From Nonomuraea montanisoli (lineage in GTDB: Bacteria; Actinomycetota; Actinomycetes; Streptosporangiales; Streptosporangiaceae): a stretch of DNA of 64,000 bases. Made by a program: the position numbers and the translations under genes. Each line of letters starts with the position of its first letter. Within the stretch, counting starts at the first letter, position 1. The stretch lies in assembly GCF_013363975.1 (NCBI RefSeq), contig NZ_JABWGN010000011.1, positions 309,588-373,587 of the forward strand, written 5' to 3'. Below are positions 1-64,000 of this stretch, piece after piece. The notes under the pieces are model-generated. The model ran no database searches. It was not told the origin of the DNA and saw only the letters and a program-made list of their open reading frames with translations.

Positions 1-636
1 GCGCCAGGAGCGCAGGTGCGGCGGCCGGGAACGGCCGTCGGGCGACAGCGTGGTGGGCACCTCGCGCACGTCGAGGCCGGACAGCGTGGAGCGGACCACC
101 ATCTCGGAGGCGAACTCCATGCCGCCGGTCTGGAGCTGCAGGCGCAGGATCGAGTCGCGCCGGAACCCGCGCAGGCCGCAGTGGAAGTCACCGATGGCCG
201 AGGGGAAGAACAGCCGGCCGATGAACGACAGCACCGGGTTGCCGAGGTAGCGGTGGAGCGGGGGCATGGCGCCCGGCGCGATGCCGCCCCGGAACCTGTT
301 GCCCATCACCAGGTCGGCGCCGTCGCGCAACTGCTCGACGAACGGCACCAGGGCGGTGAAGTCGTAGGAGTCGTCGGCGTCGCCCATGATGACGTACTTG
401 CCGCGGGCGGCCCTGATGCCGCCCATGAGGGCGTTGCCGTAGCCCTTCTCGTCGACGTGGACCACACGGGCGCCGGCGTCGCGGGCGATCTGCTGAGAGC
501 CGTCCGTGCTGCCGTTGTCGGCGATCAGCACCTCGCCCTCGATGCCGTGCTCCTCCATGCACGCCAATGCCTTGCGCACACAGACTTCCACGGTCTCGGC
601 CTCGTTGAGGCAGGGCATGACCACCGTCAGTTCCAC
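1..636 (-). CDS. Family 2 glycosyltransferase, polyprenol-phosphate sugar synthase type (3' end outside window)
   Basis: GT-A fold glycosyltransferase of the dolichol/polyprenol-phosphate mannose synthase type, expected to move a sugar from a nucleotide donor to polyprenyl phosphate at the inner membrane face. Seen: N-terminal VVMPCLNE, the nucleotide-binding NGSTDG at residues 41-46 and the metal-binding GDADDSYDF at 85-93. The GTG start at 636 follows a TGA two codons upstream and an AAGGG-like ribosome site. 212 codons are visible and the frame is still open at base 1, so the C-terminus is missing. It is divergent from a GT-C membrane protein, and two protein O-mannosyltransferase genes lie just beyond. 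That context suggests it makes the lipid-linked sugar those enzymes use (inference). Confidence 0.88.
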   Translation of the reverse strand, partial: MELTVVMPCLNEAETVEVCVRKALACMEEHGIEGEVLIADNGSTDGSQQIARDAGARVVHVDEKGYGNALMGGIRAARGKYVIMGDADDSYDFTALVPFVEQLRDGADLVMGNRFRGGIAPGAMPPLHRYLGNPVLSFIGRLFFPSAIGDFHCGLRGFRRDSILRLQLQTGGMEFASEMVVRSTLSGLDVREVPTTLSPDGRSRPPHLRSWR

Positions 637-735
637 GTCTCAACCCTTCAGTTAGGACACTTCCAGCACACCATCATGCCCTCTGCCCAGACTTGGTCGC
701 GGCAAGTCCTAGAAACGGCTGGCATTCTTTACAGC

Positions 736-2277
736 ATGGTGAGCGTCGCGGAGATTACCCCTGTGGACCACTCCGCCCCTGGCCGGACGGCGCGTGCGCT
801 GGCCTTTCTGCGCCGTCATCGGGTGTTCGCCGTGGCCTTCGCCCTGGGCGGGGTGCTGCGGCTCGTCACCATGCTCGGATACGGGCCGGCGATGTGGTTC
901 AACGACTCCTACGAGTACGTCTCGGTGGCGCTGCACCCCCGGCCGCACCCGATCAGGCCGAGCGGCTACGGGTTCTGGATGATGATCCTGAAGCCGTTCC
1001 ACAGCTTCGCCCTGGTGGTGTTCACCCAGCACCTGATGGGGCTGGCCACGGCCGCGCTGATCTACGCGCTGCTGCGGCGCAGGTTCGCGCTGCCGAAGTG
1101 GGGGGCGACGCTCGCGGCGGCGCCGGTGCTGTTCGACGCCTACCAGATCCAGCTCGAACAGCTCATCATGTCCGACTCGATGTTCATGCTGCTGGTCGTG
1201 GGCGTGGTCACGATGGTGCTGTGGCACCGGCGGATGTCGTGGAAGCTCGGGGCGGTGGTGGGCCTGCTGCTCGCCCTGACCTGGCTGACCCGCTCGATCG
1301 GGCTGCCGATCCTCGCGCTCGTGGTGGCCTACCTCGTGGTCAAGCGGACGAGCTGGAAGGCGGTCGTGGCGGTCATCGTGGCCTGCGCGGTGCCGATCCT
1401 CAGCTACATGGGCTGGTTCGCCGCCAGCATGGGCAAGTTCGCCATGACCAACAGCGACGGGCTGATCCTCTACATGCGCACGGCCATCTTCGCCGACTGC
1501 TCGAAGATGAACATCGACAAGTACAAGGAGATCCAGCTTCTCCTGCTGTGCATCAACGACCCCGTCGACCAGCGCAAGGACTACGCCCAGTGGTACCTGT
1601 GGGGCCAGGGCGGCGGCGGCACGGGCACCGGCGAGGTGCTGCACCGGTGGGGCGCCGGCAAGAAGTTCACCGAGATCACCAACGAGGCGGCGAGCGCGTT
1701 CGCCACGCGGGCGATCATGTCGCAGCCGGGCGACTACCTGACGGTGGTGGCGCGCGACTTCTTCCGCGCCTTCCGCTGGGACCGGCGGCAGTTCCCCGAC
1801 GCGGCCACGTTCAACATGTACGAGTTCCGCCCCTACTACGACCTCGACACCAACGGGCGGCCGAAGCGGCTGCCCAACTGGCCCGCCTACCAGGGGCGCA
1901 CCGACACCGACGCGTTCTCCTACGAGCAGGGCCCGCCCGAGACGCGGATCGTCTCGCCGTTCGCGGAGATCATGAGCAGCTACCAGGACGTGTTCTACCT
2001 GCGCGGCATCATGCTCGGCGGCATCATGCTGGTCGGCCTGTACGGCGTGGCGGTGCGCTGGCGCAGCGTCGGCGGGCCGGTGGCGCTGCCGTGGCTCGGG
2101 GCGTTCGGGCTGCTGCTGGCGCCGGCGGCGACGGCGGAGTTCGACTACCGGTACGTGTTGCCCGCGGTGCCGCTGGCCTGCATCGCGGCGGGGATCACGC
2201 TGCGCCGCGGCATCACTTGGGGGCGGCCTCGACCCACGAGCGCATCAGCATCCGAGCCCACCACTGTGCCTGCGTGA
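736..2277 (+). CDS. Multi-pass membrane protein, GT-C glycosyltransferase-like
   Basis: 513-residue integral membrane protein with about nine to eleven hydrophobic segments and a soluble loop at roughly residues 235-430. The first outer loop carries an acidic NDSYEY motif, in the place where ArnT/PMT-like GT-C enzymes hold catalytic acids, so a lipid-linked sugar transferase is likely but the acceptor is unknown. The ATG at 736 begins just before the first basic and hydrophobic stretch (GTG at 739 is an alternative). The frame is open far upstream, but that part is antisense to the family 2 glycosyltransferase and is not credible. The 3' end overlaps the convergent mannosyltransferase gene by 65 bp. 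Confidence 0.75.
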   Translation: MVSVAEITPVDHSAPGRTARALAFLRRHRVFAVAFALGGVLRLVTMLGYGPAMWFNDSYEYVSVALHPRPHPIRPSGYGFWMMILKPFHSFALVVFTQHLMGLATAALIYALLRRRFALPKWGATLAAAPVLFDAYQIQLEQLIMSDSMFMLLVVGVVTMVLWHRRMSWKLGAVVGLLLALTWLTRSIGLPILALVVAYLVVKRTSWKAVVAVIVACAVPILSYMGWFAASMGKFAMTNSDGLILYMRTAIFADCSKMNIDKYKEIQLLLLCINDPVDQRKDYAQWYLWGQGGGGTGTGEVLHRWGAGKKFTEITNEAASAFATRAIMSQPGDYLTVVARDFFRAFRWDRRQFPDAATFNMYEFRPYYDLDTNGRPKRLPNWPAYQGRTDTDAFSYEQGPPETRIVSPFAEIMSSYQDVFYLRGIMLGGIMLVGLYGVAVRWRSVGGPVALPWLGAFGLLLAPAATAEFDYRYVLPAVPLACIAAGITLRRGITWGRPRPTSASASEPTTVPA

Positions 2278-3802
2278 TCGTCTCGCCGGTCAGCACGGGA
2301 TACAGCCACCAGAAGTTGATCAGCACGACGAGGGCGAGCGCGCCGGCGACGGCGGAGCCCGCCGCGCGCCGCCCGGGCCGGGCGTCCTGGCGTCCGAGCG
2401 CCAGCCCGGCGACCAGGGTGAGCCCCAGCACCATGAACGGCACCACCGGGATCATGTAGAACAGGTACATCGTGCGGTGGTCGGCGACGGCGTAGTAGAA
2501 CCACGGCAGCCAGCCCGCGGCCACGGCGAGCAGCACCGCGCCGGCCCGCCAGTCACGGGCGGAGGAGTACCACACGACGCACCCGAGCAGGGCCAGCCAG
2601 GCGGCGAACCAGAGGGCGGGGGTGCCGGCGCCGATCACGGTCTCCGAGCAGTCGCGGGCGCCGCAGCCGGTCCCGCCGGTCTCCTGGGCGAACAGGACCG
2701 GCCGGAACAGCACCGGCCACGTCCACGGCTCCGACTTGTACGGGTGGTAGAGGTCGAGCCCGGTGTGGTAGCCGAGCACCTGCACCTGGTACTGCAGCCA
2801 CGACCGCACCGAGTCGACGACGAAGAACAGCGGCCCGGACGAGGTGGCCTGCGCCCAGCCGCGCCCGTAGCCGCCGTCGCGGGCGAACCAGCTCGCCCAC
2901 GACGCGACGAAGGTGAGCGCCGGGGCGAGTCCCATCGCGGCGGTGGCCTGCGGCAGGTCCAGCGCGAAGGTCCCCTTGTAGGGCTCGCGCAGCCCGACGG
3001 CGCGCCTGGCCCCCATGTCCCACACGAAGCTGAGCACGGCGAACGCGACGAGGAAGAAGATCCCGGACCACTTGACCGCGCAGGCGGCGCCCAGGCAGAC
3101 GCCCGCGGCGACGCGCCACGGCCGTGGCCCGAGCCGGGGGCCGTACGAGGTGAGCGGGTGGGTCTCGCACCAGGCGGCGAGCCGGTCCCGCGCCCGGTCG
3201 CGGTCGACCACGAGGCAGGCGAACCCGGCCAGCACCCAGAACATGAGGAAGATGTCGAGCAGCGCCGTGCGCGACAGCACGAGGTGCAGGCCGTCGAGCG
3301 CGAGCAGCAGACCGGCCAGGCAGCCGAGCAGGGTCGAGCGGGTCATGCGCCGCGCCACCCGGGCGATCAGCAGGATCGACAGGGTGCCGACGACCGCGGC
3401 CGCGAAGCGCCAGCCGAACGGGTTCATGCCGAACATCCACTCGCCGAGGCCGATCATCCACTTGCCGAGCGGCGGGTGCGCGACGAAGGCGGCGCAGTCG
3501 GAGGGCTCCGGGCAGTGCTTCCAGATGTCGAGGTTCCCGGCCAGGATGCGCCGGTCGGCGATCGGGTCCTTGACGTCGCCGAGGGTGTGGCGCTCGACGC
3601 CGAAGGTCAGCAGGGAGTAGGCGTCCTTGATGTAGAAGGTCTCGTCGAAGACGACGGCGCGGGGATCGCCGAGGCGCACGAAGCGCAGGATCCCGCCGAA
3701 GACGGTGACCAGGACGGGCCCCAGCCATCCCCACAGGGGGGCGCCCTGCATCGGCGGCACGAGCCTGCGTGGTGAAACCCCCCAGTTCTTCACGACCTGC
3801 AC
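2213..3802 (-). CDS. Dolichyl-phosphate-mannose-protein mannosyltransferase-like (PMT paralogue A)
   Basis: GT39-family integral membrane enzyme, expected to transfer mannose from polyprenyl-phosphate mannose to Ser/Thr of exported proteins. At 529 residues it has the usual actinobacterial length. Seen: the conserved DE pair at residues 53-54 (VVFDETFYIKDAYS), the KWMIGLGEWMFGMNPFGWRF block, the FYxx/DHRTMYLFY block and about ten membrane spans. The GTG start at 3802 gives an N-terminus slightly shorter than in its paralogue at 4730; GTG at 3793 is possible. It is convergent and overlapping with the GT-C gene, and rsmI sits directly behind its start on the same strand. Long stretches are nearly identical to the second copy. 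Confidence 0.9.
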   Translation of the reverse strand: MQVVKNWGVSPRRLVPPMQGAPLWGWLGPVLVTVFGGILRFVRLGDPRAVVFDETFYIKDAYSLLTFGVERHTLGDVKDPIADRRILAGNLDIWKHCPEPSDCAAFVAHPPLGKWMIGLGEWMFGMNPFGWRFAAAVVGTLSILLIARVARRMTRSTLLGCLAGLLLALDGLHLVLSRTALLDIFLMFWVLAGFACLVVDRDRARDRLAAWCETHPLTSYGPRLGPRPWRVAAGVCLGAACAVKWSGIFFLVAFAVLSFVWDMGARRAVGLREPYKGTFALDLPQATAAMGLAPALTFVASWASWFARDGGYGRGWAQATSSGPLFFVVDSVRSWLQYQVQVLGYHTGLDLYHPYKSEPWTWPVLFRPVLFAQETGGTGCGARDCSETVIGAGTPALWFAAWLALLGCVVWYSSARDWRAGAVLLAVAAGWLPWFYYAVADHRTMYLFYMIPVVPFMVLGLTLVAGLALGRQDARPGRRAAGSAVAGALALVVLINFWWLYPVLTGETITQAQWWARMLMRSWVEAAPK

Positions 3803-3818
3803 CCTAAGGGGTGAGAGA

Positions 3819-4652
3819 TCACCTGTGCACTGCGTCGTAGAGCTCCCGCTTGGGCATCCCGGCGGCCTTGGCGACCTCGGCGACGGCGGCCTTGCGCTGC
3901 TCGCCTGCGGCCACCCGGCGCTCCACCTCCGCGACCAGCGCCTCCAGGTCGGGCGGCCCCTCGTCGGGGACGTGGCCTCCCACCACGACGGTGATCTCGC
4001 CCTTGACCCCGCCGGCCGCCCACGCGGCCAGCTCGGCTAGGCCGCCGCGGCGCACCTCCTCGTAGGTCTTGGTCAGCTCGCGGCAGACGGCCGCGGGCCG
4101 CTCGGCGCCGAACGCCTCCGCCATCGCCTCCAGCGACTCGGCCAGCCGGTGCGGCGCCTCGAAGAACACCATCGTGCGCTCCTCGCCGGACAGCGCCGAC
4201 AGGCGGCGGGCGCGCTCGCCCGTCTTGCGCGGCGGGAAGCCCTCGAAGCAGAAGCGGTCGCTGGGCAGCCCGGACACGGCCAGGGCGGTGGTGACGGCGC
4301 TCGGGCCGGGCAGCGCGGTGACCGTGACGCCCTCCTCGACCGCGAGGCGGGTCAGCCGGTAACCGGGGTCCGACACGCCCGGCATCCCGGCGTCCGTGAT
4401 GACGACGACCGTGCGGCCCTCCTTGAGGGTCTCGATGAGCTCCTGGGCCCGGCCTGCCTCGTTGGCGTCGTAGTAGGAGACGACCCGGCCGCCGATCTCG
4501 ACGCCGAGGTCGGCGGCCAGCCTGCGCAGCCGCCGCGTGTCCTCGGCGGCGACCACGTCGGCGCTCCGCAGCACCTCGCGAAGCCGCGGCGAGACGTCTC
4601 CCGCCTGGCCTATCGGGGCTCCCGCCAGCACCAGTCTGCCGTCTTCTCTCAC
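3819..4652 (-). CDS. rsmI: 16S rRNA (cytidine1402-2'-O)-methyltransferase RsmI
   Basis: Tetrapyrrole-methylase-fold SAM enzyme that 2'-O-methylates C1402 in the ribosomal P-site region. Seen: N-terminal GAPIGQAGDVSPR (the family's TPIGNLGD block), AAEDTR at residues 35-40, the glycine-rich ITDAGMPGVSDPG, VTALPGPSAV, the FEGFPPRK block and FFEAPHR. Length 277 is standard. The GTG at 4652 puts the start exactly before the first beta strand; the open frame continues 49 codons further upstream without conserved sequence. It lies between two inverted PMT paralogues and is divergent from the second with a 77-bp gap that must hold both promoters. Confidence 0.95.
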   Translation of the reverse strand: MREDGRLVLAGAPIGQAGDVSPRLREVLRSADVVAAEDTRRLRRLAADLGVEIGGRVVSYYDANEAGRAQELIETLKEGRTVVVITDAGMPGVSDPGYRLTRLAVEEGVTVTALPGPSAVTTALAVSGLPSDRFCFEGFPPRKTGERARRLSALSGEERTMVFFEAPHRLAESLEAMAEAFGAERPAAVCRELTKTYEEVRRGGLAELAAWAAGGVKGEITVVVGGHVPDEGPPDLEALVAEVERRVAAGEQRKAAVAEVAKAAGMPKRELYDAVHR

Positions 4653-4729
4653 CCGGCCATTGTGGCAGGACGTCCCGATAGGACGGTGTTCACGGGTGAA
4701 CATCGGCCTCAGCCCCGTACGATGTCCGA

Positions 4730-6361
4730 ATGGCGGTGACCGATTTCGCGTACCACGCCTTTGGTGAGCCGAAGGCCGACGAGAGCAGTCCCCGTGCACG
4801 TTCCGTGCGCGAGCGGATGGTCCCGCCCATGCCCTCCAACCCGCTGTGGGGATGGCTCGGGCCGCTGCTCGTCGCCGCCTTCGGCGGGATCCTGCGCTTC
4901 GTCGACCTGGCGCATCCCCGGGCCGTGGTCTTCGACGAGACCTACTACGCCAAGGACGCCTACTCGCTGATCACCTGGCTGGTGGAGCGGGTCACGATCA
5001 AGGACGCCGACAAGGCGATCCTGGCCGGCAACCTCGACATCTGGCAGAAGTGCGCGCCCGACCAGCTCGACAAGTGCGCCTCCTACGTCGTCCACCCGCC
5101 GCTCGGCAAGTGGATGATCGGCGTCGGCGAGTGGATGTTCGGCATGAACCCGTTCGGCTGGCGCTTCGCGGCCGCGGTCGTCGGCACCCTGTCGATCCTG
5201 CTGATCGCCCGGGTGGCGCGGCGGATGACCCGCTCGACCGTGCTGGGCTGCTTCGCCGGTCTGCTGCTGGCGCTCGACGGCCTGCACTTCGTGCTGTCGC
5301 GCACGGCGCTGCTCGACATCTTCCTCATGTTCTGGGTGCTGGCCGGGTTCGCCTGTCTGGTCGCCGACCGCGACTGGGCCCGGCGGCGGCTGGTGGAGTG
5401 GTACGAGACCGGCCCGCTGTCGCCCGAGGGCCCGTCGCTGGGCCTGCGGCCCTGGCGGATCGGCGCGGCGCTGTGCCTGGCCGCGGCCTGCTCGGTGAAG
5501 TGGTCCGGGATCTTCTTCCTGGCCGCGTTCGCCGTCATGTCGGTGATGTGGGACTTCGGGGCGCGGCGGGCGGTCGGGCTGCGCCGGCCGTACGCGGGGG
5601 CCCTGGCCAAGGACGTGCCGCCCGCGGTGGCGGCCTACGGCGTGGTGTGGTTCGTCGCGTACATGGCGACCTGGACCGGCTGGTTCGCCACGGCGACGGG
5701 CTACGGCCGCAACTGGGCGCAGGCCACCTCGTCGGGGCCGTTCTACTTCGTGATCGACTCGATGCGGTCGTGGGTGAAGTACCAGTGGCAGGTCTTCACC
5801 TTCCACAGCGGGCTGGAGACCTCCCACCCGTACATGTCGGAGCCGTGGCAGTGGCCGCTGCTGCTGCGTCCGGTCGCGTTCTACTACGAGGGCAAGCAGA
5901 ACGTCTGCGGCGCGCGCGACTGCTCGGAGGCCGTGCTCGGCGTGGGCACGCCGGTGATCTGGTTCGGGTCGCTGCTCGCGCTGGTGGCCCTCATCGCCTG
6001 GTACGTCGCCTCGCGCGACTGGCGGGCCGGGGCGGTGCTGCTGTCGTACGCGGTGGGCTGGCTGCCCTGGTTCTACTTCGCCATCACCGACAACCGGACG
6101 ATGTTCCTGTTCTACGCGATCCCCATGGTGCCGTTCATGGTGCTGGCGATCACGCTGTGCGCGGGCTGGCTGATCGGGCCGGCGAAACGCACCGAGAGCG
6201 GCGCGCTGCCGATGCGGCGCACGATCGGCGCGGCGGTGGTCGGGGCGTTCGCGCTGCTGGCGTTGATCAATTTCTGGTGGTTGCACCCGATCCTCACGGC
6301 CGAGCTCATCCCCTACACCGAATGGAAGGCCCGCATGCTCTTCGACAAACGGTGGATCTGA
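4730..6361 (+). CDS. Dolichyl-phosphate-mannose-protein mannosyltransferase-like (PMT paralogue B)
   Basis: 543-residue GT39 protein O-mannosyltransferase. The catalytic DE pair is at residues 69-70 (FDETYYAKDAYS), followed by the HPPLGKWMIG and GEWMFGMNPFGWRF blocks, about ten membrane spans and the C-terminal DNRTMFLFYAIPMVPF segment. Start is ATG 4730. The first 35 residues are a hydrophilic tail absent from copy A. Middle segments such as the TLSILLIARVARRMTRST block match copy A almost residue for residue in an otherwise divergent background, which suggests duplication plus gene conversion. It is divergent from rsmI. Confidence 0.92.
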   Translation: MAVTDFAYHAFGEPKADESSPRARSVRERMVPPMPSNPLWGWLGPLLVAAFGGILRFVDLAHPRAVVFDETYYAKDAYSLITWLVERVTIKDADKAILAGNLDIWQKCAPDQLDKCASYVVHPPLGKWMIGVGEWMFGMNPFGWRFAAAVVGTLSILLIARVARRMTRSTVLGCFAGLLLALDGLHFVLSRTALLDIFLMFWVLAGFACLVADRDWARRRLVEWYETGPLSPEGPSLGLRPWRIGAALCLAAACSVKWSGIFFLAAFAVMSVMWDFGARRAVGLRRPYAGALAKDVPPAVAAYGVVWFVAYMATWTGWFATATGYGRNWAQATSSGPFYFVIDSMRSWVKYQWQVFTFHSGLETSHPYMSEPWQWPLLLRPVAFYYEGKQNVCGARDCSEAVLGVGTPVIWFGSLLALVALIAWYVASRDWRAGAVLLSYAVGWLPWFYFAITDNRTMFLFYAIPMVPFMVLAITLCAGWLIGPAKRTESGALPMRRTIGAAVVGAFALLALINFWWLHPILTAELIPYTEWKARMLFDKRWI

Positions 6362-6471
6362 CAGTGCCGGTCCACTTATCAGTTGTTTCGTAGGGTAGAT
6401 CCGTGCAAGACCCAATACGCACCGGTTTCGGGCATCGTCAGGCCCGGGGTCGATACGGCAAACTTCGAGGC

Positions 6472-7659
6472 ATGAGTGCACCAGACGTCACCGCGCTCCT
6501 CGCCGAGCTGGAGCGCTCCGAGCCGGACCTGGCCGAGGAGGCCAGGACGGCTGTCGAGTGGCTGACCGGCGGCGACCCGCTGGAGACGGTGACGCAGCTC
6601 GATGTCTGCGAGTTCCTCTGGTACACGCTCCCGCTGAAGGTCGGCGGCGACCACGAGCGGCTGGCCCGCTCGCTCGGCCGCCTGCTCCACCTCGGCGGCC
6701 TGCGCCGGTACGCCGCGCTGTGCGTCTCCCCCACGACCCTGCAGATCCTGCGCACGTACGCCCGCGAGGGCGAGGACGCGGGCACCGCCGCCTACCAGGA
6801 GGCCCTGGAGGCCACGGGGGTGCTGCCGCCCGACGTGCCGGAGCTCCAGTGGAGCACGATCATGGGCCCGGAGGAGCTGGGCGCGCACGTGGCCTGCTCC
6901 GCGGCCCTGGAGCTGGCCATCCTCGCCGGCGACGACGAGCTCGACCGGGTCGCCCTCACCCGGCGCTGGCTCACCGAGCCCCGGACCGACCTGGGCGGCG
7001 ACAGCTGGCTCAACCGCGTCCACGGCGAGCGGCTCAACCGCTGGGTGCTGGGCCGCGGCCCGGCCCGCAGGGAGCTGGCCCAGCCGTTCGAGGTCCGGCT
7101 GCACGCGCCGGTGGCCGCCCAGTCGGTCCCCCCGCTCCACGGGCTGCTGTCGCTGGCGGCCTCCGAGGAGAGCCTGCCCCTGCGTCTCGCGCCCTCTCCG
7201 GAGGCGCTGCGCCTGCGCGACCTGGCCGAGCGGGAGCTGAACGCGCTGCGCCGCGACGGGGCGCGGCTGACCATCACCGCCGTGGGCAGGCGGCTGCTGC
7301 TGTCGCCCGAGGCGATGTGGGAGGCGGTGACCCGGCTGCTGCTGCCCAAGGGTGAGCAGGAGTTCGAGCTGGCGGCCCGCGAGGCGGCGCTCATGTTGCT
7401 GGCCGACGGGTCGCTCATCTCGCCGGCCGAGCTGCGGCGCCGCGTCGCCGAGGTGGTCGGCGACGAGGGCTGGCATCCCGCCACGGAGCCGGGCGACGTC
7501 GCCAAGCCGGTGGACGACCTGGTGGGGCGGCTCACGGCGCTCGGGCTGGCGTTCGGCGACGAGCTGGCGGTGCGCATGTCGCGGGTGGGCCACTTCGCGG
7601 CCCTGGCCGCGCTGCGCGCCCACGCGCTGCGGCCCCGGCAGTACGTCAGCGCGGGCTGA
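6472..7659 (+). CDS. Hypothetical protein, 395 residues
   Basis: No family recognised. Soluble, acidic and largely helical protein without signal peptide or membrane segments. It has a possible winged-helix-like C-terminal part (LTITAVGRRLLLSPEAMWEAV, then SPAELRRRVAEVVGDEGW). Codon use is typical of the window and the frame is intact. Start choice is uncertain. ATG 6472 begins the more conserved-looking sequence, but its GAGG is only one base away. A GTG at 6403 lies seven bases after a TAGGGT -10-like box at 6391-6396 and could be a leaderless start adding 23 Arg-rich residues. Its last codons enter the first unit of a 42-bp tandem repeat. Confidence 0.7.
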   Translation: MSAPDVTALLAELERSEPDLAEEARTAVEWLTGGDPLETVTQLDVCEFLWYTLPLKVGGDHERLARSLGRLLHLGGLRRYAALCVSPTTLQILRTYAREGEDAGTAAYQEALEATGVLPPDVPELQWSTIMGPEELGAHVACSAALELAILAGDDELDRVALTRRWLTEPRTDLGGDSWLNRVHGERLNRWVLGRGPARRELAQPFEVRLHAPVAAQSVPPLHGLLSLAASEESLPLRLAPSPEALRLRDLAERELNALRRDGARLTITAVGRRLLLSPEAMWEAVTRLLLPKGEQEFELAAREAALMLLADGSLISPAELRRRVAEVVGDEGWHPATEPGDVAKPVDDLVGRLTALGLAFGDELAVRMSRVGHFAALAALRAHALRPRQYVSAG

Positions 7660-7790
7660 CGCGTCCGTACGCTGCGCCTTCCGTACGTCGGCGCGGGCCT
7701 GCGCGTTCGTACGCCGCCCCTTCCGTACGTCGGCGCGGGCCGGCGCGTTCGTACGCCGCCCCTTCCGTACGTCGGCGCGGGCCGGCGCTT
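7640..7790. repeat. 42-bp tandem repeat, about 3.5 copies
   Basis: Units begin at 7640, 7682 and 7724, with a broken fourth at 7766. Each has CGTACGTCGGCGCGGGC, then CGTTCGTACGCCGCCCCTTC, and so two CGTACG-type palindromes. Unit 1 overlaps the end and stop of the preceding gene and is the most diverged; units 2 and 3 differ by one base. There are no spacers. This looks like slippage expansion. Confidence 0.9.
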
Positions 7791-7824
7791 CCGCCCTGCC
7801 CCTTCGGCGCGTCCTCGAAGGGGT

Positions 7825-8337
7825 TCAGGGCGCGTCCTCCGGGGCGTTGACGTTCCGGATGGCGCGCTTGAAGTCGGGGCACTCCACGAGCGGGTCGTGG
7901 TCGCAGACGGACGCGTGGCGCAGGCTGTCGCGCAGCCGGGTGAGCTGCCGCACCCGCGCGTCCACCTCCCGCTCCTTGGCCGCCATGCGCTCGCGCAGCG
8001 TCGTGTCGGACGGCCGGGCCACCAGGAACGCGCCGATCTCGGCCAGCGTGAACCCCGCGTCGCGGGCGCAGCCGATCAGCGCCAGCCGGTCGAGCGTCTC
8101 CGGCCGGTACGCGCGGCGCAGGCCGTTGCGCGCGGCCGGCTCGATGAGGCCCTTGCGCTCGTAGAACCGCAGCGCCGAAGGGGCCAGGCCCGACCGCAGG
8201 GCCACCTCGCCGATGTCCAGCAGCGCCTCGTCCACCTCGCCGACGTCCAGCAACGCCCCGTCCACCTCGCCGACGTCCAGCAACGCCTCGTCCGCCTCGC
8301 CCGTGCCGAGCGGTGTCCCGTTCCGTTCCTCGGTCAT
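7825..8337 (-). CDS. MerR-family transcriptional regulator
   Basis: 170-residue MerR protein. After a repetitive N-terminal tail it has the family's helix-turn-helix (GEVALRSGLAPSALRFYERKGLI, residues 43-65), the wing (NGLRRAYRPETLDRL), a coiled-coil dimerisation helix and a short C-terminal effector segment with two cysteines (CDHDPLVEC). The inducer is unknown; Cys pairs here can sense metals or oxidants in some relatives. ATG 8337 is the first good start. It is divergent from a metallo-beta-lactamase-fold gene, and the shared 70-bp region holds a perfect palindrome across a 19-bp promoter spacer. Autoregulation and control of that gene are therefore likely. Confidence 0.9.
   Translation of the reverse strand: MTEERNGTPLGTGEADEALLDVGEVDGALLDVGEVDEALLDIGEVALRSGLAPSALRFYERKGLIEPAARNGLRRAYRPETLDRLALIGCARDAGFTLAEIGAFLVARPSDTTLRERMAAKEREVDARVRQLTRLRDSLRHASVCDHDPLVECPDFKRAIRNVNAPEDAP
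8212..8301 (-). repeat. 30-bp in-frame repeat coding a triplicated decapeptide in the MerR N-terminus
   Basis: Three 10-residue units, GEADEALLDV, GEVDGALLDV and GEVDEALLDI, occupy residues 13-42 and run directly into GEV of the DNA-binding domain. MerR proteins normally start at about the last LLDIGEV, so the first helix-turn-helix strand has been copied upstream in frame. Confidence 0.9.
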
Positions 8338-8370
8338 GACGCCTCCCCTCGCGCTCGACATGAAGCGCGC

Positions 8371-8401
8371 TTGACTTGAACCGCGGTTCAAGTCGCATTG
8401 T
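8371..8401 (+). promoter_or_regulatory. MerR-type promoter with 19-bp spacer and palindromic operator
   Basis: TTGACT (8371-8376), 19 bases, CATTGT (8396-8401). The spacer carries a perfect palindrome, arms ACTTGAACCG and CGGTTCAAGT at 8374-8393, extended by one G-C pair. A long spacer spanned by dyad symmetry is the hallmark of MerR-activated promoters. The ATG of the hydrolase is seven bases after the -10, so the mRNA is probably leaderless. Confidence 0.8.
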
Positions 8402-8407
8402 AGGCGT

Positions 8408-9196
8408 ATGAAGATTCACCACCTCAACCTCGGCTCGATGCGTGAGATCGAGTCCACCACCGGCCTGCCCACCGCCCCCGCGGTCTGCCACGCCCTGCTC
8501 ATCGAGACGCCGTCCGCGGGCCTCGTGCTCGTCGAGGCGGGCCTCGGCCTCGACGACGTCGCGCGGCCCGCCGAGCTGCTCGACACCGAGTGGGTGGAGC
8601 AGGTGATGCCCGCCCTCGCCCCCGCCGAGACCGCCGCCCGGCAGCTCCCCGCGCTCGGGTTCGACCCCGCCGACGTGCGGCACGTCGTGCTCACCCACCT
8701 GGACGTGGACCACACCGGCGGGCTGCCCGACTTCCCCGGCGCCGCCGTCCACGTCATGGCGGCCGAGCTGGAGGCCGCCGCGGCCGAGGCGCCGAGCCGG
8801 CGCTACCGGCCCGGCCACTGGGCGCACGGCCCCCGCTGGGTCACCTACGGCGAGGGCGGCGAGACCTGGTTCGGCATGGAGGGCGCGCGGCCCCTGGAGG
8901 GGCTGGACGACGTGCTGCTCGTGCCGCTCGGCGGGCACTCGCGGGGACACGCGGGCGTGGCCGTCAGGGACGGCGACCGCTGGCTGCTGCACGCGGGCGA
9001 CGCCTACCTCTACCACCGCGAGCTCGAACCGGAGCCCGTCGCGCACCCGCTGATGGACTTCGTCCAGCAACTGGCGCAGGTGGACGCCGAGCTCCGGATC
9101 GCCAACCAGGCCCGGCTGCGGACACTGGCCCACGAGCACGGGGTGGACGTGTTCTCCGCCCACGACCCGTGGGAGCTCGCCCGGCGGGTGGGCTAG
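8408..9196 (+). CDS. Metallo-beta-lactamase-fold hydrolase, lactonase-like
   Basis: 262 residues. Signature THLDVDHTGG at 96-105 (the HxHxDH-like zinc motif with Leu-Asp-Val between), GGHSRGHAGV supplying a further His, HAGDAYLYH with the bridging Asp, and a C-terminal FSAHDPWE. Closest by layout to AttM/quorum-quenching lactonase-like hydrolases, but the substrate is unknown. ATG 8408 is the only sensible start and has no ribosome site, which fits leaderless initiation. It is divergent from its MerR regulator. The TAG stop shares CTAG with the stop of the convergent large gene. Confidence 0.88.
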   Translation: MKIHHLNLGSMREIESTTGLPTAPAVCHALLIETPSAGLVLVEAGLGLDDVARPAELLDTEWVEQVMPALAPAETAARQLPALGFDPADVRHVVLTHLDVDHTGGLPDFPGAAVHVMAAELEAAAAEAPSRRYRPGHWAHGPRWVTYGEGGETWFGMEGARPLEGLDDVLLVPLGGHSRGHAGVAVRDGDRWLLHAGDAYLYHRELEPEPVAHPLMDFVQQLAQVDAELRIANQARLRTLAHEHGVDVFSAHDPWELARRVG

Positions 9197-11802
9197 GCGG
9201 TGAGGGTGGCGTGCAGGCGGCGGGCCTCGCGGACCAGGCCGGTCACCCGGCTGCGGCCGGCCAGCTCCGCGACCGGCTCCAGCGCGCCCCGCGCGCCCGC
9301 CCAGCCGGCCACGTCGGCGGCCAGCGTCATCATCCGGGTGTGCGTGCTCGTGGCCCGCTCGCCGGGCCCCGGCAGGTACGCGGCCAGCAGCCCCGTCATC
9401 ACCCCCCACACCTCCCGGTGGGCGCCGCTCCGGGCGAGCTCCTCCAGCGCCCGCAGCACCTCGACGGGGCTGTAGCAGCGGTACTCCCACCGGGTCGCGT
9501 CGTCGCGGAGCAGCGCCGCGAGCTGCCGGCCCGTCTCCTCTCCGAGCCCACCGGAAGCGGCCAGATCCAGCAGGAGCGGCACCGCCTCCTCGGGGTGACG
9601 GCACAGGTGGTGGGCCGCGAGGCACCCCACACTCGGTCCGGCGGGCCCCTCGGCGGTCGCGAGCGCGGTCAGGGCGTCGGATTCGAGCTTGCTGTACGGG
9701 CCGTAGGACTGCATGGCGTGGACGGCGAACGCCGCGGCCACCTCCCGGTGGGCGGGCAGCACCGGGAGGAGCTGGTCCAGCATCTCCTCCGATCCGGCGG
9801 ACGTCATCTGCCCGTCCAGCACGGTTATGCCGGGGCTGTCCCAGGACAGAACGGGCGTGATCCGGGGGCCGTGCGAGCCCTCCTTCCACCGCAGTTCCAC
9901 GCGGGGCTCGACGCGCTCGCCGGACAGCAGGCGGGCGACCGCGCGGCCCGCCGCACCGGTCAGCCGGGCGGCGCGCTCGGCCACCTCGCCGGGGGCGGTG
10001 CGGGACAGGCGGAGCAGCGCCTGCTCCAGGTCCACGGGCAACGGCTCCATACCGTCGCGCTCGTAACCCTCCAGGCGCTCCACCAGCACGGCCGCGTCGA
10101 GCCGGCCGCTGACGTGGGTGGGCGTGGCCAGCAGGTACGGCGGGAGCGCGCCGTCCGTCAGCGCCTGGTAGACCTCCGCGTAACGGCGCAGCGGCATGCG
10201 GAGGCTCGGCTTCGCGTGCCCCGCCTCGGGGATCCGTTCCTCGACGGCGGCGGGCCGGTCACCGGCCAGGACGGCGTTCGCGGTCCTGCGCTCGACGCCG
10301 GGGTCGCTCAGTTCCTTGGCCATGGCCATGATCCATGGCTCGGTGTCCCACCACGGGCGCCTCCAGTAATCCCGGGTGCGGAAGCGGCCGGCGGTGGTGG
10401 CGAGGGCCCCGGTCAGGGCCGGTCGGTCGCCTGCGGCCAGCCGGACGAACCCGTCCAGCCAGCGCTCCGCCGGGAGCCAGTCGCCCCTGAACGGCCACAA
10501 ACGGAGCAGTTCTGCGGGCGTGGCGACCGGCACTGGCATGGGGGTGGGCTCGGGGGCCGGCGGCAGCGGAGGCGAGGCGAAACGGCTCTCCGGCGCGGCG
10601 GGCACGGCGTCGCCCCCGAACGCCTCGGCGAGCGCGACGCCCTCCCCCGGCGGCATCAGCGCGACCGCGTCACGGATCGCCGCCGCCCCGTCCGGGGTGA
10701 AGCGGGCGGCGTACCCGAGCACCAGCCGCGCGGCCCGCTCACGCGCCTCGCCCGCCTCGCACATCAGCGCCGTGGCCAGGGCCGGGGCGTAGCCGTCGAG
10801 GTCGCCCGGGTGGTCGCGGAGGAGCCGGTCGAGCCAGATCAGCCCGGCGCGCACCAGCTTGCCCTCCGCGCGGAACAGCAGTCCCTCCACCGCCTCGCGG
10901 GCCTCCTCGGGCTCCAGCCCGCCGACCGCGCGCAGCCGCCTGAGCGCGAGGTCGGCGACGTTGGCGGGGGCGGCGGGCAGCAGCGCCGCGTAGTCGCGCC
11001 GCCGCTCGGCCACCTCGGCCGCCGACGGGGCGAGGGCTTCGTGGAGACGGACGAAGAAGCGCAGGTCGGCGGCCGTACCGCCGCGCAGGAACCGGCTGAG
11101 GCAGCCGTCGAGGAGGAGCGCGCGGGAGACCCGGCCGCTCGCCGCCAGAGCGGCCAGCCGGGCCGGGCGCTCCTCGTCGCCGCGCAGCAGCCGGCCCACG
11201 CCCTCGGACGCGAACACGCGCGGCAGCATGGCGTCGAGCAGCGGCGCGTCGCCCGGGTCGGCCGGCCAGGCGTCGATCCAGGCCAGGGTGAGCGGGTCAT
11301 GCTCCGGCGGCTCGGCTCCGGTGCGGCGCAGCAGCTCCAGCACCAGCCGTACGGCCCTGGACCGTCCGGGCTCGGTGCCGCGCAGGCGCAGCGCGAGACG
11401 GACGGCGAGGTCGGCCTGCCACTCCGGAGGGCGGGCGGCGACCACCTGAAGGATGTGCGGGACGTCGTCGGGGTCGTTCCAGAAGCGGCGGAAGTCGCGA
11501 CCGTTCAGCCATGTGACGACGGCGGCGGCCCCGGCGATCGTGCCCGCGCCGGCGACCCGCATCGCCTCCGACCAGCCCAGGTTCTCGTCGGCCGACCAGA
11601 TCGACCGGGCGCCGGCCCGACCATGGCCGAAGCTCCTGAGTGTGGCCAGGAGGCCGGGCAGCTCGCGGGCCACCTCGCGGCGCTCCTCGTCGGTGAGCCG
11701 GGCGACCACGGCCGCCGTGGCGGCGGCGTCCTCCCTCTGGACGGCGGCGCGGACCGCGTCCCAGGCCCCGCTCGGCGCGGCGGCGTGTCCTGACACCTTC
11801 AT
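9193..11802 (-). CDS. Large HEAT-like repeat protein, DUF6493-like
   Basis: 869-residue soluble protein without signal or membrane segments. It is built of repeated Leu/Ala-rich helical pairs that resemble HEAT-type solenoids, with a Pro-rich linker (PPLPPAPEPTPMPVP) near residue 400. The size and the WLNGRDFRRFW and DRPALTGALATTAGRF segments suggest the actinobacterial DUF6493 group; that assignment is from memory of the family and moderate. No catalytic motif seen. ATG 11802. Monocistronic by appearance, with a 4-bp convergent overlap with the hydrolase. The opposite strand has a very long open frame, a by-product of the GC bias. Confidence 0.72.
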   Translation of the reverse strand: MKVSGHAAAPSGAWDAVRAAVQREDAAATAAVVARLTDEERREVARELPGLLATLRSFGHGRAGARSIWSADENLGWSEAMRVAGAGTIAGAAAVVTWLNGRDFRRFWNDPDDVPHILQVVAARPPEWQADLAVRLALRLRGTEPGRSRAVRLVLELLRRTGAEPPEHDPLTLAWIDAWPADPGDAPLLDAMLPRVFASEGVGRLLRGDEERPARLAALAASGRVSRALLLDGCLSRFLRGGTAADLRFFVRLHEALAPSAAEVAERRRDYAALLPAAPANVADLALRRLRAVGGLEPEEAREAVEGLLFRAEGKLVRAGLIWLDRLLRDHPGDLDGYAPALATALMCEAGEARERAARLVLGYAARFTPDGAAAIRDAVALMPPGEGVALAEAFGGDAVPAAPESRFASPPLPPAPEPTPMPVPVATPAELLRLWPFRGDWLPAERWLDGFVRLAAGDRPALTGALATTAGRFRTRDYWRRPWWDTEPWIMAMAKELSDPGVERRTANAVLAGDRPAAVEERIPEAGHAKPSLRMPLRRYAEVYQALTDGALPPYLLATPTHVSGRLDAAVLVERLEGYERDGMEPLPVDLEQALLRLSRTAPGEVAERAARLTGAAGRAVARLLSGERVEPRVELRWKEGSHGPRITPVLSWDSPGITVLDGQMTSAGSEEMLDQLLPVLPAHREVAAAFAVHAMQSYGPYSKLESDALTALATAEGPAGPSVGCLAAHHLCRHPEEAVPLLLDLAASGGLGEETGRQLAALLRDDATRWEYRCYSPVEVLRALEELARSGAHREVWGVMTGLLAAYLPGPGERATSTHTRMMTLAADVAGWAGARGALEPVAELAGRSRVTGLVREARRLHATLTA

Positions 11803-11855
11803 GATCGGGGACCATAGTGGCGGCCACCGACAAGGACCGGGGGCTCAGTCCGCCG

Positions 11856-11906
11856 CACGCTTCATGAGCTCGCACGCTTCATGAGCTCGTCCGCTTCATG
11901 AGCTCC
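11856..11906. repeat. 17-bp tandem repeat, three copies
   Basis: CACGCTTCATGAGCTCG at 11856-11872 and 11873-11889, then a two-mismatch copy at 11890-11906. The third copy encodes the C-terminus (ELMKRTSS) of the small minus-strand gene; the others lie downstream of its stop. The period is not a multiple of three, so copies change frame. Confidence 0.9.
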
Positions 11907-12139
11907 AGCCAGAACCGCCTGGCCTCCTCACCCCGGTAGCGCCGGGCTCGGACGCGCGTGTGGCCGAGATAGAGGATGACCTCGGTCGTCACCGTGACGC
12001 CCGCGCCGTCGCCCTCGATCTCCAGGAGGGTGCGCAGGCTCACCCACTCCTCCGGCCGCGGACTCCAGTCCGGGAAGGCCATGCGGCCCGCCTGTATGCG
12101 AAACGCCTGAAACCAGCGCTCCTCCCCCGAGGTATGCAC
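11879..12139 (-). CDS. Small hypothetical protein, 86 residues
   Basis: Not recognised. Predicted beta-rich start (RWFQAFRIQAGRMAF), then a Trp-rich middle and a basic helical end (RVRARRYRGEEARRFWLELMKR). GTG 12139 is the start used; the overlapping ATG at 12141 is in another frame. Codon bias is normal and the reading frame is clean up to a 17-bp repeat that supplies its last codons. It could be a single-domain immunity or regulatory protein, but nothing shows this. Confidence 0.5.
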   Translation of the reverse strand: MHTSGEERWFQAFRIQAGRMAFPDWSPRPEEWVSLRTLLEIEGDGAGVTVTTEVILYLGHTRVRARRYRGEEARRFWLELMKRTSS

Positions 12140-12188
12140 ATGTCCACAGTCTCAGGACACGAGCGAACACCAGGGGAAAACGCGTGAG

Positions 12189-12995
12189 TCAGGGCTTACG
12201 ACCCACTCCACAGACGGCGCTGACCGGGTCGGACGGGTTGTGGCCCTCAGGCCCGGGCCGCCACTGCGGCGTCGGCACCACGCCCGGCTCCACCAGCTCC
12301 AGGCCCTCGAAGAACGTGGCGATGTGCTCCGGGGCGCGCAGGTTGTAGGGGTAGGCGGCCCGGGAGTTGTAGCTCTCGACGGCCGCGACGAGGGCCGGGT
12401 TGGAGTTCGTGCCGTCGCTGAGCGCGAGGTGGCTGCCGGGAGGCAGGCGGTCGAGCAGCCGGGTCACGATGCCGTTCGGGTCCTCGGCGTCGCTCACCTG
12501 CCCCATGATGCTCAGCATGGTCAGGCCGACCGGGCGGCTGAAGTCCAGGACCTTGGCCGCGCCCTCCAGGATCCGGTCCGGGTCGCGGACGTCGGCGTCG
12601 AGGTACTCGGTGACGCCCTCGGGCGTGCCGGCGAGCAGGGCGCGCGCGTGGACCAGCACGAGCGGGTCGTTGTCGACGTACACGATGCGGGACTCCGGGG
12701 CGACCGACTGGGCCACCTCGTGGGTGTTGTTGGCCGTGGGCAGGCCCGTGCCGATGTCCAGGAACTGGCGGATGCCCACCTCCCCGGCCAGGAAGCGCAC
12801 CGCGCGGTTGAGGAACTGCCGCTGGAGACGGGCGACCTCGGCGAAGGCCGGGAACAGGTTCAGGATCGTGTCGCCGGCCTCCTTGTCGGCGGCGTAGTTG
12901 TTCTTGCCGCCGAGCAGGTAGTCCCAGACGCGGGCCGAGTGCGGCTTGGTGGTGTCGACCCGCTCCCAGGCGGAGTGGGCGCTCTGGTTGTCCAT
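12189..12995 (-). CDS. SAM-dependent methyltransferase, Methyltransf_19 (DUF574) family
   Basis: 268 residues. Family marks: N-terminal KPHSARVWDYLLGGKNNY, the SAM-binding DIGTGLPTANNTHEVAQ, YVDNDPLVLVHARALL and a DxxRDPDRIL loop. These proteins are highly amplified in Streptosporangiales and Streptomyces; their substrates are largely unknown. ATG 12995. It lies 19 bp downstream of a paralogue on the same strand, so the two are probably co-transcribed. The end FFEGLELVEPGVVPTPQW is typical. Confidence 0.92.
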   Translation of the reverse strand: MDNQSAHSAWERVDTTKPHSARVWDYLLGGKNNYAADKEAGDTILNLFPAFAEVARLQRQFLNRAVRFLAGEVGIRQFLDIGTGLPTANNTHEVAQSVAPESRIVYVDNDPLVLVHARALLAGTPEGVTEYLDADVRDPDRILEGAAKVLDFSRPVGLTMLSIMGQVSDAEDPNGIVTRLLDRLPPGSHLALSDGTNSNPALVAAVESYNSRAAYPYNLRAPEHIATFFEGLELVEPGVVPTPQWRPGPEGHNPSDPVSAVCGVGRKP

Positions 12996-13014
12996 CGGGC
13001 TCCGATCGGAGGGG

Positions 13015-13851
13015 TCAGTCGCCGGCGGGCACGCGGCCGACGCCGGCCAGGATGCCCGGACGGTCGAGGTCGAGGTCGGGGCCGGGCTCCACATGGGGGT
13101 CCCAGGCGTCCACCGGCACGATGCCGGGCGGGAGCGGCTCCAGTCCCTCGAAGTACGCGGCGATCTGGTCGTAGCCGCGCCGGGCCAGGCCGCCCGAGGT
13201 GGTGCCCGCGTAGACGGTCTGGCCGGCGTGGGCCATGTCGTCGGTGGCGTTGCCCTCGTACAGGTGGGACAGCACGAGGTAGGAGCCGGGGGCCAGCCGC
13301 TCGCGGATCCGTGCGACGATCTTGGCGGCCTCGGCGTCGTCGGTGATGAAGTGCAGCACGGCGACGAGCAGGACGGCGCACGGGCGCGAGAGGTCGACGT
13401 GCCCGGCGACCTGGGGGTCGTCGAAGATCGCGTCCGGGTCCCTGAGGTCGCCCGCGAGGGCGAGGACGTCGGGGTCGCGGGCGAGCAGGGCCCGGGCGTG
13501 GGTCAGCACGATGGGGTCGTTGTCCACGTAGACGACGCGCGATCCCGGGGTGTGGCGGTGGGCGACCTGGTGGACGTTGTCCTGGGTCGGCAGGCCCGCG
13601 CCGATGTCGACGAACTGGGTGATCCCCCTCTCGGCGAGCAGGCGGACGGCCCGGCCGAGGAAGCCGCGGTTGGCCTGGGCGATCTGGCGGGCGTCGTTGC
13701 CCATGGCCCGGCCGAGCTCGATCATCTTCTCGGCCGCCTCGCGGTCGGACGCGAAGTTGTCCTTGCCGCCGAGGTAGTAGTCGTACATGCGGGCGACGCT
13801 CGGGACACGGGTGTCGACTCCGGGCGGTGGCACGCGGTCCAGGTCGCTCAC
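13015..13851 (-). CDS. SAM-dependent methyltransferase, Methyltransf_19 (DUF574) family, tandem paralogue
   Basis: 278 residues with the same landmarks as its neighbour: VARMYDYYLGGKDNFASD, DIGAGLPTQDNVHQVAH, YVDNDPIVLTHARALL, the RDPDAIF loop and YFEGLEPLPPGIV near the end. The GTG at 13851 is chosen because GAGAGGGGG sits four bases upstream; an ATG seven codons earlier has no ribosome site. First gene of a two-gene unit. Overall similarity to the downstream copy is clear but not recent, so this is an old tandem duplication. Confidence 0.92.
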   Translation of the reverse strand: MSDLDRVPPPGVDTRVPSVARMYDYYLGGKDNFASDREAAEKMIELGRAMGNDARQIAQANRGFLGRAVRLLAERGITQFVDIGAGLPTQDNVHQVAHRHTPGSRVVYVDNDPIVLTHARALLARDPDVLALAGDLRDPDAIFDDPQVAGHVDLSRPCAVLLVAVLHFITDDAEAAKIVARIRERLAPGSYLVLSHLYEGNATDDMAHAGQTVYAGTTSGGLARRGYDQIAAYFEGLEPLPPGIVPVDAWDPHVEPGPDLDLDRPGILAGVGRVPAGD

Positions 13852-13971
13852 GCGACCCCCTCTCAGGGTGATCATTTTGAGCCTGATTCTAGGAAAGATC
13901 TGGACTCCTGCCACAAGATCCGGCCATCCCGTCCGAGTGGGATTCGGCACAGATCATCAAGGTGGCGCGGA

Positions 13972-16239
13972 TCACCCGGACGTGACCGGGTCCGCCGCGG
14001 CTCCGGACGCGGCCGGGTCCGCCGCGGCTCCGGACGCGGCCGAGTCCGCCGCGGCTCCGGACGCGGCCGAGTCCGCCGCAGTTCCTGACGCGGCCGAGTC
14101 CGCCGCAGGGAGAGGCAGCGTGGCCTCCACGCGGGTGCCTCCACCGGGCTCGGGGCCGACGACGCACACGCCGCCGAGCTCCGCCGCGCGTTCGCGCATC
14201 GAGCCGAGGCCGACGCCCGCCCGGTGCCCGTCGGGCAGGCCCCGGCCGTCGTCGCTGATCCGCACCCGCAGCGCCGCCGGGTCCCGCCGCAGCGCCACGC
14301 GGGCGTGACGGGCGTCGGCGTGCCGCCGCACGTTCGTCAGGGCCTCCTGGACGATCCGGTAGACGGCCACCTCCGTGGCGGCCGGCAGGCCGCTCAGGTC
14401 GCCGTCCGCCTCCACCTCGATCACGGTCTCGGCCGAGGACTGGCCGGCCAGCTCCCGTACGGCCCGGGCCAGGCCGAGGTCGTCGAGCGCCGGGGGCCGC
14501 AGGCCGTACACCAGCTCGCGGATGTCGCCCGCGACGGCGTCCATGCCCGAGCGCAGGTCCTGGAGCAGCGCGTCGGCGGAGTCCGGGGAGTTCTTGAGCC
14601 GGCTGCGGGCGATGTTGATCGTCATGGCCATGGCCCCCAAGGTCTGGCCGAGGCCGTCGTGCAGGTCCCGGCGCAGGCGGCGGCGCTCCTCCTCGCGGGT
14701 GGTGAGGATGCGTTCCCGCGATCGTTGCAGGTCGGCGGCCATGCGGACGGCGTGGGCCACGTCGGCGACGTACGGCGTGAGCGTGGCCAGCACCCGCTCG
14801 TCGTGGGCGGCGGGGAAGCGGCGCGGCCCGGGCGGCCCGACGAGCAGCCGGCCGACCCGCTCGCCGTGCCAGACGAGCGGCACCTCGCGCGGACGGTCGC
14901 CGACCCGGCCGCTCTCGACGTAGCGGGGCTCGCCGTCGGCCACCTCCACCGCCGCGCCCTCGACCGCGAGGCCGTCGCGCAGCACCCCCACCACCGAGTT
15001 CAGCGCCTCGGCCGGGTCGGCCCGGCGCACCTCCTGGGTGAGCCGCGCGGCGAGCAGCCGCGGGTCGCCGACCTCGCCGTAGAGCATGCGGTCCACGGCG
15101 CGCTGCAGCGCCCGCCGCAGCGGCTGGAAGAACGCCCCGGCGAACAGGGCCGCGGCCAGGCCCGCGATCTGGTCGTACCCGGAGACCACCAGCCCGGCCA
15201 GCGCGCCGACGCCGAAGTACACGGCGCTGACCACGGCCAGCAGGCCCGCCGCCACGAACGTCCGGCTGATCACGGTGTCGATCCCGTAGAGCCGGTACCG
15301 CGTCACCGCGAAGGCGACCGCGATCGGGATCAGCGCTGCCCAGGTGATCGACAGCCAGGCCAGGCCGGGCTCGAACGCGCCCGCGACCAGGAAGACGATG
15401 TACCCGGCGTAGGCGAACAGCGGCCAGCCGATCTGCCGTCTGCCGACGGGGTCCGCGCGGCGCATCCGCACCAGCAGCGACAGGGCCGACAGGGCCATCG
15501 AGGTGTAGATGGCGGTCCAGGCGACCGTGGAGATCGTGTGGTTGTACGGCGCGAGCTCGGGGATCTGGAGCGGGTTCGGGATCACCGCCGGGTACGGGTA
15601 CCGCGCCGGCGGCGGATCCGGGCGGAACACGTTCCTGAGCAGTTCGACGGAGAGGGCGGCCGTGCCCAGCGCGACGACCGGGCGCCAGCGCGGCGAGGGC
15701 AGGCGGCCGTCGGGCGAGAACAGGGGCAGCAGCGTGGTCAGGGTCACGCCGCACACCGCCCAGCCGATGGCGGCGGCGATGCGCAGGTGGCCGGCCGTGA
15801 CGAGGTCACCGTCGGCGGCCACCCGGAACATCAGCGCCGACGCGAAGTCGCTGACCCCGGCCGCCAGCCCGCCCACGCACATCAGCCAGGCCAGCTTCAG
15901 GCCCGGCCGATGATGGATCATGAACGCCCCGACCACGGGGAACGTCAGGGCGGCGGCCGACTGGGGGGTGGAGGCGAGCGAGGGGTGCCAGGCGTCCGGG
16001 AGGTTCGCGAGGATCAGCAGCGCGGTGATCTCCAGGACGGGCCCGAGTGCGGCCATCACGGCGGCCCCGGCCTGCGCGACCACGGCCCGCGGGTCCTGGC
16101 GCGCGCCTCCGGGGGTTTCGGCGGCCTCGCCGGTCGCGCTCCCGAGGGTTTCGGATGTGTCGCCGGTCGCGCTCCCTCCGGGCTCGGGGGCGTTCCCTGG
16201 ATCGCCGGTCGTGTCGTCCGTACCGGTCAGTCCGGCCAT
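13972..16239 (-). CDS. NarL-type sensor histidine kinase, membrane bound
   Basis: 755 residues. Low-complexity Gly/Thr/Glu N-tail (1-50), seven to eight membrane spans (55-380), a GAF-like region (395-500), a HisKA_3 box with phospho-acceptor H527 in RRDLHDGLGQTLG, and an HATPase domain (N box EALTNVRRHA, DDGRGLPDGH, GLGSMRERA). It should autophosphorylate and pass phosphate to a NarL-family regulator, but no response regulator is adjacent. ATG 16239 follows a purine-rich GGACAGG. The last about 44 residues are 9-residue Ala/Ser/Asp repeats beyond the normal end of the fold. Confidence 0.92.
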   Translation of the reverse strand: MAGLTGTDDTTGDPGNAPEPGGSATGDTSETLGSATGEAAETPGGARQDPRAVVAQAGAAVMAALGPVLEITALLILANLPDAWHPSLASTPQSAAALTFPVVGAFMIHHRPGLKLAWLMCVGGLAAGVSDFASALMFRVAADGDLVTAGHLRIAAAIGWAVCGVTLTTLLPLFSPDGRLPSPRWRPVVALGTAALSVELLRNVFRPDPPPARYPYPAVIPNPLQIPELAPYNHTISTVAWTAIYTSMALSALSLLVRMRRADPVGRRQIGWPLFAYAGYIVFLVAGAFEPGLAWLSITWAALIPIAVAFAVTRYRLYGIDTVISRTFVAAGLLAVVSAVYFGVGALAGLVVSGYDQIAGLAAALFAGAFFQPLRRALQRAVDRMLYGEVGDPRLLAARLTQEVRRADPAEALNSVVGVLRDGLAVEGAAVEVADGEPRYVESGRVGDRPREVPLVWHGERVGRLLVGPPGPRRFPAAHDERVLATLTPYVADVAHAVRMAADLQRSRERILTTREEERRRLRRDLHDGLGQTLGAMAMTINIARSRLKNSPDSADALLQDLRSGMDAVAGDIRELVYGLRPPALDDLGLARAVRELAGQSSAETVIEVEADGDLSGLPAATEVAVYRIVQEALTNVRRHADARHARVALRRDPAALRVRISDDGRGLPDGHRAGVGLGSMRERAAELGGVCVVGPEPGGGTRVEATLPLPAADSAASGTAADSAASGAAADSAASGAAADPAASGAAADPVTSG
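13990..14107 (-). repeat. 27-bp coding tandem repeat at the kinase C-terminus
   Basis: Units of 27 bp start at 13990, 14017, 14044 and 14071, with a partial copy from 14098. They encode GAAADSAAS-like nonapeptides at the end of the sensor kinase. Units 1-3 are nearly identical; unit 4 is diverged. Confidence 0.93.
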
Positions 16240-16503
16240 CCTGTCCCCGCTTCCTCGCCCGGCGTGCCACCGCTGGACAGGATTATGACTCCTACAAGGT
16301 GACATTTCGCCCGTCGTGGCCAGGCCGTTACGGGCTCGCCGGGCGAAGGGGGAGTGTGGCGGGGGCCACTACGTAGACGCCACCCCTACTCAGGAAATAG
16401 GTACCTATATCGGGATTTCTCACGTCCCTCTGCCCGAAGGTGTGAGGGACGCTTAAGACCTGAGCAAACCGCTCGGGGGAAGCAAGGAGCGAGGGTCCCA
16501 ACC

Positions 16504-16584
16504 ATGAGTCACCACCGGACCGCAGGCCCGTCAGTGGACCTCCACGGCGGCGACGACGACACCCGTCAGGGAGGCGAGCGATGA
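16504..16584 (+). CDS. 26-residue upstream ORF coupled to the anti-sigma kinase
   Basis: ATG 16504 is preceded by AAGGAGCGAGGG, a strong ribosome site, and the TGA at 16582-16584 overlaps the next gene's ATG as ATGA. The peptide is hydrophilic (MSHHRTAGPSVDLHGGDDD, then TRQGGER). It may only couple translation or may be a leader peptide; it matches no known family. About 100 bases upstream is a 12-bp palindrome ATAGGTACCTAT (16397-16408), a possible operator. Confidence 0.45.
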   Translation: MSHHRTAGPSVDLHGGDDDTRQGGER

Positions 16585-17114
16585 ACGCGCGTCCCTGGCT
16601 CTCTCTGATCGCCGCCATCAGCGGCACCGCCACCGCGGGATGCCGGGTCGCCTCCTGGCGCTTCCCGTCCCGCCCGGACCAGGTCGGCAGGGCACGCCGC
16701 CTGGTTCGCAGGAAGCTGGCCGCCTGGGGTCACTCCGCGCAGAGCGAGATCGCCGAGCTGCTGGTCAGCGAGCTGGTCAGCAACGCGATGGAGCACGCGT
16801 ACGGGCCGGTCGGCGTCAGCCTCACCGAGGAGGAGGGCCTGCTGCGCGTCGAGGTCGAGGACTGCGACCCGGAGCTTCCGCAGGTCCGGCTCTCGCGCCG
16901 CCACGACGAGCGCGGACGCGGCCTGCAACTGGTCGACATGCTCGCCTGCTGCTGGGGCGGCGACCACACCCCACGCGGGAAGGTCGTCTGGTTCGAGCTG
17001 CCGGCTCCCGTCCCGGAGCCCGCGCCGGAAGGTCCCGACGGCGCGGGCTCCGCCAAGCACACCGAACGCGGCCACTCCTGGGGACTGGCCGCCATGAGCG
17101 CCAAGCCATTCTGA
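16581..17114 (+). CDS. Anti-sigma factor-type ATP-binding protein (RsbW-like, HATPase_c_2)
   Basis: 177 residues. GHKL ATPase of the anti-sigma/SpoIIAB-RsbW kind: N box ELLVSELVSNAMEHA (about 60-74), VEVEDCDPELP with the G1 Asp, and the G2 segment RGRGLQLVDMLA. Such proteins bind a sigma factor or phosphorylate an anti-sigma antagonist; no partner is adjacent. ATG 16581 has GGGAGG upstream and overlaps the stop of a 26-residue ORF. The C-terminal 45 residues are Pro/Gly-rich and variable. A strong hairpin follows the stop. Confidence 0.9.
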   Translation: MNARPWLSLIAAISGTATAGCRVASWRFPSRPDQVGRARRLVRRKLAAWGHSAQSEIAELLVSELVSNAMEHAYGPVGVSLTEEEGLLRVEVEDCDPELPQVRLSRRHDERGRGLQLVDMLACCWGGDHTPRGKVVWFELPAPVPEPAPEGPDGAGSAKHTERGHSWGLAAMSAKPF

Positions 17115-17126
17115 GATCCCCCGCGG

Positions 17127-17173
17127 GACGCCGGGGCCGTGCAGGTCACCGGGTTAAGGACGGCCCCGGCGTC
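17127..17173 (+). terminator. Hairpin terminator after the anti-sigma gene
   Basis: Perfect 14-bp arms GACGCCGGGGCCGT (17127-17140) and ACGGCCCCGGCGTC (17160-17173) around a 19-base loop, starting 13 bases after the stop. No T-run follows, as is usual for actinobacterial terminators. Confidence 0.75.
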
Positions 17174-17389
17174 TCGACCTCTCAGTAGCCCGTAAGCCCA
17201 CGGTCCCCTCCCCGTGGTCCCCCTCCCCCTTCGGGCCGCGGTCCTCGCACCTCTCCCCTGAGGACCGCGGCCCCCTCGGTCGTCCCCCTCCCCGGGGCCG
17301 CGGCGCTCCCGCCTTCCCCTTCGCGCCGCGGCCCCGTCCCCTCCCCCTCCTGTCGCGCGAGGGGATCTCCGTTCCCCGATAATCTGCTC
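17174..17389. other. Pyrimidine-rich intergenic tract with repeated GCCGCGG motifs
   Basis: Gap of about 215 bp before the lyase gene. The plus strand is mostly C with CCCCTCCCC and CCCCCTCCCC runs, broken by GGCCGCGG, ACCGCGG and GCGCCGCGG. No ORF or tRNA is seen. It includes whatever promoter serves the lyase, but no clear -35/-10 pair was found. Confidence 0.6.
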
Positions 17390-19669
17390 GTGCGCGGATA
17401 CACCCGGCGATCTCTCCTGCTGCTGGGCGGAGCGGCGGCGGCCGGAGCGGTGATCCCGGTGGCCGCCACCGGCCTGTGGGGTGACGCGTTCGACCTCCTG
17501 CGCCGCCAGTGGACCGAACTGACCACCGCCCCGGTGTCCCGGGTGGCCGCTCTCCCGCCGTACCGGGAAGGGCTCGCCGAGCTGGGACGCGCGGCGGGCC
17601 GGCACCGCGACACCATGGCCCCGGACCGCGCCTCGCTCTGGCCCGGCCTGCCCTACCCGTCCTTCACCGACACCCCGGAACGGCTGCGCGCGATGGCCCG
17701 CGCGTACGCGCTGCCCGGCACCGGGCTGACCGGCGACCCGGGCCTGGCCACGGCCGTCGCCGCGGGCATCGACCACTACCGTCGCCACGTGTACGCCGCC
17801 GGGGCGCGCCCGGAGGGCAACTGGTGGAACTGGCGGATCGGCGTGCCCAAGGTCCTGCTCGACGCGGCCGTGCTGATCGCCCCGCACCTCACGGCCGAGC
17901 AGGCGGGCGGGCTGCGCGACGCCGTGGACCACTTCGTGCCGCCGAGGCGCCTGCACCACTACGGCGGCCTCAGCACCGGCGCCAACCGGGTGGACCTGTG
18001 CACGGTCATGCTGCTGCGCGCGATCCTCGGGGCCGACCACCTCCGGGCCGAGCTGGCCGCCTCCGCGCTGTCACCCGTCCTGCGGTACGTCGAGGAGGGC
18101 GACGGGTTCTACCGGGACGGCTCCTTCATCCAGCACACGTACGTGCCGTACCAGGGCGGGTACGGCATGGTGGCCCTGGCGGGGCTCGCGGCGCTGTTCA
18201 CGGTCCTGCGCGGCACGCCGTGGGAGATCCCCGAGCAGCAGCGGCGGGTGGTCCACGACAGCGTGGAGCGCTCGTTCGCGCCGGTGATCCACGACGGGTT
18301 CTGCATGGACCTGACCGGCGGGCGCGGGATCGGACGCCGGCCGTTCGGTGACCACCGCAGGGGACGCCTGATCGCAGCGGCGGTCCTGCTGCTCGCCGAG
18401 ACCGCGCCGGAGGCGGACCGGGCGCGCTGGCAGGCGATGGTCAAGGGCTGGGCGGCGCGCGACACGGCGCGGCCGATGCTCGACGCCGCCGAGAGCGAGG
18501 GCGAGTTCGGCTTCCACGCCCGGCTGGCGGCCGTCGCCGCCGACGCGCGGATCCCGGCGGCCCCCGAACCGGCCGGGCACCGGTTGCTGCCGATGAGCGC
18601 CCGCGCCGTTCACCGCGCGCCGGGCTGGTGCGCGGGGCTCAGCATGGCGTCGTACCGGATCGGCCACTACGAGCACGGCAACGGCGAGAACCTGCGCGGG
18701 TGGCACACCGGCTCCGGAATGCTCTACTGGTGGGCCGAGGGGCACGGCGACCACTACTCCGACGGCTTCTGGGCGACCGTGGACCCGTACCGGCTGCCCG
18801 GCACCACCGTCTCCACCAAGCGGCTGCCCGACGGGGCCGGCCCCGGATGGGGCGACACGTGCCCGCCCGGGCGGTGGGTGGGGGGCGCGACCGACGGCGC
18901 GTACGCGACGGTCGGGCAGCACCTCAACGGGCTGGAGAGCACGATGGAGGCGTTCAAGTCGTGGTTCTTCCTGGACGACGCCGTCGTGTGCCTGGGGGCG
19001 GGCATCACCTCCCGCGACGGCGTCCCGGTCGAGACCGTCGTCGACAACCGGCGCACCGGCGCGCCCCTCACGGTCGAGGCGACGTGGGCGCACCTGGAGG
19101 GGCACGGCGGCTACGTCCTGCCCGGCGGCGGCCCGCCCCTGCGCACCGTCCAGGAGCGGCGGACCGGCCCGAACGGCATAGCGCGTGACGCCCTCACGCG
19201 TGACTACACGACGCTCTGGCTGGAGCACGGCACCGACCCGCGCGAGGCCGCCTACGTCTACCTGCTGCTGCCCGGCGCCACCGAGGAGCGCACCCGGGCC
19301 CGCGCCGCCGACCCCGGCTGGGTCGGCGTCCTCGCCAACACCCGCCGCCGGCAGGGCGTCCACGTCCCGTCACTCGGGCTGACCGCCGTCAACTTCTGGA
19401 ACCCCGGCACGGCCGGTCCCCTCACCGCCTCCGCTCCCTGCGCGGTCCTCGTCCGGGAACTGCCGGACGGCACGGCCACGCTCACCGTCGCCGACCCGCG
19501 CCGCGACCTGGACGAGCTGACCGTCACCTGGCGCCGGCCGGTGGCGGCCCTGGCCCACGGCCATCCGCGGCTGTCCGGCGCCACGGCGGGCCCGGCGCTC
19601 ACGGCCCGCTTCGACGGCCTCGCCGACCGGCTCGGCGGCTCCTGCACGATCACGCTGCGCCTGGCCTGA
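17390..19669 (+). CDS. Secreted polysaccharide lyase family 8 (hyaluronate/chondroitin/xanthan lyase-like)
   Basis: 759 residues with a twin-arginine signal (YTRRSLLLLGGAAAAGA), so export by Tat is likely. Then an alpha/alpha toroid (about 40-380) with family 8 active-site segments: GNWWNWRIGVP (Asn and aromatic patch), GGLSTGANRVD and FIQHTYVPYQGGYG (catalytic His/Tyr), followed by the central beta domain with GHYEHGNGENLRGWHTGSGMLYWW and a small C-terminal beta domain. It should cleave uronic-acid polysaccharides by beta-elimination; the exact polymer is unknown. GTG 17390 gives an N-terminus starting at the signal peptide. Its last 300 bp are overlapped antisense by the GlxA-type gene. Confidence 0.9.
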   Translation: MRGYTRRSLLLLGGAAAAGAVIPVAATGLWGDAFDLLRRQWTELTTAPVSRVAALPPYREGLAELGRAAGRHRDTMAPDRASLWPGLPYPSFTDTPERLRAMARAYALPGTGLTGDPGLATAVAAGIDHYRRHVYAAGARPEGNWWNWRIGVPKVLLDAAVLIAPHLTAEQAGGLRDAVDHFVPPRRLHHYGGLSTGANRVDLCTVMLLRAILGADHLRAELAASALSPVLRYVEEGDGFYRDGSFIQHTYVPYQGGYGMVALAGLAALFTVLRGTPWEIPEQQRRVVHDSVERSFAPVIHDGFCMDLTGGRGIGRRPFGDHRRGRLIAAAVLLLAETAPEADRARWQAMVKGWAARDTARPMLDAAESEGEFGFHARLAAVAADARIPAAPEPAGHRLLPMSARAVHRAPGWCAGLSMASYRIGHYEHGNGENLRGWHTGSGMLYWWAEGHGDHYSDGFWATVDPYRLPGTTVSTKRLPDGAGPGWGDTCPPGRWVGGATDGAYATVGQHLNGLESTMEAFKSWFFLDDAVVCLGAGITSRDGVPVETVVDNRRTGAPLTVEATWAHLEGHGGYVLPGGGPPLRTVQERRTGPNGIARDALTRDYTTLWLEHGTDPREAAYVYLLLPGATEERTRARAADPGWVGVLANTRRRQGVHVPSLGLTAVNFWNPGTAGPLTASAPCAVLVRELPDGTATLTVADPRRDLDELTVTWRRPVAALAHGHPRLSGATAGPALTARFDGLADRLGGSCTITLRLA

Positions 19670-20656
19670 GAAGCGAGGGTCGCGAGGGAACGCGCGGCGG
19701 TAGTCGCCCGGGGAGACGCCGACCTGCTTGAGGAAGTGGTGGCGCAGGTTGTTGGCGGTGCCGAGGCCGCTCAGCTCGCCCACCTTCTCGATCGGCAGGT
19801 CGGTCGACTCCAGGAGGCTCTGCGCCAGGCCGAGCCGCTGGTCGAGCAGCCACCGCAGCGGCGTGGTGCCCGTCGCGGCCTTGAGGCGCCGGTAGAAGGT
19901 GCGCGGGCTCATCGCCGCCCGCCGGGCCAGGTCCTCGATCGTGATCGGCTGGTCCAGGCGGCCGCGCGCCCACTCCAGCACCGGCCCGAGCCCCGCGTCG
20001 TCGGTGACCGGCACGGACAGGTCCACGAACTGCGCCTGCCCGCCCGGCCGGTGCGCGGGCACGACCATGCGCCTGGCGAGCTGGTTGGCGACGTGCGCGC
20101 CGAGGTCGCGGCGCACCAGGTGCAGGCACAGGTCGAGACCCGCGGTCACGCCGGCGCTGGTGAGCACGTCGCCGTCGTCCACGTACAGCACCGAGTCGTC
20201 CACCTCGACCTTCGGGTAGCGCGCGGCGAGCTGCGCCGTGTGCATCCAGTGGGCGGTGGCGCGCCGCCCGTCGAGCAGGCCCGCCTCGGCGAGCGCGAAG
20301 GCGCCGGTGCACAGCGAGACCATGCGGGCGCCCCCGTCGTGGGCGCGGCGCAGCGCGGCGACGAGGCCGGACGGCAGCGGCGCGCCGTCCTCGACGCAGG
20401 CGTCGGGCACGGAGGTCACGATGACGGTGTCCGCGCCGGCCAGGTCGTCCAGGCCGTAGCGGGTCCGCACGGTCAGCTCGTACGGTGAACCGGCGCCGCC
20501 CGCGTCCATGGCGCACAGCCGCAGGTCGTACCAGGGGTCGGCGAGGTCGGGCTGCGGCTTGCCGAACACCGTGCACGGGATGCTCAGCTCGTACAGGTCC
20601 CAGGAGGGGATCCCGATGCCCTCGGGCACGACCAGGGCCACGGTACCGGCGCTCAT
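19370..20656 (-). CDS. GlxA-family transcriptional regulator (DJ-1/PfpI plus AraC domains), with an antisense C-terminal extension
   Basis: The N-terminal DJ-1/PfpI-like domain (1-190) contains SLCTGAFALAEAGLLDGRRATAHW. The C-terminal AraC domain (about 220-320) contains DLARRAAMSPRTFYRRLKAATG and VGELSGLGTANNLRHHF. ATG 20656 starts at VALVVPEG. Family members normally stop soon after YRRAF, here near residue 322. This frame has no stop until 19370, so residues 330-428 are read from the antisense of the lyase gene and are Arg/Gly-rich without structure. Either the natural stop was lost or a sequence error hides it. Confidence 0.85.
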   Translation of the reverse strand: MSAGTVALVVPEGIGIPSWDLYELSIPCTVFGKPQPDLADPWYDLRLCAMDAGGAGSPYELTVRTRYGLDDLAGADTVIVTSVPDACVEDGAPLPSGLVAALRRAHDGGARMVSLCTGAFALAEAGLLDGRRATAHWMHTAQLAARYPKVEVDDSVLYVDDGDVLTSAGVTAGLDLCLHLVRRDLGAHVANQLARRMVVPAHRPGGQAQFVDLSVPVTDDAGLGPVLEWARGRLDQPITIEDLARRAAMSPRTFYRRLKAATGTTPLRWLLDQRLGLAQSLLESTDLPIEKVGELSGLGTANNLRHHFLKQVGVSPGDYRRAFPRDPRFSGQAQRDRAGAAEPVGEAVEAGRERRARRGAGQPRMAVGQGRHRPAPGDGQLVQVAARVGDGERGRAVRQFPDEDRAGSGGGEGTGRAGVPEVDGGQPE

Positions 20657-20771
20657 CCGGTCGAGGATATGGCAGGTATTTGTGGCAAGGCGTCACCGCT
20701 GTCACTGTCCGGGCGCTGCTCCTCCTGCCAGCGTGGTTCCGCCCACCGGCACCCGTACGAGGAGAACAGGC

Positions 20772-21419
20772 ATGAACCCCGCACCGACCACCCCCGACGA
20801 GCTCCTGACCGCCACCGCGCGGGAGTGCCTGGCGGTCCTCGGCAAGGGCGCGGGCCAGGACTGGTCGCGGCCCGCCGGCGACCTCGACTGGTCCTGCCGG
20901 ACGACGCTGGACCACCTCGCCCTCGGCCTGGTGGGGTACGCAGGGCTGCTCGTGGCCCGGCCCGCCGACCGCTACGTCACGCTGTTCGCCTCGCTCGACC
21001 CGCAGGCGCCCGTCGCGGCCTGCCTGGAGGGGGTGGGCATCGCCGCCACCCTGCTCGCCACCACCGTCCGGTCCACGCCCGCCGACGCGCGGGCCTGGCA
21101 CCCGTGGGGGCACTCCGACATCACCGGGTTCGCCGCCATGGGCGTGGTCGAGCTGGCCGTCCACACCTACGACATCACCCGCACGCTGGGCCTGAACTGG
21201 ACGCCGCCGGACGCCCCGAGCGCGGCGGCCGTCGCCCGGCTCTTCCCGGAGGCGCCGTCAGGGCACGGGCCGGCCGAGACGCTGCTGTGGTGCGTGGGCC
21301 GCGTCGCCCTCCCGGGCCTGCCCCGCCGTACCGGCTGGCAGTGGGACGGCACGCTCCGCGGCGCTCAGGAGGAGGGGACCGGGGCCCAGAGGCCGGCGGC
21401 GGTGCCGTCCTCGACGTGA
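20772..21419 (+). CDS. Maleylpyruvate isomerase N-terminal (DinB-like, mycothiol-dependent) family protein
   Basis: 215 residues. Four-helix DinB/MDMPI fold: DLDWSCRTTLDHLALGLVGYAG with the first His, a middle region with WHPWGHSDITGFAAMGVVELAVHTYDI supplying the others. Such proteins use mycothiol and usually detoxify or isomerise small molecules; the substrate is unknown. ATG 20772 has GAGGAGAACAGG upstream; the frame is open further but uninformative. The 3' end overlaps the convergent MerR gene by 55 bp. It is divergent from the GlxA-type regulator, which may control it. Confidence 0.8.
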   Translation: MNPAPTTPDELLTATARECLAVLGKGAGQDWSRPAGDLDWSCRTTLDHLALGLVGYAGLLVARPADRYVTLFASLDPQAPVAACLEGVGIAATLLATTVRSTPADARAWHPWGHSDITGFAAMGVVELAVHTYDITRTLGLNWTPPDAPSAAAVARLFPEAPSGHGPAETLLWCVGRVALPGLPRRTGWQWDGTLRGAQEEGTGAQRPAAVPSST

Positions 21420-21775
21420 CGCTCGTAGACGGTCACCTTGCCGTGGATGACCTCCAGGCAGGCGGTCAGCTCGGCGATCCGGGCGCGGACGCCGCGCTCG
21501 TGCTCGCGCAGCAGTTCCAGGCGGTCGGGCTCGTTGCCCGGGCCGGAGCGCACCAGGGCGGCGAACCTCTTCAGCGTCGCGATCGGCATGCCGGACTCGC
21601 GCAGCCGGTTGCAGAGCAGCAACCACTCCACGTCCGCCGCGTCGTAGACCCGGTGCCCGCCGGCCGAGCGCGGGATGCCGCGCAGGAACAGGCGCTCCCG
21701 CTCGAAGAAGCGCAGCGCGTGCACGCTCAGGCCGGTGGCCGCCGCCACGTCGCCGATGGACAGGCTCTCCGCCAC
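21365..21775 (-). CDS. MerR-family transcriptional regulator
   Basis: 136 residues: SIGDVAAATGLSVHALRFFERE (helix-turn-helix), wing RSAGGHRVYDAADVEWL, then a coiled coil and a short tail without Cys pairs. The GTG at 21775 is chosen because GGGGAGG lies eight bases upstream; GTG 21784 would overlap that site. It is divergent from a short-chain dehydrogenase with a MerR-type 19-bp-spacer promoter between them, the same plan as the pair at 8.3 kb. The effector is unknown. Confidence 0.88.
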   Translation of the reverse strand: MAESLSIGDVAAATGLSVHALRFFERERLFLRGIPRSAGGHRVYDAADVEWLLLCNRLRESGMPIATLKRFAALVRSGPGNEPDRLELLREHERGVRARIAELTACLEVIHGKVTVYERHVEDGTAAGLWAPVPSS

Positions 21776-21804
21776 CGCCCGCACCTCCCCCTACGACCCG
21801 CCGT

Positions 21805-21835
21805 TTGACCTAGAGCGAAGTCTAGATTCTACGGT
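21805..21835 (+). promoter_or_regulatory. MerR-type promoter with 19-bp spacer
   Basis: TTGACC (21805-21810), 19 bases, TACGGT (21830-21835). Dyad CTAGA-6-TCTAG at 21810-21825 lies in the spacer. The dehydrogenase ATG is seven bases after the -10, again implying a leaderless mRNA. Confidence 0.75.
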
Positions 21836-21842
21836 CGGACCC

Positions 21843-22796
21843 ATGACGAACAGGCAACACAAGATCGGCAGCGGGTTCGGGGCGTGGAGCACGGCGGAGG
21901 AGGTGCTGGCCGGCATCGACCTCACGGGGCGGACCGCCGTGGTGACCGGCGGCTACTCGGGGCTCGGCCTGGAGGTCGTCCGGGCGTTCGCCGGGGCCGG
22001 GGCGCGGGTGCTCGTGCCCGCCCGCCGCCCGGACGCGGCCCGCCCGGCCCTGCGCGAGGTTCCCCGGGCGGAGGTGCGTCCGCTCGATCTGACGGACCAG
22101 GCGGACGTGCGCCGCTTCGCCGAGCGGGTCGTGGCGGACGGCGCGGCGATCGACGTGGTCGTCGCCAACGCGGGAGTCATGGCCTGCCCGGAGACCCGCG
22201 TCGGGCCCGGATGGGAGGCGCACTTCGCGCTCCACCTCGGTCATCACGCGCTGGTCAATCACCTGCGGCCCGCGTTCGCCCCCGGCGGGGCCCGGGTGGT
22301 GGCGCTCTCCTCCTCCGGGCACTTCCTGTCCGGCATGCGGTGGGACGACGTCCACTTCCGCGACGGCTACGACGGCTGGCTCGCCTACGCGCAGGCCAAG
22401 ACCGCGGCCGCCCTGTTCGCGGTCCACCTCGACCGGCTGGGCGGCCCGGCCGGGGTGCGCGCGTACGCCGTGCACCCCGGCAGCATCCTGACGCCGCTGC
22501 AGCGGCACGTCCCCGTGGCGCAGCAGTCCGCGCTGGGCTGGATCACGGAGGACGGCACGCCGCCCGCCGGCTTCAAGACCCCGGCGCAGGGCGCGGCCAC
22601 CGCCGCGTGGGCGGCGACCTCGCCCCTGCTCGACGACCTCGGCGGCGTCTACTGCCAGGACTGCGACGTCGCCGAGCCGGCCACGACCGACGACATGCTC
22701 GTCGGCGGGGTCAAGCCGTGGGCGGTCGACCCGGCCGAGGCGGCCCGGCTCTGGGCCCTGTCCGCCGAGCTCACCGGGGTGGACGCGTTCTCCTGA
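21843..22796 (+). CDS. Short-chain dehydrogenase/reductase
   Basis: 317 residues, classical/extended SDR of the retinol-dehydrogenase/WWOX-like group. TGGYSGLGLEVV (nucleotide-binding TGxxxGxG, about 38-49), VVANAGVM (NAG), SSSGH (catalytic Ser region) and YAQAKTAA (YxxxK). The cofactor-binding RRPDAARPAL suggests NADP(H). ATG 21843, probably leaderless. Under control of the divergent MerR protein. The stop abuts the convergent leuA stop with no gap. Confidence 0.9.
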   Translation: MTNRQHKIGSGFGAWSTAEEVLAGIDLTGRTAVVTGGYSGLGLEVVRAFAGAGARVLVPARRPDAARPALREVPRAEVRPLDLTDQADVRRFAERVVADGAAIDVVVANAGVMACPETRVGPGWEAHFALHLGHHALVNHLRPAFAPGGARVVALSSSGHFLSGMRWDDVHFRDGYDGWLAYAQAKTAAALFAVHLDRLGGPAGVRAYAVHPGSILTPLQRHVPVAQQSALGWITEDGTPPAGFKTPAQGAATAAWAATSPLLDDLGGVYCQDCDVAEPATTDDMLVGGVKPWAVDPAEAARLWALSAELTGVDAFS

Positions 22797-24584
22797 TCAG
22801 TCGAGGGCCGCGGCGTGGTTGACGGCCGAGACGACGGCGTCCACGGCGGCGGTCAGGACCGAGGCGGCCAGGCCCACCCCCCACGCGGTCGCTCCCGCCA
22901 CCCGGCACTCCACGTACGCCGCCGCCAGGCTCTCCTCGCCGGCCGCCGCGCGGCCGGCGGCCGGGACGGCGTGCTCCGTGTAGCCGACGATCTCCACGTC
23001 GTGGCCCAGCCCGCGCAGCGCCGCGGTGAGCGCGGCCAGCGGCCCCACGCCCGTCCCCTCGCCGCGCGTCCCGCCCGCGCCGTGGACCGCGAAGTCGCCC
23101 GTGAACACGTGCTCGCCGCCCGCGTCGTCCACCTTCCAGCGCAGCAGCTCCACCGGGCCGGTCCGGCCGACGTACGCGGCCCGGAACAGCTCCCACAGCC
23201 GCTCACCCGTCACCTCGCCGCCGCTCAGCTCGGCCTCGGCCTGCACCGCGCGGGAGAAGTCGATCTGCAGGCCGCGCGGCAGGTCCAGCCCGTGCTCGGC
23301 GCCCAGCACGTACGCCACGCCGCCCTTGCCCGACTGGCTGTTGACCCGGATGACGGCCTCGTAGTCGCGCCCCACGTCGCGGGGGTCGATCGGCAGGTAC
23401 GGCACCGCCCACGGCGCCCGGTCCGGCGTCACGCCCAGCTCGGCGGCCCGCCGCTCGTGGTGGGCGAAGCCCTTCTTGATGGCGTCCTGGTGGGTGCCGG
23501 AGAAGGCCGTGTAGACCAGGTCGCCCCCGTACGGGTGCCGGGGGTGGACCGGGATCCGGTTGCAGTGCTCGACCGTCGCGCGGACGACGTCGATGTCCGA
23601 GAAGTCGATCATCGGGTCGACGCCCTGGGCGTGCAGGTTGAGGGCCAGCGTGACCAGGTCCACGTTGCCGGTGCGCTCGCCGTTGCCGAACAGGCAGCCC
23701 TCCACCCGCTGCGCCCCGGCCAGTACGGCCAGCTCGGCGCAGGCCACGCCGGTGCCGCGGTCGTTGTGCGGGTGGACCGACAGGATGACGCCGTCGCGCC
23801 GGTCGAGGTGGCGGTGCATGTACTCGATCTGGTCGGCGTACACGTTGGGCGTGGCGACCTCGACCGTCGCCGGCAGGTTGTGGATCACCGGCCGGTCGGG
23901 GCTCGCGTCCCACAGCGCCGACAGCCCGTTGCAGATCTCCAGGACGTAGTCGGGCTCGGTGAGGTTGAACACCTCCGGCGAGAACTCGAACCGCACCCCG
24001 GGCCGGCCCTCGCCCAGCCGGGCCACGTGCCCGGCGGCCCGCGTGATGAACGCGCGCAGGTCGTCGCGGTCCTGCCCGAGGACGACGTCCCGCCAGGTGG
24101 GGGCGGTCGAGGTGTACATGTGGACGACGGCGCGCGGCAGCCCCTCGATCGAGGCGTACGTCCGCTCGATCAGGTCGCGCCGCGCGGCCGTGAAGACGAC
24201 GGGGGTGACGTCGTCCGGCACCAGGTCGCGCTCGGCCAGCAGCCGGACGAAGTCGAAGTCGGTCCGGCTGGCCGACGGGTAGCCGACCTCGATCTCCTTG
24301 AACCCCATGGCGACGAACAGCTCGAACATGCGGCGCTTGCGGTCGGGGTCCATGGGGTCGGCCAGGGCCTGGTTGCCGTCACGCAGGTCGACCGGCACCC
24401 ACAGCGGCGCGGCCGTGACGGTGCGGGAGGGCCAGCGGCGGTGGTGCGCCGGGACCTCGACCCGCTCGTGGACGGGCCGGTAGCGGTGGGAGGGCATCGA
24501 GCCGGGCCGCTGGGGGTTCCAGTGCGGCTGTCCGGCGGGGATCGGCCCGGAGGGCGTGCGCAGGGTGGGGAACGGAGTGGACAC
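22797..24584 (-). CDS. leuA: 2-isopropylmalate synthase
   Basis: Condenses 2-ketoisovalerate with acetyl-CoA in leucine synthesis. 595 residues, the long actinobacterial form: [15 protein letters not shown] (HMGL signature, 64-78), a TIM barrel with [11 protein letters not shown] and [10 protein letters not shown] metal sites, the HQDAIKKG loop, then the C-terminal LeuA regulatory domain for leucine feedback inhibition (from about 460). GTG 24584 with GGGACC just upstream. Upstream lies a Leu-codon-rich leader ORF and two competing hairpins, one of which hides this ribosome site, so leucine-dependent attenuation is likely. Confidence 0.96.
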
Positions 24585-24684
24585 GCGGGGTCCCTCTTCT
24601 CTGACGTGCTGGTCTGGGCTGGGCGGGCGACCGGCGGCACGGGACCCCGCGGCGGGGTGCCGATCGCGTCAGGCCCCGCCGCGG
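24585..24684 (-). promoter_or_regulatory. leuA attenuator: two mutually exclusive hairpins
   Basis: On the mRNA, stem A pairs 24674-24684 with 24647-24657 (11 perfect bp, CCGCGGCGGGG). Stem B pairs 24641-24650 (GCGGGGTCCC) with 24585-24594 (GGGACCCCGC), which is the leuA ribosome site. The stems share 24647-24650 and cannot coexist. Stalling at the Leu run would favour A and free leuA; reaching the leader stop would block A and favour B, hiding it. Confidence 0.75.
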
Positions 24685-24713
24685 CGGCCGAGAAGCAGAC
24701 CGGGCAGCGTCAT
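24669..24713 (-). CDS. leuA leader peptide, 14 residues with four Leu
   Basis: MTLPGLLLGRRGGA, codons CTG, then CTG-CTT-CTC in a row. ATG 24713 lies seven bases after a TAGTCT -10 (with TTGTCT 18 bases upstream), so it is probably translated leaderless. The TGA is inside the loop of a hairpin. The Leu run ends six bases before the hairpin's first arm, the layout of a ribosome-stalling sensor. Confidence 0.8.
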   Translation of the reverse strand: MTLPGLLLGRRGGA

Positions 24714-24741
24714 GGGCGGTAGACTAACCACACCTCAGCTC

Positions 24742-24756
24742 CTCAGACAACCTGAG
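24742..24756. promoter_or_regulatory. Possible GntR/FadR operator
   Basis: Inverted repeat CTCAG-5-CTGAG between the leuA leader promoter and the divergent FadR-type gene, overlapping the latter's 5' end. Candidate autoregulatory site; it could also touch leuA transcription. Confidence 0.4.
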
Positions 24757-24764
24757 AGGTATGG

Positions 24765-25466
24765 ATGACATCGCTCGGCCCCCTGAGCCGCAGCCCCCTC
24801 GTGGACCAGGCCACCCAGCGGCTGCGCGAGCAGATCACCGGCGGGCACTGGCCGGTCGGCACGCGACTCCCCGGCGAGACGACCCTGGCCAAGGAGCTGG
24901 GCGTGGGCCGCTCCACGGTCCGCGAGGCGATCCGCGCGCTGAGCGGAGCGGGGCTGCTCGCCGCCCGCCAGGGCTCGGGCGTGTACGTGGTCGCCACCGA
25001 GCCGGTGGAGGACTGGCCCGCGCGGCTGCGCCGCGCCGCCGTGGTCGACCTGTACGAGGTGCGGACCATGGTGGAGGTGCGGGCGGCGCGGATCGCCGCG
25101 GCCCGCCGTACCGACGACGACCTGGAGGCGATGGACCTGGCGCTGGCGCGGCGGCGCCGGGCGGCGGAGGAGGCGGGCGACGCGGAGTTCGTGGACGCCG
25201 ACATCGCGCTGCACACGGCGGTGGTGGCGGCGGGGCGCAATCCGCTGCTCACGGGCCTGTTCGCGGACTTCGCCCCGGTGCTGCGGCGGGGCCTGATCGA
25301 CCTGATGGCCCTGGTGGACCTGCGGGCCCACGATCCGGCGCTCGGCGACGACTCCCATGCCGCGCTGGTGGAGGCCGTCCGCGTGGGCGATCCCGACCGG
25401 GCGGGCCAGATCATCGAACGCGAGCTGGAGGGCACCCTGCGCCTCCTCCGGCGGGAGACCTCCTGA
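24765..25466 (+). CDS. FadR-family GntR transcriptional regulator
   Basis: 233 residues. Winged helix (RLREQITGGHWPVGTRLPGETTLAKELGVGRSTVREAIRAL, in two parts at about 18-60), wing QGSGVYV, then an FCD ligand domain with the metal-binding Asp/His pattern (DADIALHTAV, DDSHAALVEAV). The ligand is unknown; FCD relatives respond to organic acids or amino acid derivatives. ATG 24765 (ATG 24761 is in another frame) with GAGAGG upstream. Divergent from leuA, so a role in branched-chain amino acid control is possible but unproven. Confidence 0.9.
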   Translation: MTSLGPLSRSPLVDQATQRLREQITGGHWPVGTRLPGETTLAKELGVGRSTVREAIRALSGAGLLAARQGSGVYVVATEPVEDWPARLRRAAVVDLYEVRTMVEVRAARIAAARRTDDDLEAMDLALARRRRAAEEAGDAEFVDADIALHTAVVAAGRNPLLTGLFADFAPVLRRGLIDLMALVDLRAHDPALGDDSHAALVEAVRVGDPDRAGQIIERELEGTLRLLRRETS

Positions 25467-25485
25467 GCGCGCGGCCCGGCCCGGC

Positions 25486-26112
25486 TCAGGAGGAGACGGC
25501 CACCGCCGTGCGGTAGGTCGCCGGGTCGTCGAGGTGGTCGAGGATGAAGGCCGCCAGCTCGGCGCGGGATGTGCGGTTTCCGACGCGCTCGGTGGCGCCG
25601 ATGCTGACGCGCGGCCGGCCGGTGGCGGGCGCGTCGGTCAGCCCGGTGGGCCGCACCGCGGTCCAGTCGAGGTCCGTGCCGGCCAGCAGCCGTTCCATGC
25701 GCAGCATGTCGGCGTACGGGTGGCGCATGACGTGGTGGAGCAGCCGTCCGGCGAGCCACGTCGCGGGCCCGGCGCCGGGCGGCGTCTCCAGCCCGGCCGA
25801 GGACACGACGACCAGCCGGCGGCAGGCTCCCATGGCCGCGGCGACGGCGGCCGTGCCGGCCGAGTAGACGGTGGTGGGCCCGCGGCCGGTCGAGCCGATG
25901 GCCGAGACGACGGCGTCGTGGCCCGGCAGCGTGCCGGCGAGGTCGCCGGGGCGCAGCACGTCGGCCGCGTGCGGGATGAGGCGGGCGTGGCGCGGGCCCA
26001 GGGTCTCGGGGCGGCGGGCGACCGCGGTGACCTCGTGCCCGAGCTCCAGTGCCCGCTCGACGAGGGCGCGGCCGGTGCGGCCGGTGGCGCCGATGACGGC
26101 GATGGTCGCCAT
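25486..26112 (-). CDS. NAD(P)-binding protein, atypical SDR (NAD(P)H-binding family)
   Basis: 208 residues. Rossmann start IAVIGATGRTGRALVERAL (3-21), VTAVARRPE for the nucleotide ribose or phosphate, DAVVSAIGS and VVVSSAG. No YxxxK catalytic pair, as in NmrA/BVR-B-like proteins, which act as flavin or biliverdin reductases or redox sensors. ATG 26112. Followed upstream on the same strand by the SgcJ-like gene, 33 bp away; the two are probably one operon under MarR control. Confidence 0.87.
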   Translation of the reverse strand: MATIAVIGATGRTGRALVERALELGHEVTAVARRPETLGPRHARLIPHAADVLRPGDLAGTLPGHDAVVSAIGSTGRGPTTVYSAGTAAVAAAMGACRRLVVVSSAGLETPPGAGPATWLAGRLLHHVMRHPYADMLRMERLLAGTDLDWTAVRPTGLTDAPATGRPRVSIGATERVGNRTSRAELAAFILDHLDDPATYRTAVAVSS

Positions 26113-26145
26113 GGGGGTGTCCTGCTCTCCGGGGGGGCGAGGTGG

Positions 26146-26607
26146 TCAGCGGGTGCGCGGCTTGGTGGCCGGCTGGAACCTGAAGGAGACGGCCTCCATC
26201 AGGCCCTGCCGCTTGGTCTTCTGGATGGCGGCGATGCGCCAGCGGCCGTCCTCGCAGCGCACGACCGTGTACGTCTGGACCTTGCCGAGCTTCTTCGGCT
26301 TGTCCTTGTAGGTGTCGCCGCGGCTGACGACCACGGCCGCGTCGCGCCCGCAGAAGCGGATGTCGAGGATCTCCATGGCCAGGCGGGTGCCCTTGAGGAA
26401 GCTGTCGAACAGCGCCTGGTGGGCCCGGCCGATCTCCTCGCCGCCCTGGTAGACGGTGCCGACGAAGGTGACGTCGGTGGCGTCGTCGGTGAACTGCGCG
26501 CCGTAGGCGGCGCCGTCGCCCCGGCCCCACGCCTCGACGGTCTCCTGCAGCAGGGCGCGGATGGCGGCGGTGTCGGCCTCGATGGTGTGCTGGTGGTTCA
26601 TGGTCAT
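26146..26607 (-). CDS. SgcJ/EcaC-family SnoaL-like protein
   Basis: 153 residues with the NTF2/SnoaL cone fold: IRALLQETVEAWGRGDGAAYGAQFTDDATDVTF is cut here into IRALLQETVEAWGRGD and AQFTDDATDVTF, then FDSFLKGTRLAMEIL and QTYTVVRCEDGRWRIAAIQ. Many members are accessory enzymes or binding proteins of unknown substrate. ATG 26607 follows GGAAGGGG; ATG 26601 is possible. Divergent from a MarR regulator across an AT-rich operator region. Confidence 0.85.
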   Translation of the reverse strand: MTMNHQHTIEADTAAIRALLQETVEAWGRGDGAAYGAQFTDDATDVTFVGTVYQGGEEIGRAHQALFDSFLKGTRLAMEILDIRFCGRDAAVVVSRGDTYKDKPKKLGKVQTYTVVRCEDGRWRIAAIQKTKRQGLMEAVSFRFQPATKPRTR

Positions 26608-26630
26608 GCCCCTTCCATGGTAGCTTCGCT

Positions 26631-26661
26631 GAAGAAGTTTCTTCTTTGAAGATTTCTCTTC
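26631..26661. promoter_or_regulatory. MarR-type operator pair
   Basis: GAAGAA-2-TTCTTC (26631-26644) and GAAGA-4-TCTTC (26648-26661) in an AT-rich island between SgcJ-like and MarR genes. Two adjacent dyads are typical of MarR autorepression and control of the divergent gene. Confidence 0.65.
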
Positions 26662-26693
26662 TCCGAGGAAGAGATTAGGCGGGAGGCATGACG

Positions 26694-27143
26694 ATGTCAA
26701 CACGTGGGATGCGGCCCGACGCGGGCGCGGTCTACCGGCGTTACCTGAGCGCCGTGCTGCTGCACGGCCAGGCCAGCGCGCGGGCCTGCGACCTCGGGGC
26801 GACCGACCTGTACGCGCTCAACATCCTGGAGCTGCACGGCGCGATGACCCCCGGCGAGCTGGGCGAACGCGCCGGGCTGACGACGGGACCGACCACGCGC
26901 CTCATCGACCGGCTGGAGCAGGCGGGCTACGTGCGCCGCTCCCCGTCGCCCGACGACCGGCGCAAGGTCATCGTGGAGGTCGTCGGCAAGCCGGCCCGGC
27001 TGGACGAGGTCATGGCCCCGGCCCGCGAGAGGGTCGGCGAGATCATCCGCGGCTACACCCCGGAGCAGCTCGACGTGCTGTTCGACTACTTCAGCCGCGC
27101 GGCGGCGGCGTACCAGGAGGCCACGGACGACCTGCGCCCGTGA
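26694..27143 (+). CDS. MarR-family transcriptional regulator
   Basis: 149 residues. Winged helix: LYALNILELHGAMTPGELGERAGLTTG, then TTRLIDRLEQAGYVRRSPSPDDRRKV with the wing DDRRK, then dimerisation helices to the end. ATG 26694 is preferred because GGGAGG is eight bases upstream; ATG 26688 is too close to it. Divergent from SgcJ-like and SDR-like genes and probably represses them and itself. The ligand is unknown. Confidence 0.9.
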   Translation: MSTRGMRPDAGAVYRRYLSAVLLHGQASARACDLGATDLYALNILELHGAMTPGELGERAGLTTGPTTRLIDRLEQAGYVRRSPSPDDRRKVIVEVVGKPARLDEVMAPARERVGEIIRGYTPEQLDVLFDYFSRAAAAYQEATDDLRP

Positions 27144-27150
27144 CCCGGGC

Positions 27151-28620
27151 TCACTTCCGCAGCACGACCTGCCGTGTGGACGTCCCGGGATAGACCATGA
27201 CGAGGAACTCCTGCCGGGCGTCGCCGTCGTCGGCCATGGCCGCGTCGGCTCCGCGCATGTGCACCCGCACCCGGTACGCGCCCTTGCCGCCGATCGCCAG
27301 GTCCGGCAGGTCGTCGGCGCCGTCGTCGTCGGTCAGGCGCAGGTCGCCGGTGGTGCTGCGGTAGCCCACCTCCACGACCTGCTCCCAGCCCTTGACCTCG
27401 ACGGGCGGGCGCCGCCGGTACGCCTCCACGGTGACGCAGACGTGCATCGCCTCGTCGGCCGTGAGGATCGCGAGCTGCCCGGGCGCGCCGCCCACCAGGT
27501 GGTTGGCGTACGCGTCGTTGAGCGCGGGGAAGTCCTCCCCTGGTTCCTCCTCGGACGCGTACAGGGCGCCGAACTCCGACCACAGGGCGGCCCGGGCCGT
27601 ACGGACGGCGGGGACGCGCGGGCGGTGGCGCGGCAGGCGGTCGCAGCGCCGTTTCGCGGTGGCGATGAAGCGTTCGTTCGCGACGCGGGCCTGCTCCTCG
27701 TCCGCGTCCTGGCTCCGGGCGAGGTCGGGGCAGAGGTACCTGAGCGCGGCGGTCAACCGCTGATCCCCGAACTCCCCCGCGACGTCCTGCGAGGCGTCGT
27801 GCGGGCCGGAGCCGTCGAGGCGGGCGCGGCACAGGCGCCGCCCGATGGCCAGCAACCGGTCGTCGGGGGTGCCGGCGTACTCGTCCCGCAGCACGCCTTC
27901 CTGCCGGACCACGCACAGGTACGCCTGCTCGCGGTGCGTGTCGTCCGGCGTCGCCTCGCCGCCGTACCCCATGGTGCCCCACCGCTCGCACAGCTTCGGG
28001 GACGCCTCGGTGATCTCGCCGGGGGCCGCGTCCGTCCCGGAGACCAGGAGGACGACGGTCAGCGCCAGGAGAACCCGGACGTACGGGCTCCAGCGGCCGG
28101 CCCGCCGCACCCGTACCGCGAGGATGATCAGGACGGCGACCAGCAGGTCCCACAGACACGACCAGAGCAGGTCCGGTTCGTACAGGCCGACAGATCCGGT
28201 TCGGCAGCCCATCGCGGTGTCCAGCGCGGCCGGCGCCAGGAACACCACCGTGTTCCACGTGACGAGCGCCACGGTCACCCAGCCCACCGCGCGGCCCCAG
28301 CGTCTGTGCCCCCTGCGCGCGAGGAGCGCCCATGCGGCGAATCCCACCGCCACCACGGCCGGGGCGGGCGGCATCCAGGCGACGACCGCCCAGGGCATCA
28401 GCCTCATGCTGAGCTCGAAACCGGGACACGAGCCCCCGTACATCGCCACCATGCCGTAGACGGTGTCGTCCGGCGTGGCGAAGAGGGATTCGACGAGAGA
28501 GACGGCGTGCGGCACGGCCGTGATGACGAACGCCGCTGCCCACAGCGCCAGCGAAACCCGCCACCGTAACGGGCGCACGGCCCTCCCATTCCCGGAAAGA
28601 TCAATGCGGAAGCGCCACAT
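27151..28620 (-). CDS. Hypothetical membrane protein, 489 residues
   Basis: No family recognised. About five hydrophobic segments in the first 200 residues, then a large hydrophilic domain (about 205-489) expected outside or in the cytoplasm. This domain has several Cys (KLCERW, YLCVVR, RRLCRARL, RYLCPDL, RRCDRL, HVCVTV) that could form disulfides, favouring an extracellular location. It ends with a beta-rich segment (GAYRVRVHMRG, EFLVMVYPGTSTRQVVL). ATG 28620. Residue 18 is a TTA Leu codon (28567-28569), rare in such genomes. Convergent with MarR. Confidence 0.7.
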   Translation of the reverse strand: MWRFRIDLSGNGRAVRPLRWRVSLALWAAAFVITAVPHAVSLVESLFATPDDTVYGMVAMYGGSCPGFELSMRLMPWAVVAWMPPAPAVVAVGFAAWALLARRGHRRWGRAVGWVTVALVTWNTVVFLAPAALDTAMGCRTGSVGLYEPDLLWSCLWDLLVAVLIILAVRVRRAGRWSPYVRVLLALTVVLLVSGTDAAPGEITEASPKLCERWGTMGYGGEATPDDTHREQAYLCVVRQEGVLRDEYAGTPDDRLLAIGRRLCRARLDGSGPHDASQDVAGEFGDQRLTAALRYLCPDLARSQDADEEQARVANERFIATAKRRCDRLPRHRPRVPAVRTARAALWSEFGALYASEEEPGEDFPALNDAYANHLVGGAPGQLAILTADEAMHVCVTVEAYRRRPPVEVKGWEQVVEVGYRSTTGDLRLTDDDGADDLPDLAIGGKGAYRVRVHMRGADAAMADDGDARQEFLVMVYPGTSTRQVVLRK

Positions 28621-28744
28621 TTATCCGGAGAATTCGATCACGTCAAGCCGCGCAATTCTTCTGTACGGTCTGCAATTCCCCGGACATGCCTCGGCGCCCC
28701 CGCGCACGGGGACGCGGGGACGCCGGGCACCAGGGAGGGGGCGG

Positions 28745-28945
28745 TCAGCGGCGCCGCACGCACCTGTCCCAGCGGTCGCTCCAGTACCAGCCCATCGGGC
28801 ACCGGGGACCGGCGGCGGTGATCGTCTGTTGCGTCGTGGTCGTGGTCTGCGCACCGGCCGCGTTCGCCGAGACGACGAGCGTGGCGGCCAGGCTCAGCGA
28901 GCCCAGCAGGACGGCGCATGCCTTGCGGATGAATGTTCTCTCCAT
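28745..28945 (-). CDS. Small secreted protein, 66 residues
   Basis: Signal peptide: basic MERTFIRK, hydrophobic ACAVLLGSLSLAATLVV, cleavage expected after SANAAGA. The mature part of about 35 residues has a Thr/Gln run (TTTTTQQT) and a compact end CPMGWYWSDRWDRCVRR with two Cys that could form one disulfide. Unrecognised; may be a cell-surface or signalling peptide. ATG 28945. It stands alone between two divergent units. Confidence 0.7.
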   Translation of the reverse strand: MERTFIRKACAVLLGSLSLAATLVVSANAAGAQTTTTTQQTITAAGPRCPMGWYWSDRWDRCVRRR

Positions 28946-29047
28946 GGCCTCATCATCGGAGGCGTGCCGTGACCGCAGCGTGACGTCCGAAAACCGCCAC
29001 CATTCGGCGGCCCGCCCGGTGTTGAAAGAAGGGAGAGGAGAAAACTC

Positions 29048-29758
29048 ATGCTGAAACCACAGGAACGCGTCGCCCGGGCCGACTGGAAAGGCATCGCCCG
29101 GGAAATGGACGCCCACGGCTGCGCGCCGACCGGCCCGCTGCTCACGGCCGAGGAGTGCCGCCGGATCTCCGGCCTGTACGACGAGGCCGCGCTGTTCCGC
29201 TCGACGGTCGACATGGAGCGGCATCGCTTCGGACGCGGCCAGTACCGCTACTTCGACCGGCCGTTCCCCGACCTGGTCGAGGAGTTGCGCCAGGCGCTCT
29301 ACCCCCGGCTGCTGCCGATCGCCCGGGAGTGGGCGGCCCGGCTCGGCCGGCCCGGGCACTGGCCCGACACGCTCGACGAGTGGCTGGCCAGGTGTCACGA
29401 GGCCGGCCAGACCAAGTCCACGCAGATCCTGCTGCGCTACCGCGAGGGCGACTGGAACGCCCTGCACCGCGACCTGTACGGCGACCTGGTCTTCCCGATG
29501 CAGGTGGTGATCGGCCTGGACGAGCCGGGCGCCGACTACGGCGGCGGGGAGTTCCTGCTGGTCGAGCAGCGGCCCCGGGCCCAGTCGCGCGGCACGGTGA
29601 CGCTGCTGCCCCAGGGCCACGGGCTGGTCTTCACCACCCGCGACCGGCCGGTGCCCTCGGCGCGCGGCTGGTCGGCCGCCCCGGTGCGGCACGGCGTGAG
29701 CACGGTACGGCACGGCCTGCGGCACACGCTCGGCCTGGTCTTCCACGACGCCGCCTGA
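29048..29758 (+). CDS. 2OG-Fe(II) oxygenase family protein
   Basis: 236 residues. Double-stranded beta-helix oxygenase: HRDLYGDLVFPMQ supplies the HxD iron ligands (His/Asp), GGGEFLLVEQRP follows, and RHGLRHTLGLVFHDA supplies the distal His and an Arg for 2-oxoglutarate. The substrate is unknown; relatives include hydroxylases of proteins and small molecules. ATG 29048 with GAAGGGAGAGGAG upstream. Apparently monocistronic. Confidence 0.85.
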   Translation: MLKPQERVARADWKGIAREMDAHGCAPTGPLLTAEECRRISGLYDEAALFRSTVDMERHRFGRGQYRYFDRPFPDLVEELRQALYPRLLPIAREWAARLGRPGHWPDTLDEWLARCHEAGQTKSTQILLRYREGDWNALHRDLYGDLVFPMQVVIGLDEPGADYGGGEFLLVEQRPRAQSRGTVTLLPQGHGLVFTTRDRPVPSARGWSAAPVRHGVSTVRHGLRHTLGLVFHDAA

Positions 29759-29771
29759 CACCCGCCGAGGA

Positions 29772-29850
29772 GACCGGCGGTCACGGCGCTTACGGCAGAT
29801 CCGGCGGTCACAGCGGTTCCGGCGGTTCCGGCAGTTACGGCGGTCACGGC
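29772..29850. repeat. Short imperfect 9-bp repeats
   Basis: About eight imperfect copies of GGCGGTTCC / GGCGGTCAC between the oxygenase stop and the response-regulator stop. No gene; slippage tract. Confidence 0.75.
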
Positions 29851-30500
29851 GGGGAGGCGGCGGCGCGGCCGGTGCTCCAGGCCCACGCGGCGATGCCGAC
29901 CCGGTTGCGGGCCCCGAGCTTGCGCTGGACGGCCGCGATGTGGTTCTTGACCGTGCCGGGCGACAGGAACAGCTCCTCGGCGATCTCGGCGTTGGTCCTG
30001 GCCTGCGCGACGAGCCGGACGACCTCCTCCTCGCGGGCGGTCAGGCCCGGGTCCGGGGCGCCGCTCTCCTCGGGCGCGGGGGCGTCCCGGCGCAGCAGGC
30101 CGACGGTGAGCTGCGGGCTGATGAGCACGTCGCCGCTCACCGCCGCGCGTACCGCCTCGACGAGCAGCGCGGGCCCGGAGCGCTTGAGCACGAACCCGGA
30201 CGCGCCGTGCCGCAGCGCGGCCCGCACGTACTCCTCCAGCCCGAACGTCGTCACCACCACGACATGGATGTCCGTGTCCGCGAGCGCCCGGGCCACCTCG
30301 ATGCCGTCGGCGAGCGGCATCCTGACGTCGGTGAGCACCACGTCGGGGCGCAGGCGGCGCGCCTCCTCGATGGCCGCGAGGCCGTCGGCGGCCTCGGCGA
30401 CGACCGTCATGTCCGGCTGGGCGTCCAGGATGAGCCGGAAGGCGCCGCGGATGCCCTCCTGGTCGTCGGCGATCAGGATGCGTATCGGCATGTCGCTCAT
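29844..30500 (-). CDS. NarL/LuxR-family response regulator
   Basis: 218 residues. Receiver: acidic pair D12-D13, phospho-acceptor D58 in VVLTDVRMP, VVVTTFG Thr switch and KRSGP Lys. LuxR DNA-binding domain from about 155: LTAREEEVVRLVAQARTNAEIAEELF, given here in part as LTAREEEVVRLVAQ and NAEIAEELFLSPGTVKNHI. ATG 30500 overlaps the kinase stop as ATGA, so translation is coupled with its cognate kinase. Regulon unknown. Confidence 0.95.
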   Translation of the reverse strand: MSDMPIRILIADDQEGIRGAFRLILDAQPDMTVVAEAADGLAAIEEARRLRPDVVLTDVRMPLADGIEVARALADTDIHVVVVTTFGLEEYVRAALRHGASGFVLKRSGPALLVEAVRAAVSGDVLISPQLTVGLLRRDAPAPEESGAPDPGLTAREEEVVRLVAQARTNAEIAEELFLSPGTVKNHIAAVQRKLGARNRVGIAAWAWSTGRAAASPP

Positions 30501-31741
30501 GGTGCCAGCACCCGCGGCGCCAGCGGGATCCGGGCCGACAGGCGCCATCCCCCGCGCACCGGGCCCGCGCTCAGGTCGCCGCCGAGCGACGCGACGTGCT
30601 CGGCCAGCCCGGGCAGCCCGAACCCGCCCCGCCCGCCGGAGGTGCCGCCGCCGGTGACGCCGTCGTTCTCCACGGTGACCTGGAGGGCCCCGGCCCGGGC
30701 CGTGGCGGAGATCGCGACGCGGGCGGCGTCCGGGGCGTGCCGGCGGACGTTCGTCAGCGCCTCGGCCACGACCCGGTACGCCGCCGCGCTCACCCGGCCC
30801 GGCACGTCGAGGTCTTCGTCCACGCTCAGGTGGACGCGGGCGGGCCCGGCGGAGGAGTAGCGCGTCGCCATGTCGGACAGGCGCGCGGCGAGCGCCTCCT
30901 GCTCGGCGTCCCCGTCCTCGTCGGCTTCCTCCTCCTCGTCGTTCAGGTGGAGGACGGTGCGGTCGAGGGTCGCCATGGCGCGCTGCCCCGCCTCCTCCAC
31001 CCGGCGCAGCGCCAGCATGGCCTGGGCGGGGTCGGCGGCTCCGGCCACCTGTCCCGCCTGCGCCTGGGCCAGCATCTCGCTGACGTCGTGGGCGACGAAG
31101 TCGTGCAGGTCGCGGGCCAGTCTCCGGCGCTGCGCCTCGCGGGCCGCGGACACCGCGGCGGCGCGACGCTCGTCCAGCGCACGCAGATAGAGGCCGACCC
31201 CGGCGGCGCACAGGACGCCGGCGGACCAGAACGCGCAGATGCCCACCGCCTCCAGCGCCGAGACGGGCGGGTAGAAGCGGAACATCCAGGTGGAGGCGGC
31301 GATCCCGGCCGGGACGCCGGCGGCCACGGCCTGCCTGACCGGTGACCGGCGGGCGAGCAGGCCGGCCAGGGCGATGAACGTCAGGCCCTCGGCCATCCCC
31401 CAGACGTCCGCCCCGGGGGCCGCTCCCCTGCCGGGGAGCTGGACGAGCGTGGCCGCGAGGGAGACCGCCGCCGCGCCCGCCGTCACCACCGCCAACCCCG
31501 CGTCCTCGCGCCCCGACAGCCGGAGGCCCATGCGCGCGGTCCCCGCGGATCCGGTCGCGCCGCCCGCCCGCGACGGCCCCCCGCCGCCCGCCCGTGGCGG
31601 CCTCCCGCCACCTGGCCGCGAGGTGACCGCCCACACCAGGGCGGCCACGGCCGCCGCCAGCGGCGCCATCGCGGCCGGCCCGTAACGCGGCACGCCGCAG
31701 GCCGCCGCCAGGACCACGGCGCCGATCCCGTACCACCGCAT
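30497..31741 (-). CDS. NarL-type sensor histidine kinase
   Basis: 414 residues from ATG 31741. Five or six membrane spans (1-190) with a Gly/Arg-rich cytoplasmic linker at 42-75, HisKA_3 box with H213 in ARDLHDFVAHDVSEM, HATPase with EALTNVRRHAPD, VTVENDGV and GGFGLPGLAEHV. Residues 267-281 are a strongly acidic run (NDEEEEADEDGDAEQ) unusual for this position. The start is uncertain: ATG 31789 and GTG 31771 are also in frame. Coupled to the response regulator by ATGA and divergent from a membrane protein gene. Confidence 0.9.
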   Translation of the reverse strand: MRWYGIGAVVLAAACGVPRYGPAAMAPLAAAVAALVWAVTSRPGGGRPPRAGGGGPSRAGGATGSAGTARMGLRLSGREDAGLAVVTAGAAAVSLAATLVQLPGRGAAPGADVWGMAEGLTFIALAGLLARRSPVRQAVAAGVPAGIAASTWMFRFYPPVSALEAVGICAFWSAGVLCAAGVGLYLRALDERRAAAVSAAREAQRRRLARDLHDFVAHDVSEMLAQAQAGQVAGAADPAQAMLALRRVEEAGQRAMATLDRTVLHLNDEEEEADEDGDAEQEALAARLSDMATRYSSAGPARVHLSVDEDLDVPGRVSAAAYRVVAEALTNVRRHAPDAARVAISATARAGALQVTVENDGVTGGGTSGGRGGFGLPGLAEHVASLGGDLSAGPVRGGWRLSARIPLAPRVLAP

Positions 31742-31901
31742 GTCGATCGTCGTGCGCTCTCCCACTCTCACGGCCCCGACGATACGCATCCCCGGCACCG
31801 CGGCACCCCTGCCGAACGGCACGGTCACGGCCTCCGCGAGCGGCCACGACCTGCCGATCGGCATCTCGTGGCCGCCCCGGCGCGGCTCCGAGACTGGCCG
31901 C

Positions 31902-33032
31902 ATGACAACGACTGGCCGTAGGACAACGATGACCGGCCGCATGACGGCGACCACGCGCGCACCGGCTCTGCTCGCCGCCGTCTGGTCGGCCGGGTACGTC
32001 GCGCTGGGCGCCGCCTGGGCCCTGGGCGTGCCGGGCTTCCCGTGGGGAGCCGGCGACCCGGACCCGGACGGCGCGCTGTCGCTGCTCGCCGGGCTCGACC
32101 CCGGCCCGGGCGGCTGGTGGGTGGCCGCCTTCGCCGCGCTGGCGCTGGTCGTCTCCCTCGCCCTCGCCGGCACGCCGCGACCCGGCGGGCGGACCGGCCG
32201 GGTCGCCGTGGGGGCCGCCTGGGCACTGGCGGCGGCGCTGGTGCTGGCGATCCCCGACTCACGGCTCATGATGGGCGTCGCGTACACGCCGCTCCTGATG
32301 TTCTCGGGCTTCTTCGACGGGCCGTTCGGCCAGGTCGGGCTGGCGGACGCCTGGCCGTGGCCGGTGCTCAACCAGGTGCTGTGCCTGCTCGGCGGGCTCC
32401 TGCTGGCCCGGGCGGCCGTGGCCTGGCGGCGGCGCGCCCGCGCGGCCTGTGCCGCCTGCGGCCGGGACGAGGAGGAGAGCGGATGGACCTCGCGGGAGTC
32501 GGCGGCCCGCTGGGGACGCCGCGCGGTCGCCGTGGCCGTCGCCACGCCCCTGGTGTACTGCATGACCCGGTGGGCGTGGGCCCTGGGCATCCCGCTGGGG
32601 GTGAGCCCGGAGTTCCTGGCGGAGGGCACCCGCGACACCCCGGGCATCTGGCTGGCCGGCGCGTACCTGGCCACGTTCGGCGCGCTCGGCGGCCTGCTGA
32701 CGCTGGGGCTGGTCCAGCGCTGGGGCGAGGTGTTCCCCCGGTGGATCCCCGGCCTGCGCGGCCGGAGGGTGCCGCCGCCGCTGGCCGTCGTCCCGGCGTC
32801 GTTCGTGGCGATCATCATCGTGGTGGCCGGTCTGACGTACGTGCGCGCGACCGTCGCCGGCCGCTTCTCGATGGCCGAGTGGGGCGCGTGGCTGCCCGAG
32901 TGCTTCTGGCCGGTGTGGGGCGCCGCCCTGGGCGCCGCCGCCCTGGCCTACCACCTGCGCAGGCGGCCGGCCTGCCGCCGCTGCGGGCGCGGTTCGGCCG
33001 ATCTCGTCACCGCGAATGTCACCCAGGGCTGA
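31902..33032 (+). CDS. Hypothetical polytopic membrane protein
   Basis: 376 residues with about nine hydrophobic segments. Two cytoplasmic Cys pairs could bind zinc: CAACGRDEEES near the middle and CRRCGRG near the end. No family recognised. ATG 31902 is one of three in-frame ATGs (also 31929, 31941) in a short imperfect repeat GACTGGCCGCATGAC. Divergent from the two-component pair, which may control it; followed closely by a DinB-like gene. Confidence 0.7.
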   Translation: MTTTGRRTTMTGRMTATTRAPALLAAVWSAGYVALGAAWALGVPGFPWGAGDPDPDGALSLLAGLDPGPGGWWVAAFAALALVVSLALAGTPRPGGRTGRVAVGAAWALAAALVLAIPDSRLMMGVAYTPLLMFSGFFDGPFGQVGLADAWPWPVLNQVLCLLGGLLLARAAVAWRRRARAACAACGRDEEESGWTSRESAARWGRRAVAVAVATPLVYCMTRWAWALGIPLGVSPEFLAEGTRDTPGIWLAGAYLATFGALGGLLTLGLVQRWGEVFPRWIPGLRGRRVPPPLAVVPASFVAIIIVVAGLTYVRATVAGRFSMAEWGAWLPECFWPVWGAALGAAALAYHLRRRPACRRCGRGSADLVTANVTQG

Positions 33033-33036
33033 CACA

Positions 33037-33648
33037 ATGCCCGGCATGACCGGACCGGACCCCAAGGCGTTCCTTCGCCGCTACCTCCAGACCGCCCGCG
33101 ACGCCATGCTGTGGAAACTCGACGGGCTCTCCGAGTACGACGTCCGCCGCCCGCTGACCCCCACCGGCACCAACCTGCTGGGCCTGATCAAACACCTGGC
33201 CAGTGTCGAGCTCGGCTACTTCGGCGAGACGTTCGGCCGCCCGTCGGACGAGCCGCAGCCCTGGTACGAGGAGGGCGCCGAGCCCAACGCCGACATGTGG
33301 GCCACCGCCGACGAGTCCCGCGAGGACATCGTGGGCCTCTACCACCGGGCGTGGGCGCACACCGACGCCACGATCGACGCGCTCGACCTGGACGCGACGG
33401 GGCGCGTGCCGTGGTGGCCGGAGGAGCGGGCCGAGGCCACGCTGCACCTGCTGCTCGTCCACGTGATCGCCGAGACCAACCGGCACGCCGGCCACGCCGA
33501 CATCGTCCGCGAGCTGATCGACGGCGCCGCGGGCCTGCGCGCCGAGGCCGGCAACATCCCGGCGGCCGACGAGACGTGGTGGGAGGAGTACCGGAACCGG
33601 CTGGAGCGGGCGGCCAAGGAAGCCGCCGGGGACCGACCCCGCGTCTAG
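33037..33648 (+). CDS. DinB-family protein (DUF664-like), likely thiol-dependent
   Basis: 203 residues, four-helix DinB fold with three metal-binding His expected: LLGLIKHLASVELGYFGETF (first His), and VHVIAETNRHAGHADIVRELIDG split as LLVHVIAETNRHAGHADI (two His). Such enzymes in actinobacteria often use mycothiol. Substrate unknown. ATG 33037, five bases after the preceding stop; ATG 33046 is an alternative. Likely co-transcribed with the following hydrolase. Confidence 0.87.
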   Translation: MPGMTGPDPKAFLRRYLQTARDAMLWKLDGLSEYDVRRPLTPTGTNLLGLIKHLASVELGYFGETFGRPSDEPQPWYEEGAEPNADMWATADESREDIVGLYHRAWAHTDATIDALDLDATGRVPWWPEERAEATLHLLLVHVIAETNRHAGHADIVRELIDGAAGLRAEAGNIPAADETWWEEYRNRLERAAKEAAGDRPRV

Positions 33649-33658
33649 ACTCGTGACC

Positions 33659-34453
33659 ATGGACGCGCCTGTGCGGGTGACGATGGCGGGAGCGGGCAAC
33701 GCCTTCGGCGACGGGGGCATGCTGCAGACCTGCGTGCACGTCCAGGCGGCGGGCGGCGACGGCGCGCTGCTCGTCGACTGCGGGGCCACCGCGCTGACCG
33801 GGCTCAAGCGGCTCGGCCTGGAGCCCGGCGACGTCTCGGTCGTGGCGGTGTCGCACCTGCACGGCGACCACTTCGGCGGGCTGCCGTTCCTGGTCCTGGA
33901 CGGCCAGTTCACCCGGCGGGTCCGGCCGTTGCACCTGGTCGGGCCGCCCGGGCTGGAGGAACGGCTGGGCCAGGCGATGGAGGTGCTCTTCCCGGGCTCG
34001 TCCTCGGTGAGCAGGCGGTTCGAGGTGCGGGTCCACGAGGTGGCGCCCGGCTCGTCCGCGCACGTCGAGGGCGTCGCGGTGCGGGCGTTCGAGGCCGACC
34101 ACGCGGCCGGGGCGGTCGCGCTGGCGCTGCGGGTCGAGGTGGCCGGACGCACGATCGCCTACAGCGGCGACACCGCCTGGACCGACACGCTGATCGACGT
34201 CGCCGCCGGGGCCGACCTGTTCCTCTGCGAGGGCTACACGTACGAGCGGGCCGTGCGCTACCACCTGCACGTGCCGGAACTGCTCGCCCGGCTCGACCGG
34301 CTGAGCTGCCGCCGGCTCCTGCTCACCCACGCCGGGCCGCAGGTCCTGGCGCGGCGGGCCGAGCTGGGCCTCGACCTCGCCGAGGACGGCATGGTCCTGG
34401 AGATTCAGGGGGTCAGCCGGGAGGCCGGGCCCGCAGGGTGGACTCGCGGATGA
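33659..34453 (+). CDS. Metallo-beta-lactamase-fold hydrolase, RNase Z-like
   Basis: 264 residues. SHLHGDHFGGLPFL carries HxHxDH (about 65-71), YSGDTAWTDTL the bridging Asp, and LLLTHAGPQV the last His. Compact, close to RNase Z/phosphodiesterase-like MBL proteins, but without an exosite arm, so it is more likely a small-molecule hydrolase. ATG 33659; GTG 33653 is possible. Overlaps the convergent LacI gene by 41 bp. Confidence 0.87.
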   Translation: MDAPVRVTMAGAGNAFGDGGMLQTCVHVQAAGGDGALLVDCGATALTGLKRLGLEPGDVSVVAVSHLHGDHFGGLPFLVLDGQFTRRVRPLHLVGPPGLEERLGQAMEVLFPGSSSVSRRFEVRVHEVAPGSSAHVEGVAVRAFEADHAAGAVALALRVEVAGRTIAYSGDTAWTDTLIDVAAGADLFLCEGYTYERAVRYHLHVPELLARLDRLSCRRLLLTHAGPQVLARRAELGLDLAEDGMVLEIQGVSREAGPAGWTRG

Positions 34454-35420
34454 CCAGCCGAGGACCGATCACCACCGGCCGGCCGGGCCGCTCGCCCCGC
34501 AGCAGGCGCTCCAGCATACGCACGGCCGCCTGTCCCGCCTCCTCCAGCGGCAGGTGGAGCACCGTCACCGCGGGCTTCGTCGACTGGAGCAGGATGAAGT
34601 CGTCGGCGCTCGCCACGCTGACGTCCTCCGGCACGCGCACGCCCCGGGTGCCGAGGCCGTGGAGGAGCCCGAGGACGGTCGCGCTGTTGTAGCCGATGAC
34701 CGCCGTGACGCCGGCGGCCGCGACCGTCTCCGCCACCTCGATCCCGGCGTCCACCGTGGGCGGGATGGGCCCGGCCACGACGATGTCGGCGCCGCCCTCC
34801 TCCGCCCGGGCGCGCAGGGCCGCGATCCGGGGCGCGTCGGCCCACGACCCCGGCGGGCCGCTGACGTAGCACAGCCGCCGGTGTCCCATGCCGATGAGGT
34901 GGTCGGCGATGGCGGCCACGCCGCTCGGCGTGTCGATCAGCACCGAGGCCAGGCGGCCGACCTTGCGGTCCACCAGGACGAGCGGGATCTCCTTGGCCAC
35001 CTTGCGCAGGAACGCCTCCTCGCACAGGGACGTGGCCACGATGAGCCCGTCCACCTCGCGGGAGAGCCGCTCGACGATCCGCGTCTCACGCTCGGCGGAC
35101 AGCTCGGAGATCATCAACACGATCTGCCGGTCCTCCTCCTCGGCCGCCTGCTGCGTGGCGGCGACGAGCGGGCCGAAGAACGGGTTGGACAGGGTGGGGA
35201 CGACCAGGCCGACCAGGCCGGTGCGCCCGGTGCTCAGCGCCCGCGCCACCCGGCTGGGCCGGAAGCCCATCTCGTCGGCGATGCGCCGGATGCGCTCGCG
35301 GGTGGGCGCGGCGACGAGCGTGGGATGGATGAACGCCCGGGACACGGTGGACTTGGCGACACCCGCGACCCGCGCCACATCGGAAATACTTACCGATTGT
35401 CCCTTTTTATGGTGACCCAT
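34413..35420 (-). CDS. LacI-family transcriptional regulator
   Basis: 335 residues. N-terminal helix-turn-helix SISDVARVAGVAKSTVSRAF, hinge with RPSRVARALSTGRTGLVGLV, then a periplasmic-binding-like ligand domain. ATG 35420, with GAGGG ten bases upstream. Last gene of the minus-strand run that holds the ABC importer, adenine deaminase and amidohydrolase, 107 bp behind the latter. A motif (GCAACCGGTAGC) in that gap recurs upstream of the importer, so this is the likely local repressor. The ligand is unknown. Confidence 0.93.
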   Translation of the reverse strand: MGHHKKGQSVSISDVARVAGVAKSTVSRAFIHPTLVAAPTRERIRRIADEMGFRPSRVARALSTGRTGLVGLVVPTLSNPFFGPLVAATQQAAEEEDRQIVLMISELSAERETRIVERLSREVDGLIVATSLCEEAFLRKVAKEIPLVLVDRKVGRLASVLIDTPSGVAAIADHLIGMGHRRLCYVSGPPGSWADAPRIAALRARAEEGGADIVVAGPIPPTVDAGIEVAETVAAAGVTAVIGYNSATVLGLLHGLGTRGVRVPEDVSVASADDFILLQSTKPAVTVLHLPLEEAGQAAVRMLERLLRGERPGRPVVIGPRLVIRESTLRARPPG

Positions 35421-35506
35421 TCCATTCGCCCTCGCGCTTTTCTCGGCTCCGGCGCCATTTCTCGTGATTCGGACGTCTGAATGATTGACCGGGCGGTGAT
35501 ATCCCG

Positions 35507-35518
35507 GCAACCGGTAGC
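35507..35518. promoter_or_regulatory. Candidate LacI operator before lacI
   Basis: GCAACCGGTAGC between amidohydrolase and lacI, sharing ACCGGTAGC and GCAACCGGT with the site before the importer operon. CCGG-centred sites are typical of LacI-family regulators. Confidence 0.55.
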
Positions 35519-35527
35519 ACCGGAACG

Positions 35528-36778
35528 TCAGCCCCTGACCAGCTCCTCCAGCACGTCCACGGCGACGGTCATCGCGTCCTCGTCGACGTCGAAGCGGGGA
35601 TGGTGGTGCGGGGCCGGGTTGCCCCCGCCCACCAGGACGAACGTCGCCAGGCCGCCCCTCCCCCGCACCTCGCGGGCCCACAGGCTCACGTCGTCGCTGG
35701 CCGAGAGCGTGTGGTGGCGGCGCACCCGGCCGGGGCCGCACCGGCGCAGGGCCGCCCGGACCACGGCGTCCACCAGCGCGTCGTCCGGGACCATGGCGCA
35801 GGAGCGCCCGGTGCGCCGGACCTCGGCCCCCACCTCGTACATGGCCGCCGCGCCCGCCACCGCCGCGCGGGCCCGCCGTTCCAGCTCGGCCGCGACGTCC
35901 TCGTCGTCCGCGCGCACCTCGCAGGTGAGCTCGGCCTCGGCGGGCACCACGTTGGCCGCCTCGCCGGCGCGCAGCGTGCCGACGTTGACCCGGGTCCGCG
36001 TCCCGGGGAAGGGCGGCAGCGCGAGCAGGCGCAGCGTCGCGACCGCCGCGGCGGCCAGCGCGTCACGGCCCAGGTGCGGCGCCGAGCCGGCGTGCGCGGC
36101 GACGCCGTGGAACGAGGCGCGCAGTTTCACGGTGGCCAGCAGGCCCAGCGCTCCCCCCACGACGACGCCCGCGGGGAGGTCGTTGCCCAGGTGCAGGCCC
36201 ACAAGCCGCTCGACGCCCTCCGCCGCGCCCGCCGCGATCATCGCCTCGGCCCCCCGCGCGCCCTCCTCCGCCGGTTGGAACAGCAGCCGGACCCGGCCGG
36301 GGAAGCGCCGGTCGGCCAGGCGGTGGGCGAGCGCCACCCCGATCGCCGTGTGGGCGTCGTGGGCGCAGGCGTGCATCGCCCCGTTGGCCGAGCGGAACCC
36401 GTGCGCGGCCGGCGGGTGGCCGGGCTCGGCCGACTCGGCGACGGGCAGGGCGTCCATGTCGAAGCGCAGGCCCCAGACCGGGCCGGGCCGGTGACCGGCC
36501 AGCTCGGCCACTATCGCCGTGCCCTCGCGGGCCAGCAGGGCGGCGGCGCCCGGGTCCGCTCCGGCGGCGACGGCCTCGGCGGCGGCACGCTCGCGGGCGG
36601 CTTGGCCGGGGTAACCGGCGACGACGTCGGCCCGCATCGCGGCGCGCCCGGTCAGCAGCGTGTCGCACACGCCCGCCAGCCGCCGCAGCACCAGGGCGGC
36701 GGTGCGGATCTCCAGGAAGGCCGGCTCGGGGTGGGCGTGCAGGTCCCGGCGCAGGGCGACCAGCTCGCGCTCGTTCAC
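35528..36778 (-). CDS. M20-family amidohydrolase (AbgB/hippurate-hydrolase-like)
   Basis: 416 residues. M20D metallo-amidohydrolase: LRRDLHAHPEPAF (first block), GLRFDMDALP, the zinc site MHACAHDAHT, QPAEEGARGAEAMI with catalytic Glu pair, then the lid domain and the last metal His in NPAPHHHPRFDVDEDAM. An unusual Ala-rich insertion (about 50-95) follows the first block. Cleaves amide bonds of acylated amino acids or similar; the substrate here is unknown. GTG 36778 overlaps the upstream stop as GTGA, coupling it to adenine deaminase. Confidence 0.9.
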   Translation of the reverse strand: MNERELVALRRDLHAHPEPAFLEIRTAALVLRRLAGVCDTLLTGRAAMRADVVAGYPGQAARERAAAEAVAAGADPGAAALLAREGTAIVAELAGHRPGPVWGLRFDMDALPVAESAEPGHPPAAHGFRSANGAMHACAHDAHTAIGVALAHRLADRRFPGRVRLLFQPAEEGARGAEAMIAAGAAEGVERLVGLHLGNDLPAGVVVGGALGLLATVKLRASFHGVAAHAGSAPHLGRDALAAAAVATLRLLALPPFPGTRTRVNVGTLRAGEAANVVPAEAELTCEVRADDEDVAAELERRARAAVAGAAAMYEVGAEVRRTGRSCAMVPDDALVDAVVRAALRRCGPGRVRRHHTLSASDDVSLWAREVRGRGGLATFVLVGGGNPAPHHHPRFDVDEDAMTVAVDVLEELVRG

Positions 36779-38508
36779 GCGCCCGGCCGTCCCACGGCGT
36801 CACCGGCGTCCGGGGGCGCCGGGGAGACCACCGCCGGCTCCCACGTGCGGTCCGAGACCCGTACCAGGCCCAGATCGGTCAGCTTGATCTGCGGCGAGAC
36901 CGGCAGCGGCAGCGTGGCCACGCTCATCAGCGCGTTGCGGTGGCGCCAGCCCCACGCGTGCAGCGCCTCCCGCACGGCGCGCACCCCGTCCGCGACCTCC
37001 TCCGCGCCCCGGTCCGACATCACCCCGGCCACCGGAAGCCGCAGCCGGGCGGGCTCGCGCCCGCCGAGCAGCACGCAGATGCCGCCGTGCGCGCCGATGA
37101 CCCAGTTCGCCGCGTCGCACATCAGGCGCGCCCCGGTGCCCACCACGGTGATGTTGTGGCTGTCGTGGGCGTAGCTGGTGGCGACCGCGCCCCGGCCCAG
37201 CTCGAACCCCGTCACCGGCACCATCGCGCGCCGCCCGCTGCGCCGGTGCCGCTCGTAGACGGCCAGCAGCGCCGTGACGCCCTCCCACTGCACCACCCCG
37301 TCCCGTACGGCCAGCGTGACGGTGCCCGGCAGCGTGTAGGTGTCCTCCGGGTTGACCTGGATGCAGCGGAAGACGTACCGGCCGTCGGGCAGGTCCACCC
37401 GCCAGGCCAGGTCCGCCTCCGTGAGGGGCGCGAGGTTGACCGACGCCCCGAACGGGTTGGCCGCGACACCGCGCGGCGGCGCGTCCCCGACCACCTTCCC
37501 GCCGCACACGACCGCCACCGGGGTGAAGTCGGTCATGCTCCGCAGCAGCACCAGGTCGGCGCGCTTGCCCGGGGCGACGACCCCGCGATCGTCCAGCCCG
37601 AGCCGGCGGGCGGGGTGGAGGCTGAGGGAGCGCAGCACGGTCAGCGGCGCCATGCCCGCCTCCAGCGCGACGCGCGCGATGTGGTCGAGATGCCCCCTGT
37701 CCATGATCACGTCGGCGGCGATGTCGTCGGTCACCAAGCAGAAGTCGGGCAGGACGGGCAGCTCCTGGAGCGCGCGCACCAGCTCGGGGCTCAGGCTCTT
37801 CTCCTGGAGCATCAGCGTCATGCCGAGGCCCGCCTTCTCCACGGCGACCGCGGCGCTGTTCTTGGTGTGGTCGGAGTCGATGCCGGCCCACAGGTACTCG
37901 TTGAGGTCGTCGCCGGACAGGTTGGGGCAGTGCCCGTCGAGCCGGACGCCGGACCGGCGCGCCTCGTGGACGATCCCCATCGTGCGCGGGTCGCCGCCCA
38001 CCACGCCCCGGTAGTCCATGACCTCGCCGAGCGTGAGCACGTCGTCCCAGGTGAGCATCTCGGCGATGTCCTCGGTGGTGAGCCGGAAGCCGGTGGTCTC
38101 GAAGCCGTCCAGCGACGGCACGCACGAGGGGACGGCCCACAGCATGGTCTGGGCGGTGGCGCGGCCCTGCTCGATCATCCAGGCCATGCCGGCCCGGCCC
38201 ACGACGTTCACGATCTCGTGGGGGTCGGCGAGCACGGTGGTGGTGCCCCGGGGCAGCGTGACCCGGGCGAACTCGGCGGGCGCCAGCAGCGAGCTCTCGA
38301 CGTGCATGTGCGCGTCGACGTAGCCGGGGGCGACGAGCAGCCCGGTCCCGTCGATCACCTGTCCGGCCTCGACGGCGGCACCGGGACGGGCCAGCGCGCG
38401 GACGAACTCACCGGTGATCATCACGTCGGCGGGACGCGCCTCCCCGGTGTGCACGGAGACGACGCGGGCGCCACGGATGAGGAGGTCGCAGCTATGGGGC
38501 AGTGGCAT
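36775..38508 (-). CDS. ade: Adenine deaminase
   Basis: 577 residues, amidohydrolase-superfamily enzyme converting adenine to hypoxanthine and ammonia. Seen: APGYVDAHMHVESSLL (metal HxH), VLADPHEIVNVVG, LDGHCPNLSGDDLNEY, SDHTKNS, the VTDDIAAD block, and the C-terminal family domain with SYAHDSHNITVVGT. Length matches bacterial Ade. ATG 38508; the ribosome site is poor. Sits 100 bp behind the binding-protein gene on the same strand and overlaps the amidohydrolase start. The context hints at uptake and breakdown of an adenine-containing or amide-linked compound (inference). Confidence 0.93.
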   Translation of the reverse strand: MPLPHSCDLLIRGARVVSVHTGEARPADVMITGEFVRALARPGAAVEAGQVIDGTGLLVAPGYVDAHMHVESSLLAPAEFARVTLPRGTTTVLADPHEIVNVVGRAGMAWMIEQGRATAQTMLWAVPSCVPSLDGFETTGFRLTTEDIAEMLTWDDVLTLGEVMDYRGVVGGDPRTMGIVHEARRSGVRLDGHCPNLSGDDLNEYLWAGIDSDHTKNSAAVAVEKAGLGMTLMLQEKSLSPELVRALQELPVLPDFCLVTDDIAADVIMDRGHLDHIARVALEAGMAPLTVLRSLSLHPARRLGLDDRGVVAPGKRADLVLLRSMTDFTPVAVVCGGKVVGDAPPRGVAANPFGASVNLAPLTEADLAWRVDLPDGRYVFRCIQVNPEDTYTLPGTVTLAVRDGVVQWEGVTALLAVYERHRRSGRRAMVPVTGFELGRGAVATSYAHDSHNITVVGTGARLMCDAANWVIGAHGGICVLLGGREPARLRLPVAGVMSDRGAEEVADGVRAVREALHAWGWRHRNALMSVATLPLPVSPQIKLTDLGLVRVSDRTWEPAVVSPAPPDAGDAVGRPGA

Positions 38509-38607
38509 GGTTTCGCACTTTCGGTCACGGCGGGCGCTCTCGCGGCGCCCGCCCTCGCGGACGGGAAGCCGCATGGCGGTGACGCACCGGCCACGGCGGC
38601 GGATCGG

Positions 38608-39657
38608 CTAGCCGGCGATCTCCCGGGCGAAGCGCCGGCTCCAGGTGGTCAGGTTCCGCATGACGAGGTCGAGGTCCAGGGGGCGGAAGCCCGCCCGGAT
38701 CGGGTCGGCGGCGGCCTTCCCCGTCACCCTGGCCAGCACCGGGGGCAGCTTCGCGGCGCGGTTGACGGGTTTGTCGTTGAACGACGCCGCCGCCCGTTCC
38801 TGCGTCTCGCGTGAGAGGAGGTAGTCGATGAACCGCTCGGCGTCGGCCCGGTGCGCGCTGCCCTTGACCAGCTCGGCCCGGTTGGTGACGATGACGCGGC
38901 CGGCGTCCAGCGGCGCCCACGCGACGGGACGGCCCCTCGCGACGAGATCGACGGCGAAGATGTCGAGCGAGGGCGCCATGACCACCTCGCCCCGGTCGAG
39001 CAGGCTGGCCAGCTCGGTGCTGCGGTTGTAGAAGGTGAGGACGTTCGGCTTCAGCCGGGCCAGCGCCCGGAACGCCGCGTCGGCGTCGGCCGGCCCGCTG
39101 CCGTACGCCCGGGCGAGGGTGGTCAGGAACGGCACCCCGGCGGTGATGGCGAGGTCGGGGACGGCGACCTGCCCGCTGTAGGCCGGCTCGCCGAGCCGCT
39201 CCAGGCCGGGCGCCGAGGGGAAGCGGTCCGTACGGTACGTCATGCCGAGCAGCGCGTACGTGTAGGCGGGCCCGTAGCCGTCGGGGTTGCGGGCGAACGG
39301 GTGGGCCTCGGCCAGGTGGGGCAGGCGGGCCTCGTCCACCTTGTCGAACAGCCCTTCCTTCTCGCCCATGGCGGCGTAGAAGTCGGACATCAGCACGACG
39401 TCCACGGTGGGGGCGTTCCTGTTGACGCGCAGCTTGCTCAGCCGGTCGGCGTTGGCGCCCGTCTCCACGACCACGTCGAGGCCGGTCATCCGCTCGAACG
39501 GCTCCACCACGGCCCGCTCGACCCGGTCCGCGGCGTACCCGAAGACGCTGACGACCAGCTTGCCCGGTTCGCGCGCGGCCCCTGCCCCGCACGCGGCCGC
39601 GACCGGCGCGAGGAGGGCCAGGACGATCAGGAGGACGCGTCGCCGGTGAGCCGTCAC
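38608..39657 (-). CDS. ABC transporter substrate-binding lipoprotein
   Basis: 349 residues. Lipoprotein signal with lipobox VAAAC (Cys23), then a class II binding-protein fold (LVVSVFGYAADRVERAVVEPF, TGLDVVVETG, PTVDVVLMSDF, YTYALLGMTYRTDRF) of the polyamine/Fe3+/thiamine/2-aminoethylphosphonate group. Ligand not determinable by eye. GTG 39657 overlaps the ATPase stop as GTGA. Third component of the import system in operon order permease, permease, ATPase, binding protein. Nearness to phosphonate genes makes an aminophosphonate ligand worth testing. Confidence 0.9.
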   Translation of the reverse strand: MTAHRRRVLLIVLALLAPVAAACGAGAAREPGKLVVSVFGYAADRVERAVVEPFERMTGLDVVVETGANADRLSKLRVNRNAPTVDVVLMSDFYAAMGEKEGLFDKVDEARLPHLAEAHPFARNPDGYGPAYTYALLGMTYRTDRFPSAPGLERLGEPAYSGQVAVPDLAITAGVPFLTTLARAYGSGPADADAAFRALARLKPNVLTFYNRSTELASLLDRGEVVMAPSLDIFAVDLVARGRPVAWAPLDAGRVIVTNRAELVKGSAHRADAERFIDYLLSRETQERAAASFNDKPVNRAAKLPPVLARVTGKAAADPIRAGFRPLDLDLVMRNLTTWSRRFAREIAG

Positions 39658-40646
39658 GTGGACCGCCCTTCGAGGCCGACCGCCCGTGACAGCGGCACGT
39701 ACAGGCGGGCCGGCGCGCCGGGCGCGAGGCCGTCGTCCGGGCTGACGGCGACGAGCGAGCGGCCCTCCGCGGTCCGGAAGGTGATCGTGTAGCCGGTGCC
39801 GCGGAACCGGACGTCGGCCACGGTGCCGTCGACGACGTGCGCGTCGCCGGGCGCCTCGTCGCCGGGCCGCAGCAGGCCGAGGTGCTCGGGGCGCACCGCG
39901 ACCGGGCCCTTGCCCGGGATGTCGAGGACGTTCTCGTAGCCGAGGAAGCCGGCGACCCATCGCGTCGCCGGCGCCCTGAAGACCTCCTGCGGCGCGCCAT
40001 GCTGCACCACCCGCCCCCTGTCGAGGATCGCGATCTCGTCGGCCAGTTCGAGGGCCTCCTCCTGGTCGTGGGTGACCAGGATCGCGGTCAGGCCCGTCTC
40101 GCGCTGGACGCGCCGCAGCTCGCCGCGCATCTGGACGGCCAGCCGGGCGTCCAGGCTGGACAGCGGCTCGTCGAGCAGGAGCACCGCGGGGCGGATCGTC
40201 ACCGCCCTGGCCAGGGCGACGCGCTGCCGCTGCCCGCCCGACAGCTCCTGCGGGCGGCGGCCCGCCTGGTCGGCCAGCCCCACCAGGTCGAGGGCCTCGC
40301 CCACGCGGCGGCGCACGGTCTCGCGGGGCAGGCGGCGCATCCTCAGGCCGAAGGCGACGTTGCCGGCGACCGTCAGGTGCGGGAAGAGGGCGTACGACTG
40401 GAAGACCATCCCGATGTCGCGGCGCTCGGGCGGCAGCGCGGTGGCGTCCCTGCCGTCGATGAGCACCCGGCCGGCCGCCGGGCGCAGATGACCGGCGACG
40501 ACGCGCAGGAGCGTGGTCTTGCCGCAGCCGCTCGGCCCGAGCAGCGCCGTGAGCCGGCCGGGCGGCGCGGTCAGCTCGACGTCGTCCAGGGCGACGACGC
40601 CGGGGAACGTGTGGCGCACGCGGTCGAGCCGCACTACGGCCGCCAT
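39654..40646 (-). CDS. ABC transporter ATPase, PotA/FbpC-like
   Basis: 330 residues. Walker A GPSGCGKTT (37-45), Q-loop FQSYALFPHLT, signature LSGGQRQRVALARA, Walker B VLLLDEPLSSLD, switch His in VTHDQEEAL, then a TOBE-type C-terminal domain from about 235 (VRPEHLGLL). ATG 40646 overlaps the permease end by 13 bp. The C-terminal domain is usual for polyamine, iron, thiamine and aminophosphonate importers. Confidence 0.95.
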   Translation of the reverse strand: MAAVVRLDRVRHTFPGVVALDDVELTAPPGRLTALLGPSGCGKTTLLRVVAGHLRPAAGRVLIDGRDATALPPERRDIGMVFQSYALFPHLTVAGNVAFGLRMRRLPRETVRRRVGEALDLVGLADQAGRRPQELSGGQRQRVALARAVTIRPAVLLLDEPLSSLDARLAVQMRGELRRVQRETGLTAILVTHDQEEALELADEIAILDRGRVVQHGAPQEVFRAPATRWVAGFLGYENVLDIPGKGPVAVRPEHLGLLRPGDEAPGDAHVVDGTVADVRFRGTGYTITFRTAEGRSLVAVSPDDGLAPGAPARLYVPLSRAVGLEGRST

Positions 40647-41446
40647 CGGTCGGCCTCCTGCCGGGCGAGGACGTCGGTGAAGCCCGCGAGCCGCTCGGTG
40701 ACCAGCATGACCACCACGGCGAGGACGAGCAGCAGCGTGCAGACCGCGGCGACGAGCGGGTCGAAGGCGAACTCGACGTGGTGCAGCATCGCGACGGGCA
40801 GCGTGGTCGTGCCGGGCCCGTTGAGCAGGAGCGACAGCGGCACGTTGTTGAACGAGGTCACCAGCGACAGCACGGAGGCCGCCGCCACGCCCGGGCCGAT
40901 CACCGGCAGCGTGACGCGCGTGAACGTCGCCCAGCCGCCCGCCCCGAGGCCCCGCGCCGCCTCCTCCAGCGACCGGTCCGCCTGGGCCAGCGACGCGCCC
41001 GTCACCCGCACGGCGTACGGCAGGAGCAGCACGGTGTGGCCGGCCAGCAGCGCGCCGAACGCGCTCACCCGGAAGGTCACCATGAGGGTCTGGAAGAGCG
41101 CGTAGCCGAGGACCAGTTCCGGCACGACGACCGGCAGCGTGAACAGCGTGCCGATCGCGCCGCGCGGCCGGGCGCCGCCGCGGTTCAGTGACAGCGCCAC
41201 CGGCAGGCCGAGGGCCAGCGCGAGGACCGTGCCGGCCACCGCGACCAGCAGGCTGGTGCGCAGCGCTTCGAGAAACGGCCCGTACGAGAGGGCCTGGGCG
41301 AACCAGCGCAGCGACAGGCCGCGCGGCGGGAACTCGATCGTGTCGCCCGCCGTGAACGCGACCCCCACGACCAGCAGGATCGGGCCGAGCAGGAAGGTCA
41401 GCGCGACGGCCGCGACCGCGCCCACGACGGGATGGCGGCGGGTCAT
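40634..41446 (-). CDS. ABC transporter permease (second)
   Basis: 270 residues, six membrane spans. The EAA loop EEAARGLGAGGWATFTRVTLP contacts the ATPase and is given here in part as EEAARGLGAGGWATF. ATG 41446 overlaps the upstream permease stop as ATGA. MetI-like family, forms a heterodimer with the neighbouring permease. Confidence 0.93.
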   Translation of the reverse strand: MTRRHPVVGAVAAVALTFLLGPILLVVGVAFTAGDTIEFPPRGLSLRWFAQALSYGPFLEALRTSLLVAVAGTVLALALGLPVALSLNRGGARPRGAIGTLFTLPVVVPELVLGYALFQTLMVTFRVSAFGALLAGHTVLLLPYAVRVTGASLAQADRSLEEAARGLGAGGWATFTRVTLPVIGPGVAAASVLSLVTSFNNVPLSLLLNGPGTTTLPVAMLHHVEFAFDPLVAAVCTLLLVLAVVVMLVTERLAGFTDVLARQEADRWRP

Positions 41447-42270
41447 GAGGGCGCCGCCTTCGCCGGCGCGCGTGCCGCGAGCGCGCCCGCGGCCAGCACG
41501 ATGACGGTCATGAGCAGGGCGACCGCGGCGGCCGACGACCAGTCGACGGTGACGTTGGCGTAGTCGTAGAGCAGCGTGGCCAGCGTCGGCGTGCGGGTGC
41601 CGCCGAGCAGCAGCGGCGTGGTGAACGCGGTGACCGCGCCGGCGAAGACCAGGGTCGCGCCGACGAGCACCCCGGGCAGGGCCAGGGGCAGCGCGACGCG
41701 GCGGAACGCGGAGCCGGCGGACGCGCCGAGCCCTCGGGCCGCGGCCTCCAGGTCGGGGTGGACGTGCGCGAACGCCCCGTACGCCGTGATGATCACCAGC
41801 GGGGTGAAGAGCTGCGTCAGGCCGACGACCACGGCGGTCTCGGTGTAGAGGAGCTGCGTCGGCCGCTCGGCCAGGCCGAGCCCGGTCAGGGCCCTGCTCA
41901 GCAGCCCGGTGCGGCCCAGGATCACCAGCCAGGAGTAGGTGCGTACGACGGTGCTGAGCAGGAGCGGGAAGACGGCCAGCGCGAGCAGCACGGCCCGCCG
42001 GCGCGGCGGGCCGCGCGAGATGAGGAATCCGACGGGCAGGCCGAGGAGCAGGCAGAGGCCCGTGACCAGGGCGGCGACGCGCACCGTGCGGGCCGCGGCC
42101 CGCCAGATGTGGTCGTCGGCGGCCAGCGCGCCGAGCCGGTCGGCCAGGCCGCCGTCGTCCACGCCCGCGGGGGCCGCCACCAGCGTGACGGCGACCGGGT
42201 AGAGGAAGACCAGGGCGAGCACCGCCAGACCGGGCGCGAGCAGCAGGCCGGTGGTCCGTCTTCGCCACAA
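41443..42270 (-). CDS. ABC transporter permease (first), TTG start
   Basis: 275 residues, six membrane spans, EAA loop LEAAARGLGASAGSAFRRV. First gene of the importer operon. The TTG at 42270 is chosen because a perfect AAGGAGG lies nine bases upstream and the protein then begins LWRRRTTGLLLAPG, right at the first span. An ATG at 42342 would add 24 residues, run through the ribosome site and cover the operator-like repeats, so it is unlikely. Periplasmic loop between spans 1 and 2 is long. Confidence 0.9.
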   Translation of the reverse strand: MWRRRTTGLLLAPGLAVLALVFLYPVAVTLVAAPAGVDDGGLADRLGALAADDHIWRAAARTVRVAALVTGLCLLLGLPVGFLISRGPPRRRAVLLALAVFPLLLSTVVRTYSWLVILGRTGLLSRALTGLGLAERPTQLLYTETAVVVGLTQLFTPLVIITAYGAFAHVHPDLEAAARGLGASAGSAFRRVALPLALPGVLVGATLVFAGAVTAFTTPLLLGGTRTPTLATLLYDYANVTVDWSSAAAVALLMTVIVLAAGALAARAPAKAAPS

Positions 42271-42315
42271 CGCGATCGTCCTCCTTCCCGGGTGAGGATG
42301 GAGCCGGGGGATGAA

Positions 42316-42335
42316 ACCGGTAGCCGCAACCGGTT
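42316..42335 (-). promoter_or_regulatory. Candidate LacI operator before the importer operon
   Basis: ACCGGTAGC (42316-42324) and GCAACCGGTT (42326-42335) lie back to back, 46-65 bases before the TTG start. AACCGGTT is a perfect palindrome. The same halves occur before lacI. Confidence 0.6.
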
Positions 42336-42340
42336 CCATC

Positions 42341-42740
42341 ACCCTAGGAACGCCCGGAAAAACGGGTCAACCCGCTCAATTCCGGACACATGGCCGGGGT
42401 TGGCAGGCGGCCTCACCTGGCCTTCCATCGCTCCACGCACGGTGATCGCGGCCGCGAAACCGCTGGTCATGGGCCCGGCGAAGGCCGGCGGGAAAAAGAG
42501 AAAGAAACGTCCGTTATCTAACCGTTACCAGGACGTCCATTCTTTGGTCATCTCCGATAAATCATCAGTTAACCTCGGGCGACCTCCGGTAACGATCAAT
42601 TCCTCTTACGTTGGGTGCACCGCCTGCTACCCCGTCGCGGTTGCCGAGCATTCCGCTCATGTGTTCACGTGTCATCCGGAACAGGGGGAGCCTTCAGCCG
42701 CACACCTGTCCTTTCTCCGGACCATCAAGGTTGACGTCGA
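42341..42740. promoter_or_regulatory. Intergenic control region between importer operon and php genes
   Basis: About 400 bp without a credible gene; lower GC than the surroundings around 42490-42610 (AAAAAGAGAAAGAAA and TAAATCATCAGTTAA stretches). CCGTTA occurs at 42511 and 42522 in direct repeat 11 bp apart, a spacing used by SARP-type activators, and an inverted form (GGTAACG) lies near 42590. No certain -35/-10 pair. It should hold the php promoter. Confidence 0.5.
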
Positions 42741-43955
42741 ATGTCCATTTCGCGGTTATCGAACGACGCCCTGATCGCCGGTCCCCCTCACGTGCTCATG
42801 GGGCCGGGCGGGGTCGCCGACCTGGCGGGGGCCGTCATGTCGGCGGTGAGCGGAACGGCCCGCCCGCCGTGCGCGCTGCTGGTCGTCGGGGGCGGGTTCG
42901 CCCGGCGACCGTGGCGGGAGCAAGTGCTCGCCGCGCTGCGCCCGGCGGCGGTACGCGTGGCCGTCCAGCCGGGCATGCCGACTCCCGAGTGTGTCGCGCG
43001 GCTGGCCGGCGAGGCCCGCGCGCACCGCGCCGACGTCGTCGTGGCGGTGGGCGGCGGAAGCGTCATGGACGCGGCCAAGGCCGCGGCGGCCCTGTCCGCC
43101 GCGCCCCTGTCCGCCGAGCGGACGGTTCAGGCGTGCGAGCACGGCGTCTCCGGCCCCGGCCTGCCGGTGGTCGCCGTGCCCACCACACCCGGCACCGGGG
43201 CCGAGGCCACCCCGTTCGCCACGATCTGGGACGTCGAGCGCCGCCGCAAGCTCTCCCTGCGCGGCGAGGCCGTCCGGCCCGCCGTCGCCGTCCTCGACCC
43301 CGCCCTGCTGGCCGGACTGCCCGGAGACCAGCTCGGCGCGAGCCTGCTCGACACGCTCGCCCAGGGCGTGGAGGCGGCCTGGTCCACCCGGTCGGACGAG
43401 CGGTCCGAGGCGCTGGGCGCAGCGGCGTGGGCCGAGCTGGCCACGCTCCTCGACCGGCCGCGCCCGCTGGGCCCGGCCGAACGCCGCGCCGTCCTGCTGG
43501 CCGGCCACTACGCCGGACGGGCCATCGCCATCGCGGGGACCACGATCTGCCACGCCCTCTCCTACCCCCTCACCCTGCGCCACGGCGTGCGCCACGGCCA
43601 CGCGTGCGGGCTCACCCTGGCGCCCGTCCTGCGCCACAACGCGGCCGTCACCGAGGCCGACTGCGCCGACCCGCGCGGGCCGGAGCGGGTGCGCGCGGCC
43701 ATCGCCGGCGTGGTCCGCGCCGCGGGCGCCGACGGCCCCGACGACCTGGCCCGGCGGGTGGAGGCGTTCCTCGCCGCGTCGGACCTGCCGCCCGTCACCG
43801 GGATCCGCGACGACGCGGACCGGATCGCCGCCGAGGCGCTCGGCTACGACCGCGCCGCGAGCAACCCGCGCCACGTCGACGCCCCGGCCCTGGCGCGGCT
43901 CCTGACCACCCTGCCCTGCCCCGATCGACTCCGTGGAGGCGGACATGCGCGTTGA
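42741..43955 (+). CDS. phpC: Phosphonoacetaldehyde reductase (iron-type alcohol dehydrogenase), PhpC-like
   Basis: Reduces phosphonoacetaldehyde to 2-hydroxyethylphosphonate, the step that makes early phosphonate synthesis proceed. 404 residues, group III iron alcohol dehydrogenase: VVAVGGGSVMDAAKA (103-114, NAD site), PTTPGTGAEAT, and metal ligands in GTTICHALSYPLTLRHGVRHGHA. ATG 42741, with AAGG upstream. Codon 6 is TTA (42756-42758), a likely bldA control point. First gene of the ten-gene php set; its last 11 bases overlap phpD. Role taken from the phosphinothricin pathway; the iron-ADH family itself is broad. Confidence 0.9.
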   Translation: MSISRLSNDALIAGPPHVLMGPGGVADLAGAVMSAVSGTARPPCALLVVGGGFARRPWREQVLAALRPAAVRVAVQPGMPTPECVARLAGEARAHRADVVVAVGGGSVMDAAKAAAALSAAPLSAERTVQACEHGVSGPGLPVVAVPTTPGTGAEATPFATIWDVERRRKLSLRGEAVRPAVAVLDPALLAGLPGDQLGASLLDTLAQGVEAAWSTRSDERSEALGAAAWAELATLLDRPRPLGPAERRAVLLAGHYAGRAIAIAGTTICHALSYPLTLRHGVRHGHACGLTLAPVLRHNAAVTEADCADPRGPERVRAAIAGVVRAAGADGPDDLARRVEAFLAASDLPPVTGIRDDADRIAAEALGYDRAASNPRHVDAPALARLLTTLPCPDRLRGGGHAR

Positions 43956-45279
43956 CGCGTACAAGGTCATGCACTGGATGAACGTGCGGAAGATGACGGC
44001 GGCGCAGGTCGCCGAGGCGTCCGGCGTCGAACCGGAGCGTTTCGCGGCCTCCCTGACCGGCGCCGGCGACGACGAGTGGCCCGACTCCATGGCCGCCGCC
44101 GTCGCGCGGACCCTGGTGATCGAGCCGGAGAAGCTGGCCGCCAGCGGCCGGCGCGACCTCACGGTGATCACCCGGACCGCGCGGGAGCTGCACGGCACGC
44201 GCCGCCCCATCCAGCGGGACGGCATCCACTTCTACAACTACTACACGATGGCCGCGCCGCCGGGCGCGGTCGCGCCGGTCATCCTCGACATCCTGTGCCC
44301 CGCCGACCGGGTCCCCGCGCTCAACAACGGGCACATGGAGCCGGCCATCACCGTGAACCTCGGCCCCGGCGACATCCACGGCCGCTGGGGCGAGGAGCTG
44401 GACGAGGCCACCTGGCAGGTGATGCGCGCCAACCGCGACGACGACGCCTGGATCGTCGGCGACTCCTACGTCGAGCCGTCGTTCTGCCCGCACAGCTACT
44501 CGCTGGTCTCCGACGCCCCCGCCCGGATCGTGTCGTACACCGGCCACTCCAACCTGGCGTCGCTGGTGGAGGACGTCAACGACTGGGCGGAGCGCCCCGC
44601 GCAGGAGCTGGTCGAATGGCTCGGCGACCACGGGCCGGACGGCCTGACCCCGTACCGGCTGGCCGTGGAGCTGCTGGCGCGGCGGGGACACACGCCCGAG
44701 TCGGCCGCCGCCATGCTCGGCATGAGCGGCGAGAAGCTGGCCGCCGCGCTGGAGGAGGGCTCCGACGGCGTGCTGCGCGAGCTGGGCTCGGCGCTCGGCC
44801 TCGACCACCGGATGCTGCTGCGGCCCGAGCGCAGGCACGACCGCGTGGGCAAGACGTACCGGGACGTGGCGGAGTGCCGGCGCGACGCGCGGCGCTTCCG
44901 CGGCTACCGGGCCACGTCGCTGGCCTGTGCCCCGCACCTGCCCGACCTCACCGGTCTCTACCTGCGGGTGGACGGCGACGAGGGTGAGGACCTGCGCGAG
45001 CTCGCCGAGACGCACTACCTGGTGACCGGCGGCGAGGTGACGCTCCACTGGACCGCCGCCGACGGCCGCGCCGCCTCGGCCCGGCTGGACGCGGACGGCA
45101 CCGCGTGGGTGGCGCCGTTCGTGGCGCACCGCTGGACCGGCGACGGCGCGCTGATCAAGCTCGGCTCCGGGCGCCACCTCAGCTACCTCGACCTGTACGA
45201 GCTGACCAACACCTACTCCGCCGCCGCCACCCTGCGCCGCGCCCGCCGCGACGGCCGTGGCTGGGGCTACGACTCGTGA
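43945..45279 (+). CDS. phpD: 2-hydroxyethylphosphonate dioxygenase (HEPD), PhpD
   Basis: Non-haem iron enzyme that cleaves 2-hydroxyethylphosphonate with O2 to hydroxymethylphosphonate and formate. 444 residues against 443 in the bialaphos enzyme, with matching ends (MRVDAYKVMHWMN and WGYDS). Iron ligands at H130 (NNGHMEPAI), E177 and H183 (DSYVEPSFCPHSYSL), active-site K16, R91 and Y99 all kept. The Glu ligand points to HEPD, not methylphosphonate synthase, which uses Gln there. Two cupin/HTH repeats are visible. ATG 43945 has GGAGG six bases upstream. Confidence 0.95.
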   Translation: MRVDAYKVMHWMNVRKMTAAQVAEASGVEPERFAASLTGAGDDEWPDSMAAAVARTLVIEPEKLAASGRRDLTVITRTARELHGTRRPIQRDGIHFYNYYTMAAPPGAVAPVILDILCPADRVPALNNGHMEPAITVNLGPGDIHGRWGEELDEATWQVMRANRDDDAWIVGDSYVEPSFCPHSYSLVSDAPARIVSYTGHSNLASLVEDVNDWAERPAQELVEWLGDHGPDGLTPYRLAVELLARRGHTPESAAAMLGMSGEKLAAALEEGSDGVLRELGSALGLDHRMLLRPERRHDRVGKTYRDVAECRRDARRFRGYRATSLACAPHLPDLTGLYLRVDGDEGEDLRELAETHYLVTGGEVTLHWTAADGRAASARLDADGTAWVAPFVAHRWTGDGALIKLGSGRHLSYLDLYELTNTYSAAATLRRARRDGRGWGYDS

Positions 45280-45290
45280 GGAGGAACCGC

Positions 45291-46298
45291 ATGCGCGTCG
45301 TCTACACCGACGCCGCCTGGTCGCTGGACGACGGCGGCCGGGTGGACCCGTCCCGGGCCGTCATCGAGCACGAGGTGTTCGGCCCTGACGTCGAGCTCGA
45401 CTTCGGGCTCCACGACGGCCGCTTCCTGCTGGACGGCCCCGAGTTCCACGAGCACGTGCGGGGCGCGTCCGCGCTGGTGATCTACCGCTGCCAGGTCACC
45501 CGGGAGCTGCTGGACGCCGTCGGGCCGAGCCTGAAGGTGATCGCCCGCAGCGGCGTCGGCGTGGACAACCTCAACGCCCCGCTGCTCGCCCGGGCCGGCA
45601 TCGCCGGCTTCAACATCCCCGACTACTGCGGCGACGAGGTCAGCACCCACACCCTGGCCCTCCTGCTGGCCCTGGAGCGCAACGTCTGCGTCCAGGACCG
45701 CCTCGTCAAGGGCGACCGGTGGAGCGTCCACGCGGGCGGCCTGCCGCGCCGGCTGGCCGTCCGCACCGCCGGCATCGTCGGCTTCGGCCGCATCGGCCGG
45801 GCCACCGCCCGCAAGCTGCGCGCCTTCTACGACCGGGTCGTCGCCTACGACCCGTACGTGCCGGCCGACCTGATGGCCGCGCACGGCGTGTCCCGCGCGG
45901 ACGACCTGGCGGAGCTGTTCGGCGCGGCCGACGCCGTGGTGGTCCACGCGGCGCTCACCGAGGAGAGCGACCGGCTGATCGGCGCGGACGCGCTGACGCA
46001 CGCCCGGCCGGGGACCCTGCTCGTCAACACCGCCAGGGGCCGCCTGGTCGACGTCGCGGCCGTGCTCGACGGCCTGGAGCGGGGGCGCCTGGGCGGCTTC
46101 GCCTCCGACGTGTTCTCCCCCGAGGACCCCAACGACGACCCGGTGGCCCGCAAGCTGCTCGAACGCGACGACGTGGTCGTGTCAGCGCACCGCGCCTTCC
46201 TGTCCGCCGAATCCGAACGCAGCGTACGGCGGCGCGTCGCCCAGGGCGTCGCCGCGGCGCTGCACGACTCCCCCGAGAGAGACCGGACGACATCATGA
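45291..46298 (+). CDS. phpE: Hydroxymethylphosphonate dehydrogenase (D-2-hydroxyacid dehydrogenase family), PhpE
   Basis: 335 residues. By pathway it oxidises hydroxymethylphosphonate to phosphonoformaldehyde with NAD(P). D-isomer hydroxyacid dehydrogenase fold: RSGVGVDNLN (87-95), GFGRIGRAT (164-172, nucleotide loop), VNTARGRLVD with catalytic Arg, FSPEDPNDDP with catalytic Glu, SAHRAFLSAES with catalytic His. ATG 45291 follows GAGGAGG. The stop overlaps pepM as ATGA. On its own it would be called a phosphoglycerate dehydrogenase-like protein; the pathway context decides. Confidence 0.9.
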   Translation: MRVVYTDAAWSLDDGGRVDPSRAVIEHEVFGPDVELDFGLHDGRFLLDGPEFHEHVRGASALVIYRCQVTRELLDAVGPSLKVIARSGVGVDNLNAPLLARAGIAGFNIPDYCGDEVSTHTLALLLALERNVCVQDRLVKGDRWSVHAGGLPRRLAVRTAGIVGFGRIGRATARKLRAFYDRVVAYDPYVPADLMAAHGVSRADDLAELFGAADAVVVHAALTEESDRLIGADALTHARPGTLLVNTARGRLVDVAAVLDGLERGRLGGFASDVFSPEDPNDDPVARKLLERDDVVVSAHRAFLSAESERSVRRRVAQGVAAALHDSPERDRTTS

Positions 46299-47227
46299 CA
46301 ATGACCACTTCCCAGAACCGGCGACCACGGCTGAGCGAGCCGGCGGACAGCCCGGGCGCGCAGCTCCGCGCGCTGCTCGCCCTGCCGGAGCCGACGCTCG
46401 TGATGGGCGCCCACGACGGGCTGAGCGCGCGCATCGCCGCCGAGGCCGGGTTCCCCGCGCTGTGGGCCTCGGGCCTGTGCATGTCCACCGCGCTGGGGGT
46501 GCGCGACAGCGACGAGGCGTCCTGGACCGAGCTGCTGGGGCTGGTCGCCAGGGTCGTGGAGGCCGCCGGCCTGCCGGTGCTGGTGGACGGCGACACCGGC
46601 TACGGCAACTTCAACACCGCCCGGCGCTTCGCCACCCAGGCCGAGCGGATCGGCGCCGCGGGCGTCTGCCTGGAGGACAAGGTCTTCCCGAAGATGAACT
46701 CGTTCGTGGGCGACGGGCACGTGCTCGCGCCGGTGGACGAGTTCTGCGGGAAGATCGCCGCCTGCCGCGACGCGCTGCGCGACCCCGACTTCGTGATCGT
46801 GGCGCGCACCGAGGCGCTGATCGCGGGCGCCGGGCTGCACGAGGCGCTGCACCGGGCCGAGGCGTACTGCGCGGCCGGGGCCGACGCCATCTTCATCCAC
46901 TCGCGCAAGCCGACCGTCGCCGAGATCGCCGAGTTCGCCCGCGCGTGGGACGGGCGGCTGCCGCTGCTCATCGCGCCGACCACGTACCACGCGACGCCGC
47001 TGGAGGAGTTCGCCCGCCTGGGGCTGTCCGGGGTGATCTGGGCGAACCAGAGCATGCGCGCCGCGGTCGCCGCGATGAAGCACGCCTGCGAGTCGCTGTT
47101 CGAGGAGGGGCCGGTCTCGCTGGAGCCGACGATCGCCTCGCTCGACGAGGTGTTCAGCCTGATGCGCTACCAGGACCTCGCCGACGACGAGAAGCGGTAC
47201 GCCGCGCCCCCGGAGAGCCGGGCATGA
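46295..47227 (+). CDS. pepM: Phosphoenolpyruvate phosphomutase
   Basis: Makes the first C-P bond by rearranging phosphoenolpyruvate to phosphonopyruvate, the entry step of nearly all natural phosphonates. 310 residues, isocitrate-lyase/PEP-mutase superfamily. Diagnostic EDKVFPKMNS at 127-136 (the EDKxxxxxNS signature), MGAHDGLSARIA, DGDTGYGNFN (98-107, Mg2+ site) and ARTEAL. ATG 46295 overlaps phpE; stop overlaps ppd. Equilibrium strongly favours phosphoenolpyruvate, so the adjacent decarboxylase is needed to pull it. Confidence 0.97.
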   Translation: MTMTTSQNRRPRLSEPADSPGAQLRALLALPEPTLVMGAHDGLSARIAAEAGFPALWASGLCMSTALGVRDSDEASWTELLGLVARVVEAAGLPVLVDGDTGYGNFNTARRFATQAERIGAAGVCLEDKVFPKMNSFVGDGHVLAPVDEFCGKIAACRDALRDPDFVIVARTEALIAGAGLHEALHRAEAYCAAGADAIFIHSRKPTVAEIAEFARAWDGRLPLLIAPTTYHATPLEEFARLGLSGVIWANQSMRAAVAAMKHACESLFEEGPVSLEPTIASLDEVFSLMRYQDLADDEKRYAAPPESRA

Positions 47228-48369
47228 TCGAGGCTCGCGCCCTGCTGGACGAGCTGGCCTCCCGTGGCGTCGCCGACGTCACGGGGGTGCCGTGCTCGTA
47301 CCTGACGCCGCTGATCAACCGGGTGGCCTCGGACCCGGCCGTGGGGTACGTGCGCGCCACCCACGAGGGCGAGGCCGTCGCCGTGGCGGCGGGCTGCTGG
47401 CTGGCGGGCGCGCCGGCGGCCGTGATCGCCCAGAACTCCGGCCTGGGCAACATGGTCAACCCGCTCACCTCGCTCAACCATCCGAGCCGCATCCCGGTCC
47501 CGGTGATCGTCACCTGGCGGGGCGAGCCGGGCCGGCCGGACGAGCCGCAGCACGAGCTGATGGGCGCCATCACGCCGGCGCTGCTGGAGGTCATGCGGGT
47601 CCCTCATGCCGTGCTGCCGTCCGAGCCGGCCGCGCTCGGCGGCTGCCTGGACGCGGGCTGGGCCGCGATGGAGCGGGAGTCGCTGCCGTACGCCTTCGTG
47701 CTGCGCGAGGGGGTCGTCGCACCCGAGCCGCTGGAGGAGCGCGAGCCGCACCCGCCCGCGGTCCCGGAGATCGTCCGGCACGGCGCGGGCGGCCGGCCCC
47801 CGACCAGGACCGAGGCGCTGGAGCACCTGCTCGGCGTCCTGCCCGGCACGGCCGCGGTGGTGTCGACGACCGGCAAGACGAGCCGCGAGCTGTACACCCT
47901 CGCCGACCGGCCGCAGCACTTCTACCTCGTCGGCGCGATGGGCTCGGCCACCGCGGTCGGGCTGGGCGTGGCCCGGCACACCGACCGGCCGGTGGTGGTC
48001 GTGGACGGGGACGGCGCCGCCCTCATGCGGCTGGGCACCCTCGCCACGATCGCCGCCCACCCCGCTCCCCGGCTGGTCCACGTGCTGCTGGACAACGGCG
48101 TGCACGACTCCACGGGCGGCCAGCGCAGCCTCGCCGCCCAGGTGGACTTCCCCGGGCTCGCCGCCGCCTGCGGGTACGCCCGCGTGCACGACTGCGGCGA
48201 CCTGGCCGGATTCGTGGACGCGGTCAAGGACGCGCAGGCCGGTGACGGTCCCGCGTTCGTCCGGCTGCGGATCCGGCCCGGCTCACCGGCCCGGCTCGGC
48301 CGGCCGCGCGTCCACCCGTCGGAGGTGGCGCGGCGCTTCCGCGCCTTCGTCACGGGAGGTGACCGATGA
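47224..48369 (+). CDS. ppd: Phosphonopyruvate decarboxylase
   Basis: Thiamine diphosphate enzyme converting phosphonopyruvate to phosphonoacetaldehyde and CO2, which drives the mutase forward. 381 residues in the two-domain (PYR then PP) short form typical of Ppd. Seen: GVPCSYLTPLIN, THEGEAVAVAAG with the cofactor-activating Glu (46-57), AQNSGLGNMVNPLTSL, and the ThDP motif GDGAALMRLGTL ending in DNGVHDSTGGQ. ATG 47224 and stop each overlap neighbours by ATGA. Confidence 0.96.
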   Translation: MIEARALLDELASRGVADVTGVPCSYLTPLINRVASDPAVGYVRATHEGEAVAVAAGCWLAGAPAAVIAQNSGLGNMVNPLTSLNHPSRIPVPVIVTWRGEPGRPDEPQHELMGAITPALLEVMRVPHAVLPSEPAALGGCLDAGWAAMERESLPYAFVLREGVVAPEPLEEREPHPPAVPEIVRHGAGGRPPTRTEALEHLLGVLPGTAAVVSTTGKTSRELYTLADRPQHFYLVGAMGSATAVGLGVARHTDRPVVVVDGDGAALMRLGTLATIAAHPAPRLVHVLLDNGVHDSTGGQRSLAAQVDFPGLAAACGYARVHDCGDLAGFVDAVKDAQAGDGPAFVRLRIRPGSPARLGRPRVHPSEVARRFRAFVTGGDR

Positions 48370-48950
48370 TCGAGCGGACCCGGGACCCCGTCGGCGTGAT
48401 CCACGGCCGGTTCCAGCCGCTGCACCTCGGCCACCTGGAGTACCTGCTGGCCGGGGCGGAGCGGTGCGACGTGCTCGTCGTCGGCATCACCAACCCCGAC
48501 CCCGAGCTCACCGCCTTCGAGGCCACCGACCCGGAGCGGGGCTCGCCCGAGGCCAACCCGTGCACCTTCTACGACCGGTACCTGATGGTCGAGGGGGCGC
48601 TGCGCGAGGCGGGCGTCCCCGCGGAGCGGCTGCGGATCGTGCCGTTCCCGCACGGTTTCCCCGAGCGGCTGCGCCACTACGCGCCGGTCGAGGCCACGTA
48701 CTACCTGACCGTCTACGACGAGTGGGGCGAGACCAAGGTGGCCAGGTTCGGCGCCCTCGGGCTGCGGACCGAGGTCATGTGGCGGCGCACGGACAAGCCG
48801 ATCAGCGGGAGCCGGGTCAGGCGGGCCATCGCCGGCGGCGGCGACTGGCGTTCGCTGGTGCCGCCCGCGGTCGCCGCCGTGATCGAGGAGAGGAGGCTCG
48901 ATGAGCGCATCCGGCAAGCTCTATCTGATCGCGCTGTGCGGGGGAGCTGA
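48366..48950 (+). CDS. phpF: CTP:phosphonoformate cytidylyltransferase, PhpF
   Basis: 194 residues of the NMN adenylyltransferase-like fold: HGRFQPLHLGHLEYLL (13-28) with HxGH, and ISGSRVRRAI with the ISxTxxR-type motif near 150. In the phosphinothricin pathway the homologue activates phosphonoformate with CTP to CMP-5'-phosphonoformate. Alone it would read as nicotinamide-nucleotide adenylyltransferase. ATGA overlap with ppd. Its last 50 bases overlap phpG, whose ribosome site lies inside this gene. Confidence 0.9.
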   Translation: MIERTRDPVGVIHGRFQPLHLGHLEYLLAGAERCDVLVVGITNPDPELTAFEATDPERGSPEANPCTFYDRYLMVEGALREAGVPAERLRIVPFPHGFPERLRHYAPVEATYYLTVYDEWGETKVARFGALGLRTEVMWRRTDKPISGSRVRRAIAGGGDWRSLVPPAVAAVIEERRLDERIRQALSDRAVRGS

Positions 48951-50172
48951 CCGGCCGAGCCGGGCGCTGGGCGGGCGCACGCCGTTCGAGGCCGCGCCCA
49001 CCCCGCACCTGGACCGGCTGGCCACGGAGGGCCGCAACGGGCTGCTGGAGGTCATCGCCGACGGCGTGCCGCCCGAGTCCGACTCCGGCGCGATGGCGCT
49101 GCTCGGGTACGACCCGGCGGTCTACTACACCGGGCGCGGCCCGCTGGAGGGGTACGGCAACCGCTACTGGGACCCCGACGGGCACTCCGTGGCCTTCCGC
49201 ATCAACTTCGCCAGCCTGAACGAGGAGACCGGCCGCCTCGACCGGCGCACGTCCCGCGACCTGACGGACGAGGAGATGGAGCTGCTCGTCGCGGAGATCC
49301 TGGAGCAGGTGCGGCTCGCCCCGGACATCGGCGTCAACCTCACCGGGTGGGGACGGCACCGCGGCATCCTCGCCTTCAGCAGCAGGAACAGGCCGCTGTC
49401 GGGCGAGGTGTCCAACACCGACCCGGGGTTCGTCAAGGAGGGGGCGTTCGGCCTGCCGGTCGCCGACCATCCCGACCGGCCGCTGGCCGCCCGGGCGCTG
49501 GTGGACGACCCGGCCGCGCACCTGGTCGCCGAGCTGGTCAACTCCTTCGTCGAGGCGAGCGCGCGGGTCCTTCGCGCCAGCGAGGTCAACCGGCGGCGCG
49601 CGGCGGCCGGCCGCAAACCGGCCAACGTGCTGCTGGTCCGCGACGGCGGGCACCGGCTGCCCGACCTGCCGCCGGTCAGGGGACGGGTCTCCATGTACGG
49701 GCAGGTGCCGGCCGAGCGCGGCCTGGCCCGGCTCATCGGGGCCGAGTTCACCACGGCCAAGCCCGCGCCCGGCCAGCCCGAGCCCGACTTCTACGCCCGG
49801 CTGCTGCCCAGGCTGCTCGCCGACCCGGCCGACGTCGTGTTCGCGCACATCAAGGGACCCGACGAGCCGGGCCACGACAACCAACCCGAGGAGAAGACCC
49901 GCGCCGTCGCCGACATCGACGCCCACCTCGCAGGGCCGCTGCGGGCGGCGCTCGGCCCGTCCGACACCCTCGTCGTCACCTGCGACCACGCCACCCCGTG
50001 CGAGGCCGGCATCCACACCGACGACAAGGTGCCGCTCGCGGTGGCCGGGCCCGGGATCACCCCCGACGGGGTCACGTCGTTCGGCGAGGCCGCGGCGGCC
50101 CGCGGCGATCTGCCGATCAAGCGCGCCAGCGAGCTGATGCCCTGGCTGCAGAGCCTGCGGGGATCGCCATGA
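48901..50172 (+). CDS. phpG: Phosphoglycerate mutase-like protein (ApgM type), PhpG
   Basis: 423 residues, alkaline-phosphatase superfamily, archaeal-type cofactor-independent phosphoglycerate mutase layout. Probably supplies 2-phosphoglycerate for PhpH (pathway inference). The phosphoserine nucleophile region PESDSGAMALLGYDP is kept, as are HIKGPDEPGHD and TCDHATPCEAGIHTDD metal sites. At the N-terminus, where the family has DGxxD, the sequence is LCGGADRP: Cys13 replaces the first metal-binding Asp. ATG 48901 follows AGGAGAGGAGG. The stop overlaps phpH as ATGA. Confidence 0.88.
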   Translation: MSASGKLYLIALCGGADRPSRALGGRTPFEAAPTPHLDRLATEGRNGLLEVIADGVPPESDSGAMALLGYDPAVYYTGRGPLEGYGNRYWDPDGHSVAFRINFASLNEETGRLDRRTSRDLTDEEMELLVAEILEQVRLAPDIGVNLTGWGRHRGILAFSSRNRPLSGEVSNTDPGFVKEGAFGLPVADHPDRPLAARALVDDPAAHLVAELVNSFVEASARVLRASEVNRRRAAAGRKPANVLLVRDGGHRLPDLPPVRGRVSMYGQVPAERGLARLIGAEFTTAKPAPGQPEPDFYARLLPRLLADPADVVFAHIKGPDEPGHDNQPEEKTRAVADIDAHLAGPLRAALGPSDTLVVTCDHATPCEAGIHTDDKVPLAVAGPGITPDGVTSFGEAAAARGDLPIKRASELMPWLQSLRGSP

Positions 50173-51470
50173 CCCCGGTCAGGAACGCCGTCACCGGGCT
50201 GCGGCTGCGCGGCATCCTCGACTCGCGCGGCCGTCCGACCGTGGAGGCCGACGTGCGCGCCGGGGACGCGTGGGGCCGCGGCTCCTGCCCGGTGGCCATC
50301 GCGCCGGGCCGCCTGGAGCGCCGCCGCGGGCTGCGCACCGGCGAGCTGGGCGACCTCGGGGACGGTCAGGTGGTCCGCCTGCTCCGCGACAGCCTGACCG
50401 GCGTGCCCCTCTCCGGCCAGGACGACCTCGACCGGCGGCTGCGCGACCTGGACGACCGGCACGAGCTCGGCGCCGACGTCACGCTGGCGGTGTCGCTGGC
50501 CCACGCCAGGGCGCTGGCGGCCGGGGCCGGGGTGTCGCTGCGCGGGTGGATGTGCGGGCTGTTCCCGCACCCGCCGCGCATGCCGCGGCTGCTGGTGAAC
50601 GCCTTCTCCGGCGGCATCCACCACGACGGGGCGCCCGACTCGTTCCAGCAGATCATGGTCATCCCGGACACCGGGACGCTGACCGGGGACGTGCGGGCCG
50701 CCCTGGAGATCTACGGCACGCTGGAGCGGCGGCTGGCCAGTGGGGTGCTTTCCGGTGACGGCGGGCGGCCTTCCGGCGGCGGCGGGCCGGTGGCGATCTC
50801 GGCGTCCAGCGGCATGCTGGCCCCCGGCTGGGACTGCGTGCGGCGGCTGGAGGAGCTGCGCGCGGCGTGCGGGGAGCACCGGGCCGGCCTGGGCGCGGAC
50901 GTGGCGGCCGAGCACCTGCTCGCGGGCCCCGGCCGCTACCGGTACGAGGGCCGGGAGCACGCCTCGGCCGGGTTCGCGGCGCTCCTGCTCGACCTGGCCG
51001 TGGCCCACGGCATCGCGTACCTGGAGGACCCGTTCGACCCCGCCGACACCGAGACCTGGCGGGCGTTCCTGCCCGCGGCGCGCGAGGCGGGCGTGACCGT
51101 GGTCGGCGACGACCTGTTCGCCTCCGACTCCCGCCGGGTCGTGCCCGGCCTGGCCGACGCGGTCCTGCTCAAGCCGAGCCAGGCCGGGACGGTCACCGCC
51201 ACGCTGGAGGCCGCCGCGGCCGCCCGCGCGCTCGGCCTGCGGCTCGTCGTGTCGCACCGCTCCGGCGAGACCGAGGACACCGCCATGTGCGACCTCGCGG
51301 TGGCGGTCGGCGCGGAATGGATCAAGATCGGCGGCCCCCGCAGGGGCGACCGCATCGCCAAGTACAACCAGCTCATCCGGCTGGCCGAGACCCTCACGGA
51401 CGACCCCGTCCAGGAAACCACTCACGAAGGAGCAGCGGCATGTCACGCGCCAAGCAGTTCAAGGACCTGA
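50169..51470 (+). CDS. phpH: Enolase-like carboxyphosphonoenolpyruvate synthase, PhpH
   Basis: 433 residues of the enolase fold. In the known pathway it joins CMP-5'-phosphonoformate and 2-phosphoglycerate to carboxyphosphonoenolpyruvate. Kept from enolase: GGIHH, metal ligands in YLEDPFD and GDDLF, the catalytic Lys in [19 protein letters not shown] and [12 protein letters not shown]. Changed: Gln161 where enolase has the Glu of QEF, and the GDEGG loop is replaced ([10 protein letters not shown]), removing another acid. That fits a non-hydrating chemistry. ATG 50169; the last 31 bases overlap the next gene. Confidence 0.9.
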
Positions 51471-52336
51471 TGCTCGCCCCGGAGATCCTGGTCGTGCCCA
51501 GCGCCTACGACGCCCTGAGCGCCAAGGTGATCGAGCAGGCCGGTTTCCCCGCCGTCCACATGACCGGCTCGGGCACCTCCGCCTCCATGCTGGGCATGCC
51601 CGACCTCGGGTTCACCACCATCACCGAGATGGCGTGGAACGCAAAGAACATCTGCCTGGCGGTCGACCTGCCGGTGATCATGGACATCGACGCCGGCTAC
51701 GGCAACGCGATGAACACCTGGCGGTGCGTGCGGGAGTTCGAGCGGGCCGGCATCGTCGGCGGACACCTGGAGGACCAGGTCGTGCCGAAGCGCTGCGGCC
51801 ACCTGGAGGGCAAGCGGCTCATCTCCACCCGCGAGATGGTCGGCAAGATCGAGGCGGCCGTCGAGGCGCGCACCGACCCCGACTGGGTGCTCATCGCGCG
51901 CACCGACGCCCGCGAGAAGCTCGGCCTGGACGAGGCGATCCGCAGGTCCAAGGAGTACGTCCAGGCCGGCGCGGACTGCATCTTCCTGGAGGCCATGCTC
52001 AACGCCGACGAGATGAAGCGGGTCCGGGACGAGATCGACGCGCCGCTGCTGGCCAACATGGTCGAGGGCGGCAAGACCCCGTGGATGACCACCCAGGAGC
52101 TGGAGGCCCTCGGCTACAACCTGGCCATCTACCCGCTGTCCGGCTGGTACGCCGCCACCGCGATCCTGCGCAAGGTCTTCGCCGCGCTCCGCGACGAGGG
52201 CACCACCCAGGACTTCTGGAAGCGGGCCGACCTCCAGATGACCTTCGACGAGCTGTTCGAGGTGTTCGGCTACTCCAAGATCTCCGAGCTGGAGGCGCGC
52301 TTCGTGGTCAAGGAGGACGACGGCCGTGTTTCGTGA
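51440..52336 (+). CDS. bcpA: Carboxyphosphonoenolpyruvate phosphonomutase
   Basis: Rearranges and decarboxylates carboxyphosphonoenolpyruvate to phosphinopyruvate, forming the second C-P bond. 298 residues, isocitrate-lyase/PEP-mutase superfamily. [12 protein letters not shown] (Mg2+ site, 81-92), [17 protein letters not shown] (111-127) with the KxCGH catalytic loop in place of PepM's EDKxxxxxNS, IFLEAML and MVEGGKTPW. Very close to the bialaphos-producer enzyme through most of its length, by memory. ATG 51440 follows AAGGAG. This gene separates the cluster from ordinary phosphonate clusters. Confidence 0.95.
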
Positions 52337-53714
52337 CGGCGCCCTCCAGCCCGCGGACCGGCGGATCGCGGTGCGCAGCCCCTGGGACGGCGAGACGGTC
52401 GGCACCGTGCCCGCCGACACGCCCCGGGAGCTCGACGAGGCGATCCGCCGCGTCCGGGCGGCCTGGCGGCCGATGCCGCCCAGGGAGCGGTCGGCGGTGC
52501 TGCGCCGCGCCGCCGCGCTGCTCACGGACCGGGCCGCCGAGACGGCCACGCTGATCGCCCGCGAGTCGGGCGTGTGCGTCGCCGAGACCGGCAAGGAGGT
52601 CGAGCGGGCCGCCGCCAACCTCACCGTGGCCGCGGAGGAGGCGGAGCGGCTGCGCGGGGAGAGCATCCCGCTGCCCGCGCAGGACCGGCTGGCGGTGACC
52701 GTGCTCGAACCCGCCGGGATCGTCGCGGCGCTCACCCCGTTCAACCGGCCGCTGAACCAGGTCGTCGTCAAGGTGGCGCCGGCCGTGGCGGCCGGGTGCG
52801 CGGTCGTGCTGAAGCCGTCGGAGAAGACGCCGCTGACGGCCCTGGCCTTCGCCGCCCTGCTGGTCGAGGCCGGGCTCCCGCCCGAGCTGCTGGTGGTGAC
52901 GACGGGGGCGCCGGGCGAGCTCGGCCCGGCGCTGGCCGGTCATCCCGAGGTGGACATGGTGACGTTCACCGGCTCGGTGCGCACGGGCCGGGCCGTGGCG
53001 GCGGCCGCGGCGGGCCGCAAGCTGCTGCTGGAGCTGGGCGGCAACGACCCGCTGATCGTGCTGCCGGACGCCGATCTCGACCTGGCGGCGCGGCTCGCGG
53101 CCGACGGCGCCTTCGCCACGGCCGGGCAGTCGTGCCGCGGCGTCAAGCGGGTGATCGCGGTCGGCGAGGTCGCCGACCCGCTGGTGTCGCGGCTGGTGCA
53201 GGCGGCCCGGGAGCGGCGGGCGGGCGACCCGCTCGACCCGGCGACCCAGGTGGGGCCGCTCGTGAGCGAGGAGGCGGCGGCCGAGGTCGAGCGGCGGATC
53301 CACGACGCGGTCGCCGCGGGCGCCAAGCCGCTGTGCGGCGGCGAGCGGAAGGGCGCGCTGCTCACGCCCGCGGTCCTCGACCACGTGCCGCCCGGCGCGG
53401 AGCTGGTGGCCGAGGAGACCTTCGGCCCCGTGGCCCCGGTCATCCGGGTCGGCGACGTGGACGAGGCGATCGCGGTGGCCAACGGCACCGCGTACGGGCT
53501 GCAGTCCGGCGTGGTGACCTCGGACGTGACGGCCTTCATGCGGATCGCGACGGGCCTGCGCGTCGGGGCCGTCAACCTGAACGCGGGGCCGCAGTTCGAC
53601 TCGCCGCACATCCCGTTCGGCGGCGTCAAGGCGAGCGGGCTCGGCCGGGAGGGCGTCCGCTACGCCATCAGGGAGATGAGCGTGACGAAGACCGTCACGC
53701 TCCCCCTCCCCTAG
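52326..53714 (+). CDS. phpJ: Phosphonoformaldehyde dehydrogenase (aldehyde dehydrogenase family), PhpJ
   Basis: 462 residues. Expected to oxidise phosphonoformaldehyde to phosphonoformate, the substrate of PhpF. ALDH marks: [11 protein letters not shown] with N140, [16 protein letters not shown] (NAD loop), catalytic E236 in LLELGGNDP and catalytic C270 in [39 protein letters not shown] 52326 sits after GGAGGACGACGGCC and overlaps the mutase gene by 11 bases. Last gene of the set; a strong hairpin starts 23 bases after the stop. Confidence 0.9.
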
Positions 53715-53737
53715 GTCCCGGTTCTGCCGGTCTCCTC

Positions 53738-53775
53738 GCCGGGCCGGCGGGTCAGCTCTGACCCGCCGGCCCGGC
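53738..53775. terminator. Bidirectional terminator after the php operon
   Basis: Perfect 18-bp arms at 53738-53755 (GCCGGGCCGGCGGGTCAG) and 53758-53775 with a 2-base loop. Serves two convergent genes and overlaps the last codons and stop of the small minus-strand gene. Confidence 0.85.
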
Positions 53776-53937
53776 CAGCTCGACGATGGCCGCCGCCGCG
53801 TCGTACGTGATCAACTGCACGCCCATGCCGCCGCACCCGCACCGGACGTAGATGACCCGTCCGAGCGAGGTCGAGTGGCCGGACAGGATCTCCTGCTCCG
53901 CCGCCGAGCCGCAGACTTCGCACGCCTTCAGGTCCAT
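53752..53937 (-). CDS. Small Cys-rich (zinc-ribbon-like) protein, 61 residues
   Basis: MDLKACEVCGSAAEQ has a CxxC and RCGCGGMGVQLI a CxC, together a plausible four-Cys zinc site. No family recognised. ATG 53937, with GAAGGTGG upstream. The stop falls in the arm of the terminator hairpin. Divergent from the CGNR gene with about 60 bp between starts. A link to the phosphinate genes is possible only by position. Confidence 0.6.
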   Translation of the reverse strand: MDLKACEVCGSAAEQEILSGHSTSLGRVIYVRCGCGGMGVQLITYDAAAAIVELAGPAGQS

Positions 53938-53998
53938 GACCCCACCTTCACAGAAGGGCGTAATGTCATTCCCGCCGTATTTAGATTACGATGGATTC

Positions 53999-54559
53999 AT
54001 GGCGAGAACCAGCCCCACCGAGGTGACCGGCTACCGCAACGACGGCGTGGGCACGGCCGTCGCGCTGGTCAACGCGGTCACGGCCGACGCCGGTGACCCC
54101 TCCCCCGAGGCCCTCGGCGCGCTGCTGGCCTCGTACAACTTCAAGGTCGACGGCCCGGTGAGCGACGACGAGGCCGAGGCCCTGCGCCGGTGGGCGCGGC
54201 GGCTGCGGCCGGTCTTCGCCGAGACCGACGAGGCGCGGGCCATCGACCTGCTCAACGGCGTGATGGCCGAGGTGCCCATGCACCCGCACATCTCCGACCA
54301 CGGCGAGGGCCCGCACCTGCACTACGGCCCGCCCGGCGCCGTGCTCGTCGACCGCATCCGGGCCAACACCGCGGTCGGGCTGGCGTTCGTGATCTGCGAG
54401 CTGGGCGCCGCCCGGCTCGGCGTCTGCCTCGACGCCGCGTGCGAGCGCGTCTACGCCGACGTCTCGCGCGGCCCGCGCCGGCGCTACTGCTCCAAGACCT
54501 GCCTCAACCGCAACACGGTCGCCGCCTACCGGGCACGCCGGGCGTCGGCCCCCGCCTGA
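53999..54559 (+). CDS. CGNR zinc-finger protein (ABATE-like N-terminal domain), putative regulator
   Basis: 186 residues. Helical N-terminal domain (ALLASYNFKV, EALRRWARRLRPVF), then the C-terminal zinc finger LGVCLDAACERVYADV through YCSKTCLNRNTVAAY, where CLNR stands in the CGNR position. Such proteins are thought to be transcription regulators. ATG 53999 lies 11 bases after a TAGATT -10-like box (53982-53987), so the leader is very short. Starts the unit containing the MFS gene. Candidate regulator of the neighbouring php genes by position only. Confidence 0.85.
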   Translation: MARTSPTEVTGYRNDGVGTAVALVNAVTADAGDPSPEALGALLASYNFKVDGPVSDDEAEALRRWARRLRPVFAETDEARAIDLLNGVMAEVPMHPHISDHGEGPHLHYGPPGAVLVDRIRANTAVGLAFVICELGAARLGVCLDAACERVYADVSRGPRRRYCSKTCLNRNTVAAYRARRASAPA

Positions 54560-54613
54560 CCAGCCGATGACGGCGTCCGCTCGGGACGCCTCGCCCCAGA
54601 AGGGACCGGTCCC

Positions 54614-55831
54614 GTGAGCCGTCCGGACGCCCGCCGCAACCTGCTCATCCTCGCGGGGACGCTGCTGCTGCTGAAGTCGACCTGGTTCTCCGCGACGGCG
54701 GTGATCCCGCAGGTGCGGCAGGAGTGGCAGCTCACGCCCGATCTCGCGGCCTGGCTCACCATCTCCGTGCAGTGGGGGTTCGTGGCGGGGGCCGTGCTGT
54801 CGGCGGTGTTCGTCGTGTCCGACGCGCTGCCGCCGATCCGGCTGATCTTCCTGAGCTCGATCGGCGCCGCCGTCGCCAACCTGGCGCTGCTGCTGACCCA
54901 CGACGCGCTCACCGGCAGCCTGGCCCGCTTCGCCACCGGGCTGTTCATCGCCGGCGTCTACCCGCCGTCGCTGAAGCTCATCTCCACCTGGTACCGCGAC
55001 GGCCGCGGGGCGGCGATGGGGCTGCTGGTCGGGGCGCTGACCGTGAGCTCCGGCGTCCCGCACCTGATCAACGGGCTCGGCGGGCTGAACTGGCGCACCG
55101 TCATCGTGGCCACCTCGGTGCTCACCCTGGCCGGCGGCCTGGTCACGCTGACCGTGGTCAAGGAGGGGCCGTACCCGTTCCCCGCCGCGGTGCTCGACCC
55201 GCGGCAGGCCCGGCGCATCCTGCGCGACCGCGGCACCCGGCTGGCCATGGTCGGCTACCTGTGCCACATGTGGGAGCTGTACGCCATGTGGACGTGGTTC
55301 CTGCTGTTCTTCTCGGCGGCGCTGCGCCTCCACGGCATGGACGGCTCGCTCCTCGGGGTCTACGTCACCTTCGCCGTCTTCGTCATCGGCGGCGTGGCCA
55401 ACTACACGGGCGGCGTGCTCGGCGACCGCTTCGGCCGCGAGCGCACCGCGATCGTCATGATGGGCGCCTCGGCCGCCTGCGCCGCGTTCATCGGGCTGCT
55501 CATGGGGGCGCCGCTCTGGCTGCTCATCCTCGTCAGCCTGGTGTGGGGGTACGCCGTCGTGGGCGACTCGGTGCAGTTCTCGGCGCTGGTCACGGAGCTG
55601 GCCGACCAGAGCTACGTGGGCACGGCGCTGACCCTGCAGATGGCGTTCGGGTTCCTGCTGACCGGGGCGACGATCTGGCTCGTCCCGGCGGCCGAGCAGG
55701 CGGTCGGCTGGCGGTGGGCGTTCGCCGTGCTCGCGGTGGGGCCGCTGGTGGGCATCCTGGCGATGCGCCGCCTGCTGCGCGTACGCGGCGAGCGCGTGCC
55801 GGCCTCAGCGGGAGCGGCCGGGACGTCCTGA
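54614..55831 (+). CDS. MFS transporter
   Basis: 405 residues with twelve predicted spans. The motif between spans 2 and 3 is weak, but the second-half equivalent GGVLGDRFGRER is clear. Related by look to nitrate/oxalate-antiporter-like MFS proteins (GLFIAGVYPPSLKLISTWY). GTG 54614 with GGGACCGG upstream. Substrate unknown. Its place 0.9 kb after phpJ makes it the best candidate in the window for export of the phosphinate product (inference). Confidence 0.87.
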   Translation: MSRPDARRNLLILAGTLLLLKSTWFSATAVIPQVRQEWQLTPDLAAWLTISVQWGFVAGAVLSAVFVVSDALPPIRLIFLSSIGAAVANLALLLTHDALTGSLARFATGLFIAGVYPPSLKLISTWYRDGRGAAMGLLVGALTVSSGVPHLINGLGGLNWRTVIVATSVLTLAGGLVTLTVVKEGPYPFPAAVLDPRQARRILRDRGTRLAMVGYLCHMWELYAMWTWFLLFFSAALRLHGMDGSLLGVYVTFAVFVIGGVANYTGGVLGDRFGRERTAIVMMGASAACAAFIGLLMGAPLWLLILVSLVWGYAVVGDSVQFSALVTELADQSYVGTALTLQMAFGFLLTGATIWLVPAAEQAVGWRWAFAVLAVGPLVGILAMRRLLRVRGERVPASAGAAGTS

Positions 55832-55900
55832 CTCGTTCAGGGCACGTTCCTGGGAGAAATCGAGGTGCCGGAACGGGCGCGCATCCTTACCGTGGGCCCC

Positions 55901-56479
55901 ATGCGCGACGACTCCCCCCTGCTGAATGTCATCGATGTGGAAGCCACCTGCTGGGACGGACAGCCACCGCCTGGTTCCGTGCACGAGATCATCGAGATCG
56001 GTCTCACCGTCGTGGACGTATCGGCACGGCGCCGCGTGTCCCGGCACCGGGTCCTGGTCCGCCCTGTCCGGTCGGCGGTGAGCAACTTCTGCACCGAACT
56101 GACCGGACTGACGCAAGCCGAGGTGGACCGGGGCGTCACCTTCGCCGAGGCTTGCCGGATCCTCGTCGAGGAACACGAGGCGGGCAGACGCCCCTGGGCG
56201 AGCTGGGGCGAGTACGACCGGCGGCAGTTCGCTCGACAGAGTCAAGCCGACGGGGTGGCCTACCCGTTCGGCCATCCGACCGGACGCACCCACACCAACG
56301 CCAAGGCTGTGTTCGCCGAGGCGTACGGGCTGCGCAAGAAACCCGGCATGCACCACGCGCTACAGATCGCCGGACTGCCGCTCGAGGGGCGCCATCACCG
56401 CGGCGAGGACGACGCGTGGAACATCGCGGCGCTCGTCCTCGACATGGTGGCCCGCGGGGCATGGCCGGTCACGGCGTGA
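55901..56479 (+). CDS. DEDDh 3'-5' exonuclease, ERI-1/KapD-like
   Basis: 192 residues. Exo I NVIDVEATCW with Asp/Glu, HEIIEIGLTVVD, FCTELTGLTQAEVD, Exo II SWGEYDRRQF, and Exo III HHRGEDDAWNIAAL with the catalytic His and Asp. Degrades RNA or DNA from the 3' end; the target is unknown. ATG 55901 starts just before the first strand; a GTG at 55865 would add twelve residues. GC and codon use are a little less extreme than in the neighbours. Convergent with an MFS gene. Confidence 0.9.
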   Translation: MRDDSPLLNVIDVEATCWDGQPPPGSVHEIIEIGLTVVDVSARRRVSRHRVLVRPVRSAVSNFCTELTGLTQAEVDRGVTFAEACRILVEEHEAGRRPWASWGEYDRRQFARQSQADGVAYPFGHPTGRTHTNAKAVFAEAYGLRKKPGMHHALQIAGLPLEGRHHRGEDDAWNIAALVLDMVARGAWPVTA

Positions 56480-56491
56480 GCGCCCGGGACG

Positions 56492-57676
56492 TCATGGCCT
56501 CGACGGGGAGCGGCCGAGTCCGCCCAGTGACGCCGCCATGAGCAGCGCGGCGATCCCCCCGCACACCATGGCCGCCGAGACGGAGACCGCGTCCACCACG
56601 ACCCCGCCGAGCAGCGCCCCGAGCGCGAAGGTGGCCTGGAACGACGAGGTGAACACCACCGTGGCCGCCTCCGGCGCGTGCGGCGCGGCCCGGGCGAACC
56701 ACGCCTGGGAGCAGACCGGCACCGCCCCGTACGCCAGCCCCCACACCACGAGCAGGGCGAACGCGCCGCCGGCCCGCGTGCCGATCAGGGGCAGCAGCAG
56801 CGTCGCGGCGGCGATCAGGCACCCGGCGGCGGCGAACGTCGCGCGCGGGGCCGCCCCGACGGTCCGGCCGGCCAGGAAGTTGCCCGCGATGCCCGCCACC
56901 CCGTACGCGAGGAGCGCGGCGCTGACGGCCGCGGGGTCGAGCCCCGTGACGTCCCGCAGGAACGGCGTCACGTAGGTGTAGGTGCCGAAGTGGGCCAGCA
57001 CGATCAGGGCCGTGGCCAGGAGCGCCACCTTCGTGTCCCGGCCGCGCAGCAGGTCGCGCAGCACCCGGGCGCTGGTGACCTGCCGGGCGGGCAGCGGCGG
57101 CACCACCACGAGCAGCGCGGCCAGGACTGCCGCCGACAGGACCGCCAGCGCCAGGAAGGCCGTCCGCCACCCCGCGACGTGGCCGATGAACGTGCCGGCC
57201 GGCACGCCGAGCACCGACCCCAGCGGCACGGCCGAGAAGATCAGCGCCGTGGCCGTGCCGACCGCCGCGGGCGGCACCAGGCGGGCGGCGAGCCCGGCCC
57301 CGATCGACCAGAACCCGCCGATCGTGAGCCCCACCAGGACCCGGGAGACCAGCATGACCTCATACGCGGTGGCGACCGCCGCGAGTACGTCGGCCACGGC
57401 GAGGATCCCCATGAGGACGCCCAGCATCACCCGGCGGTCCAGGCGCGCGGTGGCCAGGGTGACGACGGGGGCGGCGACCGCGGCGACGACGCCGGGCAGC
57501 GTCATGGTCAGGCCCGCGGTGCCGTCGGACACGTGGAAGTCCGCGCCGATGGTGGTCAGCAGGCCGATGGGCAGGATCTCGCTGGTCACGATCGCGAAGA
57601 TGCCGAGGGCGATCGAGGCGACCGCGAACCAGGCGGTGAGCGGCGGGCGCGTGCGGGGCTGGAGTGTGGTGGGCAT
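56492..57676 (-). CDS. MFS transporter, DHA1 sugar/drug efflux type
   Basis: 394 residues, twelve spans: AIVTSEILPIGLLTTIGADFHVSDG is the AraJ/PbuE-like start (given here in part as TSEILPIGLLTTIGADF), TARLDRRVMLG the loop 2-3 motif, PLGSVLGVPAGTFIG the antiporter motif C of span 5. Likely efflux of sugars, purines or drugs. ATG 57676. Divergent from the winged-helix gene with 139 bp between starts. Confidence 0.92.
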   Translation of the reverse strand: MPTTLQPRTRPPLTAWFAVASIALGIFAIVTSEILPIGLLTTIGADFHVSDGTAGLTMTLPGVVAAVAAPVVTLATARLDRRVMLGVLMGILAVADVLAAVATAYEVMLVSRVLVGLTIGGFWSIGAGLAARLVPPAAVGTATALIFSAVPLGSVLGVPAGTFIGHVAGWRTAFLALAVLSAAVLAALLVVVPPLPARQVTSARVLRDLLRGRDTKVALLATALIVLAHFGTYTYVTPFLRDVTGLDPAAVSAALLAYGVAGIAGNFLAGRTVGAAPRATFAAAGCLIAAATLLLPLIGTRAGGAFALLVVWGLAYGAVPVCSQAWFARAAPHAPEAATVVFTSSFQATFALGALLGGVVVDAVSVSAAMVCGGIAALLMAASLGGLGRSPSRP

Positions 57677-57815
57677 GGGTTTCCGTTCGAGGGCGTGGCT
57701 TGGGTGTTCTCAGCCAAGCAGGGGCGCCGGGACGGGTACCGGCGCCTTTCAGACTTCACCAACCGCCCGGCCATCGCGGAACGATCCTTTCCGCGATGCC
57801 TGTCACGCTTCAGAT

Positions 57816-58931
57816 ATGGACGACACGTTGACCGGGGCACGGGTGGACCGCCGGACGCTCAACCGGGCCGCGCTCGCGCGGCAGTCGCTGACGGCGCGCG
57901 CGGACCTGCCCGCCCTCGACATGGTCAGGCACCTCGTCGGGTTACAGGCGCAGGCCGCCGACCCGCCGTACATCGGCCTCTGGACGCGGCTGTCCGGCTT
58001 CACCCACGACGACCTGACCGGGCTCCTGAACGACAGGAGCGTCGTGCGGTCGTCGGTGCTGCGCGGCACCCAGCACATCGTCACCGCGGCCGACTTCCCC
58101 TGGCTGCGCCCGCTCATGCGGGACCCGCTGGGCCGCGCCCGGCAGGCCGCGTTCGGACGGGCCACGGCCGGCATGGACCTCGACGAGCTGGCCGCCGCCG
58201 GCCGCGACCTGCTCCGGGGCCGCACGCTCACCCGGCCCCGGCTGCGCGACCTGCTGGCCGAGCGCTGGCCGGACCGCGATCCCGAGGCGCTGGCCTGGTC
58301 GGTGCAGACGCTCGTGCCCGTGATCCACCGGCCGCCCAGCGGCACCTGGGGCAAGGGCGGGGCGACGCCGTTCACGCTGGCCGAGGAGTGGCTCGGCGTC
58401 CCGATGGCCGCCGAGCCGCGCGTGGACGACCTGGTGCTGCGCTACCTGGCGGCGTTCGGGCCGGCCGGCGTACGGGACCTCCAGATGTGGTCGGGGCTGC
58501 GCGGGCTGGAGGCCGACCTGGAACGGCTCCGGCCCCGGCTGCGGGTCTGCCGCGACGAGACGGGCAACGAGCTGTTCGACCTGCCGGAGGCCGAGCTGCC
58601 CGACCCGGGGACGCCGGTCCCGGTCCGGTTCCTTCCCGCGTTCGACAACCTCGTGGTCGCCTACGCCGACCGTACGCGGATCATGACGGACGAGCACCGC
58701 AGGCGGGTCTGCGTCGGCTCCATGGTCTTCCCCACCGTGCTCGTGGACGGGTTCGTCCGTGGCACCTGGAAGGTCGCGAAGGACCGGGACAGGGCGGTGC
58801 TGGCGGTGGAGCTGTTCGAGCCGGTGACGGACGTGGCGGCGATGGAAGAACTGGTGGAGGAGGGAGAGCGCCTCCTGGACTTCGCCGCGGCGGGCCTCGC
58901 CCACGACGTCCGCGTCACGACCGCGCAGTGA
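57816..58931 (+). CDS. Winged helix DNA-binding domain protein (HTH_42, AlkX-like)
   Basis: 371 residues. HTH_42 family: N-terminal TLNRAALARQSL, MVRHLVGLQAQAADPPYIGLW split as MVRHLVGLQAQ and PPYIGLWTRL, the RGTQHIVTAADFPWLRP block, and FLPAFDNLVVAYADR with VDGFVRGTWKV near the end. Relatives include DNA glycosylase-like proteins acting on alkylated or crosslinked DNA; the activity here is inferred from the family. ATG 57816. A weak GAGAAG/CTTCTC hairpin lies at 58968-58982 after the stop. Confidence 0.88.
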   Translation: MDDTLTGARVDRRTLNRAALARQSLTARADLPALDMVRHLVGLQAQAADPPYIGLWTRLSGFTHDDLTGLLNDRSVVRSSVLRGTQHIVTAADFPWLRPLMRDPLGRARQAAFGRATAGMDLDELAAAGRDLLRGRTLTRPRLRDLLAERWPDRDPEALAWSVQTLVPVIHRPPSGTWGKGGATPFTLAEEWLGVPMAAEPRVDDLVLRYLAAFGPAGVRDLQMWSGLRGLEADLERLRPRLRVCRDETGNELFDLPEAELPDPGTPVPVRFLPAFDNLVVAYADRTRIMTDEHRRRVCVGSMVFPTVLVDGFVRGTWKVAKDRDRAVLAVELFEPVTDVAAMEELVEEGERLLDFAAAGLAHDVRVTTAQ

Positions 58932-59040
58932 GCCGGGCGATCGACTGAAGCGTCCCACGAGTCGCCGGAGAAGATCCTTCTCACGTTCCGCCACCACCAT
59001 GCGATTGCCAGCCGGGTCTTCGCCCTGATCGGCTGCGGCT

Positions 59041-59886
59041 TCAGCGGAAGTCGTCGGCGTGGTCCGCGGCCCACTGGGCGAAGGTGCGCGCCGGGGCGCC
59101 CGTGAGCTCCTCGACCGTGGAGGTCACCAGCCCGGAACGCGGACGGGTCCCGGCGGCGGCCAGCAGCGCCTCCACCAGCGCGGGCGGGCGGCCGTCGGCG
59201 AGCATGCGGGCCCGCGCCTCCTCCACGGGCACGCTCTCGAAACGCACCGGCCGCCCGAGCGCCTCCCCGATCGCGCGTACCTGATCGGCCCGGCCGATCA
59301 CCTCGGGCCCGGTCAGCACGTACGTCGCACCCGCGTGCCCGTCCCCGACGAGGACCCGCGCCGCCACGGCCGCGACGTCACGCGGGTCCACCACCGCCGT
59401 CGGGGCGATCTCGGGACCGCGCACGACGCCCGCGGCGCGGATCTGGGCGGCCCACCCGCGCGCGTTGGACGCGATCGTGTCGGCCCGCAGCACGGCCCAC
59501 TCCAGGCCGGACCGGGCGATCAGGGCCTCCATGTCGGCGTGGAGCTGGTTGATCAGGTCCGTCTGCCGCTCGGCCTGGTCGTCCACCCCGGACGACGAGA
59601 GGTAGACGACCTTCCGGACCTGGCGTCCCAGGACGTCGAGAACGGGCGGGGCGCCCTCGGCGGTGAGGAACGGCCAGATCAGGAACACCGTGTCCACCCC
59701 GGCCAGCGCCGGCGCCAGCGTGACCGGCTCGGCCAGGTCGCCTCGCGCCGCCTCGGCGCCTTCGGGGAGCCGGGCCGTGCCTGGGTCCCGCACGAGGGTC
59801 CGCACGGAGGTTCCGGCGTCCAGGAGCCGGGCGACGACGTGGCGGCCGACGTTGCCGGTGGCGCCGATCACGAGAATCTTGCTCAT
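59041..59886 (-). CDS. NmrA-like NAD(P)-binding protein
   Basis: 281 residues. Rossmann loop KILVIGATGNVGRHVVARLL, given here as VIGATGNVGRHVV (6-18), VRTLVRDP, VDTVFLIWPF, VVYLSSSGVDD and WAVLRADTIASN, a typical NmrA/NAD(P)H:quinone oxidoreductase 2-like protein. Dehydrogenase or redox-sensing role unknown. ATG 59886; the open frame continues upstream into degenerate repeats and is not credible there. Confidence 0.9.
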   Translation of the reverse strand: MSKILVIGATGNVGRHVVARLLDAGTSVRTLVRDPGTARLPEGAEAARGDLAEPVTLAPALAGVDTVFLIWPFLTAEGAPPVLDVLGRQVRKVVYLSSSGVDDQAERQTDLINQLHADMEALIARSGLEWAVLRADTIASNARGWAAQIRAAGVVRGPEIAPTAVVDPRDVAAVAARVLVGDGHAGATYVLTGPEVIGRADQVRAIGEALGRPVRFESVPVEEARARMLADGRPPALVEALLAAAGTRPRSGLVTSTVEELTGAPARTFAQWAADHADDFR

Positions 59887-60398
59887 GCCCCAGGGCAGCC
59901 GTCCCTTGAACGCGGATATTCCGGACACGTTCCGAGCGAAGGGTCGAACCCCCGTTCCCCGGAACGGGGAATCCCCAGGACACGCAACTCCCAGGACACG
60001 GAACCGCCGTGCGCGGCCCCGCCGTGCGTGCCCCCCATACGCGGAACCCTCTGTGCGCGGCCCCCGTGCGCGGAACCCCCGAAACGCGTCGCCCCGGACG
60101 CCCGACCCCAGGACACAGAACCCCCAAGACGCAAGGCCCCCAGGAGGCGGGCCCGAAGGCGGGATCACTGGAAAGGCGGGCTCACCGAAAATGCGGCCGG
60201 AAGGTCGGGCCCACCGGAAGGTCGGGCCCACCGGAAAGTCGGGCCCACCGGAAAGTCGGGCCCACCGGAAAGTCGGGCCAGAAGGACGGAGTCACCAGAA
60301 AGGCCGGATCGCCGCCGATCACCGCCGATCACCGCGTCGCCGCTGATCACCGCCGGATCACCGCCGGATCAGCTGATCACCGCCGGATCACCGCCGGA
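59887..60398. other. 512-bp gene-free tract of degenerate short repeats
   Basis: Between the NmrA-like start and the AhpD-like stop. First part (59950-60160): degenerate units around GCGCGGAACCCCC, CCCAGGACACG and GGACACAGAACCCCC. Then 17-bp tandem copies, then GATCACCGCC repeats. Many chance ORFs run through in all frames with proline/arginine/glycine-rich peptides. It should contain the NmrA-like promoter next to 59887. Confidence 0.75.
60170..60290. repeat. 17-bp tandem repeat array
   Basis: GTCGGGCCCACCGGAAA in four uninterrupted copies from 60204, 60221, 60238 and 60255 (the first ends AAG), with degenerate copies on both sides. GGGCCC makes each unit partly palindromic. Confidence 0.9.
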
Positions 60399-60405
60399 TC
60401 ATCGG
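60307..60405. repeat. GATCACCGCCG short tandem repeats
   Basis: About eight copies of GATCACCGCC(G), some with GGATCA joins, running up to the AhpD-like stop codon region. GATC occurs every 10-12 bases. Confidence 0.88.
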
Positions 60406-60854
60406 AAGGACCCGGCGATCTGGCGGGTGGCCACGTTGATCCGGTTCCAGGCGTTGATGGAGGCGATGGCCATCAACAGCGCCGCCAGAGCCGCCTCGTC
60501 GAACTGCGCCGCCGCCTCCTCCCAGACCTCGTCCTCCACGCCCTCCGGCCGGTCGGCGATGCGGGTGACCGACTCGGCCAGGGCGAGCGCCGCACGCTCG
60601 GCGTCCGTGTAGAACGGGGCCTCCCGCCAGGCGGCGACCGACCACAGCCGTTCGTCCGCGACCCCGCCGTCGCGGGCCTCGCGCGCATGCATGTCGACGC
60701 ACAGGGCGCAGCCGTTGATCTGGCTGACCCGCAGCCGGACCAGGTCCAGCGTCTCGCGCGGCACGCCGCTGGCCCCCACGAACGCCTCCATCGCCGTCAG
60801 CGCCTGGTAGCCGCCGGAGGCGAGCTTGTACACGTTCGGCATCCGAGCCTGCAT
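60399..60854 (-). CDS. Carboxymuconolactone decarboxylase/AhpD-family alkylhydroperoxidase
   Basis: 151 residues. AhpD-like core RLRVSQINGCALCVDMHAREA with the redox CxxC (CALC) and nearby His, given here as INGCALCVDMHAREA (46-60). Likely peroxidase or thiol-disulfide function with low substrate definition. ATG 60854 with GAGGAG upstream. 76 bp behind an Rrf2 regulator on the same strand; an operator-like motif matching that of the Rrf2 gene lies at 60871-60890. Confidence 0.92.
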   Translation of the reverse strand: MQARMPNVYKLASGGYQALTAMEAFVGASGVPRETLDLVRLRVSQINGCALCVDMHAREARDGGVADERLWSVAAWREAPFYTDAERAALALAESVTRIADRPEGVEDEVWEEAAAQFDEAALAALLMAIASINAWNRINVATRQIAGSFR

Positions 60855-60870
60855 CTCTGATCTCCTCTAC

Positions 60871-60890
60871 TTGGATATGCAATAACCAGA
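60871..60890. promoter_or_regulatory. Candidate Rrf2 site before the AhpD-like gene
   Basis: TTGGATATGCAATAACCAGA: TGGATA, eight bases, CCAG, the same words and spacing as in the palindrome before the Rrf2 gene. Confidence 0.5.
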
Positions 60891-60930
60891 ATTCGGCCAC
60901 ACGTCCGCGCAGCCCTCACGCACGACGTTC

Positions 60931-61410
60931 CTACAGCTCGCCGAACCGCTGCCGGGTCATGGCCGGAGTGCGCGGCGACCTGCTCTCCACCCGCGCCTGG
61001 AGGTCGGCCAGCGTCTGACCCGCCAGTTCCTTGCGCCAGGCCAGCTCCGCCCCGCGCATCGTCTGCGACACCACGCAAGCCTTGCGGTAGTCGACCGACT
61101 CGCTGCCGCCCGGCCCCCGCCGCAGGATCTCCTGGCACCGGAACGCCTCCTGCGGCCCCTCGATGGCCGTCACCACGTCCAGCACCGTGATCTCCTCGGG
61201 CGCTCGCGCCAGCCGGAACCCGCCGCGCGGCCCCGAGACCGACGTCACGATCCCGGCCCGCGCCAGCGCCTGCAACTGCTTGTTCAGGTACGCCGCGGGG
61301 AGGTCGTAGAAGGCCGCCAGCTTGGCCGCCGGCACCGCCTCGCCGGGCTCGGCCCAGGCCAGGTTGAGGCAGCTGTGCAGCGCCCACTCCACGCCCTCAC
61401 CCATCTGCAT
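60931..61410 (-). CDS. Rrf2-family transcriptional regulator
   Basis: 159 residues. Winged helix: AAKLAAFYDLPAAYLNKQLQ, LARAGIVTSVSGPRGGFRLA (wing). The region where iron-sulfur members have three Cys has only FRCQEI and KACVVS, so cluster binding is doubtful and it may sense another redox signal. ATG 61410, with an in-frame ATG at 61404. A near-perfect palindrome sits directly upstream, and the start is so close that the mRNA may be leaderless. Likely controls itself and the AhpD-like gene. Confidence 0.92.
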   Translation of the reverse strand: MQMGEGVEWALHSCLNLAWAEPGEAVPAAKLAAFYDLPAAYLNKQLQALARAGIVTSVSGPRGGFRLARAPEEITVLDVVTAIEGPQEAFRCQEILRRGPGGSESVDYRKACVVSQTMRGAELAWRKELAGQTLADLQARVESRSPRTPAMTRQRFGEL

Positions 61411-61435
61411 ATCCTGGATAATACACGTCCAGGAT
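61411..61435. promoter_or_regulatory. Rrf2 operator, 8-bp arms
   Basis: ATCCTGGA (61411-61418), nine bases, TCCAGGAT (61428-61435), perfect dyad touching the Rrf2 start codon. TATTAT on the minus strand within it could be the -10. Confidence 0.75.
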
Positions 61436-61489
61436 TACCCGCGCGAGCGCGCGGGCCGATCGCCGGCCCGCGGCTCGGCCGACGAATCA

Positions 61490-61870
61490 CTACGAGAAGG
61501 ACGAAGCCGCCGCCGGCCTCGTCCCCAGCGCCGCCTGCACGATGCGGATCGCCTCGCTCGCGTCGATGCCGACACTGGCGATCACGGCCGCGTACTCGGC
61601 GGCCGCCCGCCGGGCCCGTTCGCGGCCCTCCTCCCCCGCCGCCGACACGAACGAGCCCGCCCGCCCACGCGTCTCGATCAGCCCCGCCTCCTCCAGCTCC
61701 CGGTACGCCCGGCCGACCGTGTTGACGGCCAGGCCGAGGTCGGCCGCCAGGTGCCGGATCGTCGGCAGCCGGGATCCCACGGGCAGCGCGCCGTCCTGGA
61801 TCTGGCGGGCGAGCTGGGCACGAAGCTGCTCGAACGGCGGAACGGGCGAACCCGAGTCGATGACGATCAT
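61490..61870 (-). CDS. GntR-family regulator, YtrA type
   Basis: 126 residues. Helix-turn-helix PPFEQLRAQLARQIQDGALP, then LPTIRHLAADLGLAVNTVGRAY and wing RGRAGSFV, plus a short C-terminal dimer helix as in YtrA. These usually repress an operon for a membrane or ABC protein. ATG 61870 overlaps the stop of the upstream membrane-protein gene as ATGA, so both are one unit with the membrane gene first. Confidence 0.92.
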   Translation of the reverse strand: MIVIDSGSPVPPFEQLRAQLARQIQDGALPVGSRLPTIRHLAADLGLAVNTVGRAYRELEEAGLIETRGRAGSFVSAAGEEGRERARRAAAEYAAVIASVGIDASEAIRIVQAALGTRPAAASSFS

Positions 61871-62718
61871 CGGACGCCCATCACCCTCCGGGCCACCGCC
61901 GCGCTCGACGGGGTCCTGGCATGGATCGCGGCGCAAGCGGCCAGGCCCGCGAACATGAACAGGAGCGAGGCGACGTTCCACCATCCGGGCGCGGACCCGA
62001 ACAGCAGCACCACGGGCAGCGCCCACAGCACGGCCGGGACGGCGACCTCCCGCGCGTCCTCGATCCGCATGATGACGTCCGCCGTCAGCGAGACCTCGTC
62101 CTCGGCCACGACCGGGCGCGCCAGCAGCTCACGCAGGTGCACGACGACGCCGGCACCGACACCGGCCAGGCCGATCAGCAGGACGGAGGCCGCGTGACGC
62201 ACGGCGTCGTCCTGAATCGTCAGAGCGCTCACCGCCAGCACCAGCGCGCCGGCGAAGGTGGCGAGCGCCAGGGTCGCGAAGGGCCGGCCCAGCACGGCGC
62301 GCCAGCCGGGCTGGACGGGGTGGGCCGCCCGGCGCGACAGCGCCGCCCCGGCACGCCGGTCGACGCGCCGCACCCACCAGTCGAGCAGCGACCGCACGAG
62401 GAGCAGCCCGGCCATCACCGCCGCCAGGATCAGCAACGGCGCGGACCGGTGCGGCTGGAACCCGCCGAAGGCGGAGGTGGCGAGCCGGTCGCCCGCCTGC
62501 GCGAGCGCGGCCACCATGATGAGCACGGCGATGGCGACCTGATCGGCCAGCCGCGCCCGCCGCCGTACCGCCAGCCGCGTGGCCAGCAGCGGCGTCGGAG
62601 AGGCGTCGGGCAGACCGTGCCGCGCCAGCCAGGAGCCGGTCAGCCTCAGGTCGGCGGGGCTCACCACCGCTCCCGGCCCTGCCGACGGACCGGGTCCCGG
62701 CGACGATGTGCTTGCCAT
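61867..62718 (-). CDS. Hypothetical membrane protein, 283 residues
   Basis: Hydrophilic Pro/Gly-rich N-tail (1-45), about six membrane spans in three pairs (60-130, 165-210, 225-265) and basic loops (RRVDRRAG). No family recognised. ATG 62718 with GGGGGAGG upstream. Coupled by ATGA to a YtrA-type GntR regulator. Upstream inverted repeats probably bind that regulator. Confidence 0.8.
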   Translation of the reverse strand: MASTSSPGPGPSAGPGAVVSPADLRLTGSWLARHGLPDASPTPLLATRLAVRRRARLADQVAIAVLIMVAALAQAGDRLATSAFGGFQPHRSAPLLILAAVMAGLLLVRSLLDWWVRRVDRRAGAALSRRAAHPVQPGWRAVLGRPFATLALATFAGALVLAVSALTIQDDAVRHAASVLLIGLAGVGAGVVVHLRELLARPVVAEDEVSLTADVIMRIEDAREVAVPAVLWALPVVLLFGSAPGWWNVASLLFMFAGLAACAAIHARTPSSAAVARRVMGVR

Positions 62719-62731
62719 ACCTCCCCCTTAC

Positions 62732-62777
62732 GTCGCAACCTTTGTCTCAATAGGATGCGTCATTGCTTGCGACAAAG
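62732..62777. promoter_or_regulatory. Nested inverted repeats before the GntR operon
   Basis: CTTTGTC (62740-62746) with GACAAAG (62771-62777), and GTCGCAA (62732-62738) with TTGCGAC (62767-62773). Likely operator for the YtrA-type regulator. Confidence 0.5.
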
Positions 62778-62914
62778 TCAACGCCGAACGCAGTCCTGAA
62801 GATCAGATGACGGACGCCATAAGCCCGGAGGAAGGAAACCGTAAGAGCCCACCGCCATCGTGGAGTCATCGGAAGCGAACACCGCCGACACCCGAATCCG
62901 GAAGGAAGCACCCC

Positions 62915-63472
62915 ATGCGCAGGCTCATCCTCCAGGTCCAGACCACCGCCGACGGCTACATGTCCGGCCCGAACGGCGAGATGGACTGGCTGACGTTTCC
63001 CTGGACCGACGACATCAGCACCTACATCACGGACCTCACCCAGTCGGTCGGCTGCATCGTGCTGGGCCGCAAGCTCGCCGAGGGATTCATCCCGCACTGG
63101 GCGTCGCGGCCGGCGGGCGAGAGTCAGGAGGCCGTCGACTGGATGAACGACACGCCCAAGGTCGTGATCTCCGACAGCCTCGCGGAGTCACCTTGGGAGA
63201 ACGCCGTCGTCGCGGGCGGCGACCTCGTCGAGACCATCGCCAAGCTCAAGGCCCAGCCGGGCGGGGACATGATCGTCTACGGAGGCGGCACGCTCGTGTC
63301 GAGCCTGATCGCCGCCGACCTGATCGACGACCTGCACCTGTTCGTCAACCCGACCGCGATCGGCTCCGGCATGCCCGTCTTCCCCGGCGGGGCGTACCAG
63401 CGGCTGCGCCTCGTGGACGCGCGGCCGTTCGAGTGCGGCATCGCGATGCTCCACTTCGAACCGAAGCGCTGA
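62915..63472 (+). CDS. Dihydrofolate reductase-family protein (RibD C-terminal domain)
   Basis: 185 residues. RRLILQVQTTADGYMSGPNG start, VLGRKLAEGFIPHW, VVISDSLAESPW, MIVYGGGTLVSSLIAADLIDDLHL split as MIVYGGGTLVSSLIAADL, and NPTAIGSGMPVFPG. Stand-alone RibD_C proteins bind NADPH; the true substrate is usually unknown and trimethoprim-type activity should not be assumed. ATG 62915 after GGAAGGAAG. Confidence 0.9.
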   Translation: MRRLILQVQTTADGYMSGPNGEMDWLTFPWTDDISTYITDLTQSVGCIVLGRKLAEGFIPHWASRPAGESQEAVDWMNDTPKVVISDSLAESPWENAVVAGGDLVETIAKLKAQPGGDMIVYGGGTLVSSLIAADLIDDLHLFVNPTAIGSGMPVFPGGAYQRLRLVDARPFECGIAMLHFEPKR

Positions 63473-63514
63473 GGCGCACCGGCGTGGCGATGTCGACGGA
63501 TCCCGCACGGCACA

Positions 63515-64000
63515 ATGGCGGCTGTGACCCCCTTCGACGCAGTGCTCTGTGATCTCGACGGCGTGCTTCGCCAGTTCGACCACGCCGTGCAGGCCGACAT
63601 CGAGGCCCGGTACGGCCTGCCCCTGATGCGCACGGCCTTCGACCCCGCCCTCATCAAGCCGGCCGTCCTCGGCGAGACGACCGAACGGGAGTGGGCCGAC
63701 GCGATCGCCGTGGCGCTGGGCGACGACGAGCGGGCCCGGCAGGCGGTGGCCGAGTTCATGGAGGTGCCGTTCTGGGTGGATGAGGAGGTCAGGGCGCTGC
63801 TGGCGAAGGCGCAGGAGCACGTGCCGGTGGTGCTGGTGACCAACGCCATGGACACCGTGGAGGAGCACCTCGACCGGCTCGGGCTGACCTACTTCGCCGA
63901 TGCCCTGGTCAGCAGCGCGCGGGTCGGAGTGGTCAAGCCGGACCGCCGCATCTACGAGATCGCCGCGGAACTGGCCGGTGCGGCGCCTGAACGGTGCCTG
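63515..64000 (+). CDS. HAD-family hydrolase (3' end outside window)
   Basis: Haloacid-dehalogenase-like hydrolase, 162 codons visible. Motif I LCDLDGVL (about 11-18) with nucleophile Asp, motif II VTNAMDT, motif III Lys in VVKPDRRIYE. A cap domain lies between I and II, as in subfamily IA. Phosphatase for a small phosphorylated compound, not identifiable. ATG 63515 (GTG 63524 alternative). The frame is open to the last base. Confidence 0.9.
   Translation, partial: MAAVTPFDAVLCDLDGVLRQFDHAVQADIEARYGLPLMRTAFDPALIKPAVLGETTEREWADAIAVALGDDERARQAVAEFMEVPFWVDEEVRALLAKAQEHVPVVLVTNAMDTVEEHLDRLGLTYFADALVSSARVGVVKPDRRIYEIAAELAGAAPERCL

Follow-up and report, generated by a model that had tools for sequence, protein, structure and literature searches.

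Ten genes of the soil bacterium Nonomuraea montanisoli very likely form a single operon that would take phosphoenolpyruvate through the established php route to phosphinopyruvate, carried together with a divergent operon on a 19.4-kb island. Gene and open reading frame inspection placed the ten at positions 42741 to 53714 of the window (the whole 64-kb stretch of DNA that was analyzed), all on the plus strand, full-length and in overlapping frames. They correspond to the front half of the pathway to herbicidal phosphinates; searches did not recover the genes known to complete it. The operon described in the earlier note is thus confirmed as a genuine observation. Its chemistry is known rather than new; what is new here is the island with its empty site in a relative and the failure to find close relatives of known late genes in the genome.

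The ten-gene operon

The genes run in the order phpC-phpD-phpE-pepM-ppd-phpF-phpG-phpH-carboxyphosphonoenolpyruvate (CPEP) mutase-phpJ, which matches the order in the bialaphos (phosphinothricin tripeptide [PTT]) cluster. With the starts used, neighboring genes overlap at all nine junctions (by 11, 4, 4, 4, 4, 50, 4, 31, and 11 bases), bearing out the description of a nearly gapless unit on one strand. A scan for promoters and terminators found none, which carries little weight in a GC-rich actinomycete.

The enzyme identities rest on sequence or synteny. Four of the ten proteins exceed NCBIfam equivalog cutoffs: PepM, a phosphoenolpyruvate mutase (46295 to 47227; TIGR02320, 327.9 versus 319.55); Ppd, a phosphonopyruvate decarboxylase (47224 to 48369; TIGR03297, 387.5 versus 312.5); PhpG, a phosphonoformyl transferase of the phosphoglycerate-mutase superfamily (48901 to 50172; NF038358, 683.1 bits versus 545); and CPEP mutase (51440 to 52336; TIGR02319, 541.7 versus 420.05). 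PhpD, a 2-hydroxyethylphosphonate dioxygenase (43945 to 45279), has no Pfam or NCBIfam match at an E value of ≤0.001 but aligns over its full length to the solved PhpD structure 3g7d (E = 3.2e-147). The remaining five have family-level matches and are named from family and synteny: PhpC, an iron-containing alcohol dehydrogenase (42741 to 43955; PF00465, 4.2e-35); PhpE, of the D-2-hydroxyacid dehydrogenase family (45276 to 46298; PF02826, 1.5e-42); PhpF, cytidylyltransferase-like (48366 to 48950; PF01467, 1.3e-6; PDB matches to NMN adenylyltransferases, best E value 9e-12); PhpH, enolase-like (50169 to 51470; PF00113, 1.1e-37; TIGR01060, 194.5 and under the cutoff of 300); and PhpJ, an aldehyde dehydrogenase (52326 to 53714; PF00171, 2.8e-147). 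PhpF and PhpH are homologous to their counterparts in the Streptomyces viridochromogenes locus, and in an alignment PhpH carries FQQ and SASSG at sites where the housekeeping enolase of the same genome has IQE and GDEGG.

The key residues named in the earlier note were recovered as well. PhpD has H130, E177, and H183, which we take to be its 2-His-1-Glu iron site and whose numbering holds if the gene starts at 43945. PepM has EDKVFPKMNS (the EDK(x)5NS motif), CPEP mutase has KRCGH, PhpF has HLGH, and PhpJ has its Cys in GQSC. The equivalog models, the 3g7d match, and the synteny with the PTT cluster support an intact operon leading from phosphoenolpyruvate to phosphinopyruvate, which makes C-P-H chemistry in this strain a fair prediction.

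An island with two operons

The ten genes sit on what looks like inserted DNA. In a blastn comparison of the window with the close relative G169 (contig C66, positions 307001 to 360000), the flanks adjoin in the relative, with window position 34404 corresponding to 316943 and position 53765 to 316936, and the flanking pieces are 89 to 98% identical. As this near relative has an empty site, we define positions 34405 to 53764 (19.4 kb) as the island. At its left edge, the stop of a plus-strand MBL-fold gene (33653 to 34453) is shifted into the island: the G169 copy stops after the residues MVLEI, and the window copy continues for 15 residues. The longest word shared by the island ends is 8 bases, and no target-site duplication was found. 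A CGNR regulator and an MFS transporter downstream (53852 to 55831) were considered as cluster members and rejected, as the DNA carrying both is also present in the cassette-free G169.

The inserted unit is therefore larger than the ten genes first noticed, which stand as a unit within it; the island also holds a divergent operon on the minus strand. This operon encodes a LacI-family regulator (34413 to 35741; PF13377 and PF00356; start uncertain, placed at 35378 by the gene caller), an M20 amidohydrolase (35528 to 36778; TIGR01891, 261.2 versus 153.75), an adenine-deaminase-like amidohydrolase (36775 to 38574; TIGR01178, 427.9 and under the cutoff of 472.5), and an ABC importer. The importer comprises a solute-binding protein (38608 to 39657 by gene call; PF13416, 1.5e-18 for 38608 to 39627), an ATPase (39654 to 40646), and two permeases (40634 to 41446 by gene call, with PF00528 at 2.7e-11 in the longer frame 40634 to 42268; and 41443 to 42342, with PF00528 at 8e-15, start uncertain and placed at 42222 by the gene caller). 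The best-scoring NCBIfam model for the ATPase is the 2-aminoethylphosphonate transporter model PhnT2 (TIGR03265, 330.3), under its cutoff of 457.7. A stretch of about 2.1 kb covering ATPase and permease genes is matched at 68 to 70% DNA identity in at least 13 other Nonomuraea genomes without PhpG. Since this transporter type occurs without php genes, the transporter genes on the island may be passengers.

Pathway and its predicted ending

The order of reactions is that of the characterized php pathway. PepM would convert phosphoenolpyruvate to phosphonopyruvate, which Ppd would decarboxylate to phosphonoacetaldehyde; PhpC would then yield hydroxyethylphosphonate, and PhpD hydroxymethylphosphonate. 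PhpE and PhpJ are predicted to carry this to phosphonoformate, PhpF to form the CMP derivative, PhpG and PhpH to give carboxyphosphonoenolpyruvate, and CPEP mutase to produce phosphinopyruvate.

To find genes for later steps, we queried the 9.76-Mb assembly with PMS, PhpK (presumably the P-methylase), Pmi, and the PrpD of the Nonomuraea candida operon. PMS, PhpK, and Pmi have no close relative in it: the best matches are partial at 32 to 35% for PMS, 23 to 27% for PhpK, and an ordinary aconitase (58%) plus a LeuC-like match for Pmi, whereas the same queries give 70 to 100% identity in three PTT-type genomes. The PrpD query has no match in the genome at an E value of ≤1e-60, a threshold passed in 2 of 54 genomes of the genus, namely, N. 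candida itself and one other (G178, 35%). The citrate synthase and isocitrate dehydrogenase of that operon were sought in the window, and there none of the operon's three proteins has a match. Nor was a nonribosomal peptide synthetase or acetyltransferase recognized among the genes scanned, from about 31.7 to 64 kb. An HMGL-domain gene (22797 to 24584) was rejected as PMS, as it is 28% identical over 173 residues and similar weak matches occur in all nine genomes searched. The earlier note had allowed that the locus might be a bialaphos cluster with the later genes just outside the window. The gene order is indeed identical, but the genome-wide searches for PMS, PhpK, Pmi, and PrpD argue against late genes nearby. 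The assembly consists of 82 contigs (99.98% complete and 1.21% contaminated by tool figures), so a late gene may have been overlooked.

As neither the PTT late genes nor an N. candida-type PrpD was found, the prediction is phosphinopyruvate followed either by housekeeping enzymes or by a route to an undescribed product. Citrate synthase, aconitase, and isocitrate dehydrogenase from the strain's own metabolism may accept phosphinopyruvate in the way they handle oxaloacetate and so yield phosphinomethylmalate and H-phosphinates resembling desmethylphosphinothricin. We infer this to be the most likely ending, with about an even chance of being correct.

A different, undescribed H-phosphinate is possible, if somewhat unlikely. 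Here a transamination or a reduction, for instance, would draw phosphinopyruvate off with no acetyl-CoA condensation, and the divergent operon would belong to the product. The missing late genes, the presence of that operon on the same island, and the best-scoring model of its ATPase are consistent with this, as is the variety of endings in other php loci described below. However, no tailoring enzyme for such a compound was identified, and the transporter genes may be passengers. The occurrence of similar genes in genomes without PhpG also lowers the probability of a fuller version, which we consider rather unlikely: that the island is a self-contained phosphinate system ending at phosphinopyruvate and yielding an undescribed H-phosphinate by neither the bialaphos nor the N. 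candida condensation route, with the importer and amidohydrolases serving product uptake or hydrolysis.

Distribution and divergence

Within the order, PhpG was found at an E value of ≤1e-100 in 6 of 345 genomes, the window's own included, and above the curated cutoff in 5, so the claim that the locus is rare holds. We compared nine actinobacterial cassette genomes: the window strain, its close relative Nonomuraea roseoviolacea subsp. carminata, N. candida, G313 (another genus of the same family), Plantactinospora, Actinoallomurus, S. viridochromogenes, OK074, and Kitasatospora phosalacinea. All ten genes are present in eight; the exception is Actinoallomurus, where a 21-kb stretch showed neither phpC nor ppd. 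N. roseoviolacea subsp. carminata (DSM 44170) has the importer genes as well as the cassette. In an unrooted tree built from eight concatenated proteins, the three Nonomuraea strains (window strain, N. roseoviolacea subsp. carminata, and N. candida) and G313 are set apart from the PTT and the Plantactinospora/Actinoallomurus types.

Between the window and N. roseoviolacea subsp. carminata, the proteins are 92 to 100% identical, with 5 to 11% of fourfold sites changed. This bears on whether the locus is a remnant, silent or in decay, left when a complete phosphinate cluster was stripped of its late genes, and yields no product. The failure to find PMS, PhpK, Pmi, and PrpD would fit such a remnant, as would a Pfam and gene scan of the island that recognized no exporter or resistance gene. 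The ten intact, overlapping frames and the conservation of the proteins despite silent change make it quite improbable.

Silent sites are far more divergent than protein. CPEP mutase, which shows the highest conservation in the set, is 92% identical to that of N. candida (neighbors, 69 to 80%), with 34% of fourfold sites changed (neighbors, 28 to 41%). As it is no more than about as divergent at fourfold sites as its neighbors are, strong constraint explains the conservation better than a recent swap between lineages, which we rejected. The protein is also 90% identical to that of Plantactinospora versus 79% to that of Streptomyces, a difference that strong constraint may not account for. That it is really a methylisocitrate lyase, so that the operon ends at a phosphonate short of phosphinates, is highly improbable: it belongs to the methylisocitrate lyase superfamily and its PDB matches are so named, but it exceeds the TIGR02319 cutoff by about 120 bits, falls under both prpB cutoffs (TIGR02317, 313.2 versus 354.4), and tops the cassette in conservation, at 79% identity to the S. 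viridochromogenes protein.

Comparison with known systems

Few loci are capable of forming the C-P-H bond. With the present locus, it becomes testable whether a phosphinate can be completed by ordinary enzymes of the TCA cycle, and the window strain and its empty-site relative offer a strain pair for asking what the island does.

As a unit, the cassette is not new in kind. The N. candida locus (NRRL B-24552) carries all ten genes in identical order, with proteins 69 to 92% identical, and PMC12723261 reports this species as a producer of two H-phosphinates, 2-phosphinomethylmalic acid and desmethylphosphinothricin. Beyond that source, we found no report tying Nonomuraea to these compounds in the literature covered; earlier descriptions of the operon in N. 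candida or of the locus in N. roseoviolacea may already be in print. The neighbors of the N. candida cassette differ from those in the window: an amidohydrolase, an MFS gene, and, 5 kb from phpC, a citrate synthase-PrpD-NADP isocitrate dehydrogenase operon. Because of this linked operon, the N. candida products are no proof for the window strain. Such an operon also lies beside the G313 cassette, on whose copies the Pfam assignments were made.

The phosphinothricin and phosalacine clusters likewise carry the same cassette in the same order. The proteins are 48 to 79% identical to those of the PTT cluster of S. viridochromogenes DSM 40736, where PhpK and PMS lie further on and the aconitase-like Pmi before phpC, and 51 to 78% identical (by tblastn) to those of K. 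phosalacinea, which has PhpK, PMS, and Pmi as in PTT; the window genome has no close relatives of these. The Plantactinospora and Actinoallomurus loci share the cassette with CPEP mutase and have no close PMS relative. In Plantactinospora, Pfam places two aminotransferases after phpJ, along with a short-chain dehydrogenase, an amidohydrolase, and a Rieske protein, and Actinoallomurus has the same by homology. None of these endings was found in the window strain. Across the loci, a portable set of ten genes for phosphinopyruvate can be told apart from endings that vary: the PTT type has PMS, Pmi, and PhpK; N. candida and G313 have citrate synthase, PrpD, and isocitrate dehydrogenase; and Plantactinospora and Actinoallomurus have aminotransferases, a dehydrogenase, and a Rieske protein.

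The php cassette in the window

The earlier note had described a ten-gene module for phosphinopyruvate from sequence alone, and all ten genes (phpC, phpD, phpE, pepM, ppd, phpF, phpG, phpH, the CPEP mutase gene and phpJ; 42741-53714) are indeed intact and on a single (+) strand of the genome (9.76 Mb in 82 contigs). With the starts used, the genes overlap at all nine junctions. PepM, Ppd, PhpG and the CPEP mutase exceeded curated cut-offs in family searches, and PhpC, PhpE, PhpF, PhpH and PhpJ had family-level matches only, their naming resting on synteny. PhpD had no Pfam or NCBIfam match at E ≤ 0.001; it aligns end to end with the solved PhpD structure 3g7d, and the residues H130, E177 and H183 singled out previously are correct, given a start at 43945. 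From these enzyme identities and the characterized pathway of the phosphinothricin tripeptide (PTT) cluster, the cassette is predicted to lead from phosphoenolpyruvate to phosphinopyruvate.

PhpH was compared with the genome's own housekeeping enolase (a sequence without its first residues). It retains the VAAEH, EDPF and GDDLF stretches and the lysines of LLKPSQ and IKIGGP, and FQQ and SASSG replace IQE and GDEGG; the residues in these motifs are ones with roles in enolase. The CPEP mutase (51440-52336) is far more conserved than its neighbors (90% identity to G313, a member of another genus of the family, 90% to Plantactinospora and 79% to S. viridochromogenes), yet its silent-site divergence is similar to theirs.

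A 19,360-base island

The close relative G169 was not among the six genomes of the order with PhpG, nor is it named in the listed portion of those without a match. Its contig matches the window in pieces at 89 to 98% identity, and window positions 34404 and 53765 lie side by side there, which defines 34405-53764 (19,360 bases) as an island. The left-edge gene (33653-34453) ends in LEI and a stop in G169, and the window copy extends 15 residues into the island. In this single sequence comparison, the extended reading frame speaks for insertion in the window strain rather than loss from G169. No transposase or integrase was recognized among the scanned island genes, and the GC content of the island (74.7%) compares with 74.0% and 72.6% in the flanks. 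A CGNR regulator and an MFS transporter downstream, considered as members of the cluster, belong to the old flank.

The php operon occupies the (+) strand of the island, and the other strand carries a LacI regulator, an M20 amidohydrolase, an adenine-deaminase-like amidohydrolase, a solute-binding protein, an ABC ATPase and two permeases. Among the matches listed from 54 genus genomes, only the window genome and N. roseoviolacea subsp. carminata matched 34413-42400 at full length; the ATPase/permease part alone was found in at least 13 PhpG-less genomes (68 to 70%). The best model for the ATPase is a 2-aminoethylphosphonate transporter, below cut-off (330.3 versus 457.7), at best a hint, and one weakened by the similar transporters in php-less genomes.

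The left-edge gene encodes an MBL-fold protein that shares 60% identity across 249 residues with the product of an MBL gene lying within the php operon of Plantactinospora (L011:8654-9409). This resemblance may reflect either chance or a link; the php-less relative also carries this left-edge gene.

Distribution of PhpG and the cassette

Of the 345 genomes of the order, 6, among them the window's own, contain PhpG at E ≤ 1e-100, and 5 have it above the curated cut-off. The sixth genome (G053) has phpC-, phpE-, pepM-, ppd-, phpF-, phpG- and phpJ-like genes within 19.9 kb (locus L036), with no phpD or phpH match, and its sole CPEP mutase match is the pepM-like gene; this pathway perhaps ends at a CMP-phosphonoformate derivative.

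A species-level collection yielded 27 loci with a PhpG relative (7 actinobacterial and 20 from Clostridia), a count from a single-protein query and hence of close relatives only. CPEP mutase and PhpD occurred in all seven actinobacterial loci, and phpC and ppd in six, neither being found in the 21 kb of Actinoallomurus examined (tblastn, E ≤ 1e-8). By the same threshold, the Clostridia loci (L013-L029 and L031-L033) had only phpF (17/20), phpG (20/20) and phpH (20/20) of the ten genes, with PhpG and PhpH homologues adjacent in every locus and PhpF at the same locus in 17. No PEP-mutase superfamily member was found at E ≤ 1e-8 in the 20 Clostridia genomes as assembled.

All three clostridial PhpG proteins tested (of 20) exceeded the NCBIfam phosphonoformyl-transferase cut-off, and all six clostridial PhpH proteins aligned (of 20) share the actinobacterial changes in the enolase motifs. 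Clostridial and actinobacterial PhpH are 31 to 38% identical, no more than actinobacterial PhpH and enolase (34 to 37%), and a small tree placed enolase beside clostridial PhpH; close kinship between the two PhpH groups is therefore doubtful. Either the family name is incorrect for the clostridial trio or its role lies outside phosphonate chemistry.

In two Clostridia loci (L027:2467-12440 and L025:280-10305; Pfam on L025), the trio lies within a tight gene row with HD-CE/ATPase, DUF4231/SLATT, PPDK_N-domain and unknown 322-aa proteins. These rows recall defense operons; for L027, PADLOC returned just two matches, both weak (E = 0.004 and 0.008).

Endings of the php pathway

In S. viridochromogenes, K. 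phosalacinea and Actinobacteria bacterium OK074, genes for PhpK and PMS come after the cassette, and an aconitase-like gene, that of Pmi, lies before it. Domain searches support PMS (PF00682) and Pmi (aconitase domains), and these three genomes match the PMS, PhpK and Pmi queries at 70 to 100% identity. In the window genome, N. roseoviolacea subsp. carminata, N. candida, G313, Plantactinospora and Actinoallomurus, the closest matches were partial and 31 to 33% identical for PMS, 25 to 27% for PhpK and the ordinary aconitase for Pmi.

N. candida and G313 carry a minus-strand operon of citrate synthase, an MmgE/PrpD protein and NADP isocitrate dehydrogenase (IDH), 5 to 6 kb from phpC (G313, L035:7721-11729; N. 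candida, L039:10596-13998), with 73 to 80% identity between the two and an adjoining BTAD-type regulator gene (loci L047/L048). Judged from the PF00285 match list alone, no citrate synthase scores comparably in the window genome, G345 or G169; OK074 encodes one with a similar score at another place in the genome. Two of the 54 genus genomes had a PrpD match at E ≤ 1e-60: N. candida itself and a second genome at 35%. The operon is likely a non-orthologous late phosphinate pathway, in which unrelated or distantly related enzymes would replace PMS, Pmi and a dehydrogenase and lead to desmethylphosphinothricin. N. candida is reported to make this compound (PMC12723261).

A third type of ending occurs in Plantactinospora (L011:14915-20056), where Pfam identifies two aminotransferases, a short-chain dehydrogenase, an amidohydrolase and a Rieske protein, and by homology in Actinoallomurus (L012:14783-19720). 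An Nramp-family transporter lies upstream in these clusters (Pfam on Plantactinospora).

For the window strain, the most likely ending is that housekeeping enzymes would condense phosphinopyruvate to phosphinomethylmalate and desmethylphosphinothricin; alternatively, its product may be a different H-phosphinate. Searches of part of the relevant literature found no cassette without an ending, no report of its island boundaries and no citrate synthase-PrpD-IDH ending. The cassette is already known in kind, as are its gene order and its occurrence in Nonomuraea.
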